This document shows, in pieces, positions 1 to 64,000 of a stretch of DNA of 64,000 bases. The translations under genes and the position numbers were made by a program. The notes beneath the pieces were generated by a model. That model saw only the letters and a program-made list of their open reading frames with translations. It had not been told where the DNA came from and did not search any database. Location of the stretch: the NCBI RefSeq assembly GCF_011075055.1, contig NC_058147.1, positions 7,936,001 through 8,000,000 on the forward strand, given 5' to 3'. The first letter of the stretch is position 1. Each line of letters starts with the position of its first letter. Origin of the DNA: Mangifera indica (taxonomy: Eukaryota > Streptophyta > Magnoliopsida > Sapindales > Anacardiaceae).

Positions 1-181
1 AGCAGTTCACCAAAGTCATTGAAAACATAGCAGTTCACCAAAGTCAATTACTATCAACGTCTACTTGCAACCAGCATTCGAATTCACAAACATGTTTCAT
101 TTGTTCATTGATAAATAAGGGAAATGCTTCTTTTAATGACCAATTAACAACAATTAATTCAATAACTAACAATAAAAATAA

Positions 182-687
182 GGCCAAACGACCATTACCC
201 CTTAGTTTTGATGTGTTTTCAAAGCAATATCTATAATGTTTGAAAAACCTAAAGTTTCACTCATAGGTCAACTGGGGTTAAAATTTTTTGTTAGAGGCAA
301 AAGTAAAATTGTTATTTACTAATAATATTTAAAAAAATATAAAATCATTATATTTTTTCCTAAGTTTAAAAAACTAACTATTTCATATTTACTTAAAGTT
401 TTCTAACTTTGAAAAGTCATATTCTTCTCTCTCCCCCCCCCCCCCCCCCCCTTAAACTAAGGTTTTTTTCTTCTTCTCTCCATCACCAACGACCTGCCCT
501 CTCTACTCTAAAACATTGACCGTCACCTCCCCTTTCTAGATCTCTTTGTCTTTGTGTCTCTTCGTTAAGATGAAGAGATTGATCTCTTCGTTTCTCAAGC
601 TTATGAGTGAGACTTTGAGTTTTTCAAGCTTCGTGAATGTGACTTTAGGAATGCATCAAAACTTAAGGGTGAATAAGTCCTTTGGCC
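182..687. mobile_element. Non-autonomous Mutator-like element, family A
   Basis: The left end GGCCAAACGACC and right end AAGTCCTTTGGCC form terminal inverted repeats. The flanks are near-identical 9-bp target duplications (taaaaataa at 173-181, tgaaaataa at 688-696; 8 of 9 match), which is the size made by Mutator-type transposases. There is no coding capacity. A run of 19 C lies at 433-451. The same ends recur at 12872-13156 and 31781-32806. Confidence 0.75.
433..451. repeat. Homopolymer run of 19 C
   Basis: Uninterrupted C tract inside the family A element at 182-687. A matching G run (14320-14340) and shorter C or G runs lie in related elements, so the tract seems to grow from a C-rich site of the family. 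Confidence 0.9.
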
Positions 688-696
688 TGAAAATAA

Positions 697-2116
697 TATG
701 CTTAACATCGAATTAATTTCACATATTTTAAGCTTAGTTGTGTTAGATTGATCTTGATAGAATCATGCAATGGTGTCCCATTTCTAATAGCGGTAGATTT
801 ATAAAACAAACTATATGACATTTCATAAAATATAAATGAATGTTTAAAATATGCAAGCCTTGAAATTAAAATTAAATTTATAAAGAAACTTGGAATATAA
901 AATAATCTCTCCGAATCTAATACAAACCAGTATCTAAAACTAATTTGTATATTTTGACCGCTTCCATATGTAAACAGATCTTGTTTCCTAAATAGATGCA
1001 TTGTTTATTGGCCATTAGCTTTTTTTAATTTTTGTTTAAAAACCTTGCAAGGGATTTGAAATATGAATTATAGAATCATAATAAATCGACCAAATGTTAT
1101 GACAAACATTAACCATATTAGAATTGTAACTTACAAGTGAGATTGAATTACTTTTCTTTCTAAGTCAAACCTTAAACTTATAACATTCCTTTTTTTCTTG
1201 TATTACCGTATGTGCACTTTCACTCATTTTCAACAATAGTAAAAGCTTTATTTATGGTAACTTTGTCATAAGAGCCCTAACAAAGACTTTATATGAAGAC
1301 TTAAATTGTTCATTAATAGCCTTTAGTAATTGTTTGATATTGTTGTACTTAGGGTTTGAACTGAATCGAGCTAACTTGGTTTCCAAAGTTGGCTTGGCTC
1401 AAGAATGACAAAATTCATGTGAAATAAATTTTTTATATTTACAATGATTAATCACAATGATGTCATATTACTATATGTGATCCTAAGAAATTTAATATAT
1501 AATTTTGGTATAATAAAGGTGTTAAAAAATTTTTTGAATGTGGACAAACATTGATATTGTTTTAATTTAATAAAACTTGGGTAAATATATAGTCCAATGA
1601 ATTTTGTTGTATAGATATACCCTGATCAATTTTGTTAAATATCCCATACACTTCATAAATGAAATCTGGGTTGTAAAGATGCAAGTGTGAGCTATTAAAT
1701 TTATTGGAGTTTTGATGGAAAGACTCAATAAACTATTATAAAAGGAGACTATGTCTCCTTTCCCAATGCACACACAACAATCTTTCCATTAAAATATCGT
1801 TGTTTTGGAAATATACGGAGAAGGAAGACCAATTTCATCTGATTGATAATTGATTGAATTTAGAATTAATTTAACATCAACTATGACTCATCGGGTTTAT
1901 TTAAATGTTTAAATATTTTAATTTCAAAAATTCTATAACCTATATGTGTAAGAATTTTACTGTGATTTATTTAATTAATTGCATGAATGTAGTGTTGAAT
2001 TTGTATGATTAATCTCACAAAGATGTTGTGACAATTTTATTATTAATTAAAATTATACTAATCATATAACATCTGATTTTCTGCATACAATACTTAATAA
2101 ATTATTTAATAAATAA
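697..2116. other. AT-rich intergenic DNA, no gene seen
   Basis: Open frames here are short, very AT-rich and resemble nothing I recognise. A short stretch near 1345-1400 resembles the left end of the GAGCTC-type repeats found at 11246 and 63666. No RNA gene was recognised. Confidence 0.5.
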
Positions 2117-2121
2117 TTTCA

Positions 2122-2370
2122 TGTAACACCCCAGGTCCAATAACCCGGCCCACTGTTAAGATATTGTCCACTTTGGACACACAGTCCATCATGGGTTTGC
2201 TTCTGGGCTTTGCAACCCAAAACGCGTCTTAACAGTTTAAGGAGCTCACAGGCTATTTAACCAATCCAATTCTCCCACCACTAACCAATGTGGGATCCAT
2301 AGCAGAGCACACACAGACCCAGCATCTCTCCCGTGCTTTGTCGATGTGGGATTCGCCTAAGGGTATCACA
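2122..2370 (-). repeat. TRIM 3' LTR (minus-strand sense)
   Basis: 249 bp, flanked on its outer side by the TTTCA target duplication. It matches 2459-2707 at 244 of 249 positions. Confidence 0.93.
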
Positions 2371-2458
2371 TACACCCTCCCTTACGGGACTCAGCGTCCT
2401 CGCTGAGGTTTGCCCCACCATCGTTCAAGAGGACACGCGGAGTTGCTCTGATACCATT

Positions 2459-2707
2459 TGTAACACCCCAGGTCCAATAACCCGACCCACTGTCAAGATA
2501 TTGTCCACTTTGGACATACAGTCCATCATGGGTTTGCTTCTGGGCTTTGCAACCCAAAACGCGTCTTAACAGTTTAAGGAGCTCACAGGCTATTTAACCA
2601 ATCCAATTCTCCCACCATTAACCAATGTGGGATCCATAGCAGAGCACACACAGACCCAGCATCTCTCCCGTGCTTTGTCGATGTGGGATTCGCCTAAGGG
2701 TATTACA
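2459..2707 (-). repeat. TRIM 5' LTR (minus-strand sense)
   Basis: 249 bp. The tRNA primer site follows it on the minus strand at 2445-2456. Confidence 0.93.
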
Positions 2708-2712
2708 TTTCA

Positions 2713-3830
2713 TTTATTCCTTAATTAAACATAAAATTAATCTATATAATGAATTAAAATAATAATTCATTTACGTAATAAACATTGAATAAATTCGATA
2801 AACGAAACTGAAATCATCCAATTAAAAATAAAATTTGGCTAGCAAAATTTCTTATCATATGCATTATATAAAAGAGATATGTTATGCATACATATTTTTT
2901 TATACTTAATTTGAGTATATAAATTATATATCATTATATAATTGAAAATTAATTTATCTATACTTCAAAATCATTCAATCATATGATAACACATTATCTA
3001 TATACCTAAATTATATATTAAAAGTGTGTACGTATAATTTTATCATAGATTCAAGTTTAAGTCCCATATATGCCAAAACAAACTTGCCCTTGCAAGGCAA
3101 TGGAATATTAGTCATGTTAACTTAATAATCATCTCTTACTTCTAGTAAGGTTTTGTTTCGGATTGATCTACCCCAATATAAATCTGACTCTAAATTAATC
3201 TATAAACTTTGATTTTGACATTTTAAACATCATTTTTTTCATTTCCACGTCATATATAATGAAATATTCTATCTATGTACAAAATCAAAATTACAAGTAA
3301 TATAAGGGAAACCAAAATTTTGCAGAATATATAATTAACCTACCCCCCATTGCATATCTTCGTCCTTTGAATACGACGGCTTCCAAACACACTGAATTAC
3401 ATGAAATGGTGTTGAATTACTTGCCATGGCTTTTTTCATTTTGGGGCCCAATTATTGGTGCTGTAGTATGGTCCAAATGTTGCAAATGTGTTTTATTTTA
3501 GGGGTCAATTATTGGTTCATTAAATAAGTGGTATTTGTCTCTAGGCGGAGAGGTCGGGGGAAAGTTTATAGTGGATCTAGGAGAAAAGACGCTGGAGGGT
3601 TGAAAATGAAACCTAAAAGGGGGAAAACATGATTTTTTAAAATTTAATCCTAAAAAAATTATTAATTTTCTAAATTAAAAGAGAAAATGAGATAAAGTGT
3701 TATTATTTTTAATAGATTAATAGTTAAATAATAATTTTATCATTAAAACTAATTGATTTTTGTTAATTTTAAATATCTTTGAGAAAGAGTTTAAATTTTT
3801 AATATTTAATAGGTATTAATTTGAGAATTC
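2713..3830. other. Intergenic DNA upstream of the laccase gene
   Basis: AT-rich and without a supported gene. The stretch near 2885-3060 resembles a decayed copy of the family B MITE. Two short direct repeats (ATTATTGGT with similar flanks) lie near 3451 and 3507. Confidence 0.45.
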
Positions 3831-3863
3831 AATAAACCCTGGGTGGGAATAGATCTTTTGGCC
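3831..3863. mobile_element. One-ended relic of the family A element
   Basis: The terminus with CCCTGGGTGGGAATAGATC and CTTTTGGCC matches the right end of complete copies elsewhere in the window. No matching left end is clear. It ends 11 bp before the laccase TATA box. Confidence 0.6.
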
Positions 3864-3873
3864 TTTTCATAAC

Positions 3874-3881
3874 TATAAAAA
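3874..3881 (+). promoter_or_regulatory. Likely TATA box of the laccase gene
   Basis: TATAAAAA lies 59 bp before the laccase ATG, the usual plant distance allowing a 5' leader of about 30 bp. It sits directly beside the transposon terminus at 3831-3863. Confidence 0.6.
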
Positions 3882-3939
3882 GAAACGTAGCTAAGAGGCC
3901 TTCTAAGACAACCAAGAGCATACGAGTGCTTTGAAGATA

Positions 3940-4862
3940 ATGGGTTTTCTTCAACAGTTGGTGGTAATCAGTGGATTAGCTTTGCTGGTCTGCTTGGTGC
4001 AAGCGGAAGTTCATTACCATGACTTTGTTGTAAGAGCTAGCTCTTACTCATTGATCTTCACTTTTTATTCTTGCTTTAAGGACATGGCCGAATGACTGAT
4101 ATCTCCGTGTTCATACATATTTGTATGCATGTATAGACCTTCGTGTGACTTCTTCTTCTTCTTCATAATTGTTTTGTCTTGTGATGATATGTAGCTTAGG
4201 GAGGAAAATTTGACCAGGCTGTGCAACACCAACAAAAGGATGCTGGTCAACGGCCAGTTTCCTGGGCCAACCCTTTATGTTCACAAAGGTGATACTATTT
4301 TTGTCAATGTCCATAATCAAGGAGGTTACAAACTCACAATCCACTGGTATTTTTCTCTCTCCCTTCTCAGATATTACATATTATATTGAATCAATAGCCA
4401 TATAATTGGTTATTATTTTATCTTTGGTTTTTAACTATCTAATTATATAATAATATATCGTTATTTATACATATAATACTATTCTATATGAAATTAGATA
4501 CTGAACAAGGGGAAAATGACTTAAAATAATATGAACTAAACATTGGGTGGGAGTAAGTCTTTTAGCCTTATAAATAAGTTTGTTTTTCTTTTAATCACAA
4601 TTAAATTTCCTAACATGTTTTCTTTTATTAGAAATCATGATTTAAAAATTTTATTTAATAAAAAACCCGCAGACCAACCTGTTAAGGTCTTGTTGTGGGT
4701 TTTATAAATTTTTAGCTGACTCAACATGAAGGATAACATGCCTTGAACTCAATAGATCGCATTAGAGATGACCCACCCACTAATGTGTCTAGGAGTGGGC
4801 AAAGTTTGTGAGAATTAATAGACACAAACAAAGGTTTATCTCTTTATTATTATTTTTTTCAT

Positions 4863-4958
<96 letters not shown>

Positions 4959-7725
4959 TAAATGATATAAAAATAGAGACTTAAAAAGAGTTTTGTTACT
5001 TTGTGTCCAATAAAAATTATATTTTATCTCTTTAGATTCCATTTAATATTAAATCTTTAATTACAATTTCTAAATATAACGAAAACAATTATGTGTGAAA
5101 TTTCTATTTAACAGGCATGGGGTGAGGCAGCCAAGAAATCCATGGTCAGATGGTCCTGAATACATTACACAATGTGCAATAAAACCAGGGACAAATTTCA
5201 CCTATCAAGTTATATTTTCTGATGAAGAAGGCACCCTTTGGTGGCATGCTCACAGTGATTGGACAAGAAACACTGTTCACGGCGCCATTGTCATTTATCC
5301 TGAACAAGGATCCACCTATCCGTTTCCTCCCCCTTATGCTGAAGAAATTCTCATACTTGGTATTTCGCATTTCATTTACAAATACTTCTGAATATGTAAT
5401 TAGATAGACAAATAATATATCATAATGTGATTGAGTATTTTTATCATGTTCTTTCAGGATCTTGGTATATCCAAGATGTCAATCTCTTAGTCGACTATGA
5501 CCTAGAAACAACAGCAGTTTTACCCGTGTCGGATGCTTACACAATCAATGGTCAACTTGGAGATTTCGCCCAATGCTCTAAAGGTATACACAATAATCCA
5601 CATAAAACGAAGAAATATTTGTGTAGCCTTTACAAATGTGTGTTTGATGAATTATATGTTAACAGAGCACACATATCGTTGGATGGTCGATTATGGGAAG
5701 ACGTATCTTCTCCGTCTAGTGAACGCAGTGATGAATGCAGAAATGTTTTTTGCCATTGCTGGGCACAATCTCACAGTCGTTTCACAGGATGCTGCATATC
5801 TCAAGCCAATTCTCACAAGCTACATCGTCATTGGCCCTGGACAAACCATGGACGTTCTTGTTACGGCAGACCAAAAATCTCTGGGTGGCCAATATTATAT
5901 TGCCGCCAGACAATTCTTTTCTGGCCAAACCAGTTTCACCTCATATGACAAATTTAATGTCACAGCTATTCTCCAATACATCAATGGAAACTACACACAG
6001 GATCCAGAAACCATAGAGTTTCCCACTTCTCTTCCTGATTTTGAAGATTACAATGCCTCAGTCAGCTTCAGAAACAGAAAAAGGAGCTTAACGGTTCAGG
6101 ATGTGCCCAAGAATATTACTACCAGAATGTACATTGCGGCCGCTCTAAACCGGTTAATGTACAATAATTCAGGAAATATTACTTCCCGTTTAGCTGCAAG
6201 CTTGAATAATGTCACCTGGGTTAACCCTTGGATAAATGTCCTTGAAGCCTATTATAAGTAAGATAGTTTTACTAAACAATAAAACTATACGTATCCACTT
6301 TGATTACATAAATGGATACATATTTGATGTGTGTTATCAAGTTAATGAGTTATTTATATACTCATTAGTAAATACACATAGTATTACTTTTGACTAAAAC
6401 TCCCCTTAGGGTATTGCAAAAGTAACAAAAATGATAAACCTTTTAATTGGTGTAGGAACATGACAAGATTTTATACTGAGGATTTCCCAGACTATCCTCT
6501 AGAGTTCTACGATTTCGTGTCGGATACCATAAACACGACACAATCGCTACTGGCAACGAAGGTGAAAGTGCTTGAATACGGTGAAGAAGTGGAGATCGTA
6601 CTTCAAGCATCCAATGTTTTGAATGCATCAGAGGATCATCTCATGCATCTTCATGGACATAGCTTTTACATGGTTGGAGCTGGTGGAGGCAATTTTGATT
6701 TTGATGAGGACCCTGAGTCTTACAATCTGGCTGATCCACCCCTCGTCAATACTGCTACCCTTCCCAAAGATGGATGGGCTGCTGTTAGATTCAAAGCACT
6801 TAATCCTGGTATGTTTGCTCTTCACTCAAATTTTGATTTCAGGAGTAAGATATCACATAAAAAGAAAAAAAAAAACTAACCACGATCAGACAAATATTTG
6901 GTTGTTATAAGTATCCTTTTCATTATTTTAATGATTATTTATTTATACTTTTGTTAAAAATAAAAAAAATTATGACTTTAATTAGGAGAAAATAATTGTT
7001 AAAAATTTATTTTTCATCATTAAAAAGTTTTAACGACAGAAATAATTTTCCCGTTAAGAAGTTTTAACGATAAAATAAATTTCATCATTACTTGTTATTA
7101 TAGTTTTCTTCGTTAAAAATAATAATGACAAAAATATTTTTAACAATAGAAATTATAACGATAGACGATAACAAAATTTTTTCTGTTATAAATTTTTAAC
7201 GATAGAAAATAGGCTTTTAATAATCATATTTCCTTTGTTAAAGTCATAAATTTATCATTTTTAACAAAATTATAAATAATTGATCTCCCAAATTATGAAA
7301 ATAACACTTATAACGATCGGATATTTATATACTTCTTATTTTTCTTTTAGTGTCACTACAACAAATTTTATAGAAGGTGACAAAAATTTTTGTCTCAAAA
7401 AATAAAAAATTTTGTTCTTAAAAATTAAAAGAAAAAGGTCTTTAAAAGTCAAATATTCCATCCCTAAATTGAACATTTGTTATAGTGTTTATATATACAT
7501 ATAAATTTGATTAATGAATGATGAATTTGGGCAGGGGTGTGGCTGTGGCATTGTCATTATGATAAACATTTAACTTGGGGAATGAACACCGTTATTATAG
7601 TGAAGAATGGGCCAACCGTTGAGACATCTATGCTTCCGCCACCAGCTTACATGCCTCCTTGTGATGCTCCTTCTACAATTCAGAAGAAGACATCCCAATT
7701 TTCAAGCAAACAAACGACTGTCTAA
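3940..7725 (+). CDS. Laccase (secreted multicopper oxidase)
   Basis: Plant laccases are cell-wall blue copper enzymes that oxidise phenols such as monolignols or flavonoids and reduce oxygen to water. I model seven exons: 3940-4029, 4195-4346, 5115-5359, 5458-5583, 5666-6257, 6456-6808 and 7535-7725. All have GT-AG introns and all join in frame to give 582 residues, a normal laccase length. Residues 1-22 form a signal peptide ending VQA. The four copper-binding regions are intact: IHWHG (exons 2/3), WWHAHSDW (exon 3), [11 protein letters not shown] (exon 6) and [13 protein letters not shown] (exon 7). The axial position ten residues after the cysteine is Met rather than the common Leu. Many N-glycosylation sites are visible. 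Introns 5 and 6 hold MITEs. A dead inverted copy lies at 10325-12767. Substrate cannot be told from sequence. Confidence 0.93.
4536..4572. mobile_element. One-ended relic of the family A element in laccase intron 2
   Basis: ACATTGGGTGGGAGTAAGTC followed by TTTTAGCC matches the family A right end. A complete family A element lies at a comparable place upstream of exon 3 of the dead copy (12872-13156), so the insertion may predate the laccase duplication. Confidence 0.5.
4866..4956. repeat. Compound CA/TA microsatellite
   Basis: A long perfect CA tract passes directly into a long TA tract, all within laccase intron 2. It is likely length-polymorphic. Confidence 0.95.
6277..6386. mobile_element. 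Family B MITE in laccase intron 5
   Basis: The left end AATAAAACTATACGTATCC and right end ATACACATAGTATT are near inverted repeats and match the ends at 48079-48244. A longer copy sits in the homologous intron of the laccase pseudogene (11121-11240), so the insertion predates the duplication. Confidence 0.6.
7354..7487. mobile_element. CACTA-like MITE in laccase intron 6
   Basis: It begins CACTACAACAAA and ends TTTGTTATAGTG, the terminal motif of CACTA (EnSpm) elements. It is 134 bp and non-coding. The flanking triplets (tgt, ttt) match at two of three bases. It is absent from the matching intron of the pseudogene, which is only about 160 bp long. Confidence 0.65.
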
Positions 7726-8633
7726 GTGGTTTTGTTTTGTGGCAAAGAATATTGACTATGGGTTATGTATTAGCAAATGATCTACGACTAGTTAATTGAT
7801 CTTATTATGAATAAGTTAGTACTTCTATTAAACTTTCAATTTTAATGAAGAATTTAATGAAAAAGATTAAAATAATTTTAACTTAGACTTTCTCCTTAAA
7901 GGTTTTAATAATCTATCAGTTTTGGAATATATATATATAACTATATATGATATAATTTTTCAATAAATAATTAGATATACAACTTGTTTTTTTCATATTT
8001 ATTTTATCATTTTCTTTACATATATATTCTATACATATTTCATATTTATTTTACACGTTTATATTATGTTTTAGAAAACTATTATTCAATTAATTTTATT
8101 AAATGATATATATATATATGTGTGTGTGTGTGAATGATTTTAAAAGGTTTAAACTGTAATTCAAATCAAATCAAACCGTATTTTTTTAGTTTGGTTTAGA
8201 ATTTTTCACACCATTTTTTTGTTTAATTTAAAAAAACTTTCAAACTATATTAAATCAGACCGTGTATACCTTTAAAAAATGATAATAAATACATTTTTAA
8301 AAATTATAATTTTCATTTTGGAATTTGTTCCCACAAAAAAAAACGTAAAAATCATAAATGACACTGCCTAAATAATTGTGAAGTCAATCTCTTAGTCTGC
8401 TAAAATAATTAAATATTTTAAAACCAGCTTGGACAACTTTTGTGCAAAGACGGCGGTGGGTTGTGCTGCGCTAGCTTCATTGTGGCTCATTGTGCTTGCA
8501 GGTAGTGCCAAGCCTACGGCCTACACAGTCACCTAGCCTTCGTGTTGGATTGGCCCATAGAAACAAAAAGACCCACAGCACAATCTTATATACATAGAGT
8601 CATGTCACGCCGAATTCTAAATAGGTTAGCCAG
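7726..8633. other. Laccase 3' flank and intergenic DNA
   Basis: The first ~140 bp is similar to the reverse complement of about 10190-10324, so the inverted laccase duplication includes the 3' UTR. A TA/TG microsatellite lies near 8105-8132. No further gene was seen. Confidence 0.55.
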
Positions 8634-8877
8634 TTTTTATATTAATAAAATAATAAATTTAAAAAAATAATTATTTAAATTTACTAATATAAATTTTCTT
8701 CTAAATTAATACAACCGAGGATAGTAAATTATAACTCAATCCTCCAAATCACATTTTATTATATTTTTAAATGATATAAAATTATTTTCTATTATTAATT
8801 GTTGTATTTAATTAAAGAAAACTTTTTATTTTATTGGTGATACCATCATGGACTTGTATTCTCTAACTATGTCTTTT
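8634..8877 (+). repeat. Left arm of a diverged inverted repeat
   Basis: This AT-rich arm of about 240 bp matches the reverse complement of about 9549-9786 along its whole length, with many mismatches and small gaps. The centre of symmetry (near 9210) differs from that of the laccase pair (near 9025), so this is a separate event. Confidence 0.6.
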
Positions 8878-9548
8878 TAACTTATTTGACATTTGAGTCA
8901 GAACAACTATTTTTTATACGCTCAACCACAAAGAAGAACAGAATAACTTGTGTGGGTGATTGTCTAACAGTGTCTCTCATATTTTTTCTGTACTTGCTAC
9001 TACCACCATTTCATTTATGTCTATCAATAACTTAGTTTCTCTTTTGCTTTTACAATTTTGTTAATTATTATTATTTTTTAATATTTTGATAATAAAATAT
9101 TTACTATATTTTAAATGAAAAAAGTGTTCAAACAATTGAAACGATTTCACTTTTGTAGAATCAATTGATCAAGAATGGGTGCAGTATAAATACTGTAACA
9201 GAGATCGTGTAAGGTTTATGTTATAGTGTCTACATTGCATCAATTCATTATCCATTGAGTCTATAAAAGTGAAATTATCCTAATCAGTTGTACAACTTTT
9301 TCGTTTAAAGCAAATTAAGTTTTTTTCGTTATGAAAATATTTTAATAAAAAATAATAATTAATAAATTTGAAAAAACAAAAAAAAAATATTGTTAATGGA
9401 CATTAAGAGAATGCTAACAATAGCAAGTAAAATAAAATTTACGAGTGATAATGTTTGAAGGTCATGCACCTGAGTTACTCGGTTCTTCTTGCTAGTGGAA
9501 CATATGAAATATAGTTGTCTTGGCTCAAGTGTAAGGTGGTAAACCACG
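8878..9548. other. Spacer between inverted repeat arms, no gene seen
   Basis: About 670 bp of AT-rich DNA with no open frame resembling a protein. It could be the loop of a fold-back transposon. Confidence 0.45.
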
Positions 9549-9786
9549 AAGACATAATTAAAGAAAGCAAATCTATCACAACGACATCGATAAAATAAAA
9601 AAGTTTCTTTTTAATTAAATATGATAATTAGTAATAGAAAATGATTTTACATCATTTGAAAATATAAACAAAATGTGATTTAGAGGATCAATATACAATT
9701 TATGATTCTAAGTTGTATTAATTTGGTAAGAAATTTGTATTAGTAAATTTAAACAATTATTTTAAAATTATTTTTTATTAAAAACC
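9549..9786 (-). repeat. Right arm of a diverged inverted repeat
   Basis: Partner of 8634-8877. Shared blocks include TTAATACAACT or TTAATACAACC and AAATCACATTTT read on opposite strands. Confidence 0.6.
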
Positions 9787-10324
9787 AAACACAAAAAAAT
9801 TAAAATAAAAATTGAATGAATAAAATGTAGAGAGAAATTGAAATAATATTAAAATTGAATAAAGAAAATATTGAATGTGAATAAGATTGAAAGAAGAGAA
9901 TGTAGAGAGAGAATGAGAGATTAAAAAATTATGTTGGATGTGTGTGGTTTAGCGAGTGGGAGAGGGTAGGTTTATATTAAAAAAATTAAAAATTTTAAAC
10001 TCCAACGGAAAAAAAACAAGTCGTTTTATTTTTTTAAAAAGTAGATGAACAGTAACAAGCCTAGCCGGAGCATGCCCACTACAATAACTAGCTGTGCCCT
10101 TTCTGAGTTGTGCTTTTTCAACATGCTCCTGCAACCCAGCCTATTTGACATCTCAACTTGTGTGATTAGTATGGTTTTTTTAATGCTTTTCATTCAAATC
10201 TTCATTAAAATTAAAAGATTAATAAAAGTACTAATTTATTCATAATAGGATTGATTAAGTAGTTGTTGATCATTTGCTTATACAAAACCCATACTTAATA
10301 TTCTACGCCACTAAACGAAGGCAT
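9787..10324. other. Intergenic DNA 3' of the laccase pseudogene
   Basis: Purine-rich and AT-rich. A more GC-rich patch at about 10045-10135 reads in no recognised protein. The last ~130 bp is the 3' flank shared with the intact laccase. Confidence 0.45.
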
Positions 10325-11120
10325 TTAGATAGTTGTTTGTTTAGTTGAAAATTGGAATCTCTTCTTCTGAATAGTCGAAGGAACATCACAAGGAGGCACA
10401 GAAGCAGGTGGCGGAAGAATATATGTCTCAGGAGTTGGCCCATTCTTCACTATAATAACAGTGTTCATTCCCCATCTTAAATGTCTTTCCAAATGACAAT
10501 GCCACAGCCACACCCCTGCAAAAATTCATCATTCATTGTTCAAATCTATTTGTATATGAGCACTGTACACAAATGGGTACATAAATGATAGATCATCTAT
10601 ATATCCATTTATGTAATCAGAAGTGTTTATGTATAGTTTCTTCTTAAACCAATATTTAAGTAAAGAGCAAACATACCAGAAGTAAGTGCTTTGAATCTAA
10701 CAGCAACCCATCCATCTTTGGGAAGTATAGCAGTATTGACAAGGGGTGGATCAACCAGATTGTAAGATTTAGGGTCCTTATCAAAATCAAAATTACCTCC
10801 ACCAGCTCCAACCTTGTAAAAGCTATGTCCATGGAGATGCATGGGATGATCCTTTGATGCATTCAATACATTGGCTGCCTGAAATACCATCTCCACTTCT
10901 TCGCCGTATTCAAGCACCTTCACCTTCGTCGCCAGCAGCGATTCCATCATGTTAACCGGCAATGTATCTGACATGAAATCGTACAACTCCGGAGGATCGT
11001 CTAGGAAATCCTAAGTATAAACTTCTGTCATGTTCCTGCACCAATTGAAAGGTTAATCATTTTTGTTACTTTCGTGATATTCTGAGAGTTTTAGTAAAGA
11101 GCCAGTATCCAACTTTGAGC

Positions 11121-11240
11121 ACAATTGAATACACATATAATATGTTATTATGTGATTGAGTGTAATGATACCCTTGATTCAAAATTATTCGATCACTTGA
11201 TGACACACATCAAGTGTGTACCTATTTGTGCACTTAAAGT
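11121..11240. mobile_element. Family B MITE in laccase pseudogene intron
   Basis: It contains the family's paired GATGACACACAT and TTATTATGTGATTG segments and lies in the intron homologous to the one holding 6277-6386. Confidence 0.55.
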
Positions 11241-11245
11241 ACATT

Positions 11246-11624
11246 AAGGGTTGGATTCGAACCGAATTTGATCAAGCTCGAGCTTAACTTGAATGAGCTT
11301 GGCTTAAGTGAGCTTAAGCCTAAGAGTTCAATATTTTTAAACTTGAGCTGAAGCTCTAGTTTTGTAGGTATTTGGTTCGTAAAACTCGCTAGTCTAAAAA
11401 ATTTGATACGAATTAACTAAAATGATGTCATTTTAATCAATATACATAAAAATAACAATGTTTTAGTATCAAACCAAGTTCAAAACTTGATTTGAACCCT
11501 AACTCAAGCTCAATTTCTCTAAAATGAATTGAGCTCCAATACCTTTGAAACGAGCTCAGCAAGCTTGAGCTTGAGCTTGAGATTGGGTCCATTGGAGTTC
11601 AGTTTGACTCGAATTCAATCCTAA
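11246..11624. repeat. GAGCTC-type interspersed repeat
   Basis: It opens GGGTTGGATTCGAACCGAAT and closes GACTCGAATTCAATCCTAA, near inverted repeats around a body rich in AGCTCGAGCTT-like words. The same type occurs at 63666-64000, 49237-49480 and, decayed, at 46590-46842. The intact laccase lacks it in the matching intron, so it arrived after the duplication. Confidence 0.65.
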
Positions 11625-12871
11625 GTTAGAAAATTTTATTGTTTAGTGGAACTATCTTACTTGTAATATGCTTCAAGGACATTCATCCAAGGGTTCACCT
11701 AGGCGACATTATTCAAGCTTGCAGCTAAAGCGAGAGTGACATTTCCTGAATTATTGAACATAAGCTGGTTTTGAGCGGCCACAATGTATATTCTAGTAGT
11801 AATATTTTTGGGCACATCCTGAACCGTTAAGCTTCTTTTTCTGTTCCTGAAGCTGATTCCGGCGTCATAATCTGAATAAGCAGCAAGAGAAGTGGGAAAT
11901 TCTATGGTTTCAGGATCCTGTGTGTAGTTTCCATTGCTGTATTGGAGAATAGCTGGGACATTAAATTTGTTATATTCAGTGAAAATGGCTTTGTCAGCGT
12001 AGAATTGTCTGGCGGCAATATAATATTGGCCACCGAGAGATTTTTGGTTTGCTGTGACAAGTACGTCCAAGGTTTGTCCAGGGCCAATGACGATGTAAGT
12101 TGTGGGAAATGGTTTGAGATATGCGGCATCTTGTGCAACAACTGTGAGATTGTGCCCAGCAATGGCCAAAAACATTTCTGCTTTCATCACTGCGTTCACT
12201 ATGCGGAGAAGAAACCTCTTGCCATGATCAACTTTCCAACGATATGTGTGCTCTGTTAATAATTCATCAAAGAAACATTTGTAAAGGCTCCATAATTATT
12301 TCTTCCTTGTGTATACCTTCAGAGCATTGGGCGAAATCTCCAGGTTGGCCATTGATTTTGTAAGCATCCGATCCTGTTTGTAGGTCATATTCGACCAAGT
12401 GATTGACATCGTAGGTGTACCAAGATCCTGAAACAACATGATGGCACCTTGAGAAGAAAATACAAGTTTAACATAATATATATGAGAAAAAAATATATAT
12501 ATATAAAAATGAAATGCTCAATACCAACTATGAGAATTTGTTGAGCATGAGGGTGAGGAAATGGATAGGTGGATTCTTGTTGAGGTTAAATGACAATGGC
12601 GCTATGAACTGTGTTTCTTGTCCAATCACTGTGAGCATGCCACCAAAGGGTGCCTTCTTCTTCAGAAAATATAACTTGATAGGTGAAATTTGTCCCTGGT
12701 TTTATTCCACATTTTGTAATGTATTCTGGACCATCTGACCATGGATTTCTTGGTTGCCTCAGCATGCCTGTTAATTAATTGACCACAACTATTATTGATT
12801 TTTTAAGAGAATTAAAAAATGAAGATATATACTTTGATGTTTTATTTTAGAAACCGAAATGAAAATAATGA

Positions 12872-13156
12872 CACTAGAAGACTTATTCCCACCCAAGGTT
12901 TAATGCTTTTCCAAACTCTCATATATTAAATTTCAAAAATCTAAATATTTATCAATCTATTAGATTGTATTGTTTCTGTTAAAGACAAAAAAATCATTCA
13001 TATATATTTTTCAATTAAAATCTATAAATAACGTTTTTATTTTTGACAGTAATAATAAAATATAACAAATAGATTGATATTTAAATTTTCAAAATTTAAT
13101 AAGTCGGAGTGTGAAGAAGATATACTAAACCTTGGGTTAGAATAAGTCTTTTGGCT
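12872..13156. mobile_element. Short family A Mutator-like MITE
   Basis: Paired ends with ACTTATTCCCACCCAAGG and CCTTGGGTTAGAATAAGTC enclose a 285-bp element. The 9-bp flanks aaataatga (12863-12871) and agataataa (13157-13165) match at 7 of 9. It lies just upstream of the first surviving pseudogene exon. Confidence 0.7.
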
Positions 13157-13561
13157 AGATAATAAATATATTGTTAATATTTGATCGTTAAAATTACTTA
13201 TAAAGTAACTACTAAGTAAAAGGGCTTTTTGTTCTCTTTTGGGGTGTGTGTTTCATTTATAAAGATTAATACGAAAATGAAAATAAAAAATATTTTTTAT
13301 TTCATGATTTTAAATTTTGCGGATCAGTTTTGTATTATATTATGAAATTAAAAATTTGAAAATAAAAGTAAAAAGAAATTTTTGGTAGATTATTTTATAA
13401 ATTTTTGAAAGTCAAAATCAGAGTTTTTTTAGGTTGATTTAGAATCGAATTTATATTTGGGTCTGTCAGTCCAAAACAAAATCCGACTGGAGGGTACGGA
13501 TGACTATTCAGTTGACATCAAGGGCAAGTTTTTCACTCAAAGCCGTGCCTTTGCAAGCCTT

Positions 13562-13640
13562 CTGGCCATGTGAAACTTCCAGGCCGATTTACTTTTTTGG
13601 TTAATACTGTCCAATATTTTATTAGACCCTTTTGTATTTT
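13562..13640 (+). repeat. Direct repeat, unit 1
   Basis: It contains CCATGTGAAACTTCCAGG followed by CCGATTTACTTTTTTGG and is repeated with changes at 13732-13802. Confidence 0.7.
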
Positions 13641-13731
13641 GCCAAGAATTTGCATTCAGAAGCCATAATACATCTCAAACCTGCAATTTCTTATTGGTAA
13701 ATGCTCTAACTTCGTACCGAGCCAATTTGGC

Positions 13732-13802
13732 TGCCATGTGAACGTTTCAGGCCGATTTACTTTTTGGTTAAGTACCAAATATTTTACTAGAGCATTTTGT
13801 AT
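13732..13802 (+). repeat. Direct repeat, unit 2
   Basis: Second copy of 13562-13640, about 170 bp downstream, with small indels. Confidence 0.7.
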
Positions 13803-14319
13803 TGGGAAAAGGACAATTTTTCATTCAAGTTTTTGGTGAAATAACAAATATATACTTATGGTAGATAAAAAACATAAATACCTACCAAAGTTTTAATCTG
13901 TTAGAATACATCTACAAATTTTTTATTAAGATTAGGGGGTAAAATCGTTATTTTATTAGTAATATTAAAATAATTAAAATTATATCTCATTTTGCCCTTT
14001 TGATTGGGAAAATTAACATTTCTCTCGTTGATTAAGTTTTGAAAAGTTCATTTTCCCCCCTAGGATACCAAACTTGAAATTTGACCACTTTCTCTGATGA
14101 ACAATAGACCAACAGTGGAAGAACGAGATGGAGTCATCCAAATGATGACCTTTGGATGATGAAAATAGTCATCCAGATTTGGATGAAAAGCATTGTCCTC
14201 ACTAGCCGACAGGTGTCGTCCATTCCAGATCTAGATGATGTTCGTTGTTTAGCAATGTGCCATGTCGATCGTCAGTGGGCGGAGGGAGCGGTGAAGAAAA
14301 AACTTAGGGATTTTTCTTT

Positions 14320-14340
14320 GGGGGGGGGGGGGGGGGGGGG
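14320..14340. repeat. Homopolymer run of 21 G
   Basis: It lies in a repeat resembling the family A elements. Runs of this length are hard to sequence and the count may be inexact. Confidence 0.85.
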
Positions 14341-14973
14341 AGGGGAGTCACACTTCAAAGTTTAAGTATAAGGGTTAAATATTAATTTTTAAAACCTAAA
14401 GAGAAAAATATAATAAAATTATATATATTTTAATATTATTATTAAATGATGGTTTTATCGTTATATTTAATAAAAAATTTAACGACAGTTTAAGGATGAG
14501 TGGTTGTTTGGGGTTTTTCATTTGCTTTGAGTGTACTATTAAGATTGAGCTAAAACATTGGCAATGTTCCTTAAAGCATTTGCAATGTTCCAGTCATACT
14601 TAGTCAAAAAAATATGTTCTTAAGTTCTTTTGGTTGTATATTGAAAAATTATGTTATAACTACTTCATACTCTTCACATGCTTTCAACATGAGATATGTT
14701 AAATTCCACCTAATTCTAACATCAATTTTTAATTTTTTTTGTTTTAACCTCATTTGTTTACAATTTGATGATATGTTTATATGTGCAATGGAGATGACAA
14801 AATGTAAGCGATGACATGTCTAATTCTTTCTATTTGGTCTTTTGCTAAACTCAAACTATCTTGAGCTATTAAATTTATGCTATGACATACACACTTAATA
14901 TAAAATAATCTTCCAACAAATGGTTACTTAAATGATTCATCATTAATTCAACTATTTTATTATTATTATTTTA

Positions 14974-15490
14974 GGCATTATCAAATGTATTGCACCCTAC
15001 ACCTAGCTGGATGACCAATTACTCCAATGCCATCTTGAACGACCTTGAAATCTTCAAAGTCAACAAATACAAATATCTCATCAAGCCTATTCCTAATTGG
15101 ATCCCTCTACCATCGGCTTCAATGACAAACCCGCAATCGATAAAGCAAAAGAATAAAAGTACAATGATAATAGTCACCATTGCTAGTGTAGGATTTGACT
15201 TTGTTGTACTTTCTCTTTTACTTCTGTTAAAATTTCGACGATCAAGGCATGTCGAGGGCTAGGGCTCTAGCATTGCCAGGATTTCATTTTGCGTCCTATT
15301 TTCTACTTCAACGACCAAGTCAACCAAGTCCCATGGCTTATCTCTACCATTTGATCTTTGCACCCCCTTTTCACTTGTTGAAATCAAAGCCGCCACAAAC
15401 AATTTTGATGAGGCATTCATTATTAGCGTCGAAAGGTTTGGTTATGTGTACAAGGGCTACATCAATGACGGGTCCATTCTGGGTGTAGAC
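14974..15490 (+). pseudogene. FERONIA-like (CrRLK1L) receptor kinase fragment
   Basis: The translation starts with a piece resembling the end of a malectin-like ectodomain (ILNDLEIFKVN), followed by a hydrophobic membrane segment (IIVTIASVGFDFVVLSLLLL) and a basic stop-transfer stretch. After a stop and frame change comes the start of a kinase domain (FSLVEIKAATNNFDEAF). The glycine loop is damaged: it reads SVERFGYVYKG where the family has GVGGFGNVYKG. The fragment ends before the catalytic lysine region. The CrRLK1L family senses cell-wall state and RALF peptides. This piece has no ectodomain and no catalytic core, so it cannot function. Confidence 0.8.
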
Positions 15491-18400
15491 ATGACACACA
15501 TTATTGATTCTGGTGGGCTTTTGGGTGAAAATTATTATTTTGCCCTGTCAAAGTTATTTTTTTAATAAACAAAGTTTAATTTTAAGTGAAAAATATGATT
15601 TATGAAATTAAAGAGGAGTAAAAGTATTTTTGCAAACCTTGGTGGGAAAATTGTAATTTACTCTTTTTTTTGGGGTCAGTTTTTGCTATGCAATTCATGC
15701 AGTTTTTGGACATCCCACCAAATCTTCTCGAGAATAGCTTATTCAACAAATTGCTTAACACCCAAAAATGGATAAAACAACTCTTTATTGTTTTCACCAT
15801 TTTGAACATCAAACGTGGCACTGAGAAATTAATGAAAAGTGAAAAAAAAAAATTATAGGAGGATTTGTATAAAATAAGGAGTATTCAAGAGTTATGAGGT
15901 TTGCATTAAAAAAATTAGGAATGCTAGTTGGGTCAAACAAGTTTGAGCCTAATTGTTTGGCTAAAAAATCAATTTTGGACAGAATAAAATTCGGGTTTTG
16001 GGTCAAACTGGAAATTATTTGAGCCGGGTTGTTTAAATCTGAGATCAGATAGAGTTCAAAAAGTAATAATAAGCAGAGGTGTATTTATCATGTATTTAAA
16101 CTTACGGGAATCATGGGGACATTTTTTTAGGCTTTAAAGTTACATGGATATGCTGAAAACCAATCCAAAGCCCAAAATATTTTAATAAATTAGGCTGAAA
16201 AAAAATTGAGGCCTGAGTTTAAAATATTTTATGGGTTCGGACTTGAATCAGGTTCTCTCACTAAACTCTTTAGCGACACTAATAATATGTGTTATACAAA
16301 TTGATAAGTAAAGTTTATATATGTATTTTAAAAAGCAAATAAAACTACTAATTAGATGTCTAAATTTGCTTTAAATTTGTTTAATAAATTGATATTTTAT
16401 CGGGATTCATTAATAAAGTTATAAAAGATCTTTTTGGTAAAAAATATCGAAACTTGACGCTTAGATTAATATCTTCATTTTTGTGTTAATTTTTTAGGTC
16501 TTTGCCCCAATTTTATATAAAGCCAGAATAATTTTAGCTTTTATTTAATGTTTTAAATTATCTTTATAAATAAAATTTGCGTTGATTTAAAAAACTATTC
16601 AAGACATTGATAGATTAATTTAATTAAACTTTTTAATATTTTTGTTCTTTTTATTGCATATTTATAGATGAAAATCATTTCATACAATTTACTATTTTGT
16701 TTTTATTACAAAATTAACCAACGATTTATTTATTTTTAACACTATAAATTATTGTGTCAACAAGAAAATTGTATAAAGTTTTTTTTTTTTTTTGAATCTT
16801 GAAATATATCAGCTGTGGTTGGTGAGATTGATGCACATGTCACCTCTAACAAACATTAATATAATTTATTTTCATAAAAAGAAAAAAATTGTTAATACAA
16901 TTAAACAATTAAATTTGAAATATACTAAACTAACAAAACAACACTTTTCCTAAGATTTTGTAAATAATTAAATTTGAAAATAGACTATAAAAAATAATTT
17001 AAAAAAATAATTGAAGAGATAGATATTTTTATCATTATATGATCATATCTTAATCTCATCAACCAAAAGGAAAATTGCACGCCCAAAATCATAACCTACC
17101 AAACGACCACACGCAACTTAGCAATTGGCACCTAACACCCACGTGCCATGCGGTTTGTTTTATATATGAGTAAAATTTTATTAAAAAATTTAATTAATAT
17201 TAAAGATAAAATTATCACTTAATAAAAAATTAAAAAAACTAAGCTCTTATTACATTTCCCTTTTTAGTTTGAAAATCTAATAATTTTTTTTATCTAATAT
17301 TTGAAAAGTAGCAATTTCACCCTTAGGATTTTGAAACCATCCATGTTAACTCTTCCTCCCAAGTTATCTCTTCCTATAGATTTGTTTGCACCCACCAACG
17401 ACAGTGATTTTGTTTTCATCAAAGTTAATCGTTTTAATCGATAGGTGAGAACAAGTCGACAGAGAGAGATAACTATGGTGAGAGGACAAACACGATTGGA
17501 GATGACTAGGAGTGAAATTGCTACTTTTCAAACTTTGGATGGGAGAAATGTTAGATTTCTGAAATGAGGGGAAAAAATATGATGAAACTTTAATTTTTAA
17601 AATTATTTTCTTAAATGATTATTTTGCTCTTAACTTTAAGTGAGAATTTTAACAAAATTTTACTTATGAGTGAGATTTTGGATTTTGGAATGCTAGAGAG
17701 TAGGAGTTTAAAATTATACCTAACCTTGGATGGGAACAAGTCTTTTGGTCTAAATCAAATAATTACTTTTAAGAGATTATAAAATAAAAAACGATTCAAA
17801 TATTAAATAATTATTAACTAAACTATCCCACTTTCACATTTTTTTTTAATCACAATTGAACTTTATATATTTAGATTCCAATTTCAATTCCGATTCCGAT
17901 TCCGATTGTTTACAGGATGAAATTAAAACTGGCATTAAAAACAAATGGTTCCATAAATTTGGATTTGAAACCTATTCGTAATTGATTGATTTTGGATAGG
18001 AACTAGAACCGAAAGTTAGATATCTGTGGTTCTGGTTCTAGTTTTGGTTTTTTGCTCACCCTTAGTATCCACCATTAAAACTCTAAGAATTTGGATTGTA
18101 CTTTATAATGCTCTTATACTTATTCTAAAAGTTCTTACAAAGTTGACGATGAAAATTGCAAACTTTGGTTTTTTAAAGCCAACGACCTATCATTAACCTT
18201 TTAACTTACACATTAATAATCTTCTAAAACACATTAACCTAATATGAAAAATACACCTATGATAGATGAAAAATCTAAATACTCACTCATAGGTTAATTG
18301 TTGTTAAAATTTTCAGTTAGAGGTAGCAGTAAAATCATCATTTTATCCCTAAACCATAAAACCTTAAAAAATTATATTATTCCCCCCTTACTTTAGAAAA

Positions 18401-19699
18401 CCAACCATTCCCCCTCATGATTAAACTTAAAAAAAATCCACTTTCCCCCCTTTTTAGGTTTCATTTTAGTGGCTTAGGGAATCCAGCTGTCAATTGAGAA
18501 GAAGCGACAATGTCCATATGTGTACGAAAAATATTGTTTAAATTGGAAAGAAGCAATGAAGGACAACACTTTGTCATGTCTCTATTTGAAAATTTTGATG
18601 ATAATTAACCTATAAATAAATGTTTGAATTTTTTTTATCTATAATGATATATTTTTAAGGGTATACTAAAACTTGGATAAAAAATAATGCTTTTGGGCAT
18701 AAAAATTCATGTGAGGTGGAGAAGAAACCGTACCACATCAATTTGTACACATTAAAGTTTGTGGTAGAAAATTTTATTTTTTGTGATTCCGGAAACATCA
18801 CTTTCTTCTTAAATGAGCCTCTAGCGTCTAGCCCTCTGACCGACTTGATCTGTCCACGAACGACCTTGCGTGGCTTATCGGTGGTGGGACAAGTGAATTG
18901 GTAGTTGTGTGCCTTTTTCATCTTTTCATTAAAAGGGAAATTAATTAAAATAAGCAAAAATCTATCCCTTTATACGTTTTTAGGCCAACGTAAAAAAGTT
19001 TCACTAAATTAAGCAAACACTAATTTTTTTACCCATTTTACCCTTTTGTTGAAAAACCAAGTAAAATCCAAAGTGAAACACTTTGAAAGTTACTTTTATT
19101 GAAAAAGGAAAAGAGAAGGCCAAAATCTGAAAATACAGAGCAAGAATCATCGATGAATAACCTAAAAGCAGTAAAAGCAGCAAAATATATAGAAGCGGCA
19201 ATATATCAACAATAGCTTTACAAGTTAGTTACCATTTGTATTTCTTTATTTGGTTTATGCAATTTTTATCGATCGGGTGTAAATAATTTATTGTGGGTAT
19301 GGTTTAATGTTGGGATGTTATTGATTGGATGAAAAAAATATTTTTTCTGAGAATGTACATCGGTTGTGGTGGTTACAATGGTGGCTAGGTTTTTTACAAT
19401 GAAACCCTAAATCTACCGAATTCTATATATGGATGTTTTTGAATGTTTCGAATGGTATACAATAATGTAGTTTCAATGTTAATGGATGACTGGAAGTGTA
19501 GCTGTCGAAAGACGAAAGTCATGCATATTTACAGTACTGTACAAATTGCGCAAACCGCACAAATGCTAACTGCGTAAATCGCGTAAACACTGCATAAACC
19601 GCCCGCAAAGTTGCACAAAATGTTGTTCACAGACTGTGATATATGCTTTGTAATTGTTTAAATTTAAACTTTATTGAATGAAACTCATAACATTTCATT
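15491..19699. other. 4.2 kb gene-poor, repeat-bearing DNA
   Basis: I see no supported gene. One-ended family A relics lie at about 17722-17752 and 18663-18694. The stretch 17165-17675 folds back on itself, since its AAAATTTTATT-rich ends are inverted. A G-box core CACGTG occurs near 17140. A short GC-richer stretch at 19545-19615 repeats words like GCGTAAATCGC. Nothing here reads as tRNA or rRNA. Confidence 0.45.
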
Positions 19700-19705
19700 T
19701 TAAAT

Positions 19706-21395
19706 GTGTTTTCTCAGAAATTTCCAATTAATGATCAAGTGAGAGAGAGACAATTTCATAATGTGCATGATTTTAGAGTTACCATTAATATTCATAGTCA
19801 CAAGGATATGGTGAAACATATAAGAGCAAAATTAAGTTCAGAGCAGAAAATATTGTTTAGACAAACATGTTTTAGACATTTTTTGGATCTTGAAGTGCAT
19901 GGATATAGTTCAACCCTATTACATAGTGTATTATTTCGACAAGTGAATAAAGGTGAGTTGAGATAAGTGTTTTGGTTTCGATTAAATGAGGTCGATTGTA
20001 GATTTAGTCTGATTGAGTTTGCTATGATTATTGGATTGAGGTTTAGTACAAAATCGGATATAATTGAATACATAACCACAAATTTATTGAACTTTAGAAA
20101 CAAGTACTTTCGAAGTGGTAAATCAGTGACTCATGGGGATCTAGGTAAAAATTTCATGTCTAAAGCATAGGGAAACAATGATGAAGATGTTTTCAAAATG
20201 GTTGTATTATATCTAATACATTATGGATTATTGGGAGCAGATAACCAAAGAGTGGTATCATAACATATAATGCAGTTAGTAGATTATTGGGACAGTTTCA
20301 ATAGATTTCCATGGGAGACTATAGTTTGGGAGTTGACTGCGGAATCAATGAGCTGCGTAGTGGAGAAACGGTATGAAGAAGTTATGAATGAGCATTGAGC
20401 ATACGATCCAAATATTCCAGTGCAATGTTATGCATTGATGGGATTTACAGTTACATTTCAGGTAACCTTATAAATAAATATGAGATTAAATTAGATTTAT
20501 ATTATTTTTACTTTTTTGGGTTGCTTAAGTTATTCATTTCATAAATTTTATCTTTATATGAGATATAGCTATGGATATATGAAACTCTTAGTAACCTGGG
20601 GGGTTTTGCAGCTTGCAAGTCCAAATATATGATCCCTCGCATGTTGAGATGGAAGTCACTTGAGCGACCGGGGTGGGATCTTGTTAACAACATATTTGGA
20701 ACTTCTCAGGTATGTTAATTTATTTTTGACATAAAAAAATAAGTTAATTTGTTATATATAAGAAATTGATACATTTATTAAAATATTTATTAGGATATTG
20801 TCACTCTTGTCTTGATTCCATCTGCCAAGGAGAAGCAATCAGTTTGGTTTAGAGAGGTTATGAATTACATAGGGTACACAGAAGAATCTGATGATGATCA
20901 TATCTCTGTTCAATTCAGTAATGCAATCCAATCTCCTCACCCCACACGTTAAAGCACACCTGTACATAGTCCAATCATGTCTGGATGGACTCCACCACCG
21001 GTTATCAAGTCAGAGTGTCAATCCACACATCGAACATCAATGTCCCCTCGCTAGACTATAAGAAGATCCCGTGGTGTTACACATATTGCACCCACATCTA
21101 CTACTGAATATGTTCGTATTGAGAAAATGCTATGTGGGTTCATGGAAACAGTGGAAGAACGTTTTAGACAATTTGAAGAGCGACAAACATTAATTGAAAC
21201 AAAAGTTTCTAAGATACAACGTATGTTTCATGCCACCCCTGGAGATGAGCTTAGTATAAAAAACAACATATGTTTAACATTTAAAATGTAACGATGATAA
21301 TTATAATAATATTTTATGATAATACAGGATGAGTCAGCGGAGGTCATTATTGAGGTAGCCTAGGATGATGATGTTTGTCCACGTGATTATTATGA
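19706..21395 (+). pseudogene. DUF1985-type protein of an Ulp1-MULE, decayed
   Basis: Pieces of one protein can be followed across stops: FRQTCFRHFLDL (around 19858), then FRLNEVDCRFSLIEFAMIIG, then NDEDVFKMVVLYLIHYG, DSFNRFPWETI, and after an apparent intron ERPGWDLVNNIFGTSQ and SVWFREVMNYIGY. This order is that of the DUF1985 domain proteins of plants, many of which ride in Mutator-like elements beside a Ulp1-like protease. At least four in-frame stops are present, the first just after 19960, and no Ulp1 domain was seen. The tail runs straight into the LRR kinase sequence at about 21430. Confidence 0.75.
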
Positions 21396-21824
21396 GGTGG
21401 TCACTAAGTGTAGACCTGTGGTCACTGAGGGGTCTCTTGTTTCTCTTCAAGAATTTAGAATTGGGGGCAATCCATATTTAATAGGAGAGATTCTTCCACA
21501 GCTTGGACTACTCACAAACCTCACCACATTTGGAGCTGCATCCACTGGCCTCTCTGGCGTGATTCCTCCAACATTTGGCAACTTAGTCAATCTTCAAACT
21601 TTAGCTCTTTATGATACTGAGATTTTTGGTTCAATACCTCCTGAACTTGGCTTCTGTATGGAGTTGAGAAACTTGTATTTGCATATGAATAAGCTCTCTG
21701 GTTCAATACCTCCTCAACTGGGTAAGTTGCAGAAACTTGCTAGTTTGCTTATATGGGGCAATGCTTTGTCTGGACTAATTCCAGCCGAGTTGTCAAATTG
21801 TTCAGCACTTGTTGTGCTTGATGC

Positions 21825-22186
21825 TGTTAAAACTCATGAGAGTTTGCCTTGAAATTTGAAGCTGATGTTTACAAAAAGGGAAGCACATGTTTTATTTGAA
21901 AAAGTCTTAGGTAGACTTAGTATTTGATATTTGTTCAGATCAGAATCTTGCTCCTTAATTTTCTGATTTTCAGTTAGTCAAGTAATGCCAATAAAATCTG
22001 ATAGTAGTTGAGATTTATTAGGATTTTAGTTTGGTTGTAAGCCTATAAATAGGCATTCTCATTTCTGAAATATATTGTAGTGTGCCTTCCTTCAATATTT
22101 TAACTCTCAATTTCCTTTGTTATTTTCTTCAAAATTCTATATTTTCAGGTTATTATAGAGAACCTGAATTTTCCAACATTACAACA
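21825..22186 (+). repeat. Copia 5' LTR
   Basis: 362 bp, TGTT to AACA. It contains a TATAAATAG promoter motif near 22047. It is identical to the 3' LTR except G versus T near 22078. Confidence 0.97.
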
Positions 22187-22187
22187 G

Positions 22188-22200
22188 TGGTATCAGAGCT
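22188..22200 (+). promoter_or_regulatory. Primer binding site (initiator Met tRNA)
   Basis: TGGTATCAGAGCT one base after the 5' LTR, complementary to the 3' end of plant initiator methionine tRNA. Confidence 0.9.
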
Positions 22201-22276
22201 TAATTCCTTCGGGCTGTGAGGGTTATTTGAGTGTAAACACTGTGAGGTTGAGAGAGAGAGATTTCCACATTTGTTT

Positions 22277-23059
22277 ATGGCTTCTTCTAGTTCTTCTACT
22301 CCTGCAACTCCAATGTTTACAGGAGATCATTTTCACATATGGGCTGTAAAAATGAGAGTTTATTTGAGATCTCAAGGTCTATGGCATGTAGTGGAAACTG
22401 ATGAAGATCCACCTGCCTTGAGAGAAAATCCAACTCTTGCTCAGATAAAGGCACATGAAGAAGAAAAGCTGAAGAAGGACAAAGCCTTGACATGTATCCA
22501 TTCTTGTTTGGCTGATGACATCTTTACCAGCATTATGCACTTGGACTCTCCTAAAGCTGTATGGGATAAGCTAATGGAGACATTTGAAGGAGATGAAAGA
22601 GTGAAGGCAAGCAAGGTACTTACTCTTAAGAGAGAATTTGAGCTACAAAAAATGAAAGATGATGAGCTGGTGAAGGACTACTCAGCAAGGCTTATGAAGC
22701 TGGTCAACCAGATCAGATTGCATGGTGAGAATCTACCTGATCAGAAGGTGGTAGAAAAGATTATGGTTTCAGTACCTCAAAAGTTTGAAGCCAAGATCTC
22801 TGCAATTGAAGAATCTTGTGACTTGCAAAGACTCACAATTTCAGAATTAATTAGCAAGCTTTATGCACAGGAGCAAAGAGTTTCAATGAGAAATGATGCA
22901 GCTACTGAAGGTGCTTTTCAAGCATATCACAAAGGAAAGAAGTCCTTCAAGAACAACAAAGGGAAATTTGCAGGATCTTCACCTGCAGCAGAAAAAAAAA
23001 AGAATTTTCCTCCTTGCTGTCATTGCAAAAGAACCAATCATGCTGAAAAGGATTGTTGA
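22277..23059 (+). CDS. Copia Gag, ended by an in-frame TGA
   Basis: 260 codons from ATG (MASSSSSTP) to TGA. The N-terminal half is the copia Gag fold (FTGDHFHIWAVKMRVYL); a TTG further upstream in frame is not used as start here. The C-terminal end carries one CCHC zinc knuckle (CCHCKRTNHAEKDC). The TGA comes right after this knuckle, and a second knuckle (CNFCNKVGHTEKYC) follows it in the same frame. Gag coats the element RNA in virus-like particles. TGA followed by C is a comparatively leaky stop, but a simple nonsense mutation of TGG is equally possible. Confidence 0.88.
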   Translation: MASSSSSTPATPMFTGDHFHIWAVKMRVYLRSQGLWHVVETDEDPPALRENPTLAQIKAHEEEKLKKDKALTCIHSCLADDIFTSIMHLDSPKAVWDKLMETFEGDERVKASKVLTLKREFELQKMKDDELVKDYSARLMKLVNQIRLHGENLPDQKVVEKIMVSVPQKFEAKISAIEESCDLQRLTISELISKLYAQEQRVSMRNDAATEGAFQAYHKGKKSFKNNKGKFAGSSPAAEKKKNFPPCCHCKRTNHAEKDC

Positions 23060-26000
23060 CACAAAAATAAACCTCCTTGTAATTTCTGTAATAAAGTCGG
23101 CCACACTGAGAAGTATTGCAGGGCCAAGAAAAGCCAATCTCAACAGCATCCTCAGCAACATGCAAATGTGACTGAAGAAGATAAAAATGATGTTGAGCAT
23201 TTGTTTATGGTCTCACAAGCACTTAGTTCTCATGAACTAAATACTTGGCTCATTGATAGTGGCTGCACCAGTCACATGACAAAATATCTATCATTTTTCA
23301 CCTCCATTGATAGATCAATTCAACCAAAGGTCAAGTTAGGAAATGGTGAAGTTGTGCAGGCCAAAGGAAAAGGGACAATTGCTATCAACACCAAGAAAGG
23401 TACAAAAATGATCACTAATGTTCTTTATATTCCAGAACTAGATCAAAATCTTCTTAGTGTTGCTCAAATGCTGAGAAATGGATATGCAGTTGCTTTTAAA
23501 GAAAAATTCTGTTTCATCACTAATGTTCATGGAACAGAAATAGCCAAACTCAAAATGAATGGAAATAGCTTTTATTTGAAGCTTGACTTAGTTGAAGATC
23601 ATGTCTTTAGTGCTAAGATTGATGAAAGTATTGTTTGGCACAAAAGATATGGTCATTTCAACTTGAAGTCATTGAAGTTTATGCAGGAAGCTGGTATGGT
23701 TGAAGACATGTCTGAAATCACAATCAATGCTCAAACTTGTGAAAGTTGTGAGCTTGGGAAGCAGCCTAGACAACCATTCCCTCATGATACGACCAAGAGA
23801 GCTACTCAGAAGTTAGAATTAGTCCATTCAGATATTTGTGGACCAATGAGCACAGTTTCATTAGGCAGCAATGTGTATTTTGCACTATTTATTGATGATT
23901 TTAGCAGAATGACTTGGGTTTATTTTCTAAAAACCAAGTCACAAGTGCTTTCCAAATTCAAAAGCTTCATGAAAATGGCTGAAAACCAAAGTGGCCAGAA
24001 GATTAAGGTGCTCAGAACTGACAACGGAGGTGAGTATACCTCAACAGAGTTCAACATTTTTTGTGAAGGAGCTGGAATTATACATCAGTTGACAGTTCCA
24101 TACTCACCACAGCAGAATGGAGTCTCCGAGAGGAAGAATAGAACCGTGATGGAGATGGCAAGGTGTCTGTTATTCGAAAAGAAGTTACCAAAGCTTTTAT
24201 GGGCTGAAGCAGTCAATACTTCAGTATATTTGCTTAACAGGCTTCCAACTAGGTCTATTCTAAGCAAAACACCAATAGAGGTATGGTCTGGTCTAAAACC
24301 TTCTGTTAAGCACCTGAAAGTGTTTGGCTCGTTGTGTTACTTTCATGTGCCATCTGTGAAGAGAGGGAAGCTTGATGAAAGAGCTGAGAAAGGTGTATTT
24401 GTTGGGTATGCAGCAGAATCAAAAGGTTACAAGATTTATAGCTTGAGTGGAATGAAAATTGTGATAAGTAGAGATGTGCACTTTGATGAAAATTCCTATT
24501 GGGATTGGGACTTGAAGAAAGTCAACAAGTGTGATCAAGCCACTCCATCTATTCTTGAACAAGCAACAGAAAACACAAGTATTGAAGATCAACTCGTTGA
24601 AGCAACTTCAGACACACCTGTGCTAAAGGTGAAATCATTATCTGATGTGTATGAGAGGTGCAATCTTGTACATGCTGACCCTACATGTTACACAGAAGCT
24701 GTAAGATTTCCAGAATGGATTGAGGCCATGAAGGCTGAAATTGATGTTATTGAAAAAAATGGAACCTGGAAGCTGACAGAACTACCTAAAGCTAACAGGG
24801 TAATTGGTGTGAAATGGGTTTTCAGAACCAAATTCAATTCAGATGGCTCAATCTTTAAGCACAAGGCCAGATTGGTTGCAAAGGGCTTTGCCCAAGTTGC
24901 TGGAGTGGACTACAATGATACATTTGCACCAGTAGCTAGACATGACACTATAAGGCTACTACTTGCTCTTGCTGGTCAATTGGGATGGAAAGTGTACCAT
25001 TTAGATGTCAAGTCAGCTTTTCTAAATGGTATACTTCAGGAAGAAATTTATGTTCAACAACCAGAAGGCTTTGAAGTTGCTGGCAATGAACACAAAGTGT
25101 ACAAGCTACATAAGGCTCTCTATGGTCTGAAGCAGGCACCAAGAGCCTGGTATAGCAGAATTGATTCTCATCTAATCCAGCTTGGATTCAGGAGGAGTGA
25201 AAATGAAGCCACCTTGTATTTACAACAGAATAATGATGGTTTGCAACTAGTAGTGTCACTTTATGTTGATGACATGCTAGTTACTGGAAGCAATATGCAG
25301 GTTCTGGCCAAGTTTAAAACAGAAATGCAAGATGTATTTGAGATGTCTGATCTTGGCATCATGAACTACTTTCTTGGAATGGAAATTTATCAATGCAGCT
25401 CAGGTATTTTCGTTTCACAAAGAAAATATGCTGTTGATATTCTTAAAAAATTCAAATTAGATTCATGCAAAGGAGTAGCAACTCCATTGGCACAGAATGA
25501 GAAGATTTCAAAGAATGATGGTGAGAAACTTGAAGAACCCTCTGCATATAGAAGCTTGGTAGGCAGCCTACTGTACTTGACAGCAACCAGACCTGACTTG
25601 ATGTTTCCAGCTGGTTTGCTTTCAAGATTCATGAGTTCACCTACAAATGTTCACATGGGAGTTGCAAAAAGGGTGCTGAAGTATGTTAAAAGTACAACAG
25701 ATCTTGGCATCTGGTATTGGAAGATAGAAGGAGTTAAATTAAATTGCTATGCTGACAGTGATTGGGCAGGAAGTGTTGATGACATGAAGAGTACTTCTGG
25801 CTATGTATTTACAATTGGTTCAGGTGCCATCTGCTGGACTGCAAGAAAGCAAGAAGTGGTAGCACAATCAACTGCAGAAGCGGAGTATATCTCCCTTGCA
25901 GCTGCTGCAAATCAAGCAATATGGTTGAGAAAATTGCTTGCTGATCTAGGCCAGGAACAAAGGTCACCAACTGAGCTTTATTGTGACAACAAGTCAGCCA

Positions 26001-26224
26001 TTGCCATTGCTCAAAATCCTGTCCAACATGGACGGACCAAGCATATTAATGTAAAATTTCATTCCATAAGGGAAGCTGAAAAGAATTCACTTGTCAAGTT
26101 GCATCATTGCTCAACTGAAGTGCAACTTGCTGACATAATGACTAAGGCGCTTCCTAATTCAAGGCTGGAGTTCCTAAGGATGAAGCTTGGCATGTCTAAG
26201 GCAAATCTCAAGGAGGAGTGTTAA
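23060..26224 (+). CDS. Copia Pol (protease, integrase, RT, RNase H)
   Basis: The frame continues from Gag with no other stop until TAA at 26222-26224, which uses the first bases of the 3' LTR. Visible in order: second zinc knuckle; protease WLIDSGCTSHM; GAG-pre-integrase with HKRYGHFN; integrase catalytic residues in DICGP, RTDNGGE and PQQNGVSERKN; reverse transcriptase with HKARLVAKGF and the YVDDM active site; RNase H with YADSDWAG, STAEAEY and DNKSAI. All signature residues look intact. The first ATG after the TGA is at about 23198, so Pol needs either readthrough of the TGA or help from another copy. Confidence 0.93.
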   Translation, partial: HKNKPPCNFCNKVGHTEKYCRAKKSQSQQHPQQHANVTEEDKNDVEHLFMVSQALSSHELNTWLIDSGCTSHMTKYLSFFTSIDRSIQPKVKLGNGEVVQAKGKGTIAINTKKGTKMITNVLYIPELDQNLLSVAQMLRNGYAVAFKEKFCFITNVHGTEIAKLKMNGNSFYLKLDLVEDHVFSAKIDESIVWHKRYGHFNLKSLKFMQEAGMVEDMSEITINAQTCESCELGKQPRQPFPHDTTKRATQKLELVHSDICGPMSTVSLGSNVYFALFIDDFSRMTWVYFLKTKSQVLSKFKSFMKMAENQSGQKIKVLRTDNGGEYTSTEFNIFCEGAGIIHQLTVPYSPQQNGVSERKNRTVMEMARCLLFEKKLPKLLWAEAVNTSVYLLNRLPTRSILSKTPIEVWSGLKPSVKHLKVFGSLCYFHVPSVKRGKLDERAEKGVFVGYAAESKGYKIYSLSGMKIVISRDVHFDENSYWDWDLKKVNKCDQATPSILEQATENTSIEDQLVEATSDTPVLKVKSLSDVYERCNLVHADPTCYTEAVRFPEWIEAMKAEIDVIEKNGTWKLTELPKANRVIGVKWVFRTKFNSDGSIFKHKARLVAKGFAQVAGVDYNDTFAPVARHDTIRLLLALAGQLGWKVYHLDVKSAFLNGILQEEIYVQQPEGFEVAGNEHKVYKLHKALYGLKQAPRAWYSRIDSHLIQLGFRRSENEATLYLQQNNDGLQLVVSLYVDDMLVTGSNMQVLAKFKTEMQDVFEMSDLGIMNYFLGMEIYQCSSGIFVSQRKYAVDILKKFKLDSCKGVATPLAQNEKISKNDGEKLEEPSAYRSLVGSLLYLTATRPDLMFPAGLLSRFMSSPTNVHMGVAKRVLKYVKSTTDLGIWYWKIEGVKLNCYADSDWAGSVDDMKSTSGYVFTIGSGAICWTARKQEVVAQSTAEAEYISLAAAANQAIWLRKLLADLGQEQRSPTELYCDNKSAIAIAQNPVQHGRTKHINVKFHSIREAEKNSLVKLHHCSTEVQLADIMTKALPNSRLEFLRMKLGMSKANLKEEC

Positions 26225-26580
26225 AACTCATGAGAGTTTGCCTTGAAATTTGAAGCTGATGTTTACAAAAAGGGAAGCACATGTTTTATTTGAAAAAGTC
26301 TTAGGTAGACTTAGTATTTGATATTTGTTCAGATCAGAATCTTGCTCCTTAATTTTCTGATTTTCAGTTAGTCAAGTAATGCCAATAAAATCTGATAGTA
26401 GTTGAGATTTATTAGGATTTTAGTTTGGTTGTAAGCCTATAAATAGGCATTCTCATTTCTGAAATATATTTTAGTGTGCCTTCCTTCAATATTTTAACTC
26501 TCAATTTCCTTTGTTATTTTCTTCAAAATTCTATATTTTCAGGTTATTATAGAGAACCTGAATTTTCCAACATTACAACA
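26219..26580 (+). repeat. Copia 3' LTR
   Basis: 362 bp, followed by the target duplication GATGC. Confidence 0.97.
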
Positions 26581-28966
26581 GATGCTTCTGCTAATGATCT
26601 TTCTGGTGAAATTCCTGGTGACTTGGGGAAGCTAGGGGTTCTTGAGCAACTTCATATGTCTGATAATATGCTCACTGGCTTGATTCCGTGGCAGTTGAGT
26701 AACTGTTCGAGCTTAATGGCTCTGCAGCTAGATAAAAATCAATTATCAGGTGTTATTCCATGGCAGGTTGGTAAGTTGAAGTATTTGCAGAGCTTTTTCT
26801 TGTGGGGGAATGCAGTGTCTGGAACCATACCATCCTCTTTCGGCAACTGCACAGAGCTATATGCACTTGATCTTTCAAGGAACAAGCTTACCGGGTCAAT
26901 TCCAGAGGAGATTTTCAGCTTGAGGAAGCTGAGTAAACTTCTGCTTCTAGGGAATTCATTATCTGGACAATTGCCGCGAAGTGTTGCAAATTGTCAGTCA
27001 CTTGTGAGATTGAGGCTTGGAGAAAATCAGCTTTCAGGGCGGATTCCAAAGGAGATTGGTCAGTTGCAGAACTTGGTGTTTCTTGATTTGTACATGAATC
27101 ATTTCTCTGGTGGTCTACCCTTTGAGATTGCCAATATTACAGTTCTTGAGCTACTGGATGTGCACAATAACTACATCACTGGAGAAATTCCATCTCAGTT
27201 AGGGGAGCTTGTGAATTTGGAACAGCTTGATCTCAGTAGAAACAGCTTTACAGGGGAAATTCCTGAAAGTTTTGGAAACTTCAGTTACTTGAACAAGCTC
27301 ATTCTTAACAACAATCTTCTTACAGGGTCAATTCCAAAATCCTTTGAGAATTTGCAGAAACTTACTCTGTTAGATTTGAGCTATAATAGCTTATCCGGTC
27401 CAGTACCACCAGAAATTGGTTATGTGATAAGCTTAACTATTAGTTTGGACTTGAGCCCGAACACATTTACAGGAGAGATACCGGAGACAATGTCTAACTT
27501 GACACAGTTGCAATCACTTGATATTTCGCATAATATGCTATATGGAGGAATCAAAGTTCTGAGTTCCCTCGCTAGTCTCACTTCCTTGAATATTTCCTAC
27601 AATAACTTTTCAGGTCCTATTCCTGTAACCACATTTTTCAGAACTCTAACTTCCAATTCATATTTTCAGAATCCCAATCTTTGTGTATCCAGTGATGGAT
27701 CTACTTGTTCGTCAAGTCCCATTAAAAAAAATGGATTGAAGTCTGCCAAAACTATAACTTTGATTTCTGTGATCCTGGCTTCAGTAACCATAGCTGCTAT
27801 TGCTTCATGGATTTTAGTTACTCGAAATCACAGGTACATGGTGGAGAAATCATCAGGAGCATTGCCTTGTACTTCAGGAGCTGAAGATTTCTCCTATCCG
27901 TGGACTTTCATTCCATTCCAGAAGCTCAACTTCGCTATAGACAACATCCTGAGTTGCCTGAAAGATGAAAATGTGATTGGCAAAGGCTGTTCTGGGGTCG
28001 TCTACTGGGCTGAAATGCCCACTGGGGATTTGATTGCAGTGAAAAAGCTCTGGAAGACAAAAAGAGATGAAGAACCAGTTGACTCTTTTGCCGCTGAGAT
28101 TCAAATTCTTGGACACATAAGGCATAGAAACATTGTCAAGCTCCTTGGATATTGTTCCAATAAAAGTGTTAAGCTTCTACTTTACAATTACATTTCCAAT
28201 GGTAATCTACAACAACTGTTGCAAGGGAATAGGAACTTGGATTGGGAGACAAGGTACAAGATTGCAGTCGGTTCAGCTCAGGGTCTAGCATATCTCCACC
28301 ATGACTGTGTTCCAGCTATTCTTCACAGAGATGTCAAGTGCAATAACATACTTCTAGATTCCAAGTTTGAGGCTTAATTGGCAAAGTTGATGAACTCCCC
28401 AAATTACCATCATGCAATGTCCAGAATAGCCGGTTCTTATGGTTATATTGCCCCAGGCAAGTCCCTTGTTCGTTTCTTTTTTTTTTAGGAAATCCTTAAG
28501 AATTTTTGTTCATGTTTGCATATTGTGATTCGACTTTATTTAAATTCTGTTCCTGACATGAGATTGTGTGATCAACATTGCAGAGTATGGATACACTATG
28601 AACATTACCGAGAAGAGCGATGTGTACAGTTATGAAGTGGTTTTGCTTGAAATCTTAAGTGGTCGGAGTGCAGTTGAGTCACAGGTGGGCAATGGGCAAC
28701 ACATTGTCGAATGGGTCAAAAAGAAAATGGGGAGCTTTGAACCAGCAATATCAATTCTGGATACCAAACTCCAAGGTTTACCTGATCAAATGGTGCAAGA
28801 AATGCTTCAAACACTAGGCATTGCAATGTTCTGTGTGAATTCTTTGCCAGCAGAACGACCGACAATGAAGGAAGTGGTTGCATTGTTAATGGAGGTGAAG
28901 AGCCCTCCTGAAGAATGGGGCAAGACTTCTCAACCCCTAATGAAACAGCCCTCAAATCAAAGTTGA

Positions 28967-29320
28967 TTTTCTTGTCATTTTTGTTATAATTCTTGGCTCT
29001 TTTACTTTGTTTGTTCTTTCAAGAACTTCAGTAATTGAGTTTCTTTCTTTCTCAACCCAAGATAAAAAAGAGTGTTGTGAGGAAAATGAGAGGAGGAAGA
29101 GCAACTTTAGATTGTGATCTTGGGGCTATCTTGTACAGTTTTAGAATCATCAATGTGGCCTTTTTTTTTTTTTTTGGCTCTATGTTTTTGCTTTTGTGTT
29201 CTGCTTGTTTTGTGGTTTTGCTGGTGCAACTTCTTCACCATGTTTTTGTTCCCTATTTCATGTTATTCATTTCCTGAATATTTGCCTGAAGTCAGGAGAC
29301 TCAGAAACATTTTCAAATGA
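28967..29320 (+). other. 3' flank of the receptor kinase pseudogene
   Basis: T-rich, with a T run at about 29161-29175. It probably corresponds to the former 3' UTR. Confidence 0.5.
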
Positions 29321-29482
29321 ATAAAACTATATGTATTAACAAATTGTACAAACTTATCTATACAAACTAAGTTGATAATTTGTGATTGAGCTATGTGATT
29401 ATTTACTTTTTTCTCACTTTAAATCACCACATTAAGTTATATGAATAAATTTGTATAATTTGTTTATATGCATAGTATTGCT
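29321..29482. mobile_element. Family B MITE
   Basis: The left end ATAAAACTATATGTATTAAC and the right end, read in reverse complement as GCAATACTATGCATATAAAC, are inverted. The body is AT-rich and non-coding. Confidence 0.65.
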
Positions 29483-31771
29483 TAAAACCCATAAACAAAT
29501 TCTTGAATACTGGTTAGGTGCAATGTGAAAAATATATCAAAAATTAAGCACTCAAAAATAAAAATTGCATGTGGGCTCAAATGGAGAAAATACTGTAGGA
29601 GGGAAAAGATTGAGAAAGCAACTGAAAAATAAACATGGTGAAAGTAGGACCAAAGAGGCAGGGAAAAAAGGGGACAAGAAGAAGCAGGGCCATGCTACTC
29701 CCCCACTCTCCCCACATGTCAAAAACAGACATTAGATTTGACTTCCCCACTTCTCATGATCCTTCACTTCACTTGGTCTTGGTCCTCACTTTGTTTTAAT
29801 TTTTCAGCCAAAAAGAAGATCTCATGAGATTATAATCACAAACTCATTACTCACTTCTCCTTCTTCACATACTTTGCCTTAAAAAAAAAAATCAAAACAA
29901 AGCAAAATCCAATATCCAGGAGCAGTGCCTTAACCTGACAGGGCATTGATGTTACTGATATAGATAAAATATCTGAAGAGAGTATGATAAAGGGTGATTT
30001 TTGTTTGGTTGAGTTTCAAAGGAAACATGTGATTTATAATGAAAAAGAGAAAGGTGGAGACTTAATGAAGAGTGAAGACATTTTGACTCTAGTTTTGGTG
30101 CATCTTCATAGGGGATGTTCCTAGACAAATAGTTCCAAGGGACTGTGGACCAATAGGCAATACGGTCATGAACATCACACGAACAGATTACCTTTCCTTT
30201 CTCAACTTGAATTCCACTACCATATTTCTTGAGGATTATTGGGCTGTCTTCAGGATTTTGGCAGGAAGTTGATAAATTTTTAGATGAGAATAAGGTAATT
30301 CTTTTTGAAATGTTAAAAGTGTTACATCTGATGTTAGCGTGAGTTTAAAGTAGACAGTAAAATAAATTAAAAGAAGAATGAAAATGAAGGTTCAATCTTG
30401 CCACACAGACACACTTGTCCATTTTTCAAAGTTCCCCTGGTGCTTCTTAGGCTTTTCTTGTCTTTTGAGATCTTATTTTCTTTCTGATGTAACACAAGCT
30501 TTAAGATTTCCTCCCTATTTTCTTTTCTCAAAAAAAAAAAATCAAAGTGCACATTCAGGCTTACATTAAACTAACATACAAGCGTGTTTAAATTTGTTTC
30601 ATGTGTTGAATATCAGTATGTCTTTAAGTTGTTATGGTTTCTTAACATGTAGTTTAAATTCGATTTTATGATTAATGAATTTGATGAAACCATGGAACGG
30701 TCTGTCGATTTCGGAATCTCATTTCAAGCTTATATGCGATTGGCAGCTTCCAATGTCAAAGTTGTTGAAGTGGGCTAGTGATGATCTTCTACAACAACTC
30801 AAGCTAGAAACAATACAAGAAAATGACACAAACATGATCACAAATACTTCAAAATTACTGAGATCCTTCATCCAATTCAACAAGCTTCGTGAAGACTATG
30901 AAACATGTAACACAAGCCATAATTTCAGAGAATGCTGTTGAGAGAATTCACTTCTGCTTTTATGAAATGCATAATGAACCTTAAGGTTCCCAACAATTTT
31001 CAATATAACAACGTGTACATTCAATTTTTGAGTTTCTGGGATTCATGGTGTGGTTTAGGTTCACAGCTTGCAAAATACAAGGTCAGTTGTTAGCGTCCAG
31101 ATAGATTATTAGGTCACCATGATCTACATTATTACTGAGAGCTACACTACCAAACTGCATCGGAATATTGTCAAACTCATCATCGTGGCTGTTTGCAAGA
31201 CAAAACTAAAAACTTACTTTATGGAAGTTGTCGATAATAAACAGACAAGAAACACAATGCTCTGTTGCAATTACAGATTTTGCCCAGAGGACACAAACAC
31301 TGCAGAATAGCCATGGAGGAAAATAATCAGCTCATACTAGTATGTAACACAGGAATATCTAAAAGTTATATACAATATTTCCGGTAATGAATCAACCAAA
31401 GGCTCTTACTTAACCCTCAGTCATTACGTGAGACATTAACTGCTTTTGACACACCACAAACCTTTTAAGACACCAATCTGCTCTACCCACCCAAAAATTG
31501 AAATAGATTAAAATGACTTAACTACTTGCCAATATTCTTAGATTTCTGATAAACAGAGCTCCCATGTCACATTTTGTTGCTCAGATGCTATTTATGATTT
31601 ATACATGTTTGTTACCCATGGGCAGGAAGGATGGGATAGGCGTTTTGTCGCAATAGTGCACAAAAATTTTTGAGACAGTGTTCAAGTGGAAAATGTATCT
31701 ACTGTGGATTTTGAACTACAATTGAGAATGTCCTTTAGAAGGTAATATTTTCCTACCTAATGATTGACAAG
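29483..31771. other. Intergenic DNA, no gene recognised
   Basis: Open frames at 30675-30941 and 31119-31310 are short, and I recognise no family in either frame. A-rich tracts occur at 29881 and 30531. A decayed gene around 30690-30780 cannot be excluded. Confidence 0.4.
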
Positions 31772-31780
31772 TAAATTGTT

Positions 31781-32806
31781 GGCCAAAGGACTCATTCCCA
31801 CCAAAGGTCAACTGTTTTCCCAAATTCTCATCCACTAACTTTCAAAAACTCAAATACCTACTTATCAGCTATTAAAATTAACCAAATCTATTAGTTTTAA
31901 AATTTTGTCTCATTTTTCCCCCAAAACCTAATTTTTTTTAGGTTTGAAAACCTATACATTTCCCCTAAGCATTTAGGGTTTCCTATTTATAGTTTTGCAA
32001 TTTTACAGCTAAACCTTAGCCTTTTGAAATTTTCAGTTTCCCCCTAATCTGGTTCAGTTTTTTTATCGTTTTCCAACGACCCTCTTCCTCCATCTTCGGC
32101 ATCCTTATTTGCCTGAGACCGAGCCAATGTCAGGCCCTCTTTCTCTCCTCGACACTAATCGATTAGATTGATCGGTGGTCCCGGTTCAAAATCTCAAGCT
32201 CTCTCAGTGGTCCTTTGTCTAGATGCATTCCTAATTCGATGCTCCGATTTGCCTTTCTTCTTAATCGTTTGGTTCCGTTTGAAATTAGGACTAAAGACAA
32301 AGAGTCCAAACACGTCTGCATGAAGACCAAATGCATCTAAATCGGTATGAAGCTAAATTGGTTTTGGTACTGAATCAAGAAGACTAAGGAAGATGAACGA
32401 AGATGCGTCTAAACAAAGAATCGGTCGGCGGATGAAGCTAAATCAAGAGTGAGAGAACTCTGATGAAAAGAAGAGAGAGTGCCAATGGAACAAAACCAAT
32501 TCTAGTCATTGAAGAAAAGCAAGGAAGAAAACTAAAAACCCTTAGGAGAAAATGAAACTTTTCAAAACTTACGTTTTTTGTTTTGGGGGGAGAGAGAGGA
32601 GAATTGCTAATTTTTAGGATTTAGAGGGGAAATAAGATAAAGTTTAATATTTTTAATATATTACTAGTTAAATGATGATTGCACCTTTGAAACTAACGGA
32701 TTCTGTTAATTTTAACAGCCTATAAGTGGGAATTTGAGTTTTCAATAGTTAACAGGTATCAATTTGGAAATTCAACAAACCTTGGGTGATTATAAGTCCT
32801 TTGGCC
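31781..32806. mobile_element. Full-length family A Mutator-like element
   Basis: The ends GGCCAAAGGACTCATTCCC and ATAAGTCCTTTGGCC are inverted, and similarity between the two ends extends about 200 bp inward, making a fold-back structure. The 9-bp flanks taaattgtt (31772-31780) and taaattgac (32807-32815) match at 7 of 9. It is 1,026 bp and has no transposase frame. G- and C-rich tracts sit where other copies have long C or G runs. Confidence 0.8.
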
Positions 32807-32815
32807 TAAATTGAC

Positions 32816-33754
32816 ATCAAATACTTTAAATCCAACGAAAATGTCTGTGTGTGCATCCCTGTGTGTAAATTCACTTGCAATAAAGTAATACCATACCTAC
32901 TATAAATTAAGAGACAAACCACAGAAAATCGATGCATAATCCATCAGAACATGAATTCACCCAGTAGCAAGTTGTAAAAATATGGTTATACTGCAATGAG
33001 GAGCAAAGGAAGTAAGAATAAAAGTTCCCACAAAGATACTTATAATATAAAACATATACTTTTAGTTGAAAGGAACCTAAAAATAAACCAGAATCAATTC
33101 CATTGGCTTAACGTTCTTTGAGATGAAGGTTTCATCATTCCAATACTTGAAAAAGATGTGTGGTACAACACAACCAGACAATATTGCTTTAAGTAGTGCT
33201 ATATGCATAAACAATTATATGTTATCATATGATTGAATAATTTTAAATTAGAGATATAAGAACATCTAAACATATGGTTACATGTTATTGTTTGTGCACA
33301 TTGTTTGTACTTGTAGTTTTATTGTATTACTTTTTATTATGTTGAATTTGAATTTAAAACAATCTACTATCCCCAAATAATTCGTATTCAAGCTTTGCCA
33401 AGTTGATATAATTGAACCATTTACATTGTACCAAAAGCTAGTATTTAACAATCTACCACAAAATCAACAAAAATGACCCATTTTAAAGTGGCATTAACAG
33501 AAACTGAATGCATTTTAACAAAATTTTCAGGCAAGGAACTAAACAAGCACCTGTTCACTGTTCACCATTGAATGCAACATTCCAATATCCAAGAAAGCAC
33601 ACATAAGAAAAAATTTAATCTCACAAATTCATGCATCATCAAAAGAAGATTGCATGATCACAATTATAAAACAATGAAAAGAATTCTCAAAATTTATTAG
33701 TGAAAATATCATCTTTAATTCGCTACATTAAATTTTCCTGACCTCATGAGTCAA
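32816..33754. other. Intergenic DNA, 3' of the next gene
   Basis: A family B MITE lies at 33197-33324. The last part is presumably the 3' UTR of the minus-strand gene ending at 33755. Confidence 0.45.
33197..33324. mobile_element. Family B MITE, diverged
   Basis: It shares the GTTATCATATGATTGAATAA core and has related ends with other family B copies. Confidence 0.5.
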
Positions 33755-34285
33755 TCAATCATCCAACTGATGAAGCTCAGCTTTCAACTGCTCAATCTTG
33801 AGCCCCATAGACCTCCGCAAAGCTTCCTTTTCACTCTCTTTTAGCTTGCCCAAGAGCCCCTCAAACCTATCCAAAACCTCCTTCACGGCATCTCGGGCAC
33901 ACTCAACTTCCTCATTGAAGTACACCGTCTCCTTTGACTCCATAGCCATTTCTATCTCCTCTCTCGCCTCTGCAAATTTCAGGTTAATCATGTCCACTTC
34001 TCTGTTGTAGTCCAACTCGGTCCCAGACTCAGCTCCCGACTCAGTGCTGTAGTAGCTTCTGGGACTTCCTTGGGGCATAGAAAAATGAGATTTTTGTGAA
34101 ATTATCGAATATGAGGTTGGAGAAAATTGATGCTTCGAGGAGGGGACTAAATCGGGGCCGAGTTGGGGGTGAGTTGAAATTTGAGAGAGTGAATTGAATG
34201 GAAATGGAGAAGTGCGTCTTGGAGAATATCGAAAATGGTTTTCGAAGATGGATTTTAAGAGTGAAATTTGTGAGCGTTTGCACAT
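33755..34285 (-). CDS. Small organelle-type coiled-coil protein, unknown function
   Basis: Intronless frame of 176 residues. The first ~70 residues are rich in Ser, Arg, Phe and Pro and poor in acidic residues, as in mitochondrial or plastid transit peptides. A second possible start is the Met of MPQGSPRSYYSTESG at about residue 70. The C-terminal ~80 residues are strongly helical and charged (KFAEAREEIEMAMESKETVY, then KEVLDRFEGLLGKLKESEKE) and look like a coiled coil. The protein looks like a conserved plant family to me but I cannot name it. Read-through of the whole frame, a sensible codon pattern and a clear stop support a real gene. Function is unknown. Confidence 0.75.
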   Translation of the reverse strand: MCKRSQISLLKSIFENHFRYSPRRTSPFPFNSLSQISTHPQLGPDLVPSSKHQFSPTSYSIISQKSHFSMPQGSPRSYYSTESGAESGTELDYNREVDMINLKFAEAREEIEMAMESKETVYFNEEVECARDAVKEVLDRFEGLLGKLKESEKEALRRSMGLKIEQLKAELHQLDD

Positions 34286-35545
34286 TTTTTAGAGATTTCG
34301 AACTCTCTCACTCTCGGTGAACTAAAAAAGACGCAGAGAAGGAAAAGCCTAAACCCTAGGAAGTATCGTTACACTCGAACCCACACAAGTGACAGCATGA
34401 TACATGCAATATCACCTCCTAATGTGTGCCAAAATTGTGGATTTTTTTAAAATAAAATAATAAAAATTTTAACTCCCACGTTATATTTTAAAAATATAAT
34501 TATTATATTATATTATTTTGGTATATTTTAAAATATAAATATATATATATATATATTTTTTATATTATATTTACTGATAAGCAGCTTGGTTATCTTATTA
34601 AAAAAATAAAAAATTAGAACAAAAAAAAAACCCTCTTATAATAAGTTTTTAATTGAAATTGATATGATCGATTCTAAGTAAGATCCAATTTCTATCCGAA
34701 ATCGATTGGTGAAATTTTTCATTAAAACGGTTTTCCTTTTTCACTGTCTGAAGGTTTAAATTTTGGAGCAATTCATCTTCCAAAGGAGATACTATATCAT
34801 CCTTTTGACAGCAAAAATGAATTTGCCCACTGGAAAATCATCAGTATGAAAAGAAGAAGCAAAGCTTTTGTTTTCTCTGATTAAACGTAGAAGCAGAAGA
34901 AGCTTTTCAACTGGGCAGAAAGTAACGAATTTGAGTTAAAAGGGGATTTGTCAAAGCTGCTATTATTGACATTTAATGCAAGGCAAAGACCATTTCAATG
35001 TTATTCTTCTCCCAACAAGATCAACCTTGGCCTGGTGCTGTTTCCGTAGTCTTTACCTACTTCTAATTATTTGAATTTTTTATTTTGGTCGAAGAAGGGA
35101 GGCTTGTTGCGGTCCAACGAGCTAGATAAGGCAAGCTTACTGTGGTTTAATGTGTTAGATAAGCACATATCAGGGATAGAATTGATGATGAAGGGAGACT
35201 TGTTGTGCATGATTCAGTTCTTACCCTCGATTCTGGTTCTTAAACGTTTGAAAACAGAGTCAAAATCAGAACTTATTGGTTCTAAAAAATTAGAATTAAA
35301 ATCTATCCCAGATAAGCCGGATCTGGTTTTTACCTAGAACTGAAATCCAGATACTCTACGGTTGTAGTTCCGGTTTGGATATTTTGCTCACCTCTAATCA
35401 TATCATGAGTTCATGTAAGGTACCATGCAAATAATCATGTTTTTTAATATTAAATATTAACAAATACATCAGCCTTAACAAGCCCACCAGTTTCCAAATT
35501 AGACCTTACGTATTTCCTTCATTCTCTCAACACAAACTTCCCATC
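34286..35545. other. Promoter region and intergenic DNA
   Basis: AT-rich, with a TA microsatellite near 34538-34555. No gene was recognised. Confidence 0.45.
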
Positions 35546-35993
35546 AGAGGCCTTTCGTGATTTCATGGCTCGCCTACTTCACTTCAAGCCACCCCCACTG
35601 AGGTCATCTCAAGCAGGGCTTGCTGAGGCATCTCTTCTCTTGTGCCCTTTTGCACCATTCATGTGTGCTACTATTTTCTTGAAAAGGATCCTGTCATACA
35701 GCTCGACAATGAAGTTATGGTACAGCATGCTACATTCCAGGATTATCCACTCAGTAACGGAGATGAAAGCATGTTTAGTTCTGAACAGCAAGGATCCCCA
35801 GTTGGCAGAAGAGCATACTCATGGGAGGGAAATGCTAGTTGCCTGATTTTTCTGGTGTCATCAAATATGACTCTGAGGGACATGTTCCTCCGGCAAAAAC
35901 TCCTGCTTACCTAGAGCTGTTGATCTACCCAAGTTCAGAGGAGAGTTATTATACATTGCACAAACGGAAAGGGATCGGTGAATTCTTGTTCTA
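35546..35993 (+). pseudogene. Possible protein-gene fragment, unidentified
   Basis: Two adjoining frames look protein-like: RDFMARLLHFKPPPLRSSQA from about 35549 and, after a frame change, SGVIKYDSEGHVPPAKTPAY continuing to ELLIYPSSEESYYTLHKRKG near 35970. The second has few stops and a biased composition. I do not recognise the family. It may be the remains of a gene or chance. Confidence 0.3.
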
Positions 35994-36470
35994 CTTCATT
36001 CAATAGTGAATAGGTGAATTAATACATAGGTTACAACAGCAAACTAGAAAAGCAGTAAGAACAAAATCAGCTTGAAGTAGTAAAGTTTAATAAACATGAT
36101 TATGTGGTGACTAAATTGGAATTTTAATCCCCAAGATTTAAGGATTTATTCCTGGTTTCCTACAAGAACCTTGCAAGGTTGAAGTGTAGTCTGATCTTCT
36201 TTGTCAAAATGAATGTAAGTTGATCTCTTGCATGCATTTGTCAGCACAAAGAACCAACATCACCCATTATTCACCCAAGTAGATCAAGCCATTCAAAAGA
36301 ACAAGGGGAAAATCCAGACACAAAATCACAATCCCACTTTGATAATTATTGTAAGATACAAAACTAAATATAATACTAAATAAAATATAAAAATTCATTC
36401 AAACAATTTAAAATTGAGGAAAAGAAAGAAAAAAAATATTGTAATGTATATCTGATCTAAAATTTTACCA

Positions 36471-39400
36471 TTAACTAGGCCTCATTAATCCTCTTTTGTC
36501 AGAATAAGAAGCTCGTCCCCTAAATCCAACAACTCTTAGTTTTGAAGCTCTGGATTTCCCTGGGCTAGACGTCCTGTTCTCTGTTTGCTTTCTCCCACTT
36601 GTTGAGGCTTTTTTGGAGCTACTTGTGGTGAAGGACTTTGACTTTGACTTCGATACCTTAAATGTTGGTTTTGAAGATTTTGCAGCTACGGATGTTTTTC
36701 CAGATTTTGTGGTTGACGATTTTCTCGTTGCAGTGTTGGTAGATGCAACCTTGGTGCGGACACTAGAGGATTTCTCTGATGCAGCTTTGGTCTTGGTCTT
36801 GACTAATTTAGCAACCTTCCCCTTCTCCTGTGTTATTTTAGCCCTGGCAATGTCCCTTCGGATATTATCAGTAGTGAGAGATTCCAAGCTCTCATTCTTC
36901 CTGATTGCCTCCTCAATACGCTCAGCCAACAGTACATCCTTTTTAGCCACCAAGCTTGTCACTTTCCCTATCAAAGTAGGAGGTATTTTAAATTGATGAG
37001 GAATTTAGACTCCATCATTTCAAAGATTAGAAATTGCCACACATCACATGAATTTCGTTTGATCAAAAAGTCTCTTCACATATGAAGCAAAGAAGATATG
37101 CAAAGCCAAGTAGTTCTAATGAGATACTAACTAATTGAAGCAACAATAGTTATGGCATAAAAATTGATTTGTTCCATTTTTTCCTTGTTAGAAATAATTT
37201 CATCTGGACATGGGAAAAACCAAGAGTTTATTAAAACTCAGGATGAAAGAGAACAAAAAAAATAAAATAAAATAAGAATATATGCAGTACAACAAAAATG
37301 TTGTCCAGCATATTTCCATTCAATACACTGTTTTCGTCAACATCCGGTAGAATAGTTGAAAAAGCTCAGATAAAACTGCAAGGACTTTGCTGAGTGAGCA
37401 TTTTGAAAAATCGTGCTAGGCACACAGAAGAAAATTGGTTAATAGTAAAGTTCCTGAATCTGGAAAAGAGAAATAAAAAAGGAGATCATATATTGACAAT
37501 AATTTCATTTATACCTTTTGCACCCATACGAGCAGTTCTCCCAGTACGATGCAGGTAGTCAACCTAAAATGCCAAAGAATAGGAGTAAATCTCTAATCAA
37601 AAGAAAAGAAAACAATAGGAGGGAAATATAGAAAAGAAAGAAAGAAAGCCTGTGGAAATTAACCAATTGACAACAGAGATGACACTTACAGAGTTCGAAG
37701 GGAAATCAAACATGATAACATGATCTACATCCAAGTCCAGCCCCCTCGCAGCCAAGTCTGTGCAGACCAATGTAGGGCAGTCTCCATCATCATTCTTGAA
37801 TTTGTTGAGATTTTCAACCCTGCGCTTACAAGAAAAACAGTTGAGCTAGTACATTGAAGAAACATTCATGTATAGATGCCAGGAGAACATTTGGCATCAT
37901 TTTTTGTCTTCTGCTCTCGAAAGTTGAAACATGTTTCTGGTCAGATGTTGGTTGTTATTTTCAGGCTCTTTAGTCATATGTATGAATGTAAGATAATTTT
38001 TGCTTTCACAAGCTAGTCCTTTTCTATAGGATGGCTTGATCACTTTGTAAGCTCTTGTTTATTAATATAACTTTCAAAATAATAATAAGAAAAATAAAAG
38101 GCATGTCAATTAATATTACTAGGTAAAATCAGCTACCTAAGGAAAGCTCAGGCCACAAAATCATTTAGCCTTCAATTATTTAATTGATCACAGCAAATCA
38201 AGTCACAGAGCATAAAACAGTAATTCTGTTGTTCTACAAATTGTTACTTTTTTGAGCAGCTAGATAGTGTTAGATCCCAAGCATATGTCTCTCACAAGAA
38301 GAAGGCCCAAAGGAATGAGACACATGGCAGCAGCAAAATTGACAACAAATGGGAACAATTAAACACACATCGCTGCTTGGACCTGGAACAAATGGCAAAC
38401 TCACAAGTGTTTGGACCACCAGAAGCAAGGGAGAGACATGGCACTGCAGGAGGAGACCTAGCTGTTATGGACAAAAAAAAGGAGGCATGCATGGGGAGAG
38501 CAGCAGAGAAATCAGAAGAACAAGTGGGGAATTGAACAAGAGATCTGAGCCCCTCAAATTGCCTGGAAAGCTTGCTGGAATTTTCATTTTGTTTGTAAAT
38601 TGGATTGTTCTTGTTTGCTGTTATATTTTGAATCATGAGATATACTGAACTCATGTAATACTGCACCCATTTTCCAGAAATGAAGTATTCATTTGAGTAA
38701 ACAAATTTGGTTACTATTTTACTGTTCCATTGAATTTGAGTTCTTGCTTGATTGAGTTGATGCTGTGTTAGCTGTTGTGATTGTGGAATTAAGGCAGAGA
38801 GGAGAGTGAAGGAAGGCATTTTGCAGTGCTGGAAATTTTACAGGAAGTTGCTGTTGCAGAACCAAACCCAGGTATCTAACAGATAGCAAATTAGATTTCA
38901 AGAGAAAACATTACAACATTTTAAGTCCAGTTCCAGTCAAATGAGAGTTTTTTAATTAGACTACACATCATTCTATGTCTTAGAAAATACTATATATAAA
39001 TGGCTAAAGTTTAGACATTATGAAAGTAAAAGATAACATCTCATATCATCTCACCTTTGTTCTGCTGGCACCTCACCATGGTAATTGACAGTCGAAATCT
39101 GATTCTCATTAAGGAAGTGATCAACAGCACGACTAGAATTTAATGTATTACAGAATACCATAACCTTGTTTCCCTTAGCCAAGCTTGGCTCAAGAACCTG
39201 CTTTCACATCACCATTTAACTCATGAAAATTATTTTGTCGGAATGCAAAAGACCTAACATAGACTTCAACTTTTCAAATTGAATGCTTGTCCCAACTAAG
39301 AGGAATTTTAGCCTCATAAACCCAAATATTTGACAAATTAAAAAACTGATCTACAACTTTTAACATTTATCAGTCAATAAAAAAGCCATGGCTATTGAGA

Positions 39401-41537
39401 ATTAAATATGAGTAATGAAGCACCACAGAAGTAGACCTGTAGCAATGCCTCCAGCTTATTTTCAGACCCTGAAAGTTTGATGAAATCATGTCGAGCAGAT
39501 GCAATTTTTTTATGCAGTGTGGACGTTCGTAAATGTGTTATTCCTTGAAACTCCTCATCAATCAGCTTCTGCACTGCCTGAAAAAAATCACAATGGCCAG
39601 TAACTAACTTGATTATAACCACAACAGTGAGGAGAGTTCATTTAATACAATTAATTAAAGGAAATTTCCAACACAACAAATTGCAGCTGCAATTATAATT
39701 AAAAGAAGAATAGTAACATTACATTATGCTTGAATTCCGCTGATAGTATACTATTCAAAATCAGCACAAGGACATTTACCAAACTAGGGTTTTTCAACAC
39801 AAGAAAATTACATCAAAAGCACTGGATTCATTTCGAACACTACATGCACCCCCCGCACACAAGTGCAAAAGGTGGTAAGAAAAACAACATATTTATCAAA
39901 GGTGCCCACTATATATAAACACACCAAGCACACTCCGCACAGCAAAGGTTTTGGGGAGAGTGTACCTTTGTCATTGTTGCGGCGACCAGTATAGTTTGAA
40001 ACCCTTGGCCATCAGGCTTTGTTGCACGATGTTTTAGTGGAGCAAGAAACTTGCGAATTTCAGGACCAAAACCACGATCAAACATGGTGTCTGCCTCATC
40101 CAACACCTACTAAATATTGTTAATACCATGAAGTGAACCAAAATTACTGCAATAGGGGCGAATAAAAAATATTTAATTCCCAAGATAGGCCACTTAAAAT
40201 AAAATTAGGTACTCACCACATATTTGATATCACCATAAACAATGTTCCCATCCTCAATATGTTGAAGAATTCTACCAGGGGTCCCAACTACCATGTCAAT
40301 TGGGTTATTCAACGAATCCTCCTGGGGCCTCAACCGACCACCACCACTGACCATTATAGATCTGAATCGTGCATGATGACTAATGGACTTTGCTACACGA
40401 AAAACCTATAAAACCCACTTGAAATATTCAATTGCATTGATCAAATTTTACAATGAATGACTTAGCTAACAATAGTAAATGAAATAAACAAAAACCTGCT
40501 CAGATAGCTCTCTGGTAGGACATAGCACAACAGCTCGCGGACGTCTGGGCTTCATTAGCCTACCCAACTCTGCCTCATCCCGTCTCAGCAACTGCAGAAT
40601 TAGAAATTACAAGGGGTTGCCTCTAGATTTTACCATAACATTCTATGACATAGCTAACATGAAAGCATATTTACAGCTTTTGGATAGAAGCGAAACAGTG
40701 AAGAAAAAGAGGAACAAATCAGCTTGAATATCCAATTATATAGATAAGTTAAACTTCGATATGCTCAAGCATACCCAATTAAGAAGACGCTCTAGATCAC
40801 TCAGGAAAAACATATTCTTATACTCTGAATATACAAAAAACTTGAGTATGTCACCTTTCAACACAAAATTTAAGTAGCCTACAAGACCAACAGCAGAAAA
40901 AATAAAACTTATCCCAAATAACACACATATGAAAAAAGGAATGAAAAATAAAAACCACCAAGTACACCTCAAAGTTTCAATTCATCTATGGCAAAATGTG
41001 GCATACCTGAACAAGAGGTAACAAATAAGCCAGGGTCTTTCCAGAGCCAGTATGTGAACCCAAGACCACACTTTTCTCATCCAAAATAGCAGGGATCCCA
41101 ATACACTGAATCTCAGTAGGAACTTCAATACCAATCTCTCTAACAGCCCCCATAACCTCCTCACTCAATCCCAACTCCTCAAAACTACCCACACTCACTA
41201 CCCTCTTCTTCTTATTATTATCAAAGTCTCCACCTTTCCCCTCTTTGTCCCCAAAACTCCCAGCTTGTTCCTGCGTTTTAGGTTGTAGGGTTGGTTTGTT
41301 TGAGTCCTTAAGATGCCTCAGCCTGAGTCTTTCAAGAAGCATAGAGTGCTTCAGCTGCTCAGGTGGGTCAATTGATATTGTTGGTGTTGTGGAAGAGCAT
41401 AGAGGCCTAAACCCTGACAAAACCCTAACGGATTTTTTGGGAAATTTAAGAAATGGGGTGAGGTTAAATTTGGTTGAGGAGAGAAGAGACATAGAAAGGA
41501 GAGTTCTTGATGTTCCTAACGCCATGGCTTTCTGCAT
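36471..41537 (-). CDS. RH39: DEAD-box RNA helicase 39, plastid type
   Basis: Nine exons join in frame to 638 residues: 41007-41537, 40496-40591, 40217-40405, 39966-40106, 39437-39577, 39055-39197, 37690-37819, 37515-37563 and 36471-36967. Arabidopsis RH39 is a chloroplast helicase needed to introduce the hidden break in 23S rRNA. Here the first ~60 residues are transit-peptide-like. Then come the Q motif ([17 protein letters not shown]), Walker [10 protein letters not shown], motif Ia [12 protein letters not shown] as VLDEADTMF, motif III AATMT, motif [14 protein letters not shown] and motif [12 protein letters not shown]. The C-terminal ~130 residues are Lys/Ser-rich and basic and end in a [10 protein letters not shown] element, as in RH39. 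Intron 6 holds a solo LTR. A truncated relative lies next to it at 44174-46085. Confidence 0.95.
38268..38881 (+). mobile_element. Solo LTR in RH39 intron 6
   Basis: The 614-bp segment starts TGTTAGAT and ends ATCTAACA, with a perfect 5-bp target duplication GATAG on both sides (38263-38267, 38882-38886). It carries no second LTR or internal domains. It is best explained as the remnant left when the two LTRs of a retrotransposon recombined. The orientation shown follows a likely poly(A) region near 38620-38700 and is tentative. Confidence 0.85.
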
Positions 41538-43126
41538 TTTTTTGCAGAAGGGTTCTGCTTTTTTTTTGTTCGGGGTTTTAGCAGTGTGCTCAAATGAAGA
41601 TGAATTATCTGCTTGCGTTTTATTTTAAATATTTGGAGTGTTTGGAACTAGGGTTAGGCCCACACTAGAATGGAACAGAAAGTATTTCATGTTCTCTTGC
41701 AATGCAAAGTCAGGAATAGGAAAGTGATGGATATTTAAGGGTGTTGTAACTACCCAGAGAATACGATATAATTGTCACGGGGGTTGTAAAACTAATAAAA
41801 CTGATAAAATAAAATCTCAATGGATGTTAAAATTGATGAAATATTAAAATTTTTAAATTAAATATTTGAGTTTAAATTTTTATCACGATTATAAAATTTT
41901 AATTTCTCTAATACAATTATTATAGATTCGGTCACTATAGGTCATTGGGTATCACTGTGTTTTAAATTTACTTGTTTAATAAATACAAATAGGGTTCTGG
42001 TTAATAAAAAAACTAAGAAAAAGAAAATTAAGATAAAAAGTTTTCAATGTGATTTGATATATTGATTGAAATATTTTTACCACTCTAACAAATACAAACG
42101 AGATCTCTAATAAAAAGTTTTTAATATGTTTTGACATAATAATCGAAATATCTATATTTATAATATAATTATTAGTTTATTAGCATCACATGCAAAATTT
42201 AATATGACTTTGTTTTGTATTGTTTGATCATATCCACTTCTCTCTTACATAATCCTACGTATTTATAAGAGCATTGAGGATCAAGGCATGACATTGCGTT
42301 AAATGTTACCTTAAAGGAATCGGATATGGTATTTGGTGCTCCAAAATATTTTCGAATTTTTCTTTCTAGGGGTTTTTTTGGGGAGCCGATAAATTCAGGG
42401 CACGAGGCAGGCTGATGAGGATTGGAGACCCTCTAGCCATTAATTTGTTGCTCTCATTGCTGCTGAGAGCAAGCAGACTTATGAGGTGGTACAAACGTTT
42501 TTGTAGTTATTCCCATCTTAGGGGTATATCTTTCGGGTGGGGGGACTCACAACTTATGTAAAGACATGATGTGCCCCATTGGATGACGTTGGGAGAGTTG
42601 TTTTCAAACCAGTATGAGTTTAGGAATAGTGTCAAGTTTTGGTTGTAAGGTGTCAGCCCTAGAGGCAAATTGATTGGATTCCATAAAACGAAGCAGTTCT
42701 ATGTTGTTTTCAAAATCTTCAAATGACTAATTGTTAGGAGATTTTTTGTGCAATCTTCTTTGACCCATCATCAGTAAGCTGTGAAGGCTTTTGAGGATGG
42801 AATGCGACATAGACTCTCTTTTTTGCGTTAAATTGTTAATGTGATTTCTGATCATTAAATGATGTATACAATTTCAAATCTTACATAAGATAAATTGTTA
42901 AAGGGTTAAAGTTTCGTTAAATTTAACTGTTTTTAGATGGGTATTTAAAATTTTCAAAATTAAAAGAAAATACTTAGGAAAACAGCAATCTTTGCGTGGG
43001 AAATAGTCCTTGGGCCTACTATCTAACTATAATTATTTGTAATAGTAAAGGTGATACCTAAAATTTGAGGATGGGTTAAACTGTACTGATAATAATATAG
43101 AGCTGAATATTGCAAACTCATAATTA
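41538..43126. other. RH39 promoter side and intergenic DNA
   Basis: AT-rich. The stretch 42360-42800 is more GC-rich and may be a decayed transposon gene, but I cannot identify it. A family A terminus relic is at about 42990-43018. Confidence 0.4.
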
Positions 43127-43691
43127 GGGAAATTAAATTTAATGTCCTAAATTCATATGCTCAAAGCAAAAATGGCTACGTTATTCATACAAAGCCAAAA
43201 AACCTGCTCACGAGGCACTGTTCACACCAGTTGCTTGGTTCACTATTCACTCACGAATTTACTCTTAAGTTTTTAACGAAAAAATGGCAAAAGAAATTAG
43301 TTATCGTTTGTTATCATATTTTATTCATTCTAGTGTTAAAATTTATGCAATGAGAAGAAGATTTAGTTGGTTTTTACGGTAGAGTTTTTAGATTTATACA
43401 ATTTATTATATAAGTTTATTTTGGAGTGTTTTGAATGAATTTGTGGAGAGATTTTATATTAAAATAGACGTAGATTTAATTATTGTTGTTTTAGACATAT
43501 TATTTTTGGCCACTTAATTTAATTTCCCAAAAGAAACATAACAGTGAATTTTGCGAGTAAATAGTAAACAGTAGAACTCGCAACACGCATAAACAGTAAT
43601 ATCTCATAAGTGGATGTTTTAGCTTTGTATAAATAATGTTGGACATTTTTACTTTAAGCATATGAATTTAAGCCATTTAACTTAATTTCCC
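43127..43691. mobile_element. Tourist-like MITE
   Basis: The left end GGGAAATTAAATTTAATG and the right end, read in reverse complement as GGGAAATTAAGTTAAATG, open inverted arms of about 140 bp. The flanking triplet TTA is duplicated (43124-43126, 43692-43694), as expected for PIF/Harbinger-type insertion. It has no coding capacity. Confidence 0.75.
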
Positions 43692-44173
43692 TTAAACATC
43701 TCCTTAATCACAGCTCCAATGTTTGGTCTCTAACAACTAAACAGCTTTAAGAATTCTCCAAGTAATTTCAAACACAACCAAACAAATAATGATGTTTAAG
43801 GCTCAACCAAATCCAGAAGAATAACTAAGTCTTCAGCAGATATTGGTGAATAATAAGAACAATATAGATTATTACTTACAATAGTCTGAATACATTTAGT
43901 CCTCTGTCACAGACTGAAAAGCAAGTAAGAAACCTGTGCATTTCACTAATGAAGTAGCCGGTTACTACATACCTAGTCAGATAGCATAGGTTTTACAGAA
44001 TCGATTAAGAAAGAAACCATTACAATAATTTATATTCAACAACTTATCAAGCCCCTATAAATTTGGATTCATGGGTACCTATAAAGAAGGGTACTTCTAG
44101 TCTGCACTCAGTTTTTTTTTTTCCCAGATAATTCGTTCATTAAAGAGATCAAAGGAAATATGCAATTTGAGAT

Positions 44174-46085
44174 TCAAGATTCTGACGCATCCAAAGTCAG
44201 AGAATTCAAAGCCTCAGCCACCTTTTTCTTTAGGGTACTCGGAGACTCAATGAGATCAAACATCTCTTCTTGCTCCATCTCAATCAACATTGCAGTCACT
44301 TTTCCGGCATTATCATGCTCAAGACGCTCCACAACAGAAGCTCCCTGTTTGCCAAGCACCAAGATAATTATAAAGTTCAGTAAGAGGACATACAATGTGA
44401 CAATATTCTGTTAACTTCGGAATCTCTTAAGCAGTCTAAAGCATCATCATTCATTTATCAACATACTACAACTCTCCTGATATGTCAGTGCATTTACATA
44501 CCTCTGAAATTGTTGAAGTGACCAAAATAGTTTGAAATCCTTGATTACTAGACTTTGATTCACGCTCTTTTAGGGGGCTCAAGATTTTGCTAATTTCAGG
44601 ACCAAACCCATGTTCGAGCAAGGTGTCTGCCTCATCCAAAACCTATCACAAGATTATTGTCATCAACAAGTATATGAGGTGTTCAATATAGGGACCCCTA
44701 AAATTTACAGAAAATTTTACACTGAAACCATCCATATTTAAAAAGGCTGAACAGAGACAAATTAACATTTTAGTATACTGACCAAATATTTGACATCATT
44801 GCATATAACACTTCCATCCTCTACATATTGTAGAACCTCGCTAGGGGTCCCAATTAGCATGCCAATGGGGGCATTTGACACATCCTCAGGGGCTTTTGAG
44901 CTGTCTCCATTTTCCATTGAAGATTTTAATCGAGAATAATGGGTGATAAACTTTGCCACACGAAAACCCTGCAGATTCCATTGAAAAATGTTTCTTTAAG
45001 GGTGATCTCATCATAGTCCATCTAAGTTGCAAATTCTCAGAAAGTACAATATGAGAGAATAGCATACAGTACCTGGTCAGCTGACTCCTCTGTGGTGCAT
45101 AACACGATGGCTCGTGGATGATTTGGCTTCATACTGAGCAATGCCTCATCCCTTCTCAGCACCTGCAGAACATTAACAAATAATGGGATTCTCCTTCCCC
45201 AAAATGGGATCAAAAGTCATCGGAACAGAAACATATTCAATTTCGTAAAACCACCCCTATATCCATGTTCTAACCAAAATCAGGACTGGTCAAAAATGCA
45301 AATCACTCTGAAAGCTAGCAAGAATGGAAAATAATATACAAGAGAACCAATTGAAACTGCATCATGATACATAGATATTCAAAATAGCATTAAAATCTCC
45401 CATGATCAATTAGAAATTCAGCAAATATGAGTAATTTTGAAAGACAAGATTGAGTTTTTGGTATAATCTCTCAAGTGAAACCTAAAACCAAACTCAAGCT
45501 TCAAGTTCAAAACTTTCACAACACCCACAAGAAAAACTTCACAAAAATGAAATCTAGAACAATTTGACACGAAAATAACCAAAGAATAAATAAATAAGGA
45601 TGATGTACCTGAACGAGAGGCAACATGTAAGCCAAAGTCCTCCCAGAACCGGAACCAGAACTCAAAACAACACTCTTTCCCTCTAAAACCGCAGGAATCC
45701 CAACACACTGAATCTCACTAGGAACAAAAACACCAAGCAGCCCCTCCACAGCTTTGATCACCTCCTCTCTCAACCCCAGTTCCTCAAAACTTGACACAAC
45801 TTCAGAGGGCGCCGCATTTGAAGACTGTGGCTGCGGGGGTTTGTTTTGCTGTTGTTGTGGTGGTGGGTTATTTTTTAGGGATCCCTTGAGCTGTCTGAGC
45901 CTGAAACTCTCAAGAACGAAAGAGTCTTTCTTGTCGCAGGGGCTTGAAGGAAGTGGGGCTTGTTCAGTTGGGCTGGTGGTGGAGGAAAGTGGTCTGAGGC
46001 TGAGGAGCGATGGTTTAGAGGGTGCCTTGGCTGAAGAAAGGACCTTTGAAAGATTGAGAATAAGCGATTTGGTTTTTGTTTTCAT
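44174..46085 (-). CDS. RH39-like RecA1 domain fused to a PABP-type MLLE domain
   Basis: Five exons (45609-46085, 45073-45162, 44783-44968, 44502-44642, 44174-44344) join in frame, all introns GT-AG and phase 0, to give 354 residues. Residues 1-95 resemble a transit peptide and linker. Residues ~97-297 follow RH39 through motif [33 protein letters not shown]. Walker A reads GSGSGRT, so the catalytic Lys is Arg; motif Ia is TTEESAD where RH39 has PTRELSE; the TPGR motif is TPSE. The second RecA domain is absent. The last exon encodes [20 protein letters not shown] and on to KKKVAEAL, matching the MLLE (PABC) domain of PABP (50486-50710 reads [20 protein letters not shown]). Inference: no helicase activity; possibly binds PAM2-type peptides. 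It could also be a young gene without function. Confidence 0.85.
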
Positions 46086-46589
46086 GCTGATTTTGATGAT
46101 GCTTCCTCTTCAGTCGAGTTCGGTTGGTTGAGAGGCCTTGTATCTCTAAAACCGATGCTCCATGTTTGATTATAAATACCTCTCTGATTGGCTAGAACAA
46201 ATAGTAAGATGGTTTAGTTTCGGTTATATTTTATTATTAAAATTAAAAAATTATTTTAAAAATATTTGATTTTTAGATAATAAAGATTATTATGGTAGTC
46301 TATATTTTATTATTTCTATTATTTTATTTTATTTATTAGTATTATAATAATTTTTTATTATAAATAATAAAATTACAGATAATAGACAAATTATCATTTT
46401 TATTTAAGAGACTATTTAATTTTTAGTTAATAAAAATTGCCTTGGTAATATATTTTTTATTACTTATATTACTTTATTTAATTTATCAGTACAGTAATTT
46501 TTTATTATCAATGGTGATGTGACAAGTAAAATAGGTAGTAATCTGATTACTAATTTCATTTTACGTATTTAATTCGTAACTTAATTTGA

Positions 46590-46842
46590 ATTATGTTAAA
46601 TAATTATTAAATAATGTCGTTTTGTCAATGAGATAAAATTCAAACTACGAATTTGAGTTATATATTCGAACCATAGATTTGAGCTAAATTCAAACCAAAC
46701 CATTTTCATTTAAACAAAACTTAAACCACCTTTAATATTGCCTCAATGAATTTGAACCGAATTAGAGCTAAATTATTTTTTATTTGAACTAAACTCAAGC
46801 CAAGAGGTCTTCAAATTCAGCTCAGTTTGTATCCACCCTTAG
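46590..46842. repeat. Decayed GAGCTC-type repeat
   Basis: Words such as TTCGAACC, TTTGAGCTAAATTC and the end TATCCACCCTTAG recall 11246-11624, with C-to-T-like decay of its GAGCTC words. Confidence 0.45.
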
Positions 46843-47425
46843 TTATAAGTTTATGGATTGAATTTGATAAACTTTATTATTGTTTCGGTGATTTAATCGT
46901 GTCTATAGTTGAGATTAAAGGAGTAGAAATGTATTTGTACGAGATTAAATTGAATTTTAGGCAAACTAGGCAACATAGAGGAATTATCAATTGAATTTCA
47001 ATTGCACAAATATGTAGGAGGCTTAATGTAATTTTACTATGCGTATAAGGGGCAAATGAAGACCATGCATAATTAGGGGGTGGTTCCTCTGGGCCAAGGA
47101 CACTAGAACATTGAACCATGAATGAAGAAAGACATGCGAGAAAAGCGTACTGACTAGTGATTAAGAGGCCCCAATTCTTAACTATTAATTCCCATTTTTC
47201 GTAATGATAATGAACTTACTACTTATAAAGTATTGAGCGATGCTTTCCATGAATGAAAGGGAGGGAAGCCTCTCCCTTTCTCATGTGGCTTCATTCTCAT
47301 CAACAATGAAGGAAAGAGTCAAATAGAATACAATGGCTAAAGTAGATTTATTTATACATAGTTTTGACTCTATCTCTTTCTTATTTAGATTTCAAATTGA
47401 ACAAAAGCGAGGAGTGGAAAATAGG

Positions 47426-47570
47426 TAACTGAGCAGCTGGGAAATCAGGAATTGGTAACAGTGAGGAACTGAGAAATCAAGAATTGCTGACAGTGAGGAA
47501 CTGGGAAATCAGCAATTGGTAACTGAGGAACTGAATTGGAGAATTGGCAACTGGACGATCGGAATTGGGT
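47426..47570 (+). repeat. Minisatellite, unit about 32 bp
   Basis: Three to four imperfect units built on GAAATCAGGAATTGGTAAC followed by AGTGAGGAACTG. Confidence 0.8.
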
Positions 47571-47587
47571 AGGGGGTTTTCTAATTC

Positions 47588-47730
47588 AATAAAACTATAT
47601 GTATAACTTTTACGTATTACTGTGTATACAACCAATGATGTGTCACCATGTAATTGGGTATTAATTTATTTTTAATTTTTAATAATCTAATCATGTGATG
47701 ATACATTGTTATTTGCACATAACAATATTC
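47588..47730. mobile_element. Family B MITE
   Basis: It has related ends (AATAAAACTATATGTATAAC) and shares the GATGTGTCACCATGTAATTGG and CTAATCATGTGATGATACA arms with other copies. Confidence 0.6.
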
Positions 47731-48078
47731 TTTTTAATCTTACCAATACATAATGAGGTTAATTGTAATAATTTTAAATTAAGAAGGGATTAAGAATTTT
47801 TCAGTTTGGTTCGATTATCAGTTTATTCAATTTTCAAAATCAGTTAACCGAATTGAACTAGTTTTAAGAAAGTTGAATATAAAATTAATAAAATATTAAA
47901 TTTTTTAAAACAATTGAAAAAAATGATAAAATATGATAATTATTTGAAATTCGGTTAAACAACTAGCTAACCAAAATTTGGTTCAATTAATTAATATTTT
48001 CGATTCGATTTAAAATCGGTTTAGTTTCAATTTATAATTTTTTTGAAACCAAAAATTTAGTTTAATTTAAAAAAGAGC

Positions 48079-48244
48079 AATACTATGTGTACCCACTTTG
48101 GGTACATAAATGTATACACACTCATATGTGTCATCATATGATTGGTTATTGTTTTATTCTTAATTCAAAATCATCTAATCACATGATGACACATATAAAT
48201 GTGTATACATTTGTGTACCCAAAATAAGTACACATAGTTTTATT
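48079..48244. mobile_element. Best-preserved family B MITE
   Basis: It is a near-perfect palindrome of about 166 bp. The left arm ATACTATGTGTACCCACTTT and the right arm reversed AAACTATGTGTACTTATTTT are followed by matching GTGTCATCAT(A/G)TGATT blocks. Target duplication is unclear. Confidence 0.75.
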
Positions 48245-48514
48245 GATTTAAAAAATTGGTAAATTGGTTCAATTGACGGAGTTTGAACATCTTTACTATT
48301 TCCTATTCTCTAAAGTTTTCTTTAGAACAAATGAAAACTATGAATTAGGATAAATCTAAAGCAAACATAAAACGGACCCATTAAACCCAAAATAAAAATT
48401 TTTAAAAACATTTGGCGCCAAAATTCAAAATTTCCATTTTAAAGGTCTCGGCCAAACAAAATTCAAAACCCTAAATCTAAATACAGAAATCAAATAAAAA
48501 TCTAAACTGAAAAA

Positions 48515-50097
48515 ATGCCAAACACCATCTACATTGCTCTCCAATGTTGTCAGTGCTCAATGATGCAGGCAAAAATATCCGTTTCTCTTTATCTCTATCT
48601 TTGTGTAACTTCATCATATTTTTTTGTGTATATAGAGTTTATTTGCATTTATTTGTGTTTTGAGTTCAATTGCCAGGTGAAGCAGAAGAAGAAGAGCAGC
48701 AACAAGTGGACGTGCGTGGTTTGCAACCAGAAGCAGTCAGTACGGAAGGTGTTTGCGCAGGGATTCATGGCCAAGGATCTTCGCGCTTTCGTCCAGTCCT
48801 TCAACATCTCGCGTTCGGGAGAAACAGAACAAGGTGTTATTCGTCCTTTTTATTCTTAAAAATTTTTTTCCCTCTATTTTTTTGTCCAGAAAGAAACCTA
48901 CGAGTATAAACCGAAGACTCAAACTGGGAAACAAGCCTCTTATCAAATGCTTAATTTTGATGGATGTAGGTGGTGTGGGGGATGGACTCGAGGCAGAGAT
49001 TGAAGTAGAGATGACAAATAAGAAACTCAAGTTGAATGAGTATCAGACTATTACTGATGGAAAATGTTACGGAGTAGCAGAAGGAGACGATGAACTTCCC
49101 AAAACATTTTTTGACTCTCTGGGTCATGGTCAAGGTAATTGGAAATTTCCTTGTTTAGGTGCTTGGTAGACCGTTTTGACCAAGTAAGTGAATTATTTAC
49201 TACACCTATAAATTATAAAGTTGTAATTGTTTGGACAAGGGCTAGGCTAGAGTTGAACTGAATTAGATCAAGTTTGATTGCCAACTTGATTGATTGATAT
49301 ATTTCAATAACAAATGTTAGTTAAGTTTGGGTTTATTTTATTATATTGAGTTTGAACTTGAGTTAAATTTTGTAATAACTCATTGAACTCGAACATATAT
49401 TGGAGTTTGATTTCTTAGAATTGAGCTAAATTTGAGCAAACCAAAACTCGAACTTTGACTCAATTTGAATTATTCTTAACTATTTTCATTGAACTTATTT
49501 TTATAATATTGTGACTTCTGTCAATTTGAAGTTGGAGATGAGGAGGCTAGAGCTAGTTCTACCACAAAGCGGAACAGTCCCTTGGCTCAAGATGACAAGG
49601 AGGCGACAACCATGGCTGCATCAAAGTGGAGCAATTATATGACTCAAAACGACAAGGAGCCAAGGCCAAAAAAGACCAATGTTGTCTCAAAATGGAGCAG
49701 TTACATGACTCAAGATGATACAGAGCGGACGTCAAGCCAGGCGACAATGGGCACGTCTGCCTCAAAATGGAGGGATTACATAAATCAAGATGACAAGAAG
49801 CCGCCAAGGACAGAAGAGCAAACAAAGACCAAGGCTGCATCGACAAGGGTTAACCGGTCAACTTCGAATTGGTGTGAATACATGACAGGTGATGAGGACC
49901 AGAGGCCCCATTTGCCAACAAGAGTGGGGAAGGCTGCTTCGAAATGGGACAATTACTTAACCCATGAGGAAGATGGCTTAGAACGAGTGAGTGGTAGAAA
50001 GACTGTGGATCACATAAGTGATTGGAGCAATGGTGTTTTTGAGACCACAACAAATGATCAGAAGGTAGAAGATGACATCCACCCTGATTTCATTTGA
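48515..50097 (+). CDS. MRNIP-like protein (UPF0544/C5orf45 family)
   Basis: Human MRNIP interacts with the MRE11-RAD50-NBS1 DNA-repair complex; the plant relatives are little studied. Exons 48515-48568, 48677-48833, 48970-49134 and 49532-50097 give 313 residues in frame. The conserved N-terminus has two CxxC pairs (CCQC, CVVC), then KWTCVVCNQKQSVRKVFAQG, as expected for a zinc ribbon. The exon 4 product repeats a motif SKWxxYMTxDD five times (SKWSNYMTQND, SKWSSYMTQDD, SKWRDYINQDD, SNWCEYMTGDE, SKWDNYLTHEE), which human MRNIP has once or few times. Intron 1 must use a GC donor (CAG at 48566-48568 then GCAAAA) to give the family sequence. Exon 3 starts at 48970 because only this acceptor keeps frame. 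A GAGCTC-type repeat fills intron 3. Confidence 0.85.
49237..49480. repeat. GAGCTC-type repeat in MRNIP intron 3
   Basis: It opens AAGGGCTAGGCTAGAGTTG and has AACTCGAAC-type words throughout, like 11246-11624. Confidence 0.55.
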
Positions 50098-50485
50098 GGC
50101 TTTCCGATACTATAAACCTTCCACTTTTACATTAGACTGTTTATGCAACCGTGCAATATGTGCTCAGATGCATCAATTACTAAAGAGTCAGGCAAATGCT
50201 TGGAAAATCTTTAATTACTATGTCATTCAAATGAAAACATAATGTAAAAATAAATAGAAAAACACATCAATAGTAATCCTAAAACTTAGATACCTTTGGT
50301 ATACCCCACACTGAATCAAAAGCCTAAAAGAATTTCAACAAGTTACCGACTAAAAAAAATAATAATAAAACTAGGAAATTAGTCTAGGAGAAAACCCCAT
50401 AAACAATGATAGTACATCCACCCTTCAAAAATGAGCTAGAAACCAGGGACCAGTAAATGTATTTACCCAGAAGAACGAGGGCACT

Positions 50486-53400
50486 TCATTCATTCAGTGC
50501 CAATGAACCAAGCTTATCGTTAATGTCAGATCTTGCAGCAGCTTCCTGAAGTACAGCCATTGCCTCAGCCACCTTTGTTTTCAGAGCTTCAGGAGACTCA
50601 ATAAGATGGAGCACTTCTGTTTGGTCCATCTCCAGCAACATTCCAGTCACCTTTGATGCATGAACAGGCTCAACACTCTCCACAAGGGGATAAAGCTGTT
50701 CACCAAGCATCTGAATATGGAACACGATAAGTAACCCGGTCGAACTTTCACATTCAAATGACACCCAAACCTTGATCAACTTATTTAAAAGAAAGAGAAG
50801 AAAATATTGCATACCCTCATGCGGTTGGTTGGGCTCGCAGACGCCAAAGCAGATGTAAGTGTTGAAATTGGTACTGACCCAGGTCGCGGGGTTTCTAATG
50901 GAGTCATAGGCATTCCGGAAGCATCAAAGGACATAGGCATCATTGAAAAAACAGATGGGTTGATTCCATTTCTTTCATTGTTCAGGTATCCAAGTCCCTA
51001 TAAGAGTAATCCAAAAGTTGAAAATGAGAAGTCAGATATAATATCAGAGATGAACAAATAATTAACATTACTCAATAGATTACCTGAACACCAGCTTAGA
51101 CTTGTAATCGCCTAATATTAATCATAGAAGTTTTCAACAAATATCATAACACTTCTAACACAGCAACAGTTTATGCTAACCAAAGCAGCGCACCATTATC
51201 ATCAAAATAAATCAGCCAAATAGCACTGACAAGTTTTAATCTAAAACAGAAACTGCTTTTGTAGGAAGTCAAATATTATATATATATATATAAAATAAAA
51301 TAAGAGGAGAAAATAATAGGCAAATCTCCTAACATATAATTTGTTAAACTGTCATAATATGTCAACTAAGCAAGCTTCCAGCCAATTAAAGAAAAACCAT
51401 TTTCACTCCTAGCCTACTAAAGTCTAAACATGAAAAGATTAAGAAAGTTTTGCATATCAAGGATCCTTGAACAAGTCTTGCATTTGAAAAAAAAAAAAAC
51501 CCTCATGTTTGTAAGTTTGATAAAATAGCCATACACAAGACAGGATTACTAGTTGGACCACTTGAATGACACAGGGAAAGGAACAATTTGAGAAAGTTTT
51601 TTATTGCACCTGTGACTGCTGCATTTGTTGGGGGTTTCCACTTCGTCTCATGCCCCCCATTCGCTGCCCTGGCTGTCCTTGCCTTGGAAGATGATATGGC
51701 ATTATATAATTTGGTCCACCAGGACGCATTCCAGCATAAATTTGTTGCTGAAAACTGTATCCTGCAGGCTGGGGCATTAAACCAGGAGTACCCTGACCAT
51801 AGTATAGCGGCTGAGGACCAAGCCTAGGTGCCCCAGGATGATAACCAGGAATTCCTGAAGGCAGAGGTGACACTGCACCCGGTGCTTGGATTTGAGCAAA
51901 ATGTGCCTAAAAAGGAAAACCATGATAATATATGCTTCCACAGCAAGGCATTAATAAAAAATCTACTTCAAGAATGACTATATCCATAATAAAGAGTCTC
52001 CAATATGACCAAAAACATGCAACCAGAAAATCACCTGCATCCAAGCCTTTCTTTCATCTTTGCGTTGGGCCACAGCCACATAGAGAGGTTTCCGCCCAAT
52101 CATCTTCCCATGCATCTCATTCAACTAAAACCAAAAAAAAAAAAAAAAAAAAAGAGAGAGAGAGAGAGAGAAATTTTATACATAAAGAAAGAAAGGCAAA
52201 GGCAAAAGCATGGTCGGCATAAGATTTGAAAATGAACAGTAAGAAACTTACAGCTCTTGTGGCTTCCTCAGGTGAAGAAAAGGCAACAAAACCAGAGCCT
52301 TTGCTCTTCCCATTCAAATCAAGCAGGACCTGGAACAGTTATATTTAAGGGGGAAAAAACAATACTAAATATGAACCAGTATAAAAAGCAAAGTAATAAG
52401 AACAGTCAAAAGAGTTACTAAAAAGCTAGAAAGTTATACAAAACAATACCTTGCACGACCTTATAGTTCCATATTCAGAAAATAATTCCTTAAGTTTTTC
52501 ATCGTTTATGCTGTCATCCAGATTTTTCAGATATAAATTAGCAGCTCTCAATTTTTCGTATCTACTGATTCTTTCCTGTTCAAATTTAGCTTTCAACTCT
52601 GCCTCCCTCTCAGATCTCTTTTGAGCTCTGCCCACATACCAAACCTTGTCACCATCAGCAGTCCCATTCAACTTCTCCACTGCAGCAGCAGCGGAATCTG
52701 CAGTCTGGAAATTTACAAAACCAAAACATCTAGACTTTCCGTTTGAGTCCTTCATAACTAGTGCACTAGTGATGGTACCATAATGGCCAAAAACTTTCTT
52801 AAGGTCCTCATCAGTTGTCATTTCAGACAAATTGTTAACATAAACATTAGTGAACTTAGGTGGAACACTTTTCTGTTCCCTCTCTTGGCGTCGAACAAAA
52901 AGACCAACATAAACTTTTTTATCATTTAACAACATGCCATTCAACAGTTGAATCGCATTTTTCGCAGCTTCCTCATTTTCATACTGCACAAATCCATATC
53001 CCTTTGACTGACCAGTGCTGTCGACAGCGACTTTGCAAGAAAGTACATTCCCAAAGGCAGCAAAAGTGTCTTGCAATGCCTTGTTATCAATGGATACATC
53101 CAGGTTCTTAATGAAAATATTGGCATATCCACTTTTGCGGATGCTGGGATCTCGATGAGAATACATAATCCTTATAGGTTTCCCATTGATAGGAGTGAAG
53201 TTCAGAGTATCCTTGGCATTGGCAGCTGCAAATTAAAATTCATAGACAGGGTCAATACAGCACTTAAGAAAGAATAAGAAAACATAACAGAGAAAAGAAT
53301 TACTCAAACTCCTATGGTTAATTAATCTGGCTGTAAATACAGCATATGCAGAGCAAACATGATCCCAACTTTCCAATTAATCAATCACTAGCTACATCAT

Positions 53401-54406
53401 GTGTGCTCAACTTATCTGTCTGTATATGAAACATAAAATCCTAAACATAATAAGATTACATAAAACCTAATGTAAATCACAACCACCAATTTCCACCAAA
53501 ATTAAAGTAAACCAGCATAAAAATACTTTTTAATTTCTAGTAGAATGTTAACCTTAATGGTAAAAAAAGTCCTACTAAAGTACTGGTAAGCATACAAACT
53601 TAGCCTAATTGAACTGATAAAAAAAAAAAAAGAATAAAGAAGTCACTAGCAGTAATCTGTCGCATGACTTAAAATCCTTCCTATTAACCCCAATAATAAA
53701 CTCAGTAGTCAGCGCACCAATAAATATATTATGATTGACACCCTTATATTGTTTAGCTACTGTATCTCAACATTCCATAATGCATAAAATATATTTAGAT
53801 TAGATTTCAATTTCATAACTTTAATTTGATAATCAACACTAATTATAAATTAGCAATCTACTCATTAAAAAATTAAAAATTAAAAATCCCATACAATGAC
53901 GCTAACCCCACCCAGTAAACAATACATATTTATACAGATAGAATCACCACACATTGATAAGATAACACATAATAATAATAATAATAGATGATTCTCCAAT
54001 TTAAAAAAAAAAAAAACCTAACTAACTTTTCACTTTATCCAACAACCACCAACATTGATCACACAAAATAAGTTCTCATAAGACAAACAGATTCAAAGAG
54101 ATCAAATCACATCATCAGCAAACGTAAAACACGCTTCTTTCTTAACTGAATTGAATCACATCAATTAAAATTGATATTACCGTCTTGTGGATTGGCGTAA
54201 TTGACATAAGCGTAACCGAGAGAAGTTCTCTTGTTTTGATCTCGACAAACCTTAACAGAAACCAACTGAGGCACCTGGTTAAACAGATCATACAGTTGGC
54301 CCTCGTTCACATTCTCCTCCAGATCCCCTACGTACAGCGACACATTCCCGAACGCCGGTGCCGTCACCGCTGTCGTCCCTGCTGCCGTAACTCCCGCTGT
54401 CGCCAT
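50486..54406 (-). CDS. Cytoplasmic poly(A)-binding protein, class II type
   Basis: PABP binds mRNA poly(A) tails through four RRMs and recruits translation and decay factors through its C-terminal MLLE domain. Seven exons (54181-54406, 52450-53225, 52252-52329, 52035-52124, 51610-51906, 50815-50997, 50486-50710) give 624 residues. RRM1 has [10 protein letters not shown] and GYAYVNY; RRM2 IFIKNLD and GYGFVQY; RRM3 VYVNNLSE and FGFVNF; RRM4 LYLKNLDDS and GSGFVAF. A Pro/Gly/Gln-rich linker follows, then the MLLE domain with [11 protein letters not shown]. The start is the ATG at 54406; the GTG at 54421 is only an in-frame open codon. The long first intron (955 bp) within RRM1 is common in plant PABP genes. 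Its stop lies 388 bp from that of the convergent MRNIP-like gene. Confidence 0.96.
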
Positions 54407-55913
54407 CTCTCGCTCTGTCACTCAATTAAAACAAACTGCAGCAAGAAGAAAAATTGAAACTAGAAGATTGATACTCAAACTAAACCAAAAACAACTGCTC
54501 TAAACACCGAGATGATTACAGAGAAAAACTAGGGTTTGGATATGTTTTGATATAAATGGAATGTGAATTTTAATATTTTTGTAAGTATTTATTCAAAAAA
54601 ATTTTTTGTTATTTTTGGTAATTTTTTCCTTTTTATTTTTTCTTTTTTCCCCTCCGAAGAGCAAAAGATGGAGGAAGGAAACAATACAAGTCGACAAGCG
54701 AGAGAATTTATAGAGCAACGAGAGAGTGATAAAAATTCTCTGGAAGCATACGTAGTCTATTATGTCGCTTCCGTAAGTCAATTTATGCCACATCAGCTTA
54801 ACAGAAACTAAACTACTGGTCACTGACAGATGGAAATATGGTAATATATATTAGTGGTTAGTTTTATTAATTAATGATATAGTTAACGTACCGGATATTG
54901 TCTCGTCGTGAGAGTGACGTTAAACGGCGCGTTTTAAATTTGGAAGTTATCGTTTCGTGGCGAATGAGGAAGGGATTTAAAAGCGCACGTGTGGTGGACA
55001 ATGAGGTGGCCATGGATGAAGTGGTGTGGGGTCCGATGTTGTCTCCCTGTTTTATGTTTTTGTTCTTAAATGGTCGGACGAACAATACGATGGTCCAATG
55101 ATAAGTCGACACATGGCACATTGATACTGTCGTCGTTGGCTGTCGCTGTGTTCTTTAGTTCTGTCGGCTAAAGATAATTAAGGAACAACTACTGAGAGAT
55201 TTTAAATTTTATGATGATAATTATTAAAATGTTATTTTAAAAATATATAATATATTTAAACTATTTTAAAATTATCATCACTTAGGATTTATTATCAAGT
55301 GAAAATAAAATTTTTAATAAAATAATTTAATTTAAAAAATAATATTCAATTATATCATAATAATTATATATTTAAATAATTAAATATATTATTATTTATA
55401 TTAACAAATATAAATTAAATCATTATGCTAATAAATTATGTATCATATTATATATTAAAATTTTAATTTTTTATATTTTATATTAAACATCGTACTGTAT
55501 GATATAATTTTTAAAAAATAAAATAATAAAAAAATTAATTAACAAATTATTGTTATAAAATATTGACACAAACACTTTTAAAAAATTAAAATTTTTTTTA
55601 TATATGTCGATTCATATCAATAATACATATTATATTATATTATATTATATATTTATTATATATTTTTTATTAGTATAATATATTTTATAATATATATTAT
55701 TTTTTATTTATATTATATAAGTCATGATGGGCATTTATGGGAGAATATTTTAGAATGTTTTGTTAATACAATAAATACGGCAAAAATGGTGCAAGTAATT
55801 TTCCATCGTGGTCTCATCCTGCCCACATTTTGAAGCCTCTCATTCCCTCTCACAAAGCTCAAAGATTTTCTGCTGCTCCGTCTCTCTATCTTCTCTTTGA
55901 ATCCGCCATCATT
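54407..55913. other. Divergent promoter region of PABP and DUF1475 genes
   Basis: It contains the PABP 5' leader and a very AT-rich block at about 55200-55730 with no gene. A short open frame at about 54590-54811 is not supported by any recognised similarity. Confidence 0.5.
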
Positions 55914-58900
55914 ATGTCTCTTGCAAATGTCCTTAAGACTCTCTTCTTTATGCTCTGCTGCCTCATGATCGTCACTCTCGGCTACACCATTTCCATTGCT
56001 GGCCTCCCCTTTCGTAAAGACCTCCTAACTCCGTGAGTAACTTTTTCTCCTCTCTTTCCTTTGGATGATTCATGTGTAAATGGGTTCTGTTGTTTCAGGT
56101 GGATGGTTGCCACTTTGGTTGATTACTACATCAACGTTGTTCCTTTGGCGGTATCAATCTTTTCCTATCTTTTGATACTCCAAGTAATTAATTTTTATTT
56201 ATTCTTAGGAATGACGATATGCCCTTGTAGATTTATCATCTCTTCTGTTTTATGTTGAATCCTCTCAATCATGTTTGGATTGCAACGATTGTTACTGCTT
56301 TAAGTAAATCTTTTGTTGGTTTTCATTTTTTTTTTTTTTGGTTTAAATGAAAGAAAGTTTTTTTTTTTTTCCCTTCATGAACAAAATTTTAGTGTTTTGT
56401 ACATAATTATGGACTTGTGTACTGTATCAGGCTTGGGTGTCCTACAGGGAATCAAGCTGGATTAGTGGAATTATATGGATAATTCTCCTTGTGTGTCTTG
56501 GCAGGTAAGTATTCTATGTTTCTAAATACGGATTCCAAGCTTAAATTGATTTGTGTACTGTTTGCAGTTTGATACATAATTCTTGCGTTAATCTGGATTT
56601 TCACTTCTGAGTTGTGTTTGTATCTTACGAATTTCGTTGGGCTAATTCTAATTGCTTAAGCCTTTGAGATTAATGATGTTTCGTTGTATACCAATTATAA
56701 TATTAATGCTGTTGTTTCATTAGTAACGGGAAATAGATTTCTGTCATTCTCTGCAGTTCTATTTGTTTGTGTCTTTGTTTTTCCTCCCACTACAATTTTT
56801 CACCAAGAAATTGTATTTATGCGTTGGTTATTTAGTCAGATTCATGTAATATTAGTCATAGTTATGATTGATTTGACTGAGATGCAATCATCATGTATTA
56901 GTTGTTGGTAATTTAGTCTTATATAACACTCCATCGGTCACCATGTGATTAATAGGAGTGGACCTGCTAACATGATGTCTTTGATGCAACTCATCTCTTA
57001 CTTCTTAATAATGTTGTACATATGAAGTTGTTTTGGCAGCTATTGTTAGCCATGAATATAGAAATAGCTTTTGGTATTATTTGTGTCATTATGAATTTCA
57101 ACTCGCATGATCATTTGATCTTTTCTTTTGCAGCATTACCACCTGTGCTTACATTTTCATTCAATTTTTCAAGTTGTCACCTGAAGAGTCTTTACAAGAG
57201 CCCATGTACCATGTTCTGTTGTGGAATGCAATAAAGTATGTACAAAGACCTTAAGATATACTATATGCATAGTTTTGCTCCGGTAACTAAAGAAATTGAC
57301 AGATAAAAAATAATTAATACAAGTGTTTCTTCAAAAGCTCTATTGAATTAATCCTGAAGCTTTGCAGTGTTTTGCTGAGTCAGTTCCTTATAATAATGAT
57401 TTATAGATGGATTGATGAAGTTATGGAATTGTATCTACATTAAGGCCTATGCCTCTTTGTTAGTCTTTTTTATTGTTCTTCCTTCTCTAGCTTAGTTACA
57501 CTTGTAAGAATTTTTGTTGTCTAGCAATAGCATGGAACATAAAAGGAAGAACTCTCCTGTTGTGGCTGCCAAAATCCTTTTTGGTTCTTTGGGTTTAGTG
57601 ATGTTGGGAACCCTGGTTTACACTATATTGACTTATGGTTCTCCTTTTCGCACAGAGCTCTTTACTCCGTAAGTCTTTTCCTCCCATTTATTTGTTTTTA
57701 CTTTGGTGAGGAAAGAAGTAATGTTGATTCTTAAGCTAAGGGCGATTGAATTAACTAATTAGTATGTGTTTGTTGTACTGATGTTGTAAATTTTTTTAAT
57801 TTTTCTAGATCGGTTCTTATTATCATTTTCCTTCTTTTTATTTGGTAGTCCTCATCTGTTATATGCTATTACATGAATAGTCTGTAATTTTTTAGATTTA
57901 GAAAAATAAAAATAATATTTTAGGGAATGCTAAAACTAATTTTGATGTGCGTGATTCATATATTAGGGACTGTTAATCTCTGTATTCTAGTGTTTTGTAG
58001 TAAAGATTGATCTAACTGAAGCATAGCATGTGGGAGGTTGTCTTATGGGTTCTAGGACTTTTTCTTTGTTGATATTCCATATATGCCTAAAGAATTTATA
58101 GCCATAAGATGTTTTTCAGGGAAGGATAGAAGTGGCTTTTTTATCAGATATCTACAAACCATGAGGGTAGAAAATTCAATGTGCTTGAAGCTATGAGCTG
58201 TTGATCAGAACATTCAATGTCTGCATAATTTGGCTGCCTAATAATAACAGTGGATCACTTACCAACAATGTAGTGCACAGTTGTGCTCGTGATTATCAAA
58301 GCATGGCATCTAATATATAAATAATTTTGACTACAATCTGTCTTTAATTTCCCAGTATCATGTTGGTGATTCTTTTAATCTGCTGGTACATGTTTGTTTT
58401 GTCCTGTTCACATAATATCTAGTTTCACATTCTGTGAGTTTGTTAAATTGTCTGCAGGTGGATGTCAGCAACACTAATTGACTTCTATATCAATGTTGTG
58501 GCTCTGTCGGTATGTTTCAAATCCTTAATTTTTGCAGTCCTGCTTAGAAGTTAAATTTGGGAAACAACTAATTAGTAATCATGAAGAACTTTGAAGTGGT
58601 CGATAACATGTGTTATAAGTGTGACAAACTTTAGAATTATAGTTCTAAAATTAAGTGATTCACAGTGGAGAAATTTGTCTGAATGCTTTGAAGTGCTGTA
58701 TGTTGAAATTTAGTTTGTACAAAGTATGCATGAGAAGAAAGAAATGATTATTTTGCATTTTTTAAGTAGTGTGGACTGTAGAAAGAAAAAATATTGTAAA
58801 TCTATATAAAAACAAATAATTCAGCTCAGAGTGTGTCCTAGATTTATTTTTAGCCTCACAAAGGAGATTCCAGAAATCAAGATCTGCAGAAAAGCTTGCA

Positions 58901-59867
58901 TATGGCCTTTTTCCTTGAGTTGACTGAAGCCATGGTTGATTGGGAGCAAGAGTGAGATATGTGTAGAGTTGCTTAAGAAATTTCATGAAATTCTTGAGTT
59001 TCTGTTTCATTATTCTCTTGATGTTTTAGTGAGATTATAAGCTGATAATAACCATATCTAGCCACACATTCTTTCTAAGGGAAGTGAAATTTTCAGGTTT
59101 GAATAACAGTACTTGTGAAGTCATTTGATTTTCATGGTAGTCAAATGCCTGAATTTAGATAATAAATGCATTATGCTTTGATGTGCAATTTCAGGTTTGG
59201 GTTGCCTACAAAGAATCAAGTTGGTTTAGCGCATTCCTTTGGGTGATATTGTTGATATGTTTTGGCAGGTAATATTGTTTTATGCGATTTTAGTTGTATT
59301 TATTTGTTCTTTGAAAATGTATTCTCTAAACAATTCTAATGTTATGAATCCATTTGAGTGGCCTTCATTAATTATATGCATCAAATAATGCAATATTTGG
59401 TATTTTTGAACTGGTGCTGATATTTATTTTTTGCTACCTTTCGGCATCGGCACATGTGTTTACATCGTCCAGCAGCTGTGGTGTCTGCATTCTGAAGATC
59501 CGGTTTACCTCATTTTGTTAAATACTAGAAACAGGCAAGTTTTGAAAAATGTATTTCAGTTGACATTTGTACTAACTGTGCATGTTTTGATTTATCATAA
59601 ATCTGAAAAGAATATTTACGCATTCTCGTGTGTTAAGAATGGAAAACTAGTAGAACGATGAAAGAACTGATTGCGGGTATTAAAGAAGTAGGATCTTAAT
59701 AATTATGTCAAAGAAAGCATGGAGGCAAACACATGATTTATATAATAGTACCCTGTTAAATTAGTCTAGTTTGTAGCAGATTTGTATTATTGCTTTCCTT
59801 TGTCTCAAAGTTTCTATAAATTCACCATGGTAGGGCAGAAAACTGGTATGATAGAACCTTGTGTTGA
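55914..59867 (+). CDS. DUF1475 membrane protein with two repeat units
   Basis: Function is unknown; the family is plant-specific and about 250 residues long. Nine exons (55914-56032, 56099-56150, 56431-56504, 57134-57235, 57525-57668, 58458-58509, 59195-59268, 59445-59534, 59834-59867) give 246 residues. Two units repeat the same order: membrane helix, PFRKDLLTPW or PFRTELFTPW, LVDYYINVV or LIDFYINVV, YRESSW or YKESSW, then two more helices. About six membrane segments in all. Exon sizes repeat as well (52 and 74 bp in each half). Two oddities: exon 8 is preceded by GG instead of AG at 59443-59444, and its donor is GC (AACAG then GCAAGT at 59535). If the GG site fails, the next AG (59471-59472) shifts frame to an early stop. 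The start is the ATG at 55914; the open frame upstream begins with TTG. Confidence 0.8.
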
Positions 59868-62494
59868 GATGCTGCAAAAGTAAGTGATGAGCTCAAAGGT
59901 TGCCGGACGATATACAGTTAATTTACAGTGCAATTTACAGATAGCCTTCTATTTTCGCTGGCTACATCGATAACAGTTACAAATTATTATTTCATATTCA
60001 ATGTAAACATATTTGTTGCTGAGCGATTTCATGAATATGTATGGATATCTGTGTGCCTTAGGCACTTGCTGTATCAAGTTGTATAGTTTTTGTGATGAAC
60101 AAACATGTAAAACAACCATGAAAATCTAGAAAATGGATACTCAGAAAGTAAGTCAAATTTTGCTCCAAGCAATGAAGGCTCCTGTGTGTCAAGAAAAAGT
60201 TACTAGGCAAAGATTTATCAACCTCTAGACAAATTTTGTTGGTTGCATTTCAAACTAAATATTGCATAATTATGACAACCCCAACTCTCCAGAGTGTATG
60301 TGGTAGTTGAAATAGCACCCGAGATCGGGTTGTCAAAGTTGAAAATAACAATTAGAGTTTCTTGGGCACTCAAAAAGTAAGAGGGAGAGGTCAAAGGAAA
60401 CACGAAGAGAAGGGTGCTCATACAAATTTTATATCTAGAGAGTTTTTATTAATTTGGGTTGATTTGATAATTTTGAAAAATGAAATATTTATAAACAATA
60501 TAATAATTTAATTTTTTAACATTGAATCAAAATGTTTTTTCGTTAATGAAATTTGATTTTGGACAAAAAAAAAAAAAATGATTCATGTCATCGATGAGTG
60601 GAAAAGTGTTTTTGAGCCAAACTTTGAGTGGAAACATGTAGTTTACTCTTAAGATGGAGTGTTTTGGCATGCAATCAGAGTTGAATTCTATTTAATCTTG
60701 AATTCTTCATTTATTATTATTTTTTGAATCGGGGAATTCTATTCATATTTGGTTAGATAGATTAATCTCAAAGTATAGTGATCAGACTCATAACTATTAT
60801 ATCAGATAAATTAAAATTTTATAAACGTTATAAATACTCAAACTTAGGTCTTATCCCTCGAAATTCGAACTTTTCAGTCTTTGTTGTTTACACTGCCAAT
60901 AGTAGTAATTAATTTTTTGAAAGAAAATCAGAAGTAGCAGTAATGTGTTGGAAAATAAAGAATGAAAGGAACAATAATATAATAACTAAGTGAGAAGACT
61001 ACAATGATTCTGCACTTGTTTATAATCCAAGTTTTATTTCTTCAGTGGAAAAAATGAAAATGTCAAGATTTGAGATTGCAACTTCTTCGGTCTTGTTGGC
61101 AAATCGTATTTGAAAAATAAAGGGAACGTAAATGTGTATATACTTATATGTGTCATTACATGATTGAGTGACTTTCAATTAAGGATAAAATAACTCTCAA
61201 TAATGTGATGACACATATAAATGTATACATATTTATATATCCCAAATGAGTATGTATAATATTACTCTTTCTTTTTTTCTTTTTAAATTTTTTTATACCA
61301 AGAAAAATTTATTTAAGTCAGATGGCCTTTTCAACTTTGGCGTTGAATCGATCATATCAAACTGGTAAAATCTTAGATTTAATGTTCGACTCTATAACTA
61401 TTGCACCGAATAAATTATAAGTTTAATCTTAAAATATCGTCAAATAGGATTTGAACTCTTGTTCTCATACTTAGAGTTTCACTTTTTAATCACTCAAACT
61501 ATTTTTTGACTAACTCATAGGCAAATCTAAAGGCCTATTTCCAAATCACTGCCAAATCTTAAAACCCAAACTTTCTTCAAAAAACCTCAAACCCCTCATC
61601 CTGAATAACATGCAAAATCATATCGATCATTACAATGTATGTAATAAAATCTTTGTACTGATCTTTTTGCCCATTTTCAGCGCTAAAATCCCTTCAAATC
61701 TTCAAAATTTTACAACACAAATCAAAGGCAGGACTGATAACTTGAGATAAAGTTTGGATAAAATTAAATCAAACTCACATTATATAAGAGATAATTTTAT
61801 CAAACAATTATTTGTTTGGCTACAATGCATAATCCTATATTTATCTATTATTTTTGCACACACCCTTTAAAGAAATATTATTTTAATTAATTACCCTTAT
61901 AACCATAATGTCAAAATCAAACTATGCAAACATCTTTATAGTGAGTCCTCTTATAATAATGAAATTTACTAATAGTAAATAAATTCATTAATTTACTTGC
62001 ACAAAATTTTTAATTAGTTTTAGGCTTTTAGCCAAACTTATTTATTAAATACAGTTAATTTCTATTACAAATAAAAGATATGTGAATATTATATAATTGA
62101 AGTCATTCACACAAATAATTTTTCTTTATATTCATAAGATACTTTCTTCTCTGTAATGAAAAAAATAATAATAATAATAATAAACATAAAATAGAAAAAA
62201 AAAAAAAACCAGAACCAAATTGAATAAAAAGTACATTTCCCTGCTGTCAAAAATGAAATTTTAATAAGGATTCAACCAAATCTTTCCTGCCACCTTTTGA
62301 TGCTAATTAATAAAGTATTGAACTGCTCAAGAAAAATGATACTGAAACAAAACATGTATTGAAAAACCTTGCCCAGTTATCTCTTATCATCCATGCTATA
62401 AACAGATGATATAGAATTATAATCTTTCCTGACAGTACTTCAGTAAATAGTGGAGCTTTTTCGCCGTCATAAAAATTGCATTGGTGGCATCTGC
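59868..62494. other. Intergenic DNA, no gene recognised
   Basis: AT-rich. It holds a family B MITE (61128-61266), an A run near 60567 and an AAT microsatellite near 62165. No conserved frame was seen. Confidence 0.45.
61128..61266. mobile_element. Family B MITE
   Basis: Arms with ATATGTGTCATTACATGATT and TAATGTGATGACACATATA are inverted; the left terminus is shortened. Confidence 0.6.
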
Positions 62495-62704
62495 TCACCA
62501 ACCATACTTCTTTAAAAAGTCTCCAGTTCTCTTCCTCATACGGGTGAAAACTATAACCACACAAGCAAGGACCCATGGTGGGAAGTTCCCTTTAATGTTT
62601 AATTTCTCCATCCATTGGGGATTCTCCTTCCACACAAATGATATCAGAAGGGCAATAACTGCTACTCCAAATAAGATTTTGGTTATAGGTTTGATCACAG
62701 AATC
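62495..62704 (-). CDS. Last exon of an unidentified membrane protein
   Basis: An exon with a clear AG acceptor (62706-62705 on the minus strand) reads 69 residues to TGA in phase 0. It holds two hydrophobic stretches (ITKILFGVAVIALLISFVW, WVLACVVIVF), a conserved-looking middle (WMEKLNIKGNFPPW) and the basic tail RMRKRTGDFLKKYGW. The pattern is that of a plant organelle or endomembrane protein, but I cannot name the family. Upstream exons should lie to the right on the minus strand; none was recognised before the window ends. Confidence 0.6.
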   Translation of the reverse strand, partial: DSVIKPITKILFGVAVIALLISFVWKENPQWMEKLNIKGNFPPWVLACVVIVFTRMRKRTGDFLKKYGW

Positions 62705-62706
62705 CT

Positions 62707-63665
62707 GCAGTCAGAGAATGTAAAGAAGTAAATACTTGTAAGTAAAATAAAACTTGATGGGAATATGTCAATCTTTTTTCATGGAAATTAGCAGCCATCA
62801 GACATAGAATAGAAGACAAAAGACCTATGCAATATATGCCAGAAAATTATTCCCAGGCAAGAACTTTGAATTTACAATTAACATGTTATTCTTTCTAGTC
62901 TATGGATCACCAATGCCTGATGAGTACTAATGATTTACACAAGAAAATTCTTGAAAAAAAAAATCTTTTTTGGTAAATCCCAGCTCCCATATTAAGAAGG
63001 AAATGTGTGTAAGATACATGATAAACTTAAAAAGTAGGGAGCAATGAGTCCAGAACAGTGTTTGCTCCGACTTACTCCTAAAATGGAATATGAGCTGACA
63101 GCTAATTTGAAAGAAACATAACTGAATCCAACACTAACAGATCAAATTTAAGCCATATATATCAGTGTTTATGGGATACACCCTCAAATACGGGGACAGC
63201 AATAATCTCAAACATTAGTAGGATATAAAAAAGGAAAAATAAAGAATTGAGCTGTGAACCCTGGCAGTGGACATAAGAATTCTAACCAAGAACCCAATGT
63301 GGTTAGCTACTAGCATAGTTGCAGATGCTTTTACTGGTTCATTTATAAGTTACTTAGATTGATATTGAATAGTGTTATATTCACCGGACAGAGTATATTT
63401 TGCTGTAAAAATAATCCAGGCATAAAATTTCATTTCATATTCAAATGAATATTAATTCAGTGACTGAACATTGTATAATTTTTGTCATCAAATGTATTGT
63501 TTGGCATTACTAACTACTGTAATGACTACTAAATTTTACTGCAAAGCCAAGTACTTTTAAAGTCACTAATGGAACCATTTTCTAACTCAAATATAAAAGT
63601 TTAAAGAAAACAACCATAATTGCACATATTTGAGTTTTCAATGTAGAAGGGATAGGATTCTATCT
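62707..63665. other. Probable intron of the gene ending at 62495
   Basis: No exon of the minus-strand gene could be recognised here, and no repeat family stands out. Confidence 0.4.
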
Positions 63666-64000
63666 AGGGCTGGATTCGAGCCGAGCTCGGCTCGCAGCCA
63701 GCTCGGGCTCGGCTCGGTTTTTTTATGGCCGGCTCGAGCTCGACTCGAGCCAAACTTGGCTCGGCTTGAGTTCGGCTCTTTTTCAGCTCGGCTCGTTTAC
63801 GACTCGTTTTTCATATTAAAACGGCACCGTTTTGTATATATATATGGATCAAAACAACGTTGTTTTGTATAAAAAATTTTTAAAAAAAATCTACCAAGCC
63901 AACCCGAACCAGCTAGAACTCGATCGAGCCGAGCAGAACCCGACTCGTTTCGGGCTCGAACCGAGCCGAGCCGAGCTCGAGCTCGAGTTGGCTCGGCTCG
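63666..64000. repeat. Fresh GAGCTC-type repeat, cut by the window edge
   Basis: It begins AGGGCTGGATTCGAGCCGAG and is dense in CGAGCTCGGCTCG words, with a palindromic AAAACGGCACCGTTTT in the middle. It is the least decayed copy of the type seen at 11246-11624 and is markedly GC-richer than its surroundings. Confidence 0.7.

Follow-up and report, generated by a model that had tools for sequence, protein, structure and literature searches.

A chimeric RH39-PABP gene in mango belongs to an apparently undescribed family of predicted pseudohelicases in core eudicots

Introduction

In DEAD-box proteins, RNA is bound by motifs Ia and Ib, whereas motif III links ATP to unwinding, according to the available part of one source (PMC12940211), and RH39 acts in the plastid on hidden-break formation in the 23S rRNA, as stated in the accessible text of another (PMC11731035). 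A DEAD-box descendant may be kept after losing its motifs, as in the case of Utp25/Def, for which a possible role as a helicase cofactor in ribosome assembly has been proposed (PMC9539457, portion at hand). MLLE domains, in turn, are found outside the poly(A)-binding proteins (PABPs) in UBR5, a ubiquitin ligase, and in the fungal protein Rrm4; in the latter, two of the three MLLE domains have altered sites and take no part in PAM2-type binding, one of them being still accessory (PMC9249222, partial text).

Here we describe a gene of Mangifera indica that combines parts of RH39 and of a PABP. It has in common with RH39 the borders of exons 1-4, the Q-motif, the DEAD motif and a transit-like N-terminus, but it lacks the second RecA lobe, its motifs I, Ia, Ib and III are changed in nearly all family members examined, and it ends in an MLLE domain. 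Compared with a plant PABP of the type represented by P0183, it has no RRMs, helix 1 of the MLLE is missing, contact positions are changed and the tail is shorter. Utp25/Def, in contrast, has both RecA-like domains and belongs to the SSU processome, with no MLLE noted in the part of PMC9539457 available, and the partner domains of UBR5 and Rrm4 are unrelated to those of the fusion, as far as the partial text of PMC9249222 goes.

An earlier note on this DNA, made from its letters alone, knew of no described protein joining a DEAD-box domain to an MLLE. Likewise, no helicase-MLLE fusion appeared among the open-access papers listed in searches on the fusion, its parts and plant MLLE/PABC proteins, and it goes unmentioned in the available portions of two plant studies, one on the PABP family (PMC4252990) and one on MLLE partners (PMC4574140). 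A cDNA-AFLP table contains a Citrus 'helicase 39-like' fragment, which may or may not correspond to the fusion. The family is apparently undescribed. The statement of the same note that plant MLLE domains are known only from PABPs needs more care, as Pfam holds an AtC3H46 PABC domain family (PF23182), which gives a weak match here.

Results

The window, that is, the whole stretch of 64,000 nucleotides analysed (C11:7936001-8000000), carries a PABP gene, the fusion and an RH39 gene in this order on the minus strand, all within 18 kb (Table 1). The fusion gene consists of five phase-0 exons spanning 46085-44174 and encodes 354 amino acids in the joined frame; all exon borders are GT/AG and every length, with the stop included in exon 5, is divisible by three, in agreement with the earlier claim that the five exons join without loss of frame. 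Exons 1-4 measure 477, 90, 186 and 141 nt in the fusion and 531, 96, 189 and 141 nt in RH39, and all end in phase 0, so that the exon-by-exon correspondence with RH39 that had been proposed, including an exon 4 of identical length, holds. Homology likewise connects exon 5 to the last exon of the PABP gene, as had been claimed, and the position given there for this gene, 50486, is indeed its end. A Pfam scan matched PF00270 (DEAD) at residues 124-298 with 97.1 bits and PF00658 (MLLE) at residues 302-346 with 49.2 bits (E 5.3e-13; cut-off 27 bits), and exon 5 alone reached 53.2 bits (E 3e-14), which places the last exon far past chance in the profile comparison that the earlier note had proposed. 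The same scan detected no PF00271 or helicase C-terminal domain in the window fusion.

Table 1. Coordinates in the window of the fusion exons, the neighbouring genes and the segment missing from the recent duplicate
Feature	Position	Strand	Description and basis
Fusion exon 1	45609..46085	-	477 nt; encodes a transit-like N-terminus, the Q-motif and a degenerate motif I (GSGSGRT); borders, RH39 exon 1 homology, motifs
Fusion exon 2	45073..45162	-	90 nt; degenerate motif Ia, TTEES replaces PTREL
Fusion exon 3	44783..44968	-	186 nt; degenerate motif Ib, TPSE replaces TPGR
Fusion exon 4	44502..44642	-	141 nt, equal to RH39 exon 4; DEAD retained, motif III changed
Fusion exon 5	44174..44344	-	171 nt with stop; partial MLLE, derived from PABP last exon; acceptor predicted; PF00658 49.2 bits and PABP exon homology
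RH39, full length	36471..41537	-	9 exons, 638 aa; parent gene, lying downstream of the fusion; tblastn
PABP, full length	50486..54406	-	7 exons, 624 aa; lies upstream of the fusion; represents the class that probably donated exon 5
PABP last exon (MLLE)	50486..50710	-	phase 0, starts MLGEQ; counterpart of fusion exon 5
Segment absent from recent duplicate	41279..47865		contains the entire fusion and the RH39 5' end; blastn

The start of exon 5 was less straightforward. In many orthologues it reads MLGxQ or VLGxQ, and in the window the bases preceding the codon at this position are TG, not AG; the nearest downstream in-frame AG lies 15 nt further on (44344), and there are additional in-frame AGs elsewhere, for example at 44407. 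Since the acceptor was taken 15 nt downstream, five residues are missing from our model. The ancestral exon-5 acceptor seems to have been lost or shifted in this genome, as judged from the proteins of relatives rather than from their DNA, and the start of exon 5 is therefore a prediction.

A search of the whole genome (391-Mb assembly) retrieved one full-length copy of the fusion. A recent duplicate of the RH39-PABP region lies just upstream of the window (C11:7922001-7933595) and matches window positions 35737-54067, with DNA identities of 97.6% and 96.0% over two long blocks and 95.1% beyond them; a 6.6-kb deletion has left it without the fusion and without the RH39 5' end (Table 1), and about 48075-48242 of the window is absent as well. 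In an older copy (C19:5429001-5447000) the PABP gene is retained, the fusion is reduced to an exon-1 remnant carrying an internal and a terminal stop, and of RH39 exons 7-9 remain. The window gene could be decaying in this species, the family being real elsewhere, a reading that would fit the apparent loss of the ancestral acceptor, the recent duplicate (about 95-98% identity) without a fusion and the interrupted remnant on C19. We consider it distinctly unlikely, given that all five exons together form an open frame, that an in-frame AG is present and that the best match among those listed, from Pistacia vera, shows 83% identity over its full length.

Other features were observed in the window. 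Between PABP and the fusion, open frames on the plus strand (48681-50097) end near the PABP 3' end and contain repeated SKW..YM..DD units; they gave no Pfam match, and we take them to resemble MRNIP-like proteins. A gene on the plus strand at 21364-28966, presumably a receptor-kinase-like LRR gene, appears to have been split by a Ty1-copia-type element, whose open frame of 1054 aa (23060-26224) matches RVT_2, rve and gag_pre-integrs. Two multicopper-oxidase-like gene pieces, which we assume to be laccase-like, lie in opposite orientation at 5400-6879 (+) and 11699-12295 (-), and PF07731 was tested for and detected at 6394-6879 only. Two stretches of 250 bp (2122-2371 and 2459-2708) are 98% identical.

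The earlier note had also proposed looking for orthologues with the same layout, and at least 83 proteins carrying both PF00270 and PF00658 were present among the 180 distinct matches listed from two homology searches, these 83 being clusters in which isoforms and several entries per genus are counted. The search with the window protein contributed the best 120 of 582 matches, 51 of them with both domains, and a profile search contributed the best 120 of 943, adding 60 new proteins, of which 32 carry both domains. When 27 hand-picked fusions already labelled with both domains were rescanned, all 27 matched both at E values up to 0.01, and PF00271 was absent from the families that they matched. 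PF00658 scores were 58.6 bits in Liquidambar, 32.3 in Glycine and 28.6 in Nepenthes (cut-off 27). In 4 of the 27 there was a weak match to the CMS1 family (PF14617; best E 0.0025), presumably a helicase-like protein of pre-ribosomes; this kinship was rejected, as the scores, where bits were shown, were 15.8 and 16.8 against a cut-off of 35.

According to the taxon names in the tables, the hosts are rosids together with Liquidambar (Saxifragales) and Nepenthes (Caryophyllales). We take the rosid hosts to represent Sapindales, Malvales, Brassicales (Carica, Tarenaya), Malpighiales, Celastrales, Fabales, Rosales, Cucurbitales, Fagales and Myrtales; placement was looked up for Liquidambar, Nepenthes, Pistacia and Tripterygium. 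No asterid, monocot or Vitis fusion was present among the matches listed (best 120 per search). A third search, for regions similar to Liquidambar exons 4-5, returned 230 candidates with two fusions and was too narrow to inform on asterids. Many of the source entries bear the name 'DEAD-box ATP-dependent RNA helicase 39(-like)', for instance in Citrus, Gossypium and Theobroma.

Five nameless 'lgn' proteins (P0045, P0131, P0133, P0136 and P0145) come from contigs of 1,241-1,354 nt with an uninterrupted frame of 267-306 aa across the exon 4/5 junction. These contigs are probably assembled spliced mRNAs and, because of their resemblance to Glycine and its kin, probably of legume origin. They bear on the possibility that the fusion is an artefact, in which annotation pipelines, and visual inspection too, ran two adjacent genes together. 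In some models neighbouring genes do seem to have been merged, as suggested by PF00156 in those of Acer yangbiense and Dipteronia dyeriana, but the same junction recurs in most of the 83 clusters listed, two of which show a broken exon 5, and in the five short cDNA-like contigs, and in the window the distance from exon 5 is 157 nt to exon 4 but 6 kb to PABP, which makes an artefact extremely improbable. That the family is real is, in our judgement, nearly certain. The occurrence of the same chimera across many flowering plants indicates an old, retained gene family and not a local accident, and the window gene is one member of this old chimeric family of core eudicots, composed of RH39 exons 1-4 and a PABP last exon. 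The picture of a local copy drawn in the earlier note has to change accordingly: with orthologues in many eudicot orders, the gene is ancient, and the destruction of its helicase motifs is a consistent trait.

A tree of the shared lobe (201 columns) was built from 39 fusions, namely the window protein and 38 of the 83, the other 45 being left out by hand choice (isoforms, fragments, close relatives), and from 41 RH39 rows, including 40 relatives picked by hand from the lists. The fusions formed one clade (support 95/93), with Liquidambar branching first and the remaining 38 supported at 100/100; these values are rough because the bootstrap had not settled. A single origin of the fusions is thus very probable. 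The Liquidambar protein is little changed, retaining the MLLE signature glycine and reading PTKEL at motif Ia. The placement of Nepenthes is unsure owing to its long branch, and Nepenthes and Liquidambar are represented by one sequence each. If the Nepenthes gene is genuine, the fusion dates to Pentapetalae; otherwise, it is at least as old as the split between Saxifragales and rosids.

The fusions evolve about 5.9 times faster than RH39 from the same species (median p-distance 0.48 vs 0.12; 45 pairs, 10 species). Differences at codon positions 1, 2 and 3 numbered 55, 38 and 74 between fusion and RH39 (193 codons) and 14, 9 and 14 between exon 5 and the PABP exon (44 codons), both patterns being too mixed to separate the constraint of the lineages. 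The tree also contained P0244 from Stephania japonica, a very divergent single-lobe RH39 copy of 393 aa (branch 1.14) whose locus tag is two away from that of a full RH39, P0209; it is perhaps an independent half-helicase without an MLLE.

The helicase half showed the same substitutions in nearly all fusions. At motif I, the Walker-A Lys was Arg in 34 of the 39 fusions (the window reads GRT), Lys in 2 and another residue in 3; the two rows with Lys, P0012 (Carica papaya) and P0127 (Lupinus angustifolius), may reflect either retention or reversal. The Arg of motif Ia was lost in all 39, being Glu in 27 and Lys in Liquidambar, and that of motif Ib was also lost in all 39, being Glu in 38 and Ile in 1. 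The middle Ala of motif III was lost in 38/39 (Ser in 37). At motif II, where the window has an intact DEAD, the first and last Asp were each kept in 38/39, Glu in 29/39 and Ala in 24/39, and the Gln of the Q-motif was kept in 35/39. The RH39 rows kept each of the residues named for motifs I, Ia, Ib and III, the first and last Asp of motif II and the Q-motif Gln in 40/41, the exception being the odd second Stephania copy. Of the features expected of a DEAD-box helicase, motif II is present in the fusion; two RecA domains and intact motifs I, Ia, Ib and III are not. Judged by its motifs, the fusion is very likely catalytically dead, and unwinding by the fusion alone is ruled out by the missing second lobe, according to the established DEAD-box mechanism. 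Identical replacements across orders suggest a new constrained surface rather than decay. The intact frames in many orders and the conserved replacement residues may reflect retention of the family by selection. Taken together, helicase descent in the tree and the lost catalytic motifs identify the fusion, at the level of sequence, as a pseudohelicase.

In the MLLE half, the match of the window protein spans positions 21-65 of the 66 in the profile and that of Liquidambar positions 10-64. By comparison with PABP, the N-terminal part of the MLLE (helix 1 and the start of helix 2) is absent from the window fusion; exon 5 begins within helix 2, at the residue corresponding to human Met561, and the MLLE helices directly follow motif III without a linker. 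The HYD MLLE chain 1i2t (61 residues) aligns from its residue 5 and the UBR5 chain 3ntw (65 residues) from its residue 10; as both start near the beginning of exon 5, an MLLE can fold with little before that point.

The PAM2 contact positions were taken from the available part of PMC2854688 and compared in 72 exon-5 rows, after dropping 11 of the 83 fusions (isoforms, same-genus near copies and two with a broken exon 5). Glu587 was kept in 71 of the 72 rows, Lys606 in 66, Leu586 in 64, Glu609 in 62, Ala610 in 61, Leu614 in 59, Gly563 in 57, Met584 in 50 and Lys580 in 32. Position 579 was Gly in all 72 fusions, a residue present among nine PABPs in P0183 only. Phe567 was changed to Ser in 53/72 and Val613 to Ser in 66/72, and the glycine of KITGMLLE was Ala in 68/72. 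From these residues the groove is read as partly kept and consistently altered. The changes at PAM2-binding positions leave PAM2 binding by the fusion unproven, and from its residues the MLLE could equally well bind a peptide or bind none; by analogy, Rrm4 may serve as a fair precedent for either outcome.

In a different reading, the MLLE exon would be a structural cap that closes the RecA lobe, and the protein would act through this lobe as a dominant-negative or decoy of RH39 with no peptide binding. A cap would suit the family-wide changes at several PAM2-contact positions, the similar evolutionary rates of exon 5 and the lobe (median p-distances of 0.42 and 0.44, 136 pairs) and the direct junction of the MLLE with motif III; the near-invariant Glu587 and the frequently retained Lys606 are not obviously needed by a mere cap, and we regard this reading as somewhat unlikely.

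As to the origin of the chimera, one tandem duplication with its ends in the last intron of PABP and in intron 4 of RH39 would leave both genes whole and place between them a chimera in which RH39 exons 1-4 are spliced to a second PABP last exon. Both joined borders, that of the PABP last exon and that of RH39 exon 4, are phase 0. The earlier note had proposed that a tandem RH39 copy lost its second RecA domain and gained an MLLE exon; the tandem, RH39-derived half-helicase with a PABP-derived exon stands, but two separate events are unneeded, since a single duplication gives exactly the observed order and strand. Among the 12 species with both genes among the matches listed, the locus tags of fusion and RH39 were consecutive or separated by one tag in 6 (Pistacia integerrima, Reevesia, Diplodiscus, Hibiscus sabdariffa, Lupinus angustifolius and Jatropha), 3 and 14 apart in Flemingia and Canavalia, and far apart in 4 (Citrus x aurantiifolia, Bauhinia, Melastoma and Liquidambar).

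The closest of nine PABP last exons was that of P0183 in 71 of the 72 fusions, a comparison biased by the fact that P0183 was the sole PABP from outside this genome and had come up through its similarity to the Liquidambar fusion. When P0183 was compared with 11 PABP-like loci in this genome, which were of unequal length, it best matched the window PABP (summed bits of 311, 301 and 254 for this class and 199 for the next). Exon 5 derives most probably from the last exon of a PABP of the neighbour's class, similar to P0183.

The MLLE exon could instead have come from a different PABP by insertion (exon capture), with the neighbouring PABP being coincidental or a later arrival. The window exon 5 is in fact closer to PABP exons elsewhere in the genome, with 62% identity to the C16 PABP copy vs 54% to the neighbouring one, and no DNA similarity above background (best E 0.03) was left at the supposed breakpoints when the region downstream of the fusion was compared with that downstream of PABP, and fusion intron 4 with RH39 intron 4 and the PABP last intron; moreover, P0183, which points to the neighbour's class, was itself found through a fusion. 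Nevertheless, this member of the neighbour's class is the nearest PABP exon in nearly all fusions, and order, strand and phases fit a single duplication. We consider exon capture unlikely and the tandem duplication the probable route.

The composition of the N-terminus was compared in 37 of the 39 fusions, two having been set aside for their long N-terminal extensions, and in 39 of the 41 RH39 rows. Residues 1-40 of these 37 fusions contained 1.8% acidic and 28.8% Ser/Thr residues, residues 120-300 contained 13.6% acidic residues, and the first 40 residues of the 39 RH39 rows contained 0.4% acidic and 25.7% Ser/Thr. This acid-poor, RH39-like N-terminus, together with the plastid role of RH39, favours an organelle as the location of the fusion, which we hold to be likely from its predicted sequence. 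Alternatively, the transit-like N-terminus might not import and the protein might function in the cytosol, where its MLLE and the PABPs would compete for the same PAM2 proteins. In plants such proteins, the CIDs, have been described as partners of PABPs (PMC4574140, available part) and part of the groove is kept, but the groove is also altered and the N-terminus of the family is nearly free of acidic residues, as in RH39, so that we find a cytosolic function improbable.

Discussion

The explanation that we prefer on balance, with moderate confidence, is that the gene is an RH39-PABP chimera encoding an organelle-targeted pseudohelicase scaffold with a modified MLLE groove. The single RecA lobe would serve as a protein-binding scaffold descended from the RH39 surface, and the MLLE helices would replace RecA1's own segment after motif III, close off this lobe and present a modified groove for peptides. 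Most likely the protein would assist or restrain, without catalysis of its own, the RH39 pathway through which plastid 23S rRNA matures, a role in this pathway that we put forward tentatively. A more specific and speculative proposal, which we think is unlikely to be right in full, is that the imported pseudohelicase uses its reshaped groove to recognize PAM2-like peptides on nuclear-encoded plastid ribosome-assembly factors and thereby tunes RH39-dependent 23S rRNA maturation. If true, the fusion would stand beside UBR5 and Rrm4 as another kind of non-PABP MLLE protein, the third so far and the first working inside an organelle, in which a cytosolic PABP module has been re-used.

The locus looks like a case of a new protein arising from one local rearrangement that joined two unrelated genes at matching introns. 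The chimera appears to have been kept over much of eudicot history, with a conserved loss of catalysis and a reversed charge in an RNA-binding motif, and with it the few published non-PABP MLLE proteins, UBR5 and Rrm4 in the available text of PMC9249222, would gain a plant class. It follows that some plant proteins annotated as 'DEAD-box ATP-dependent RNA helicase 39(-like)' are not helicases, and the family raises the question of whether a module of the poly(A)-binding proteins works in plastids.
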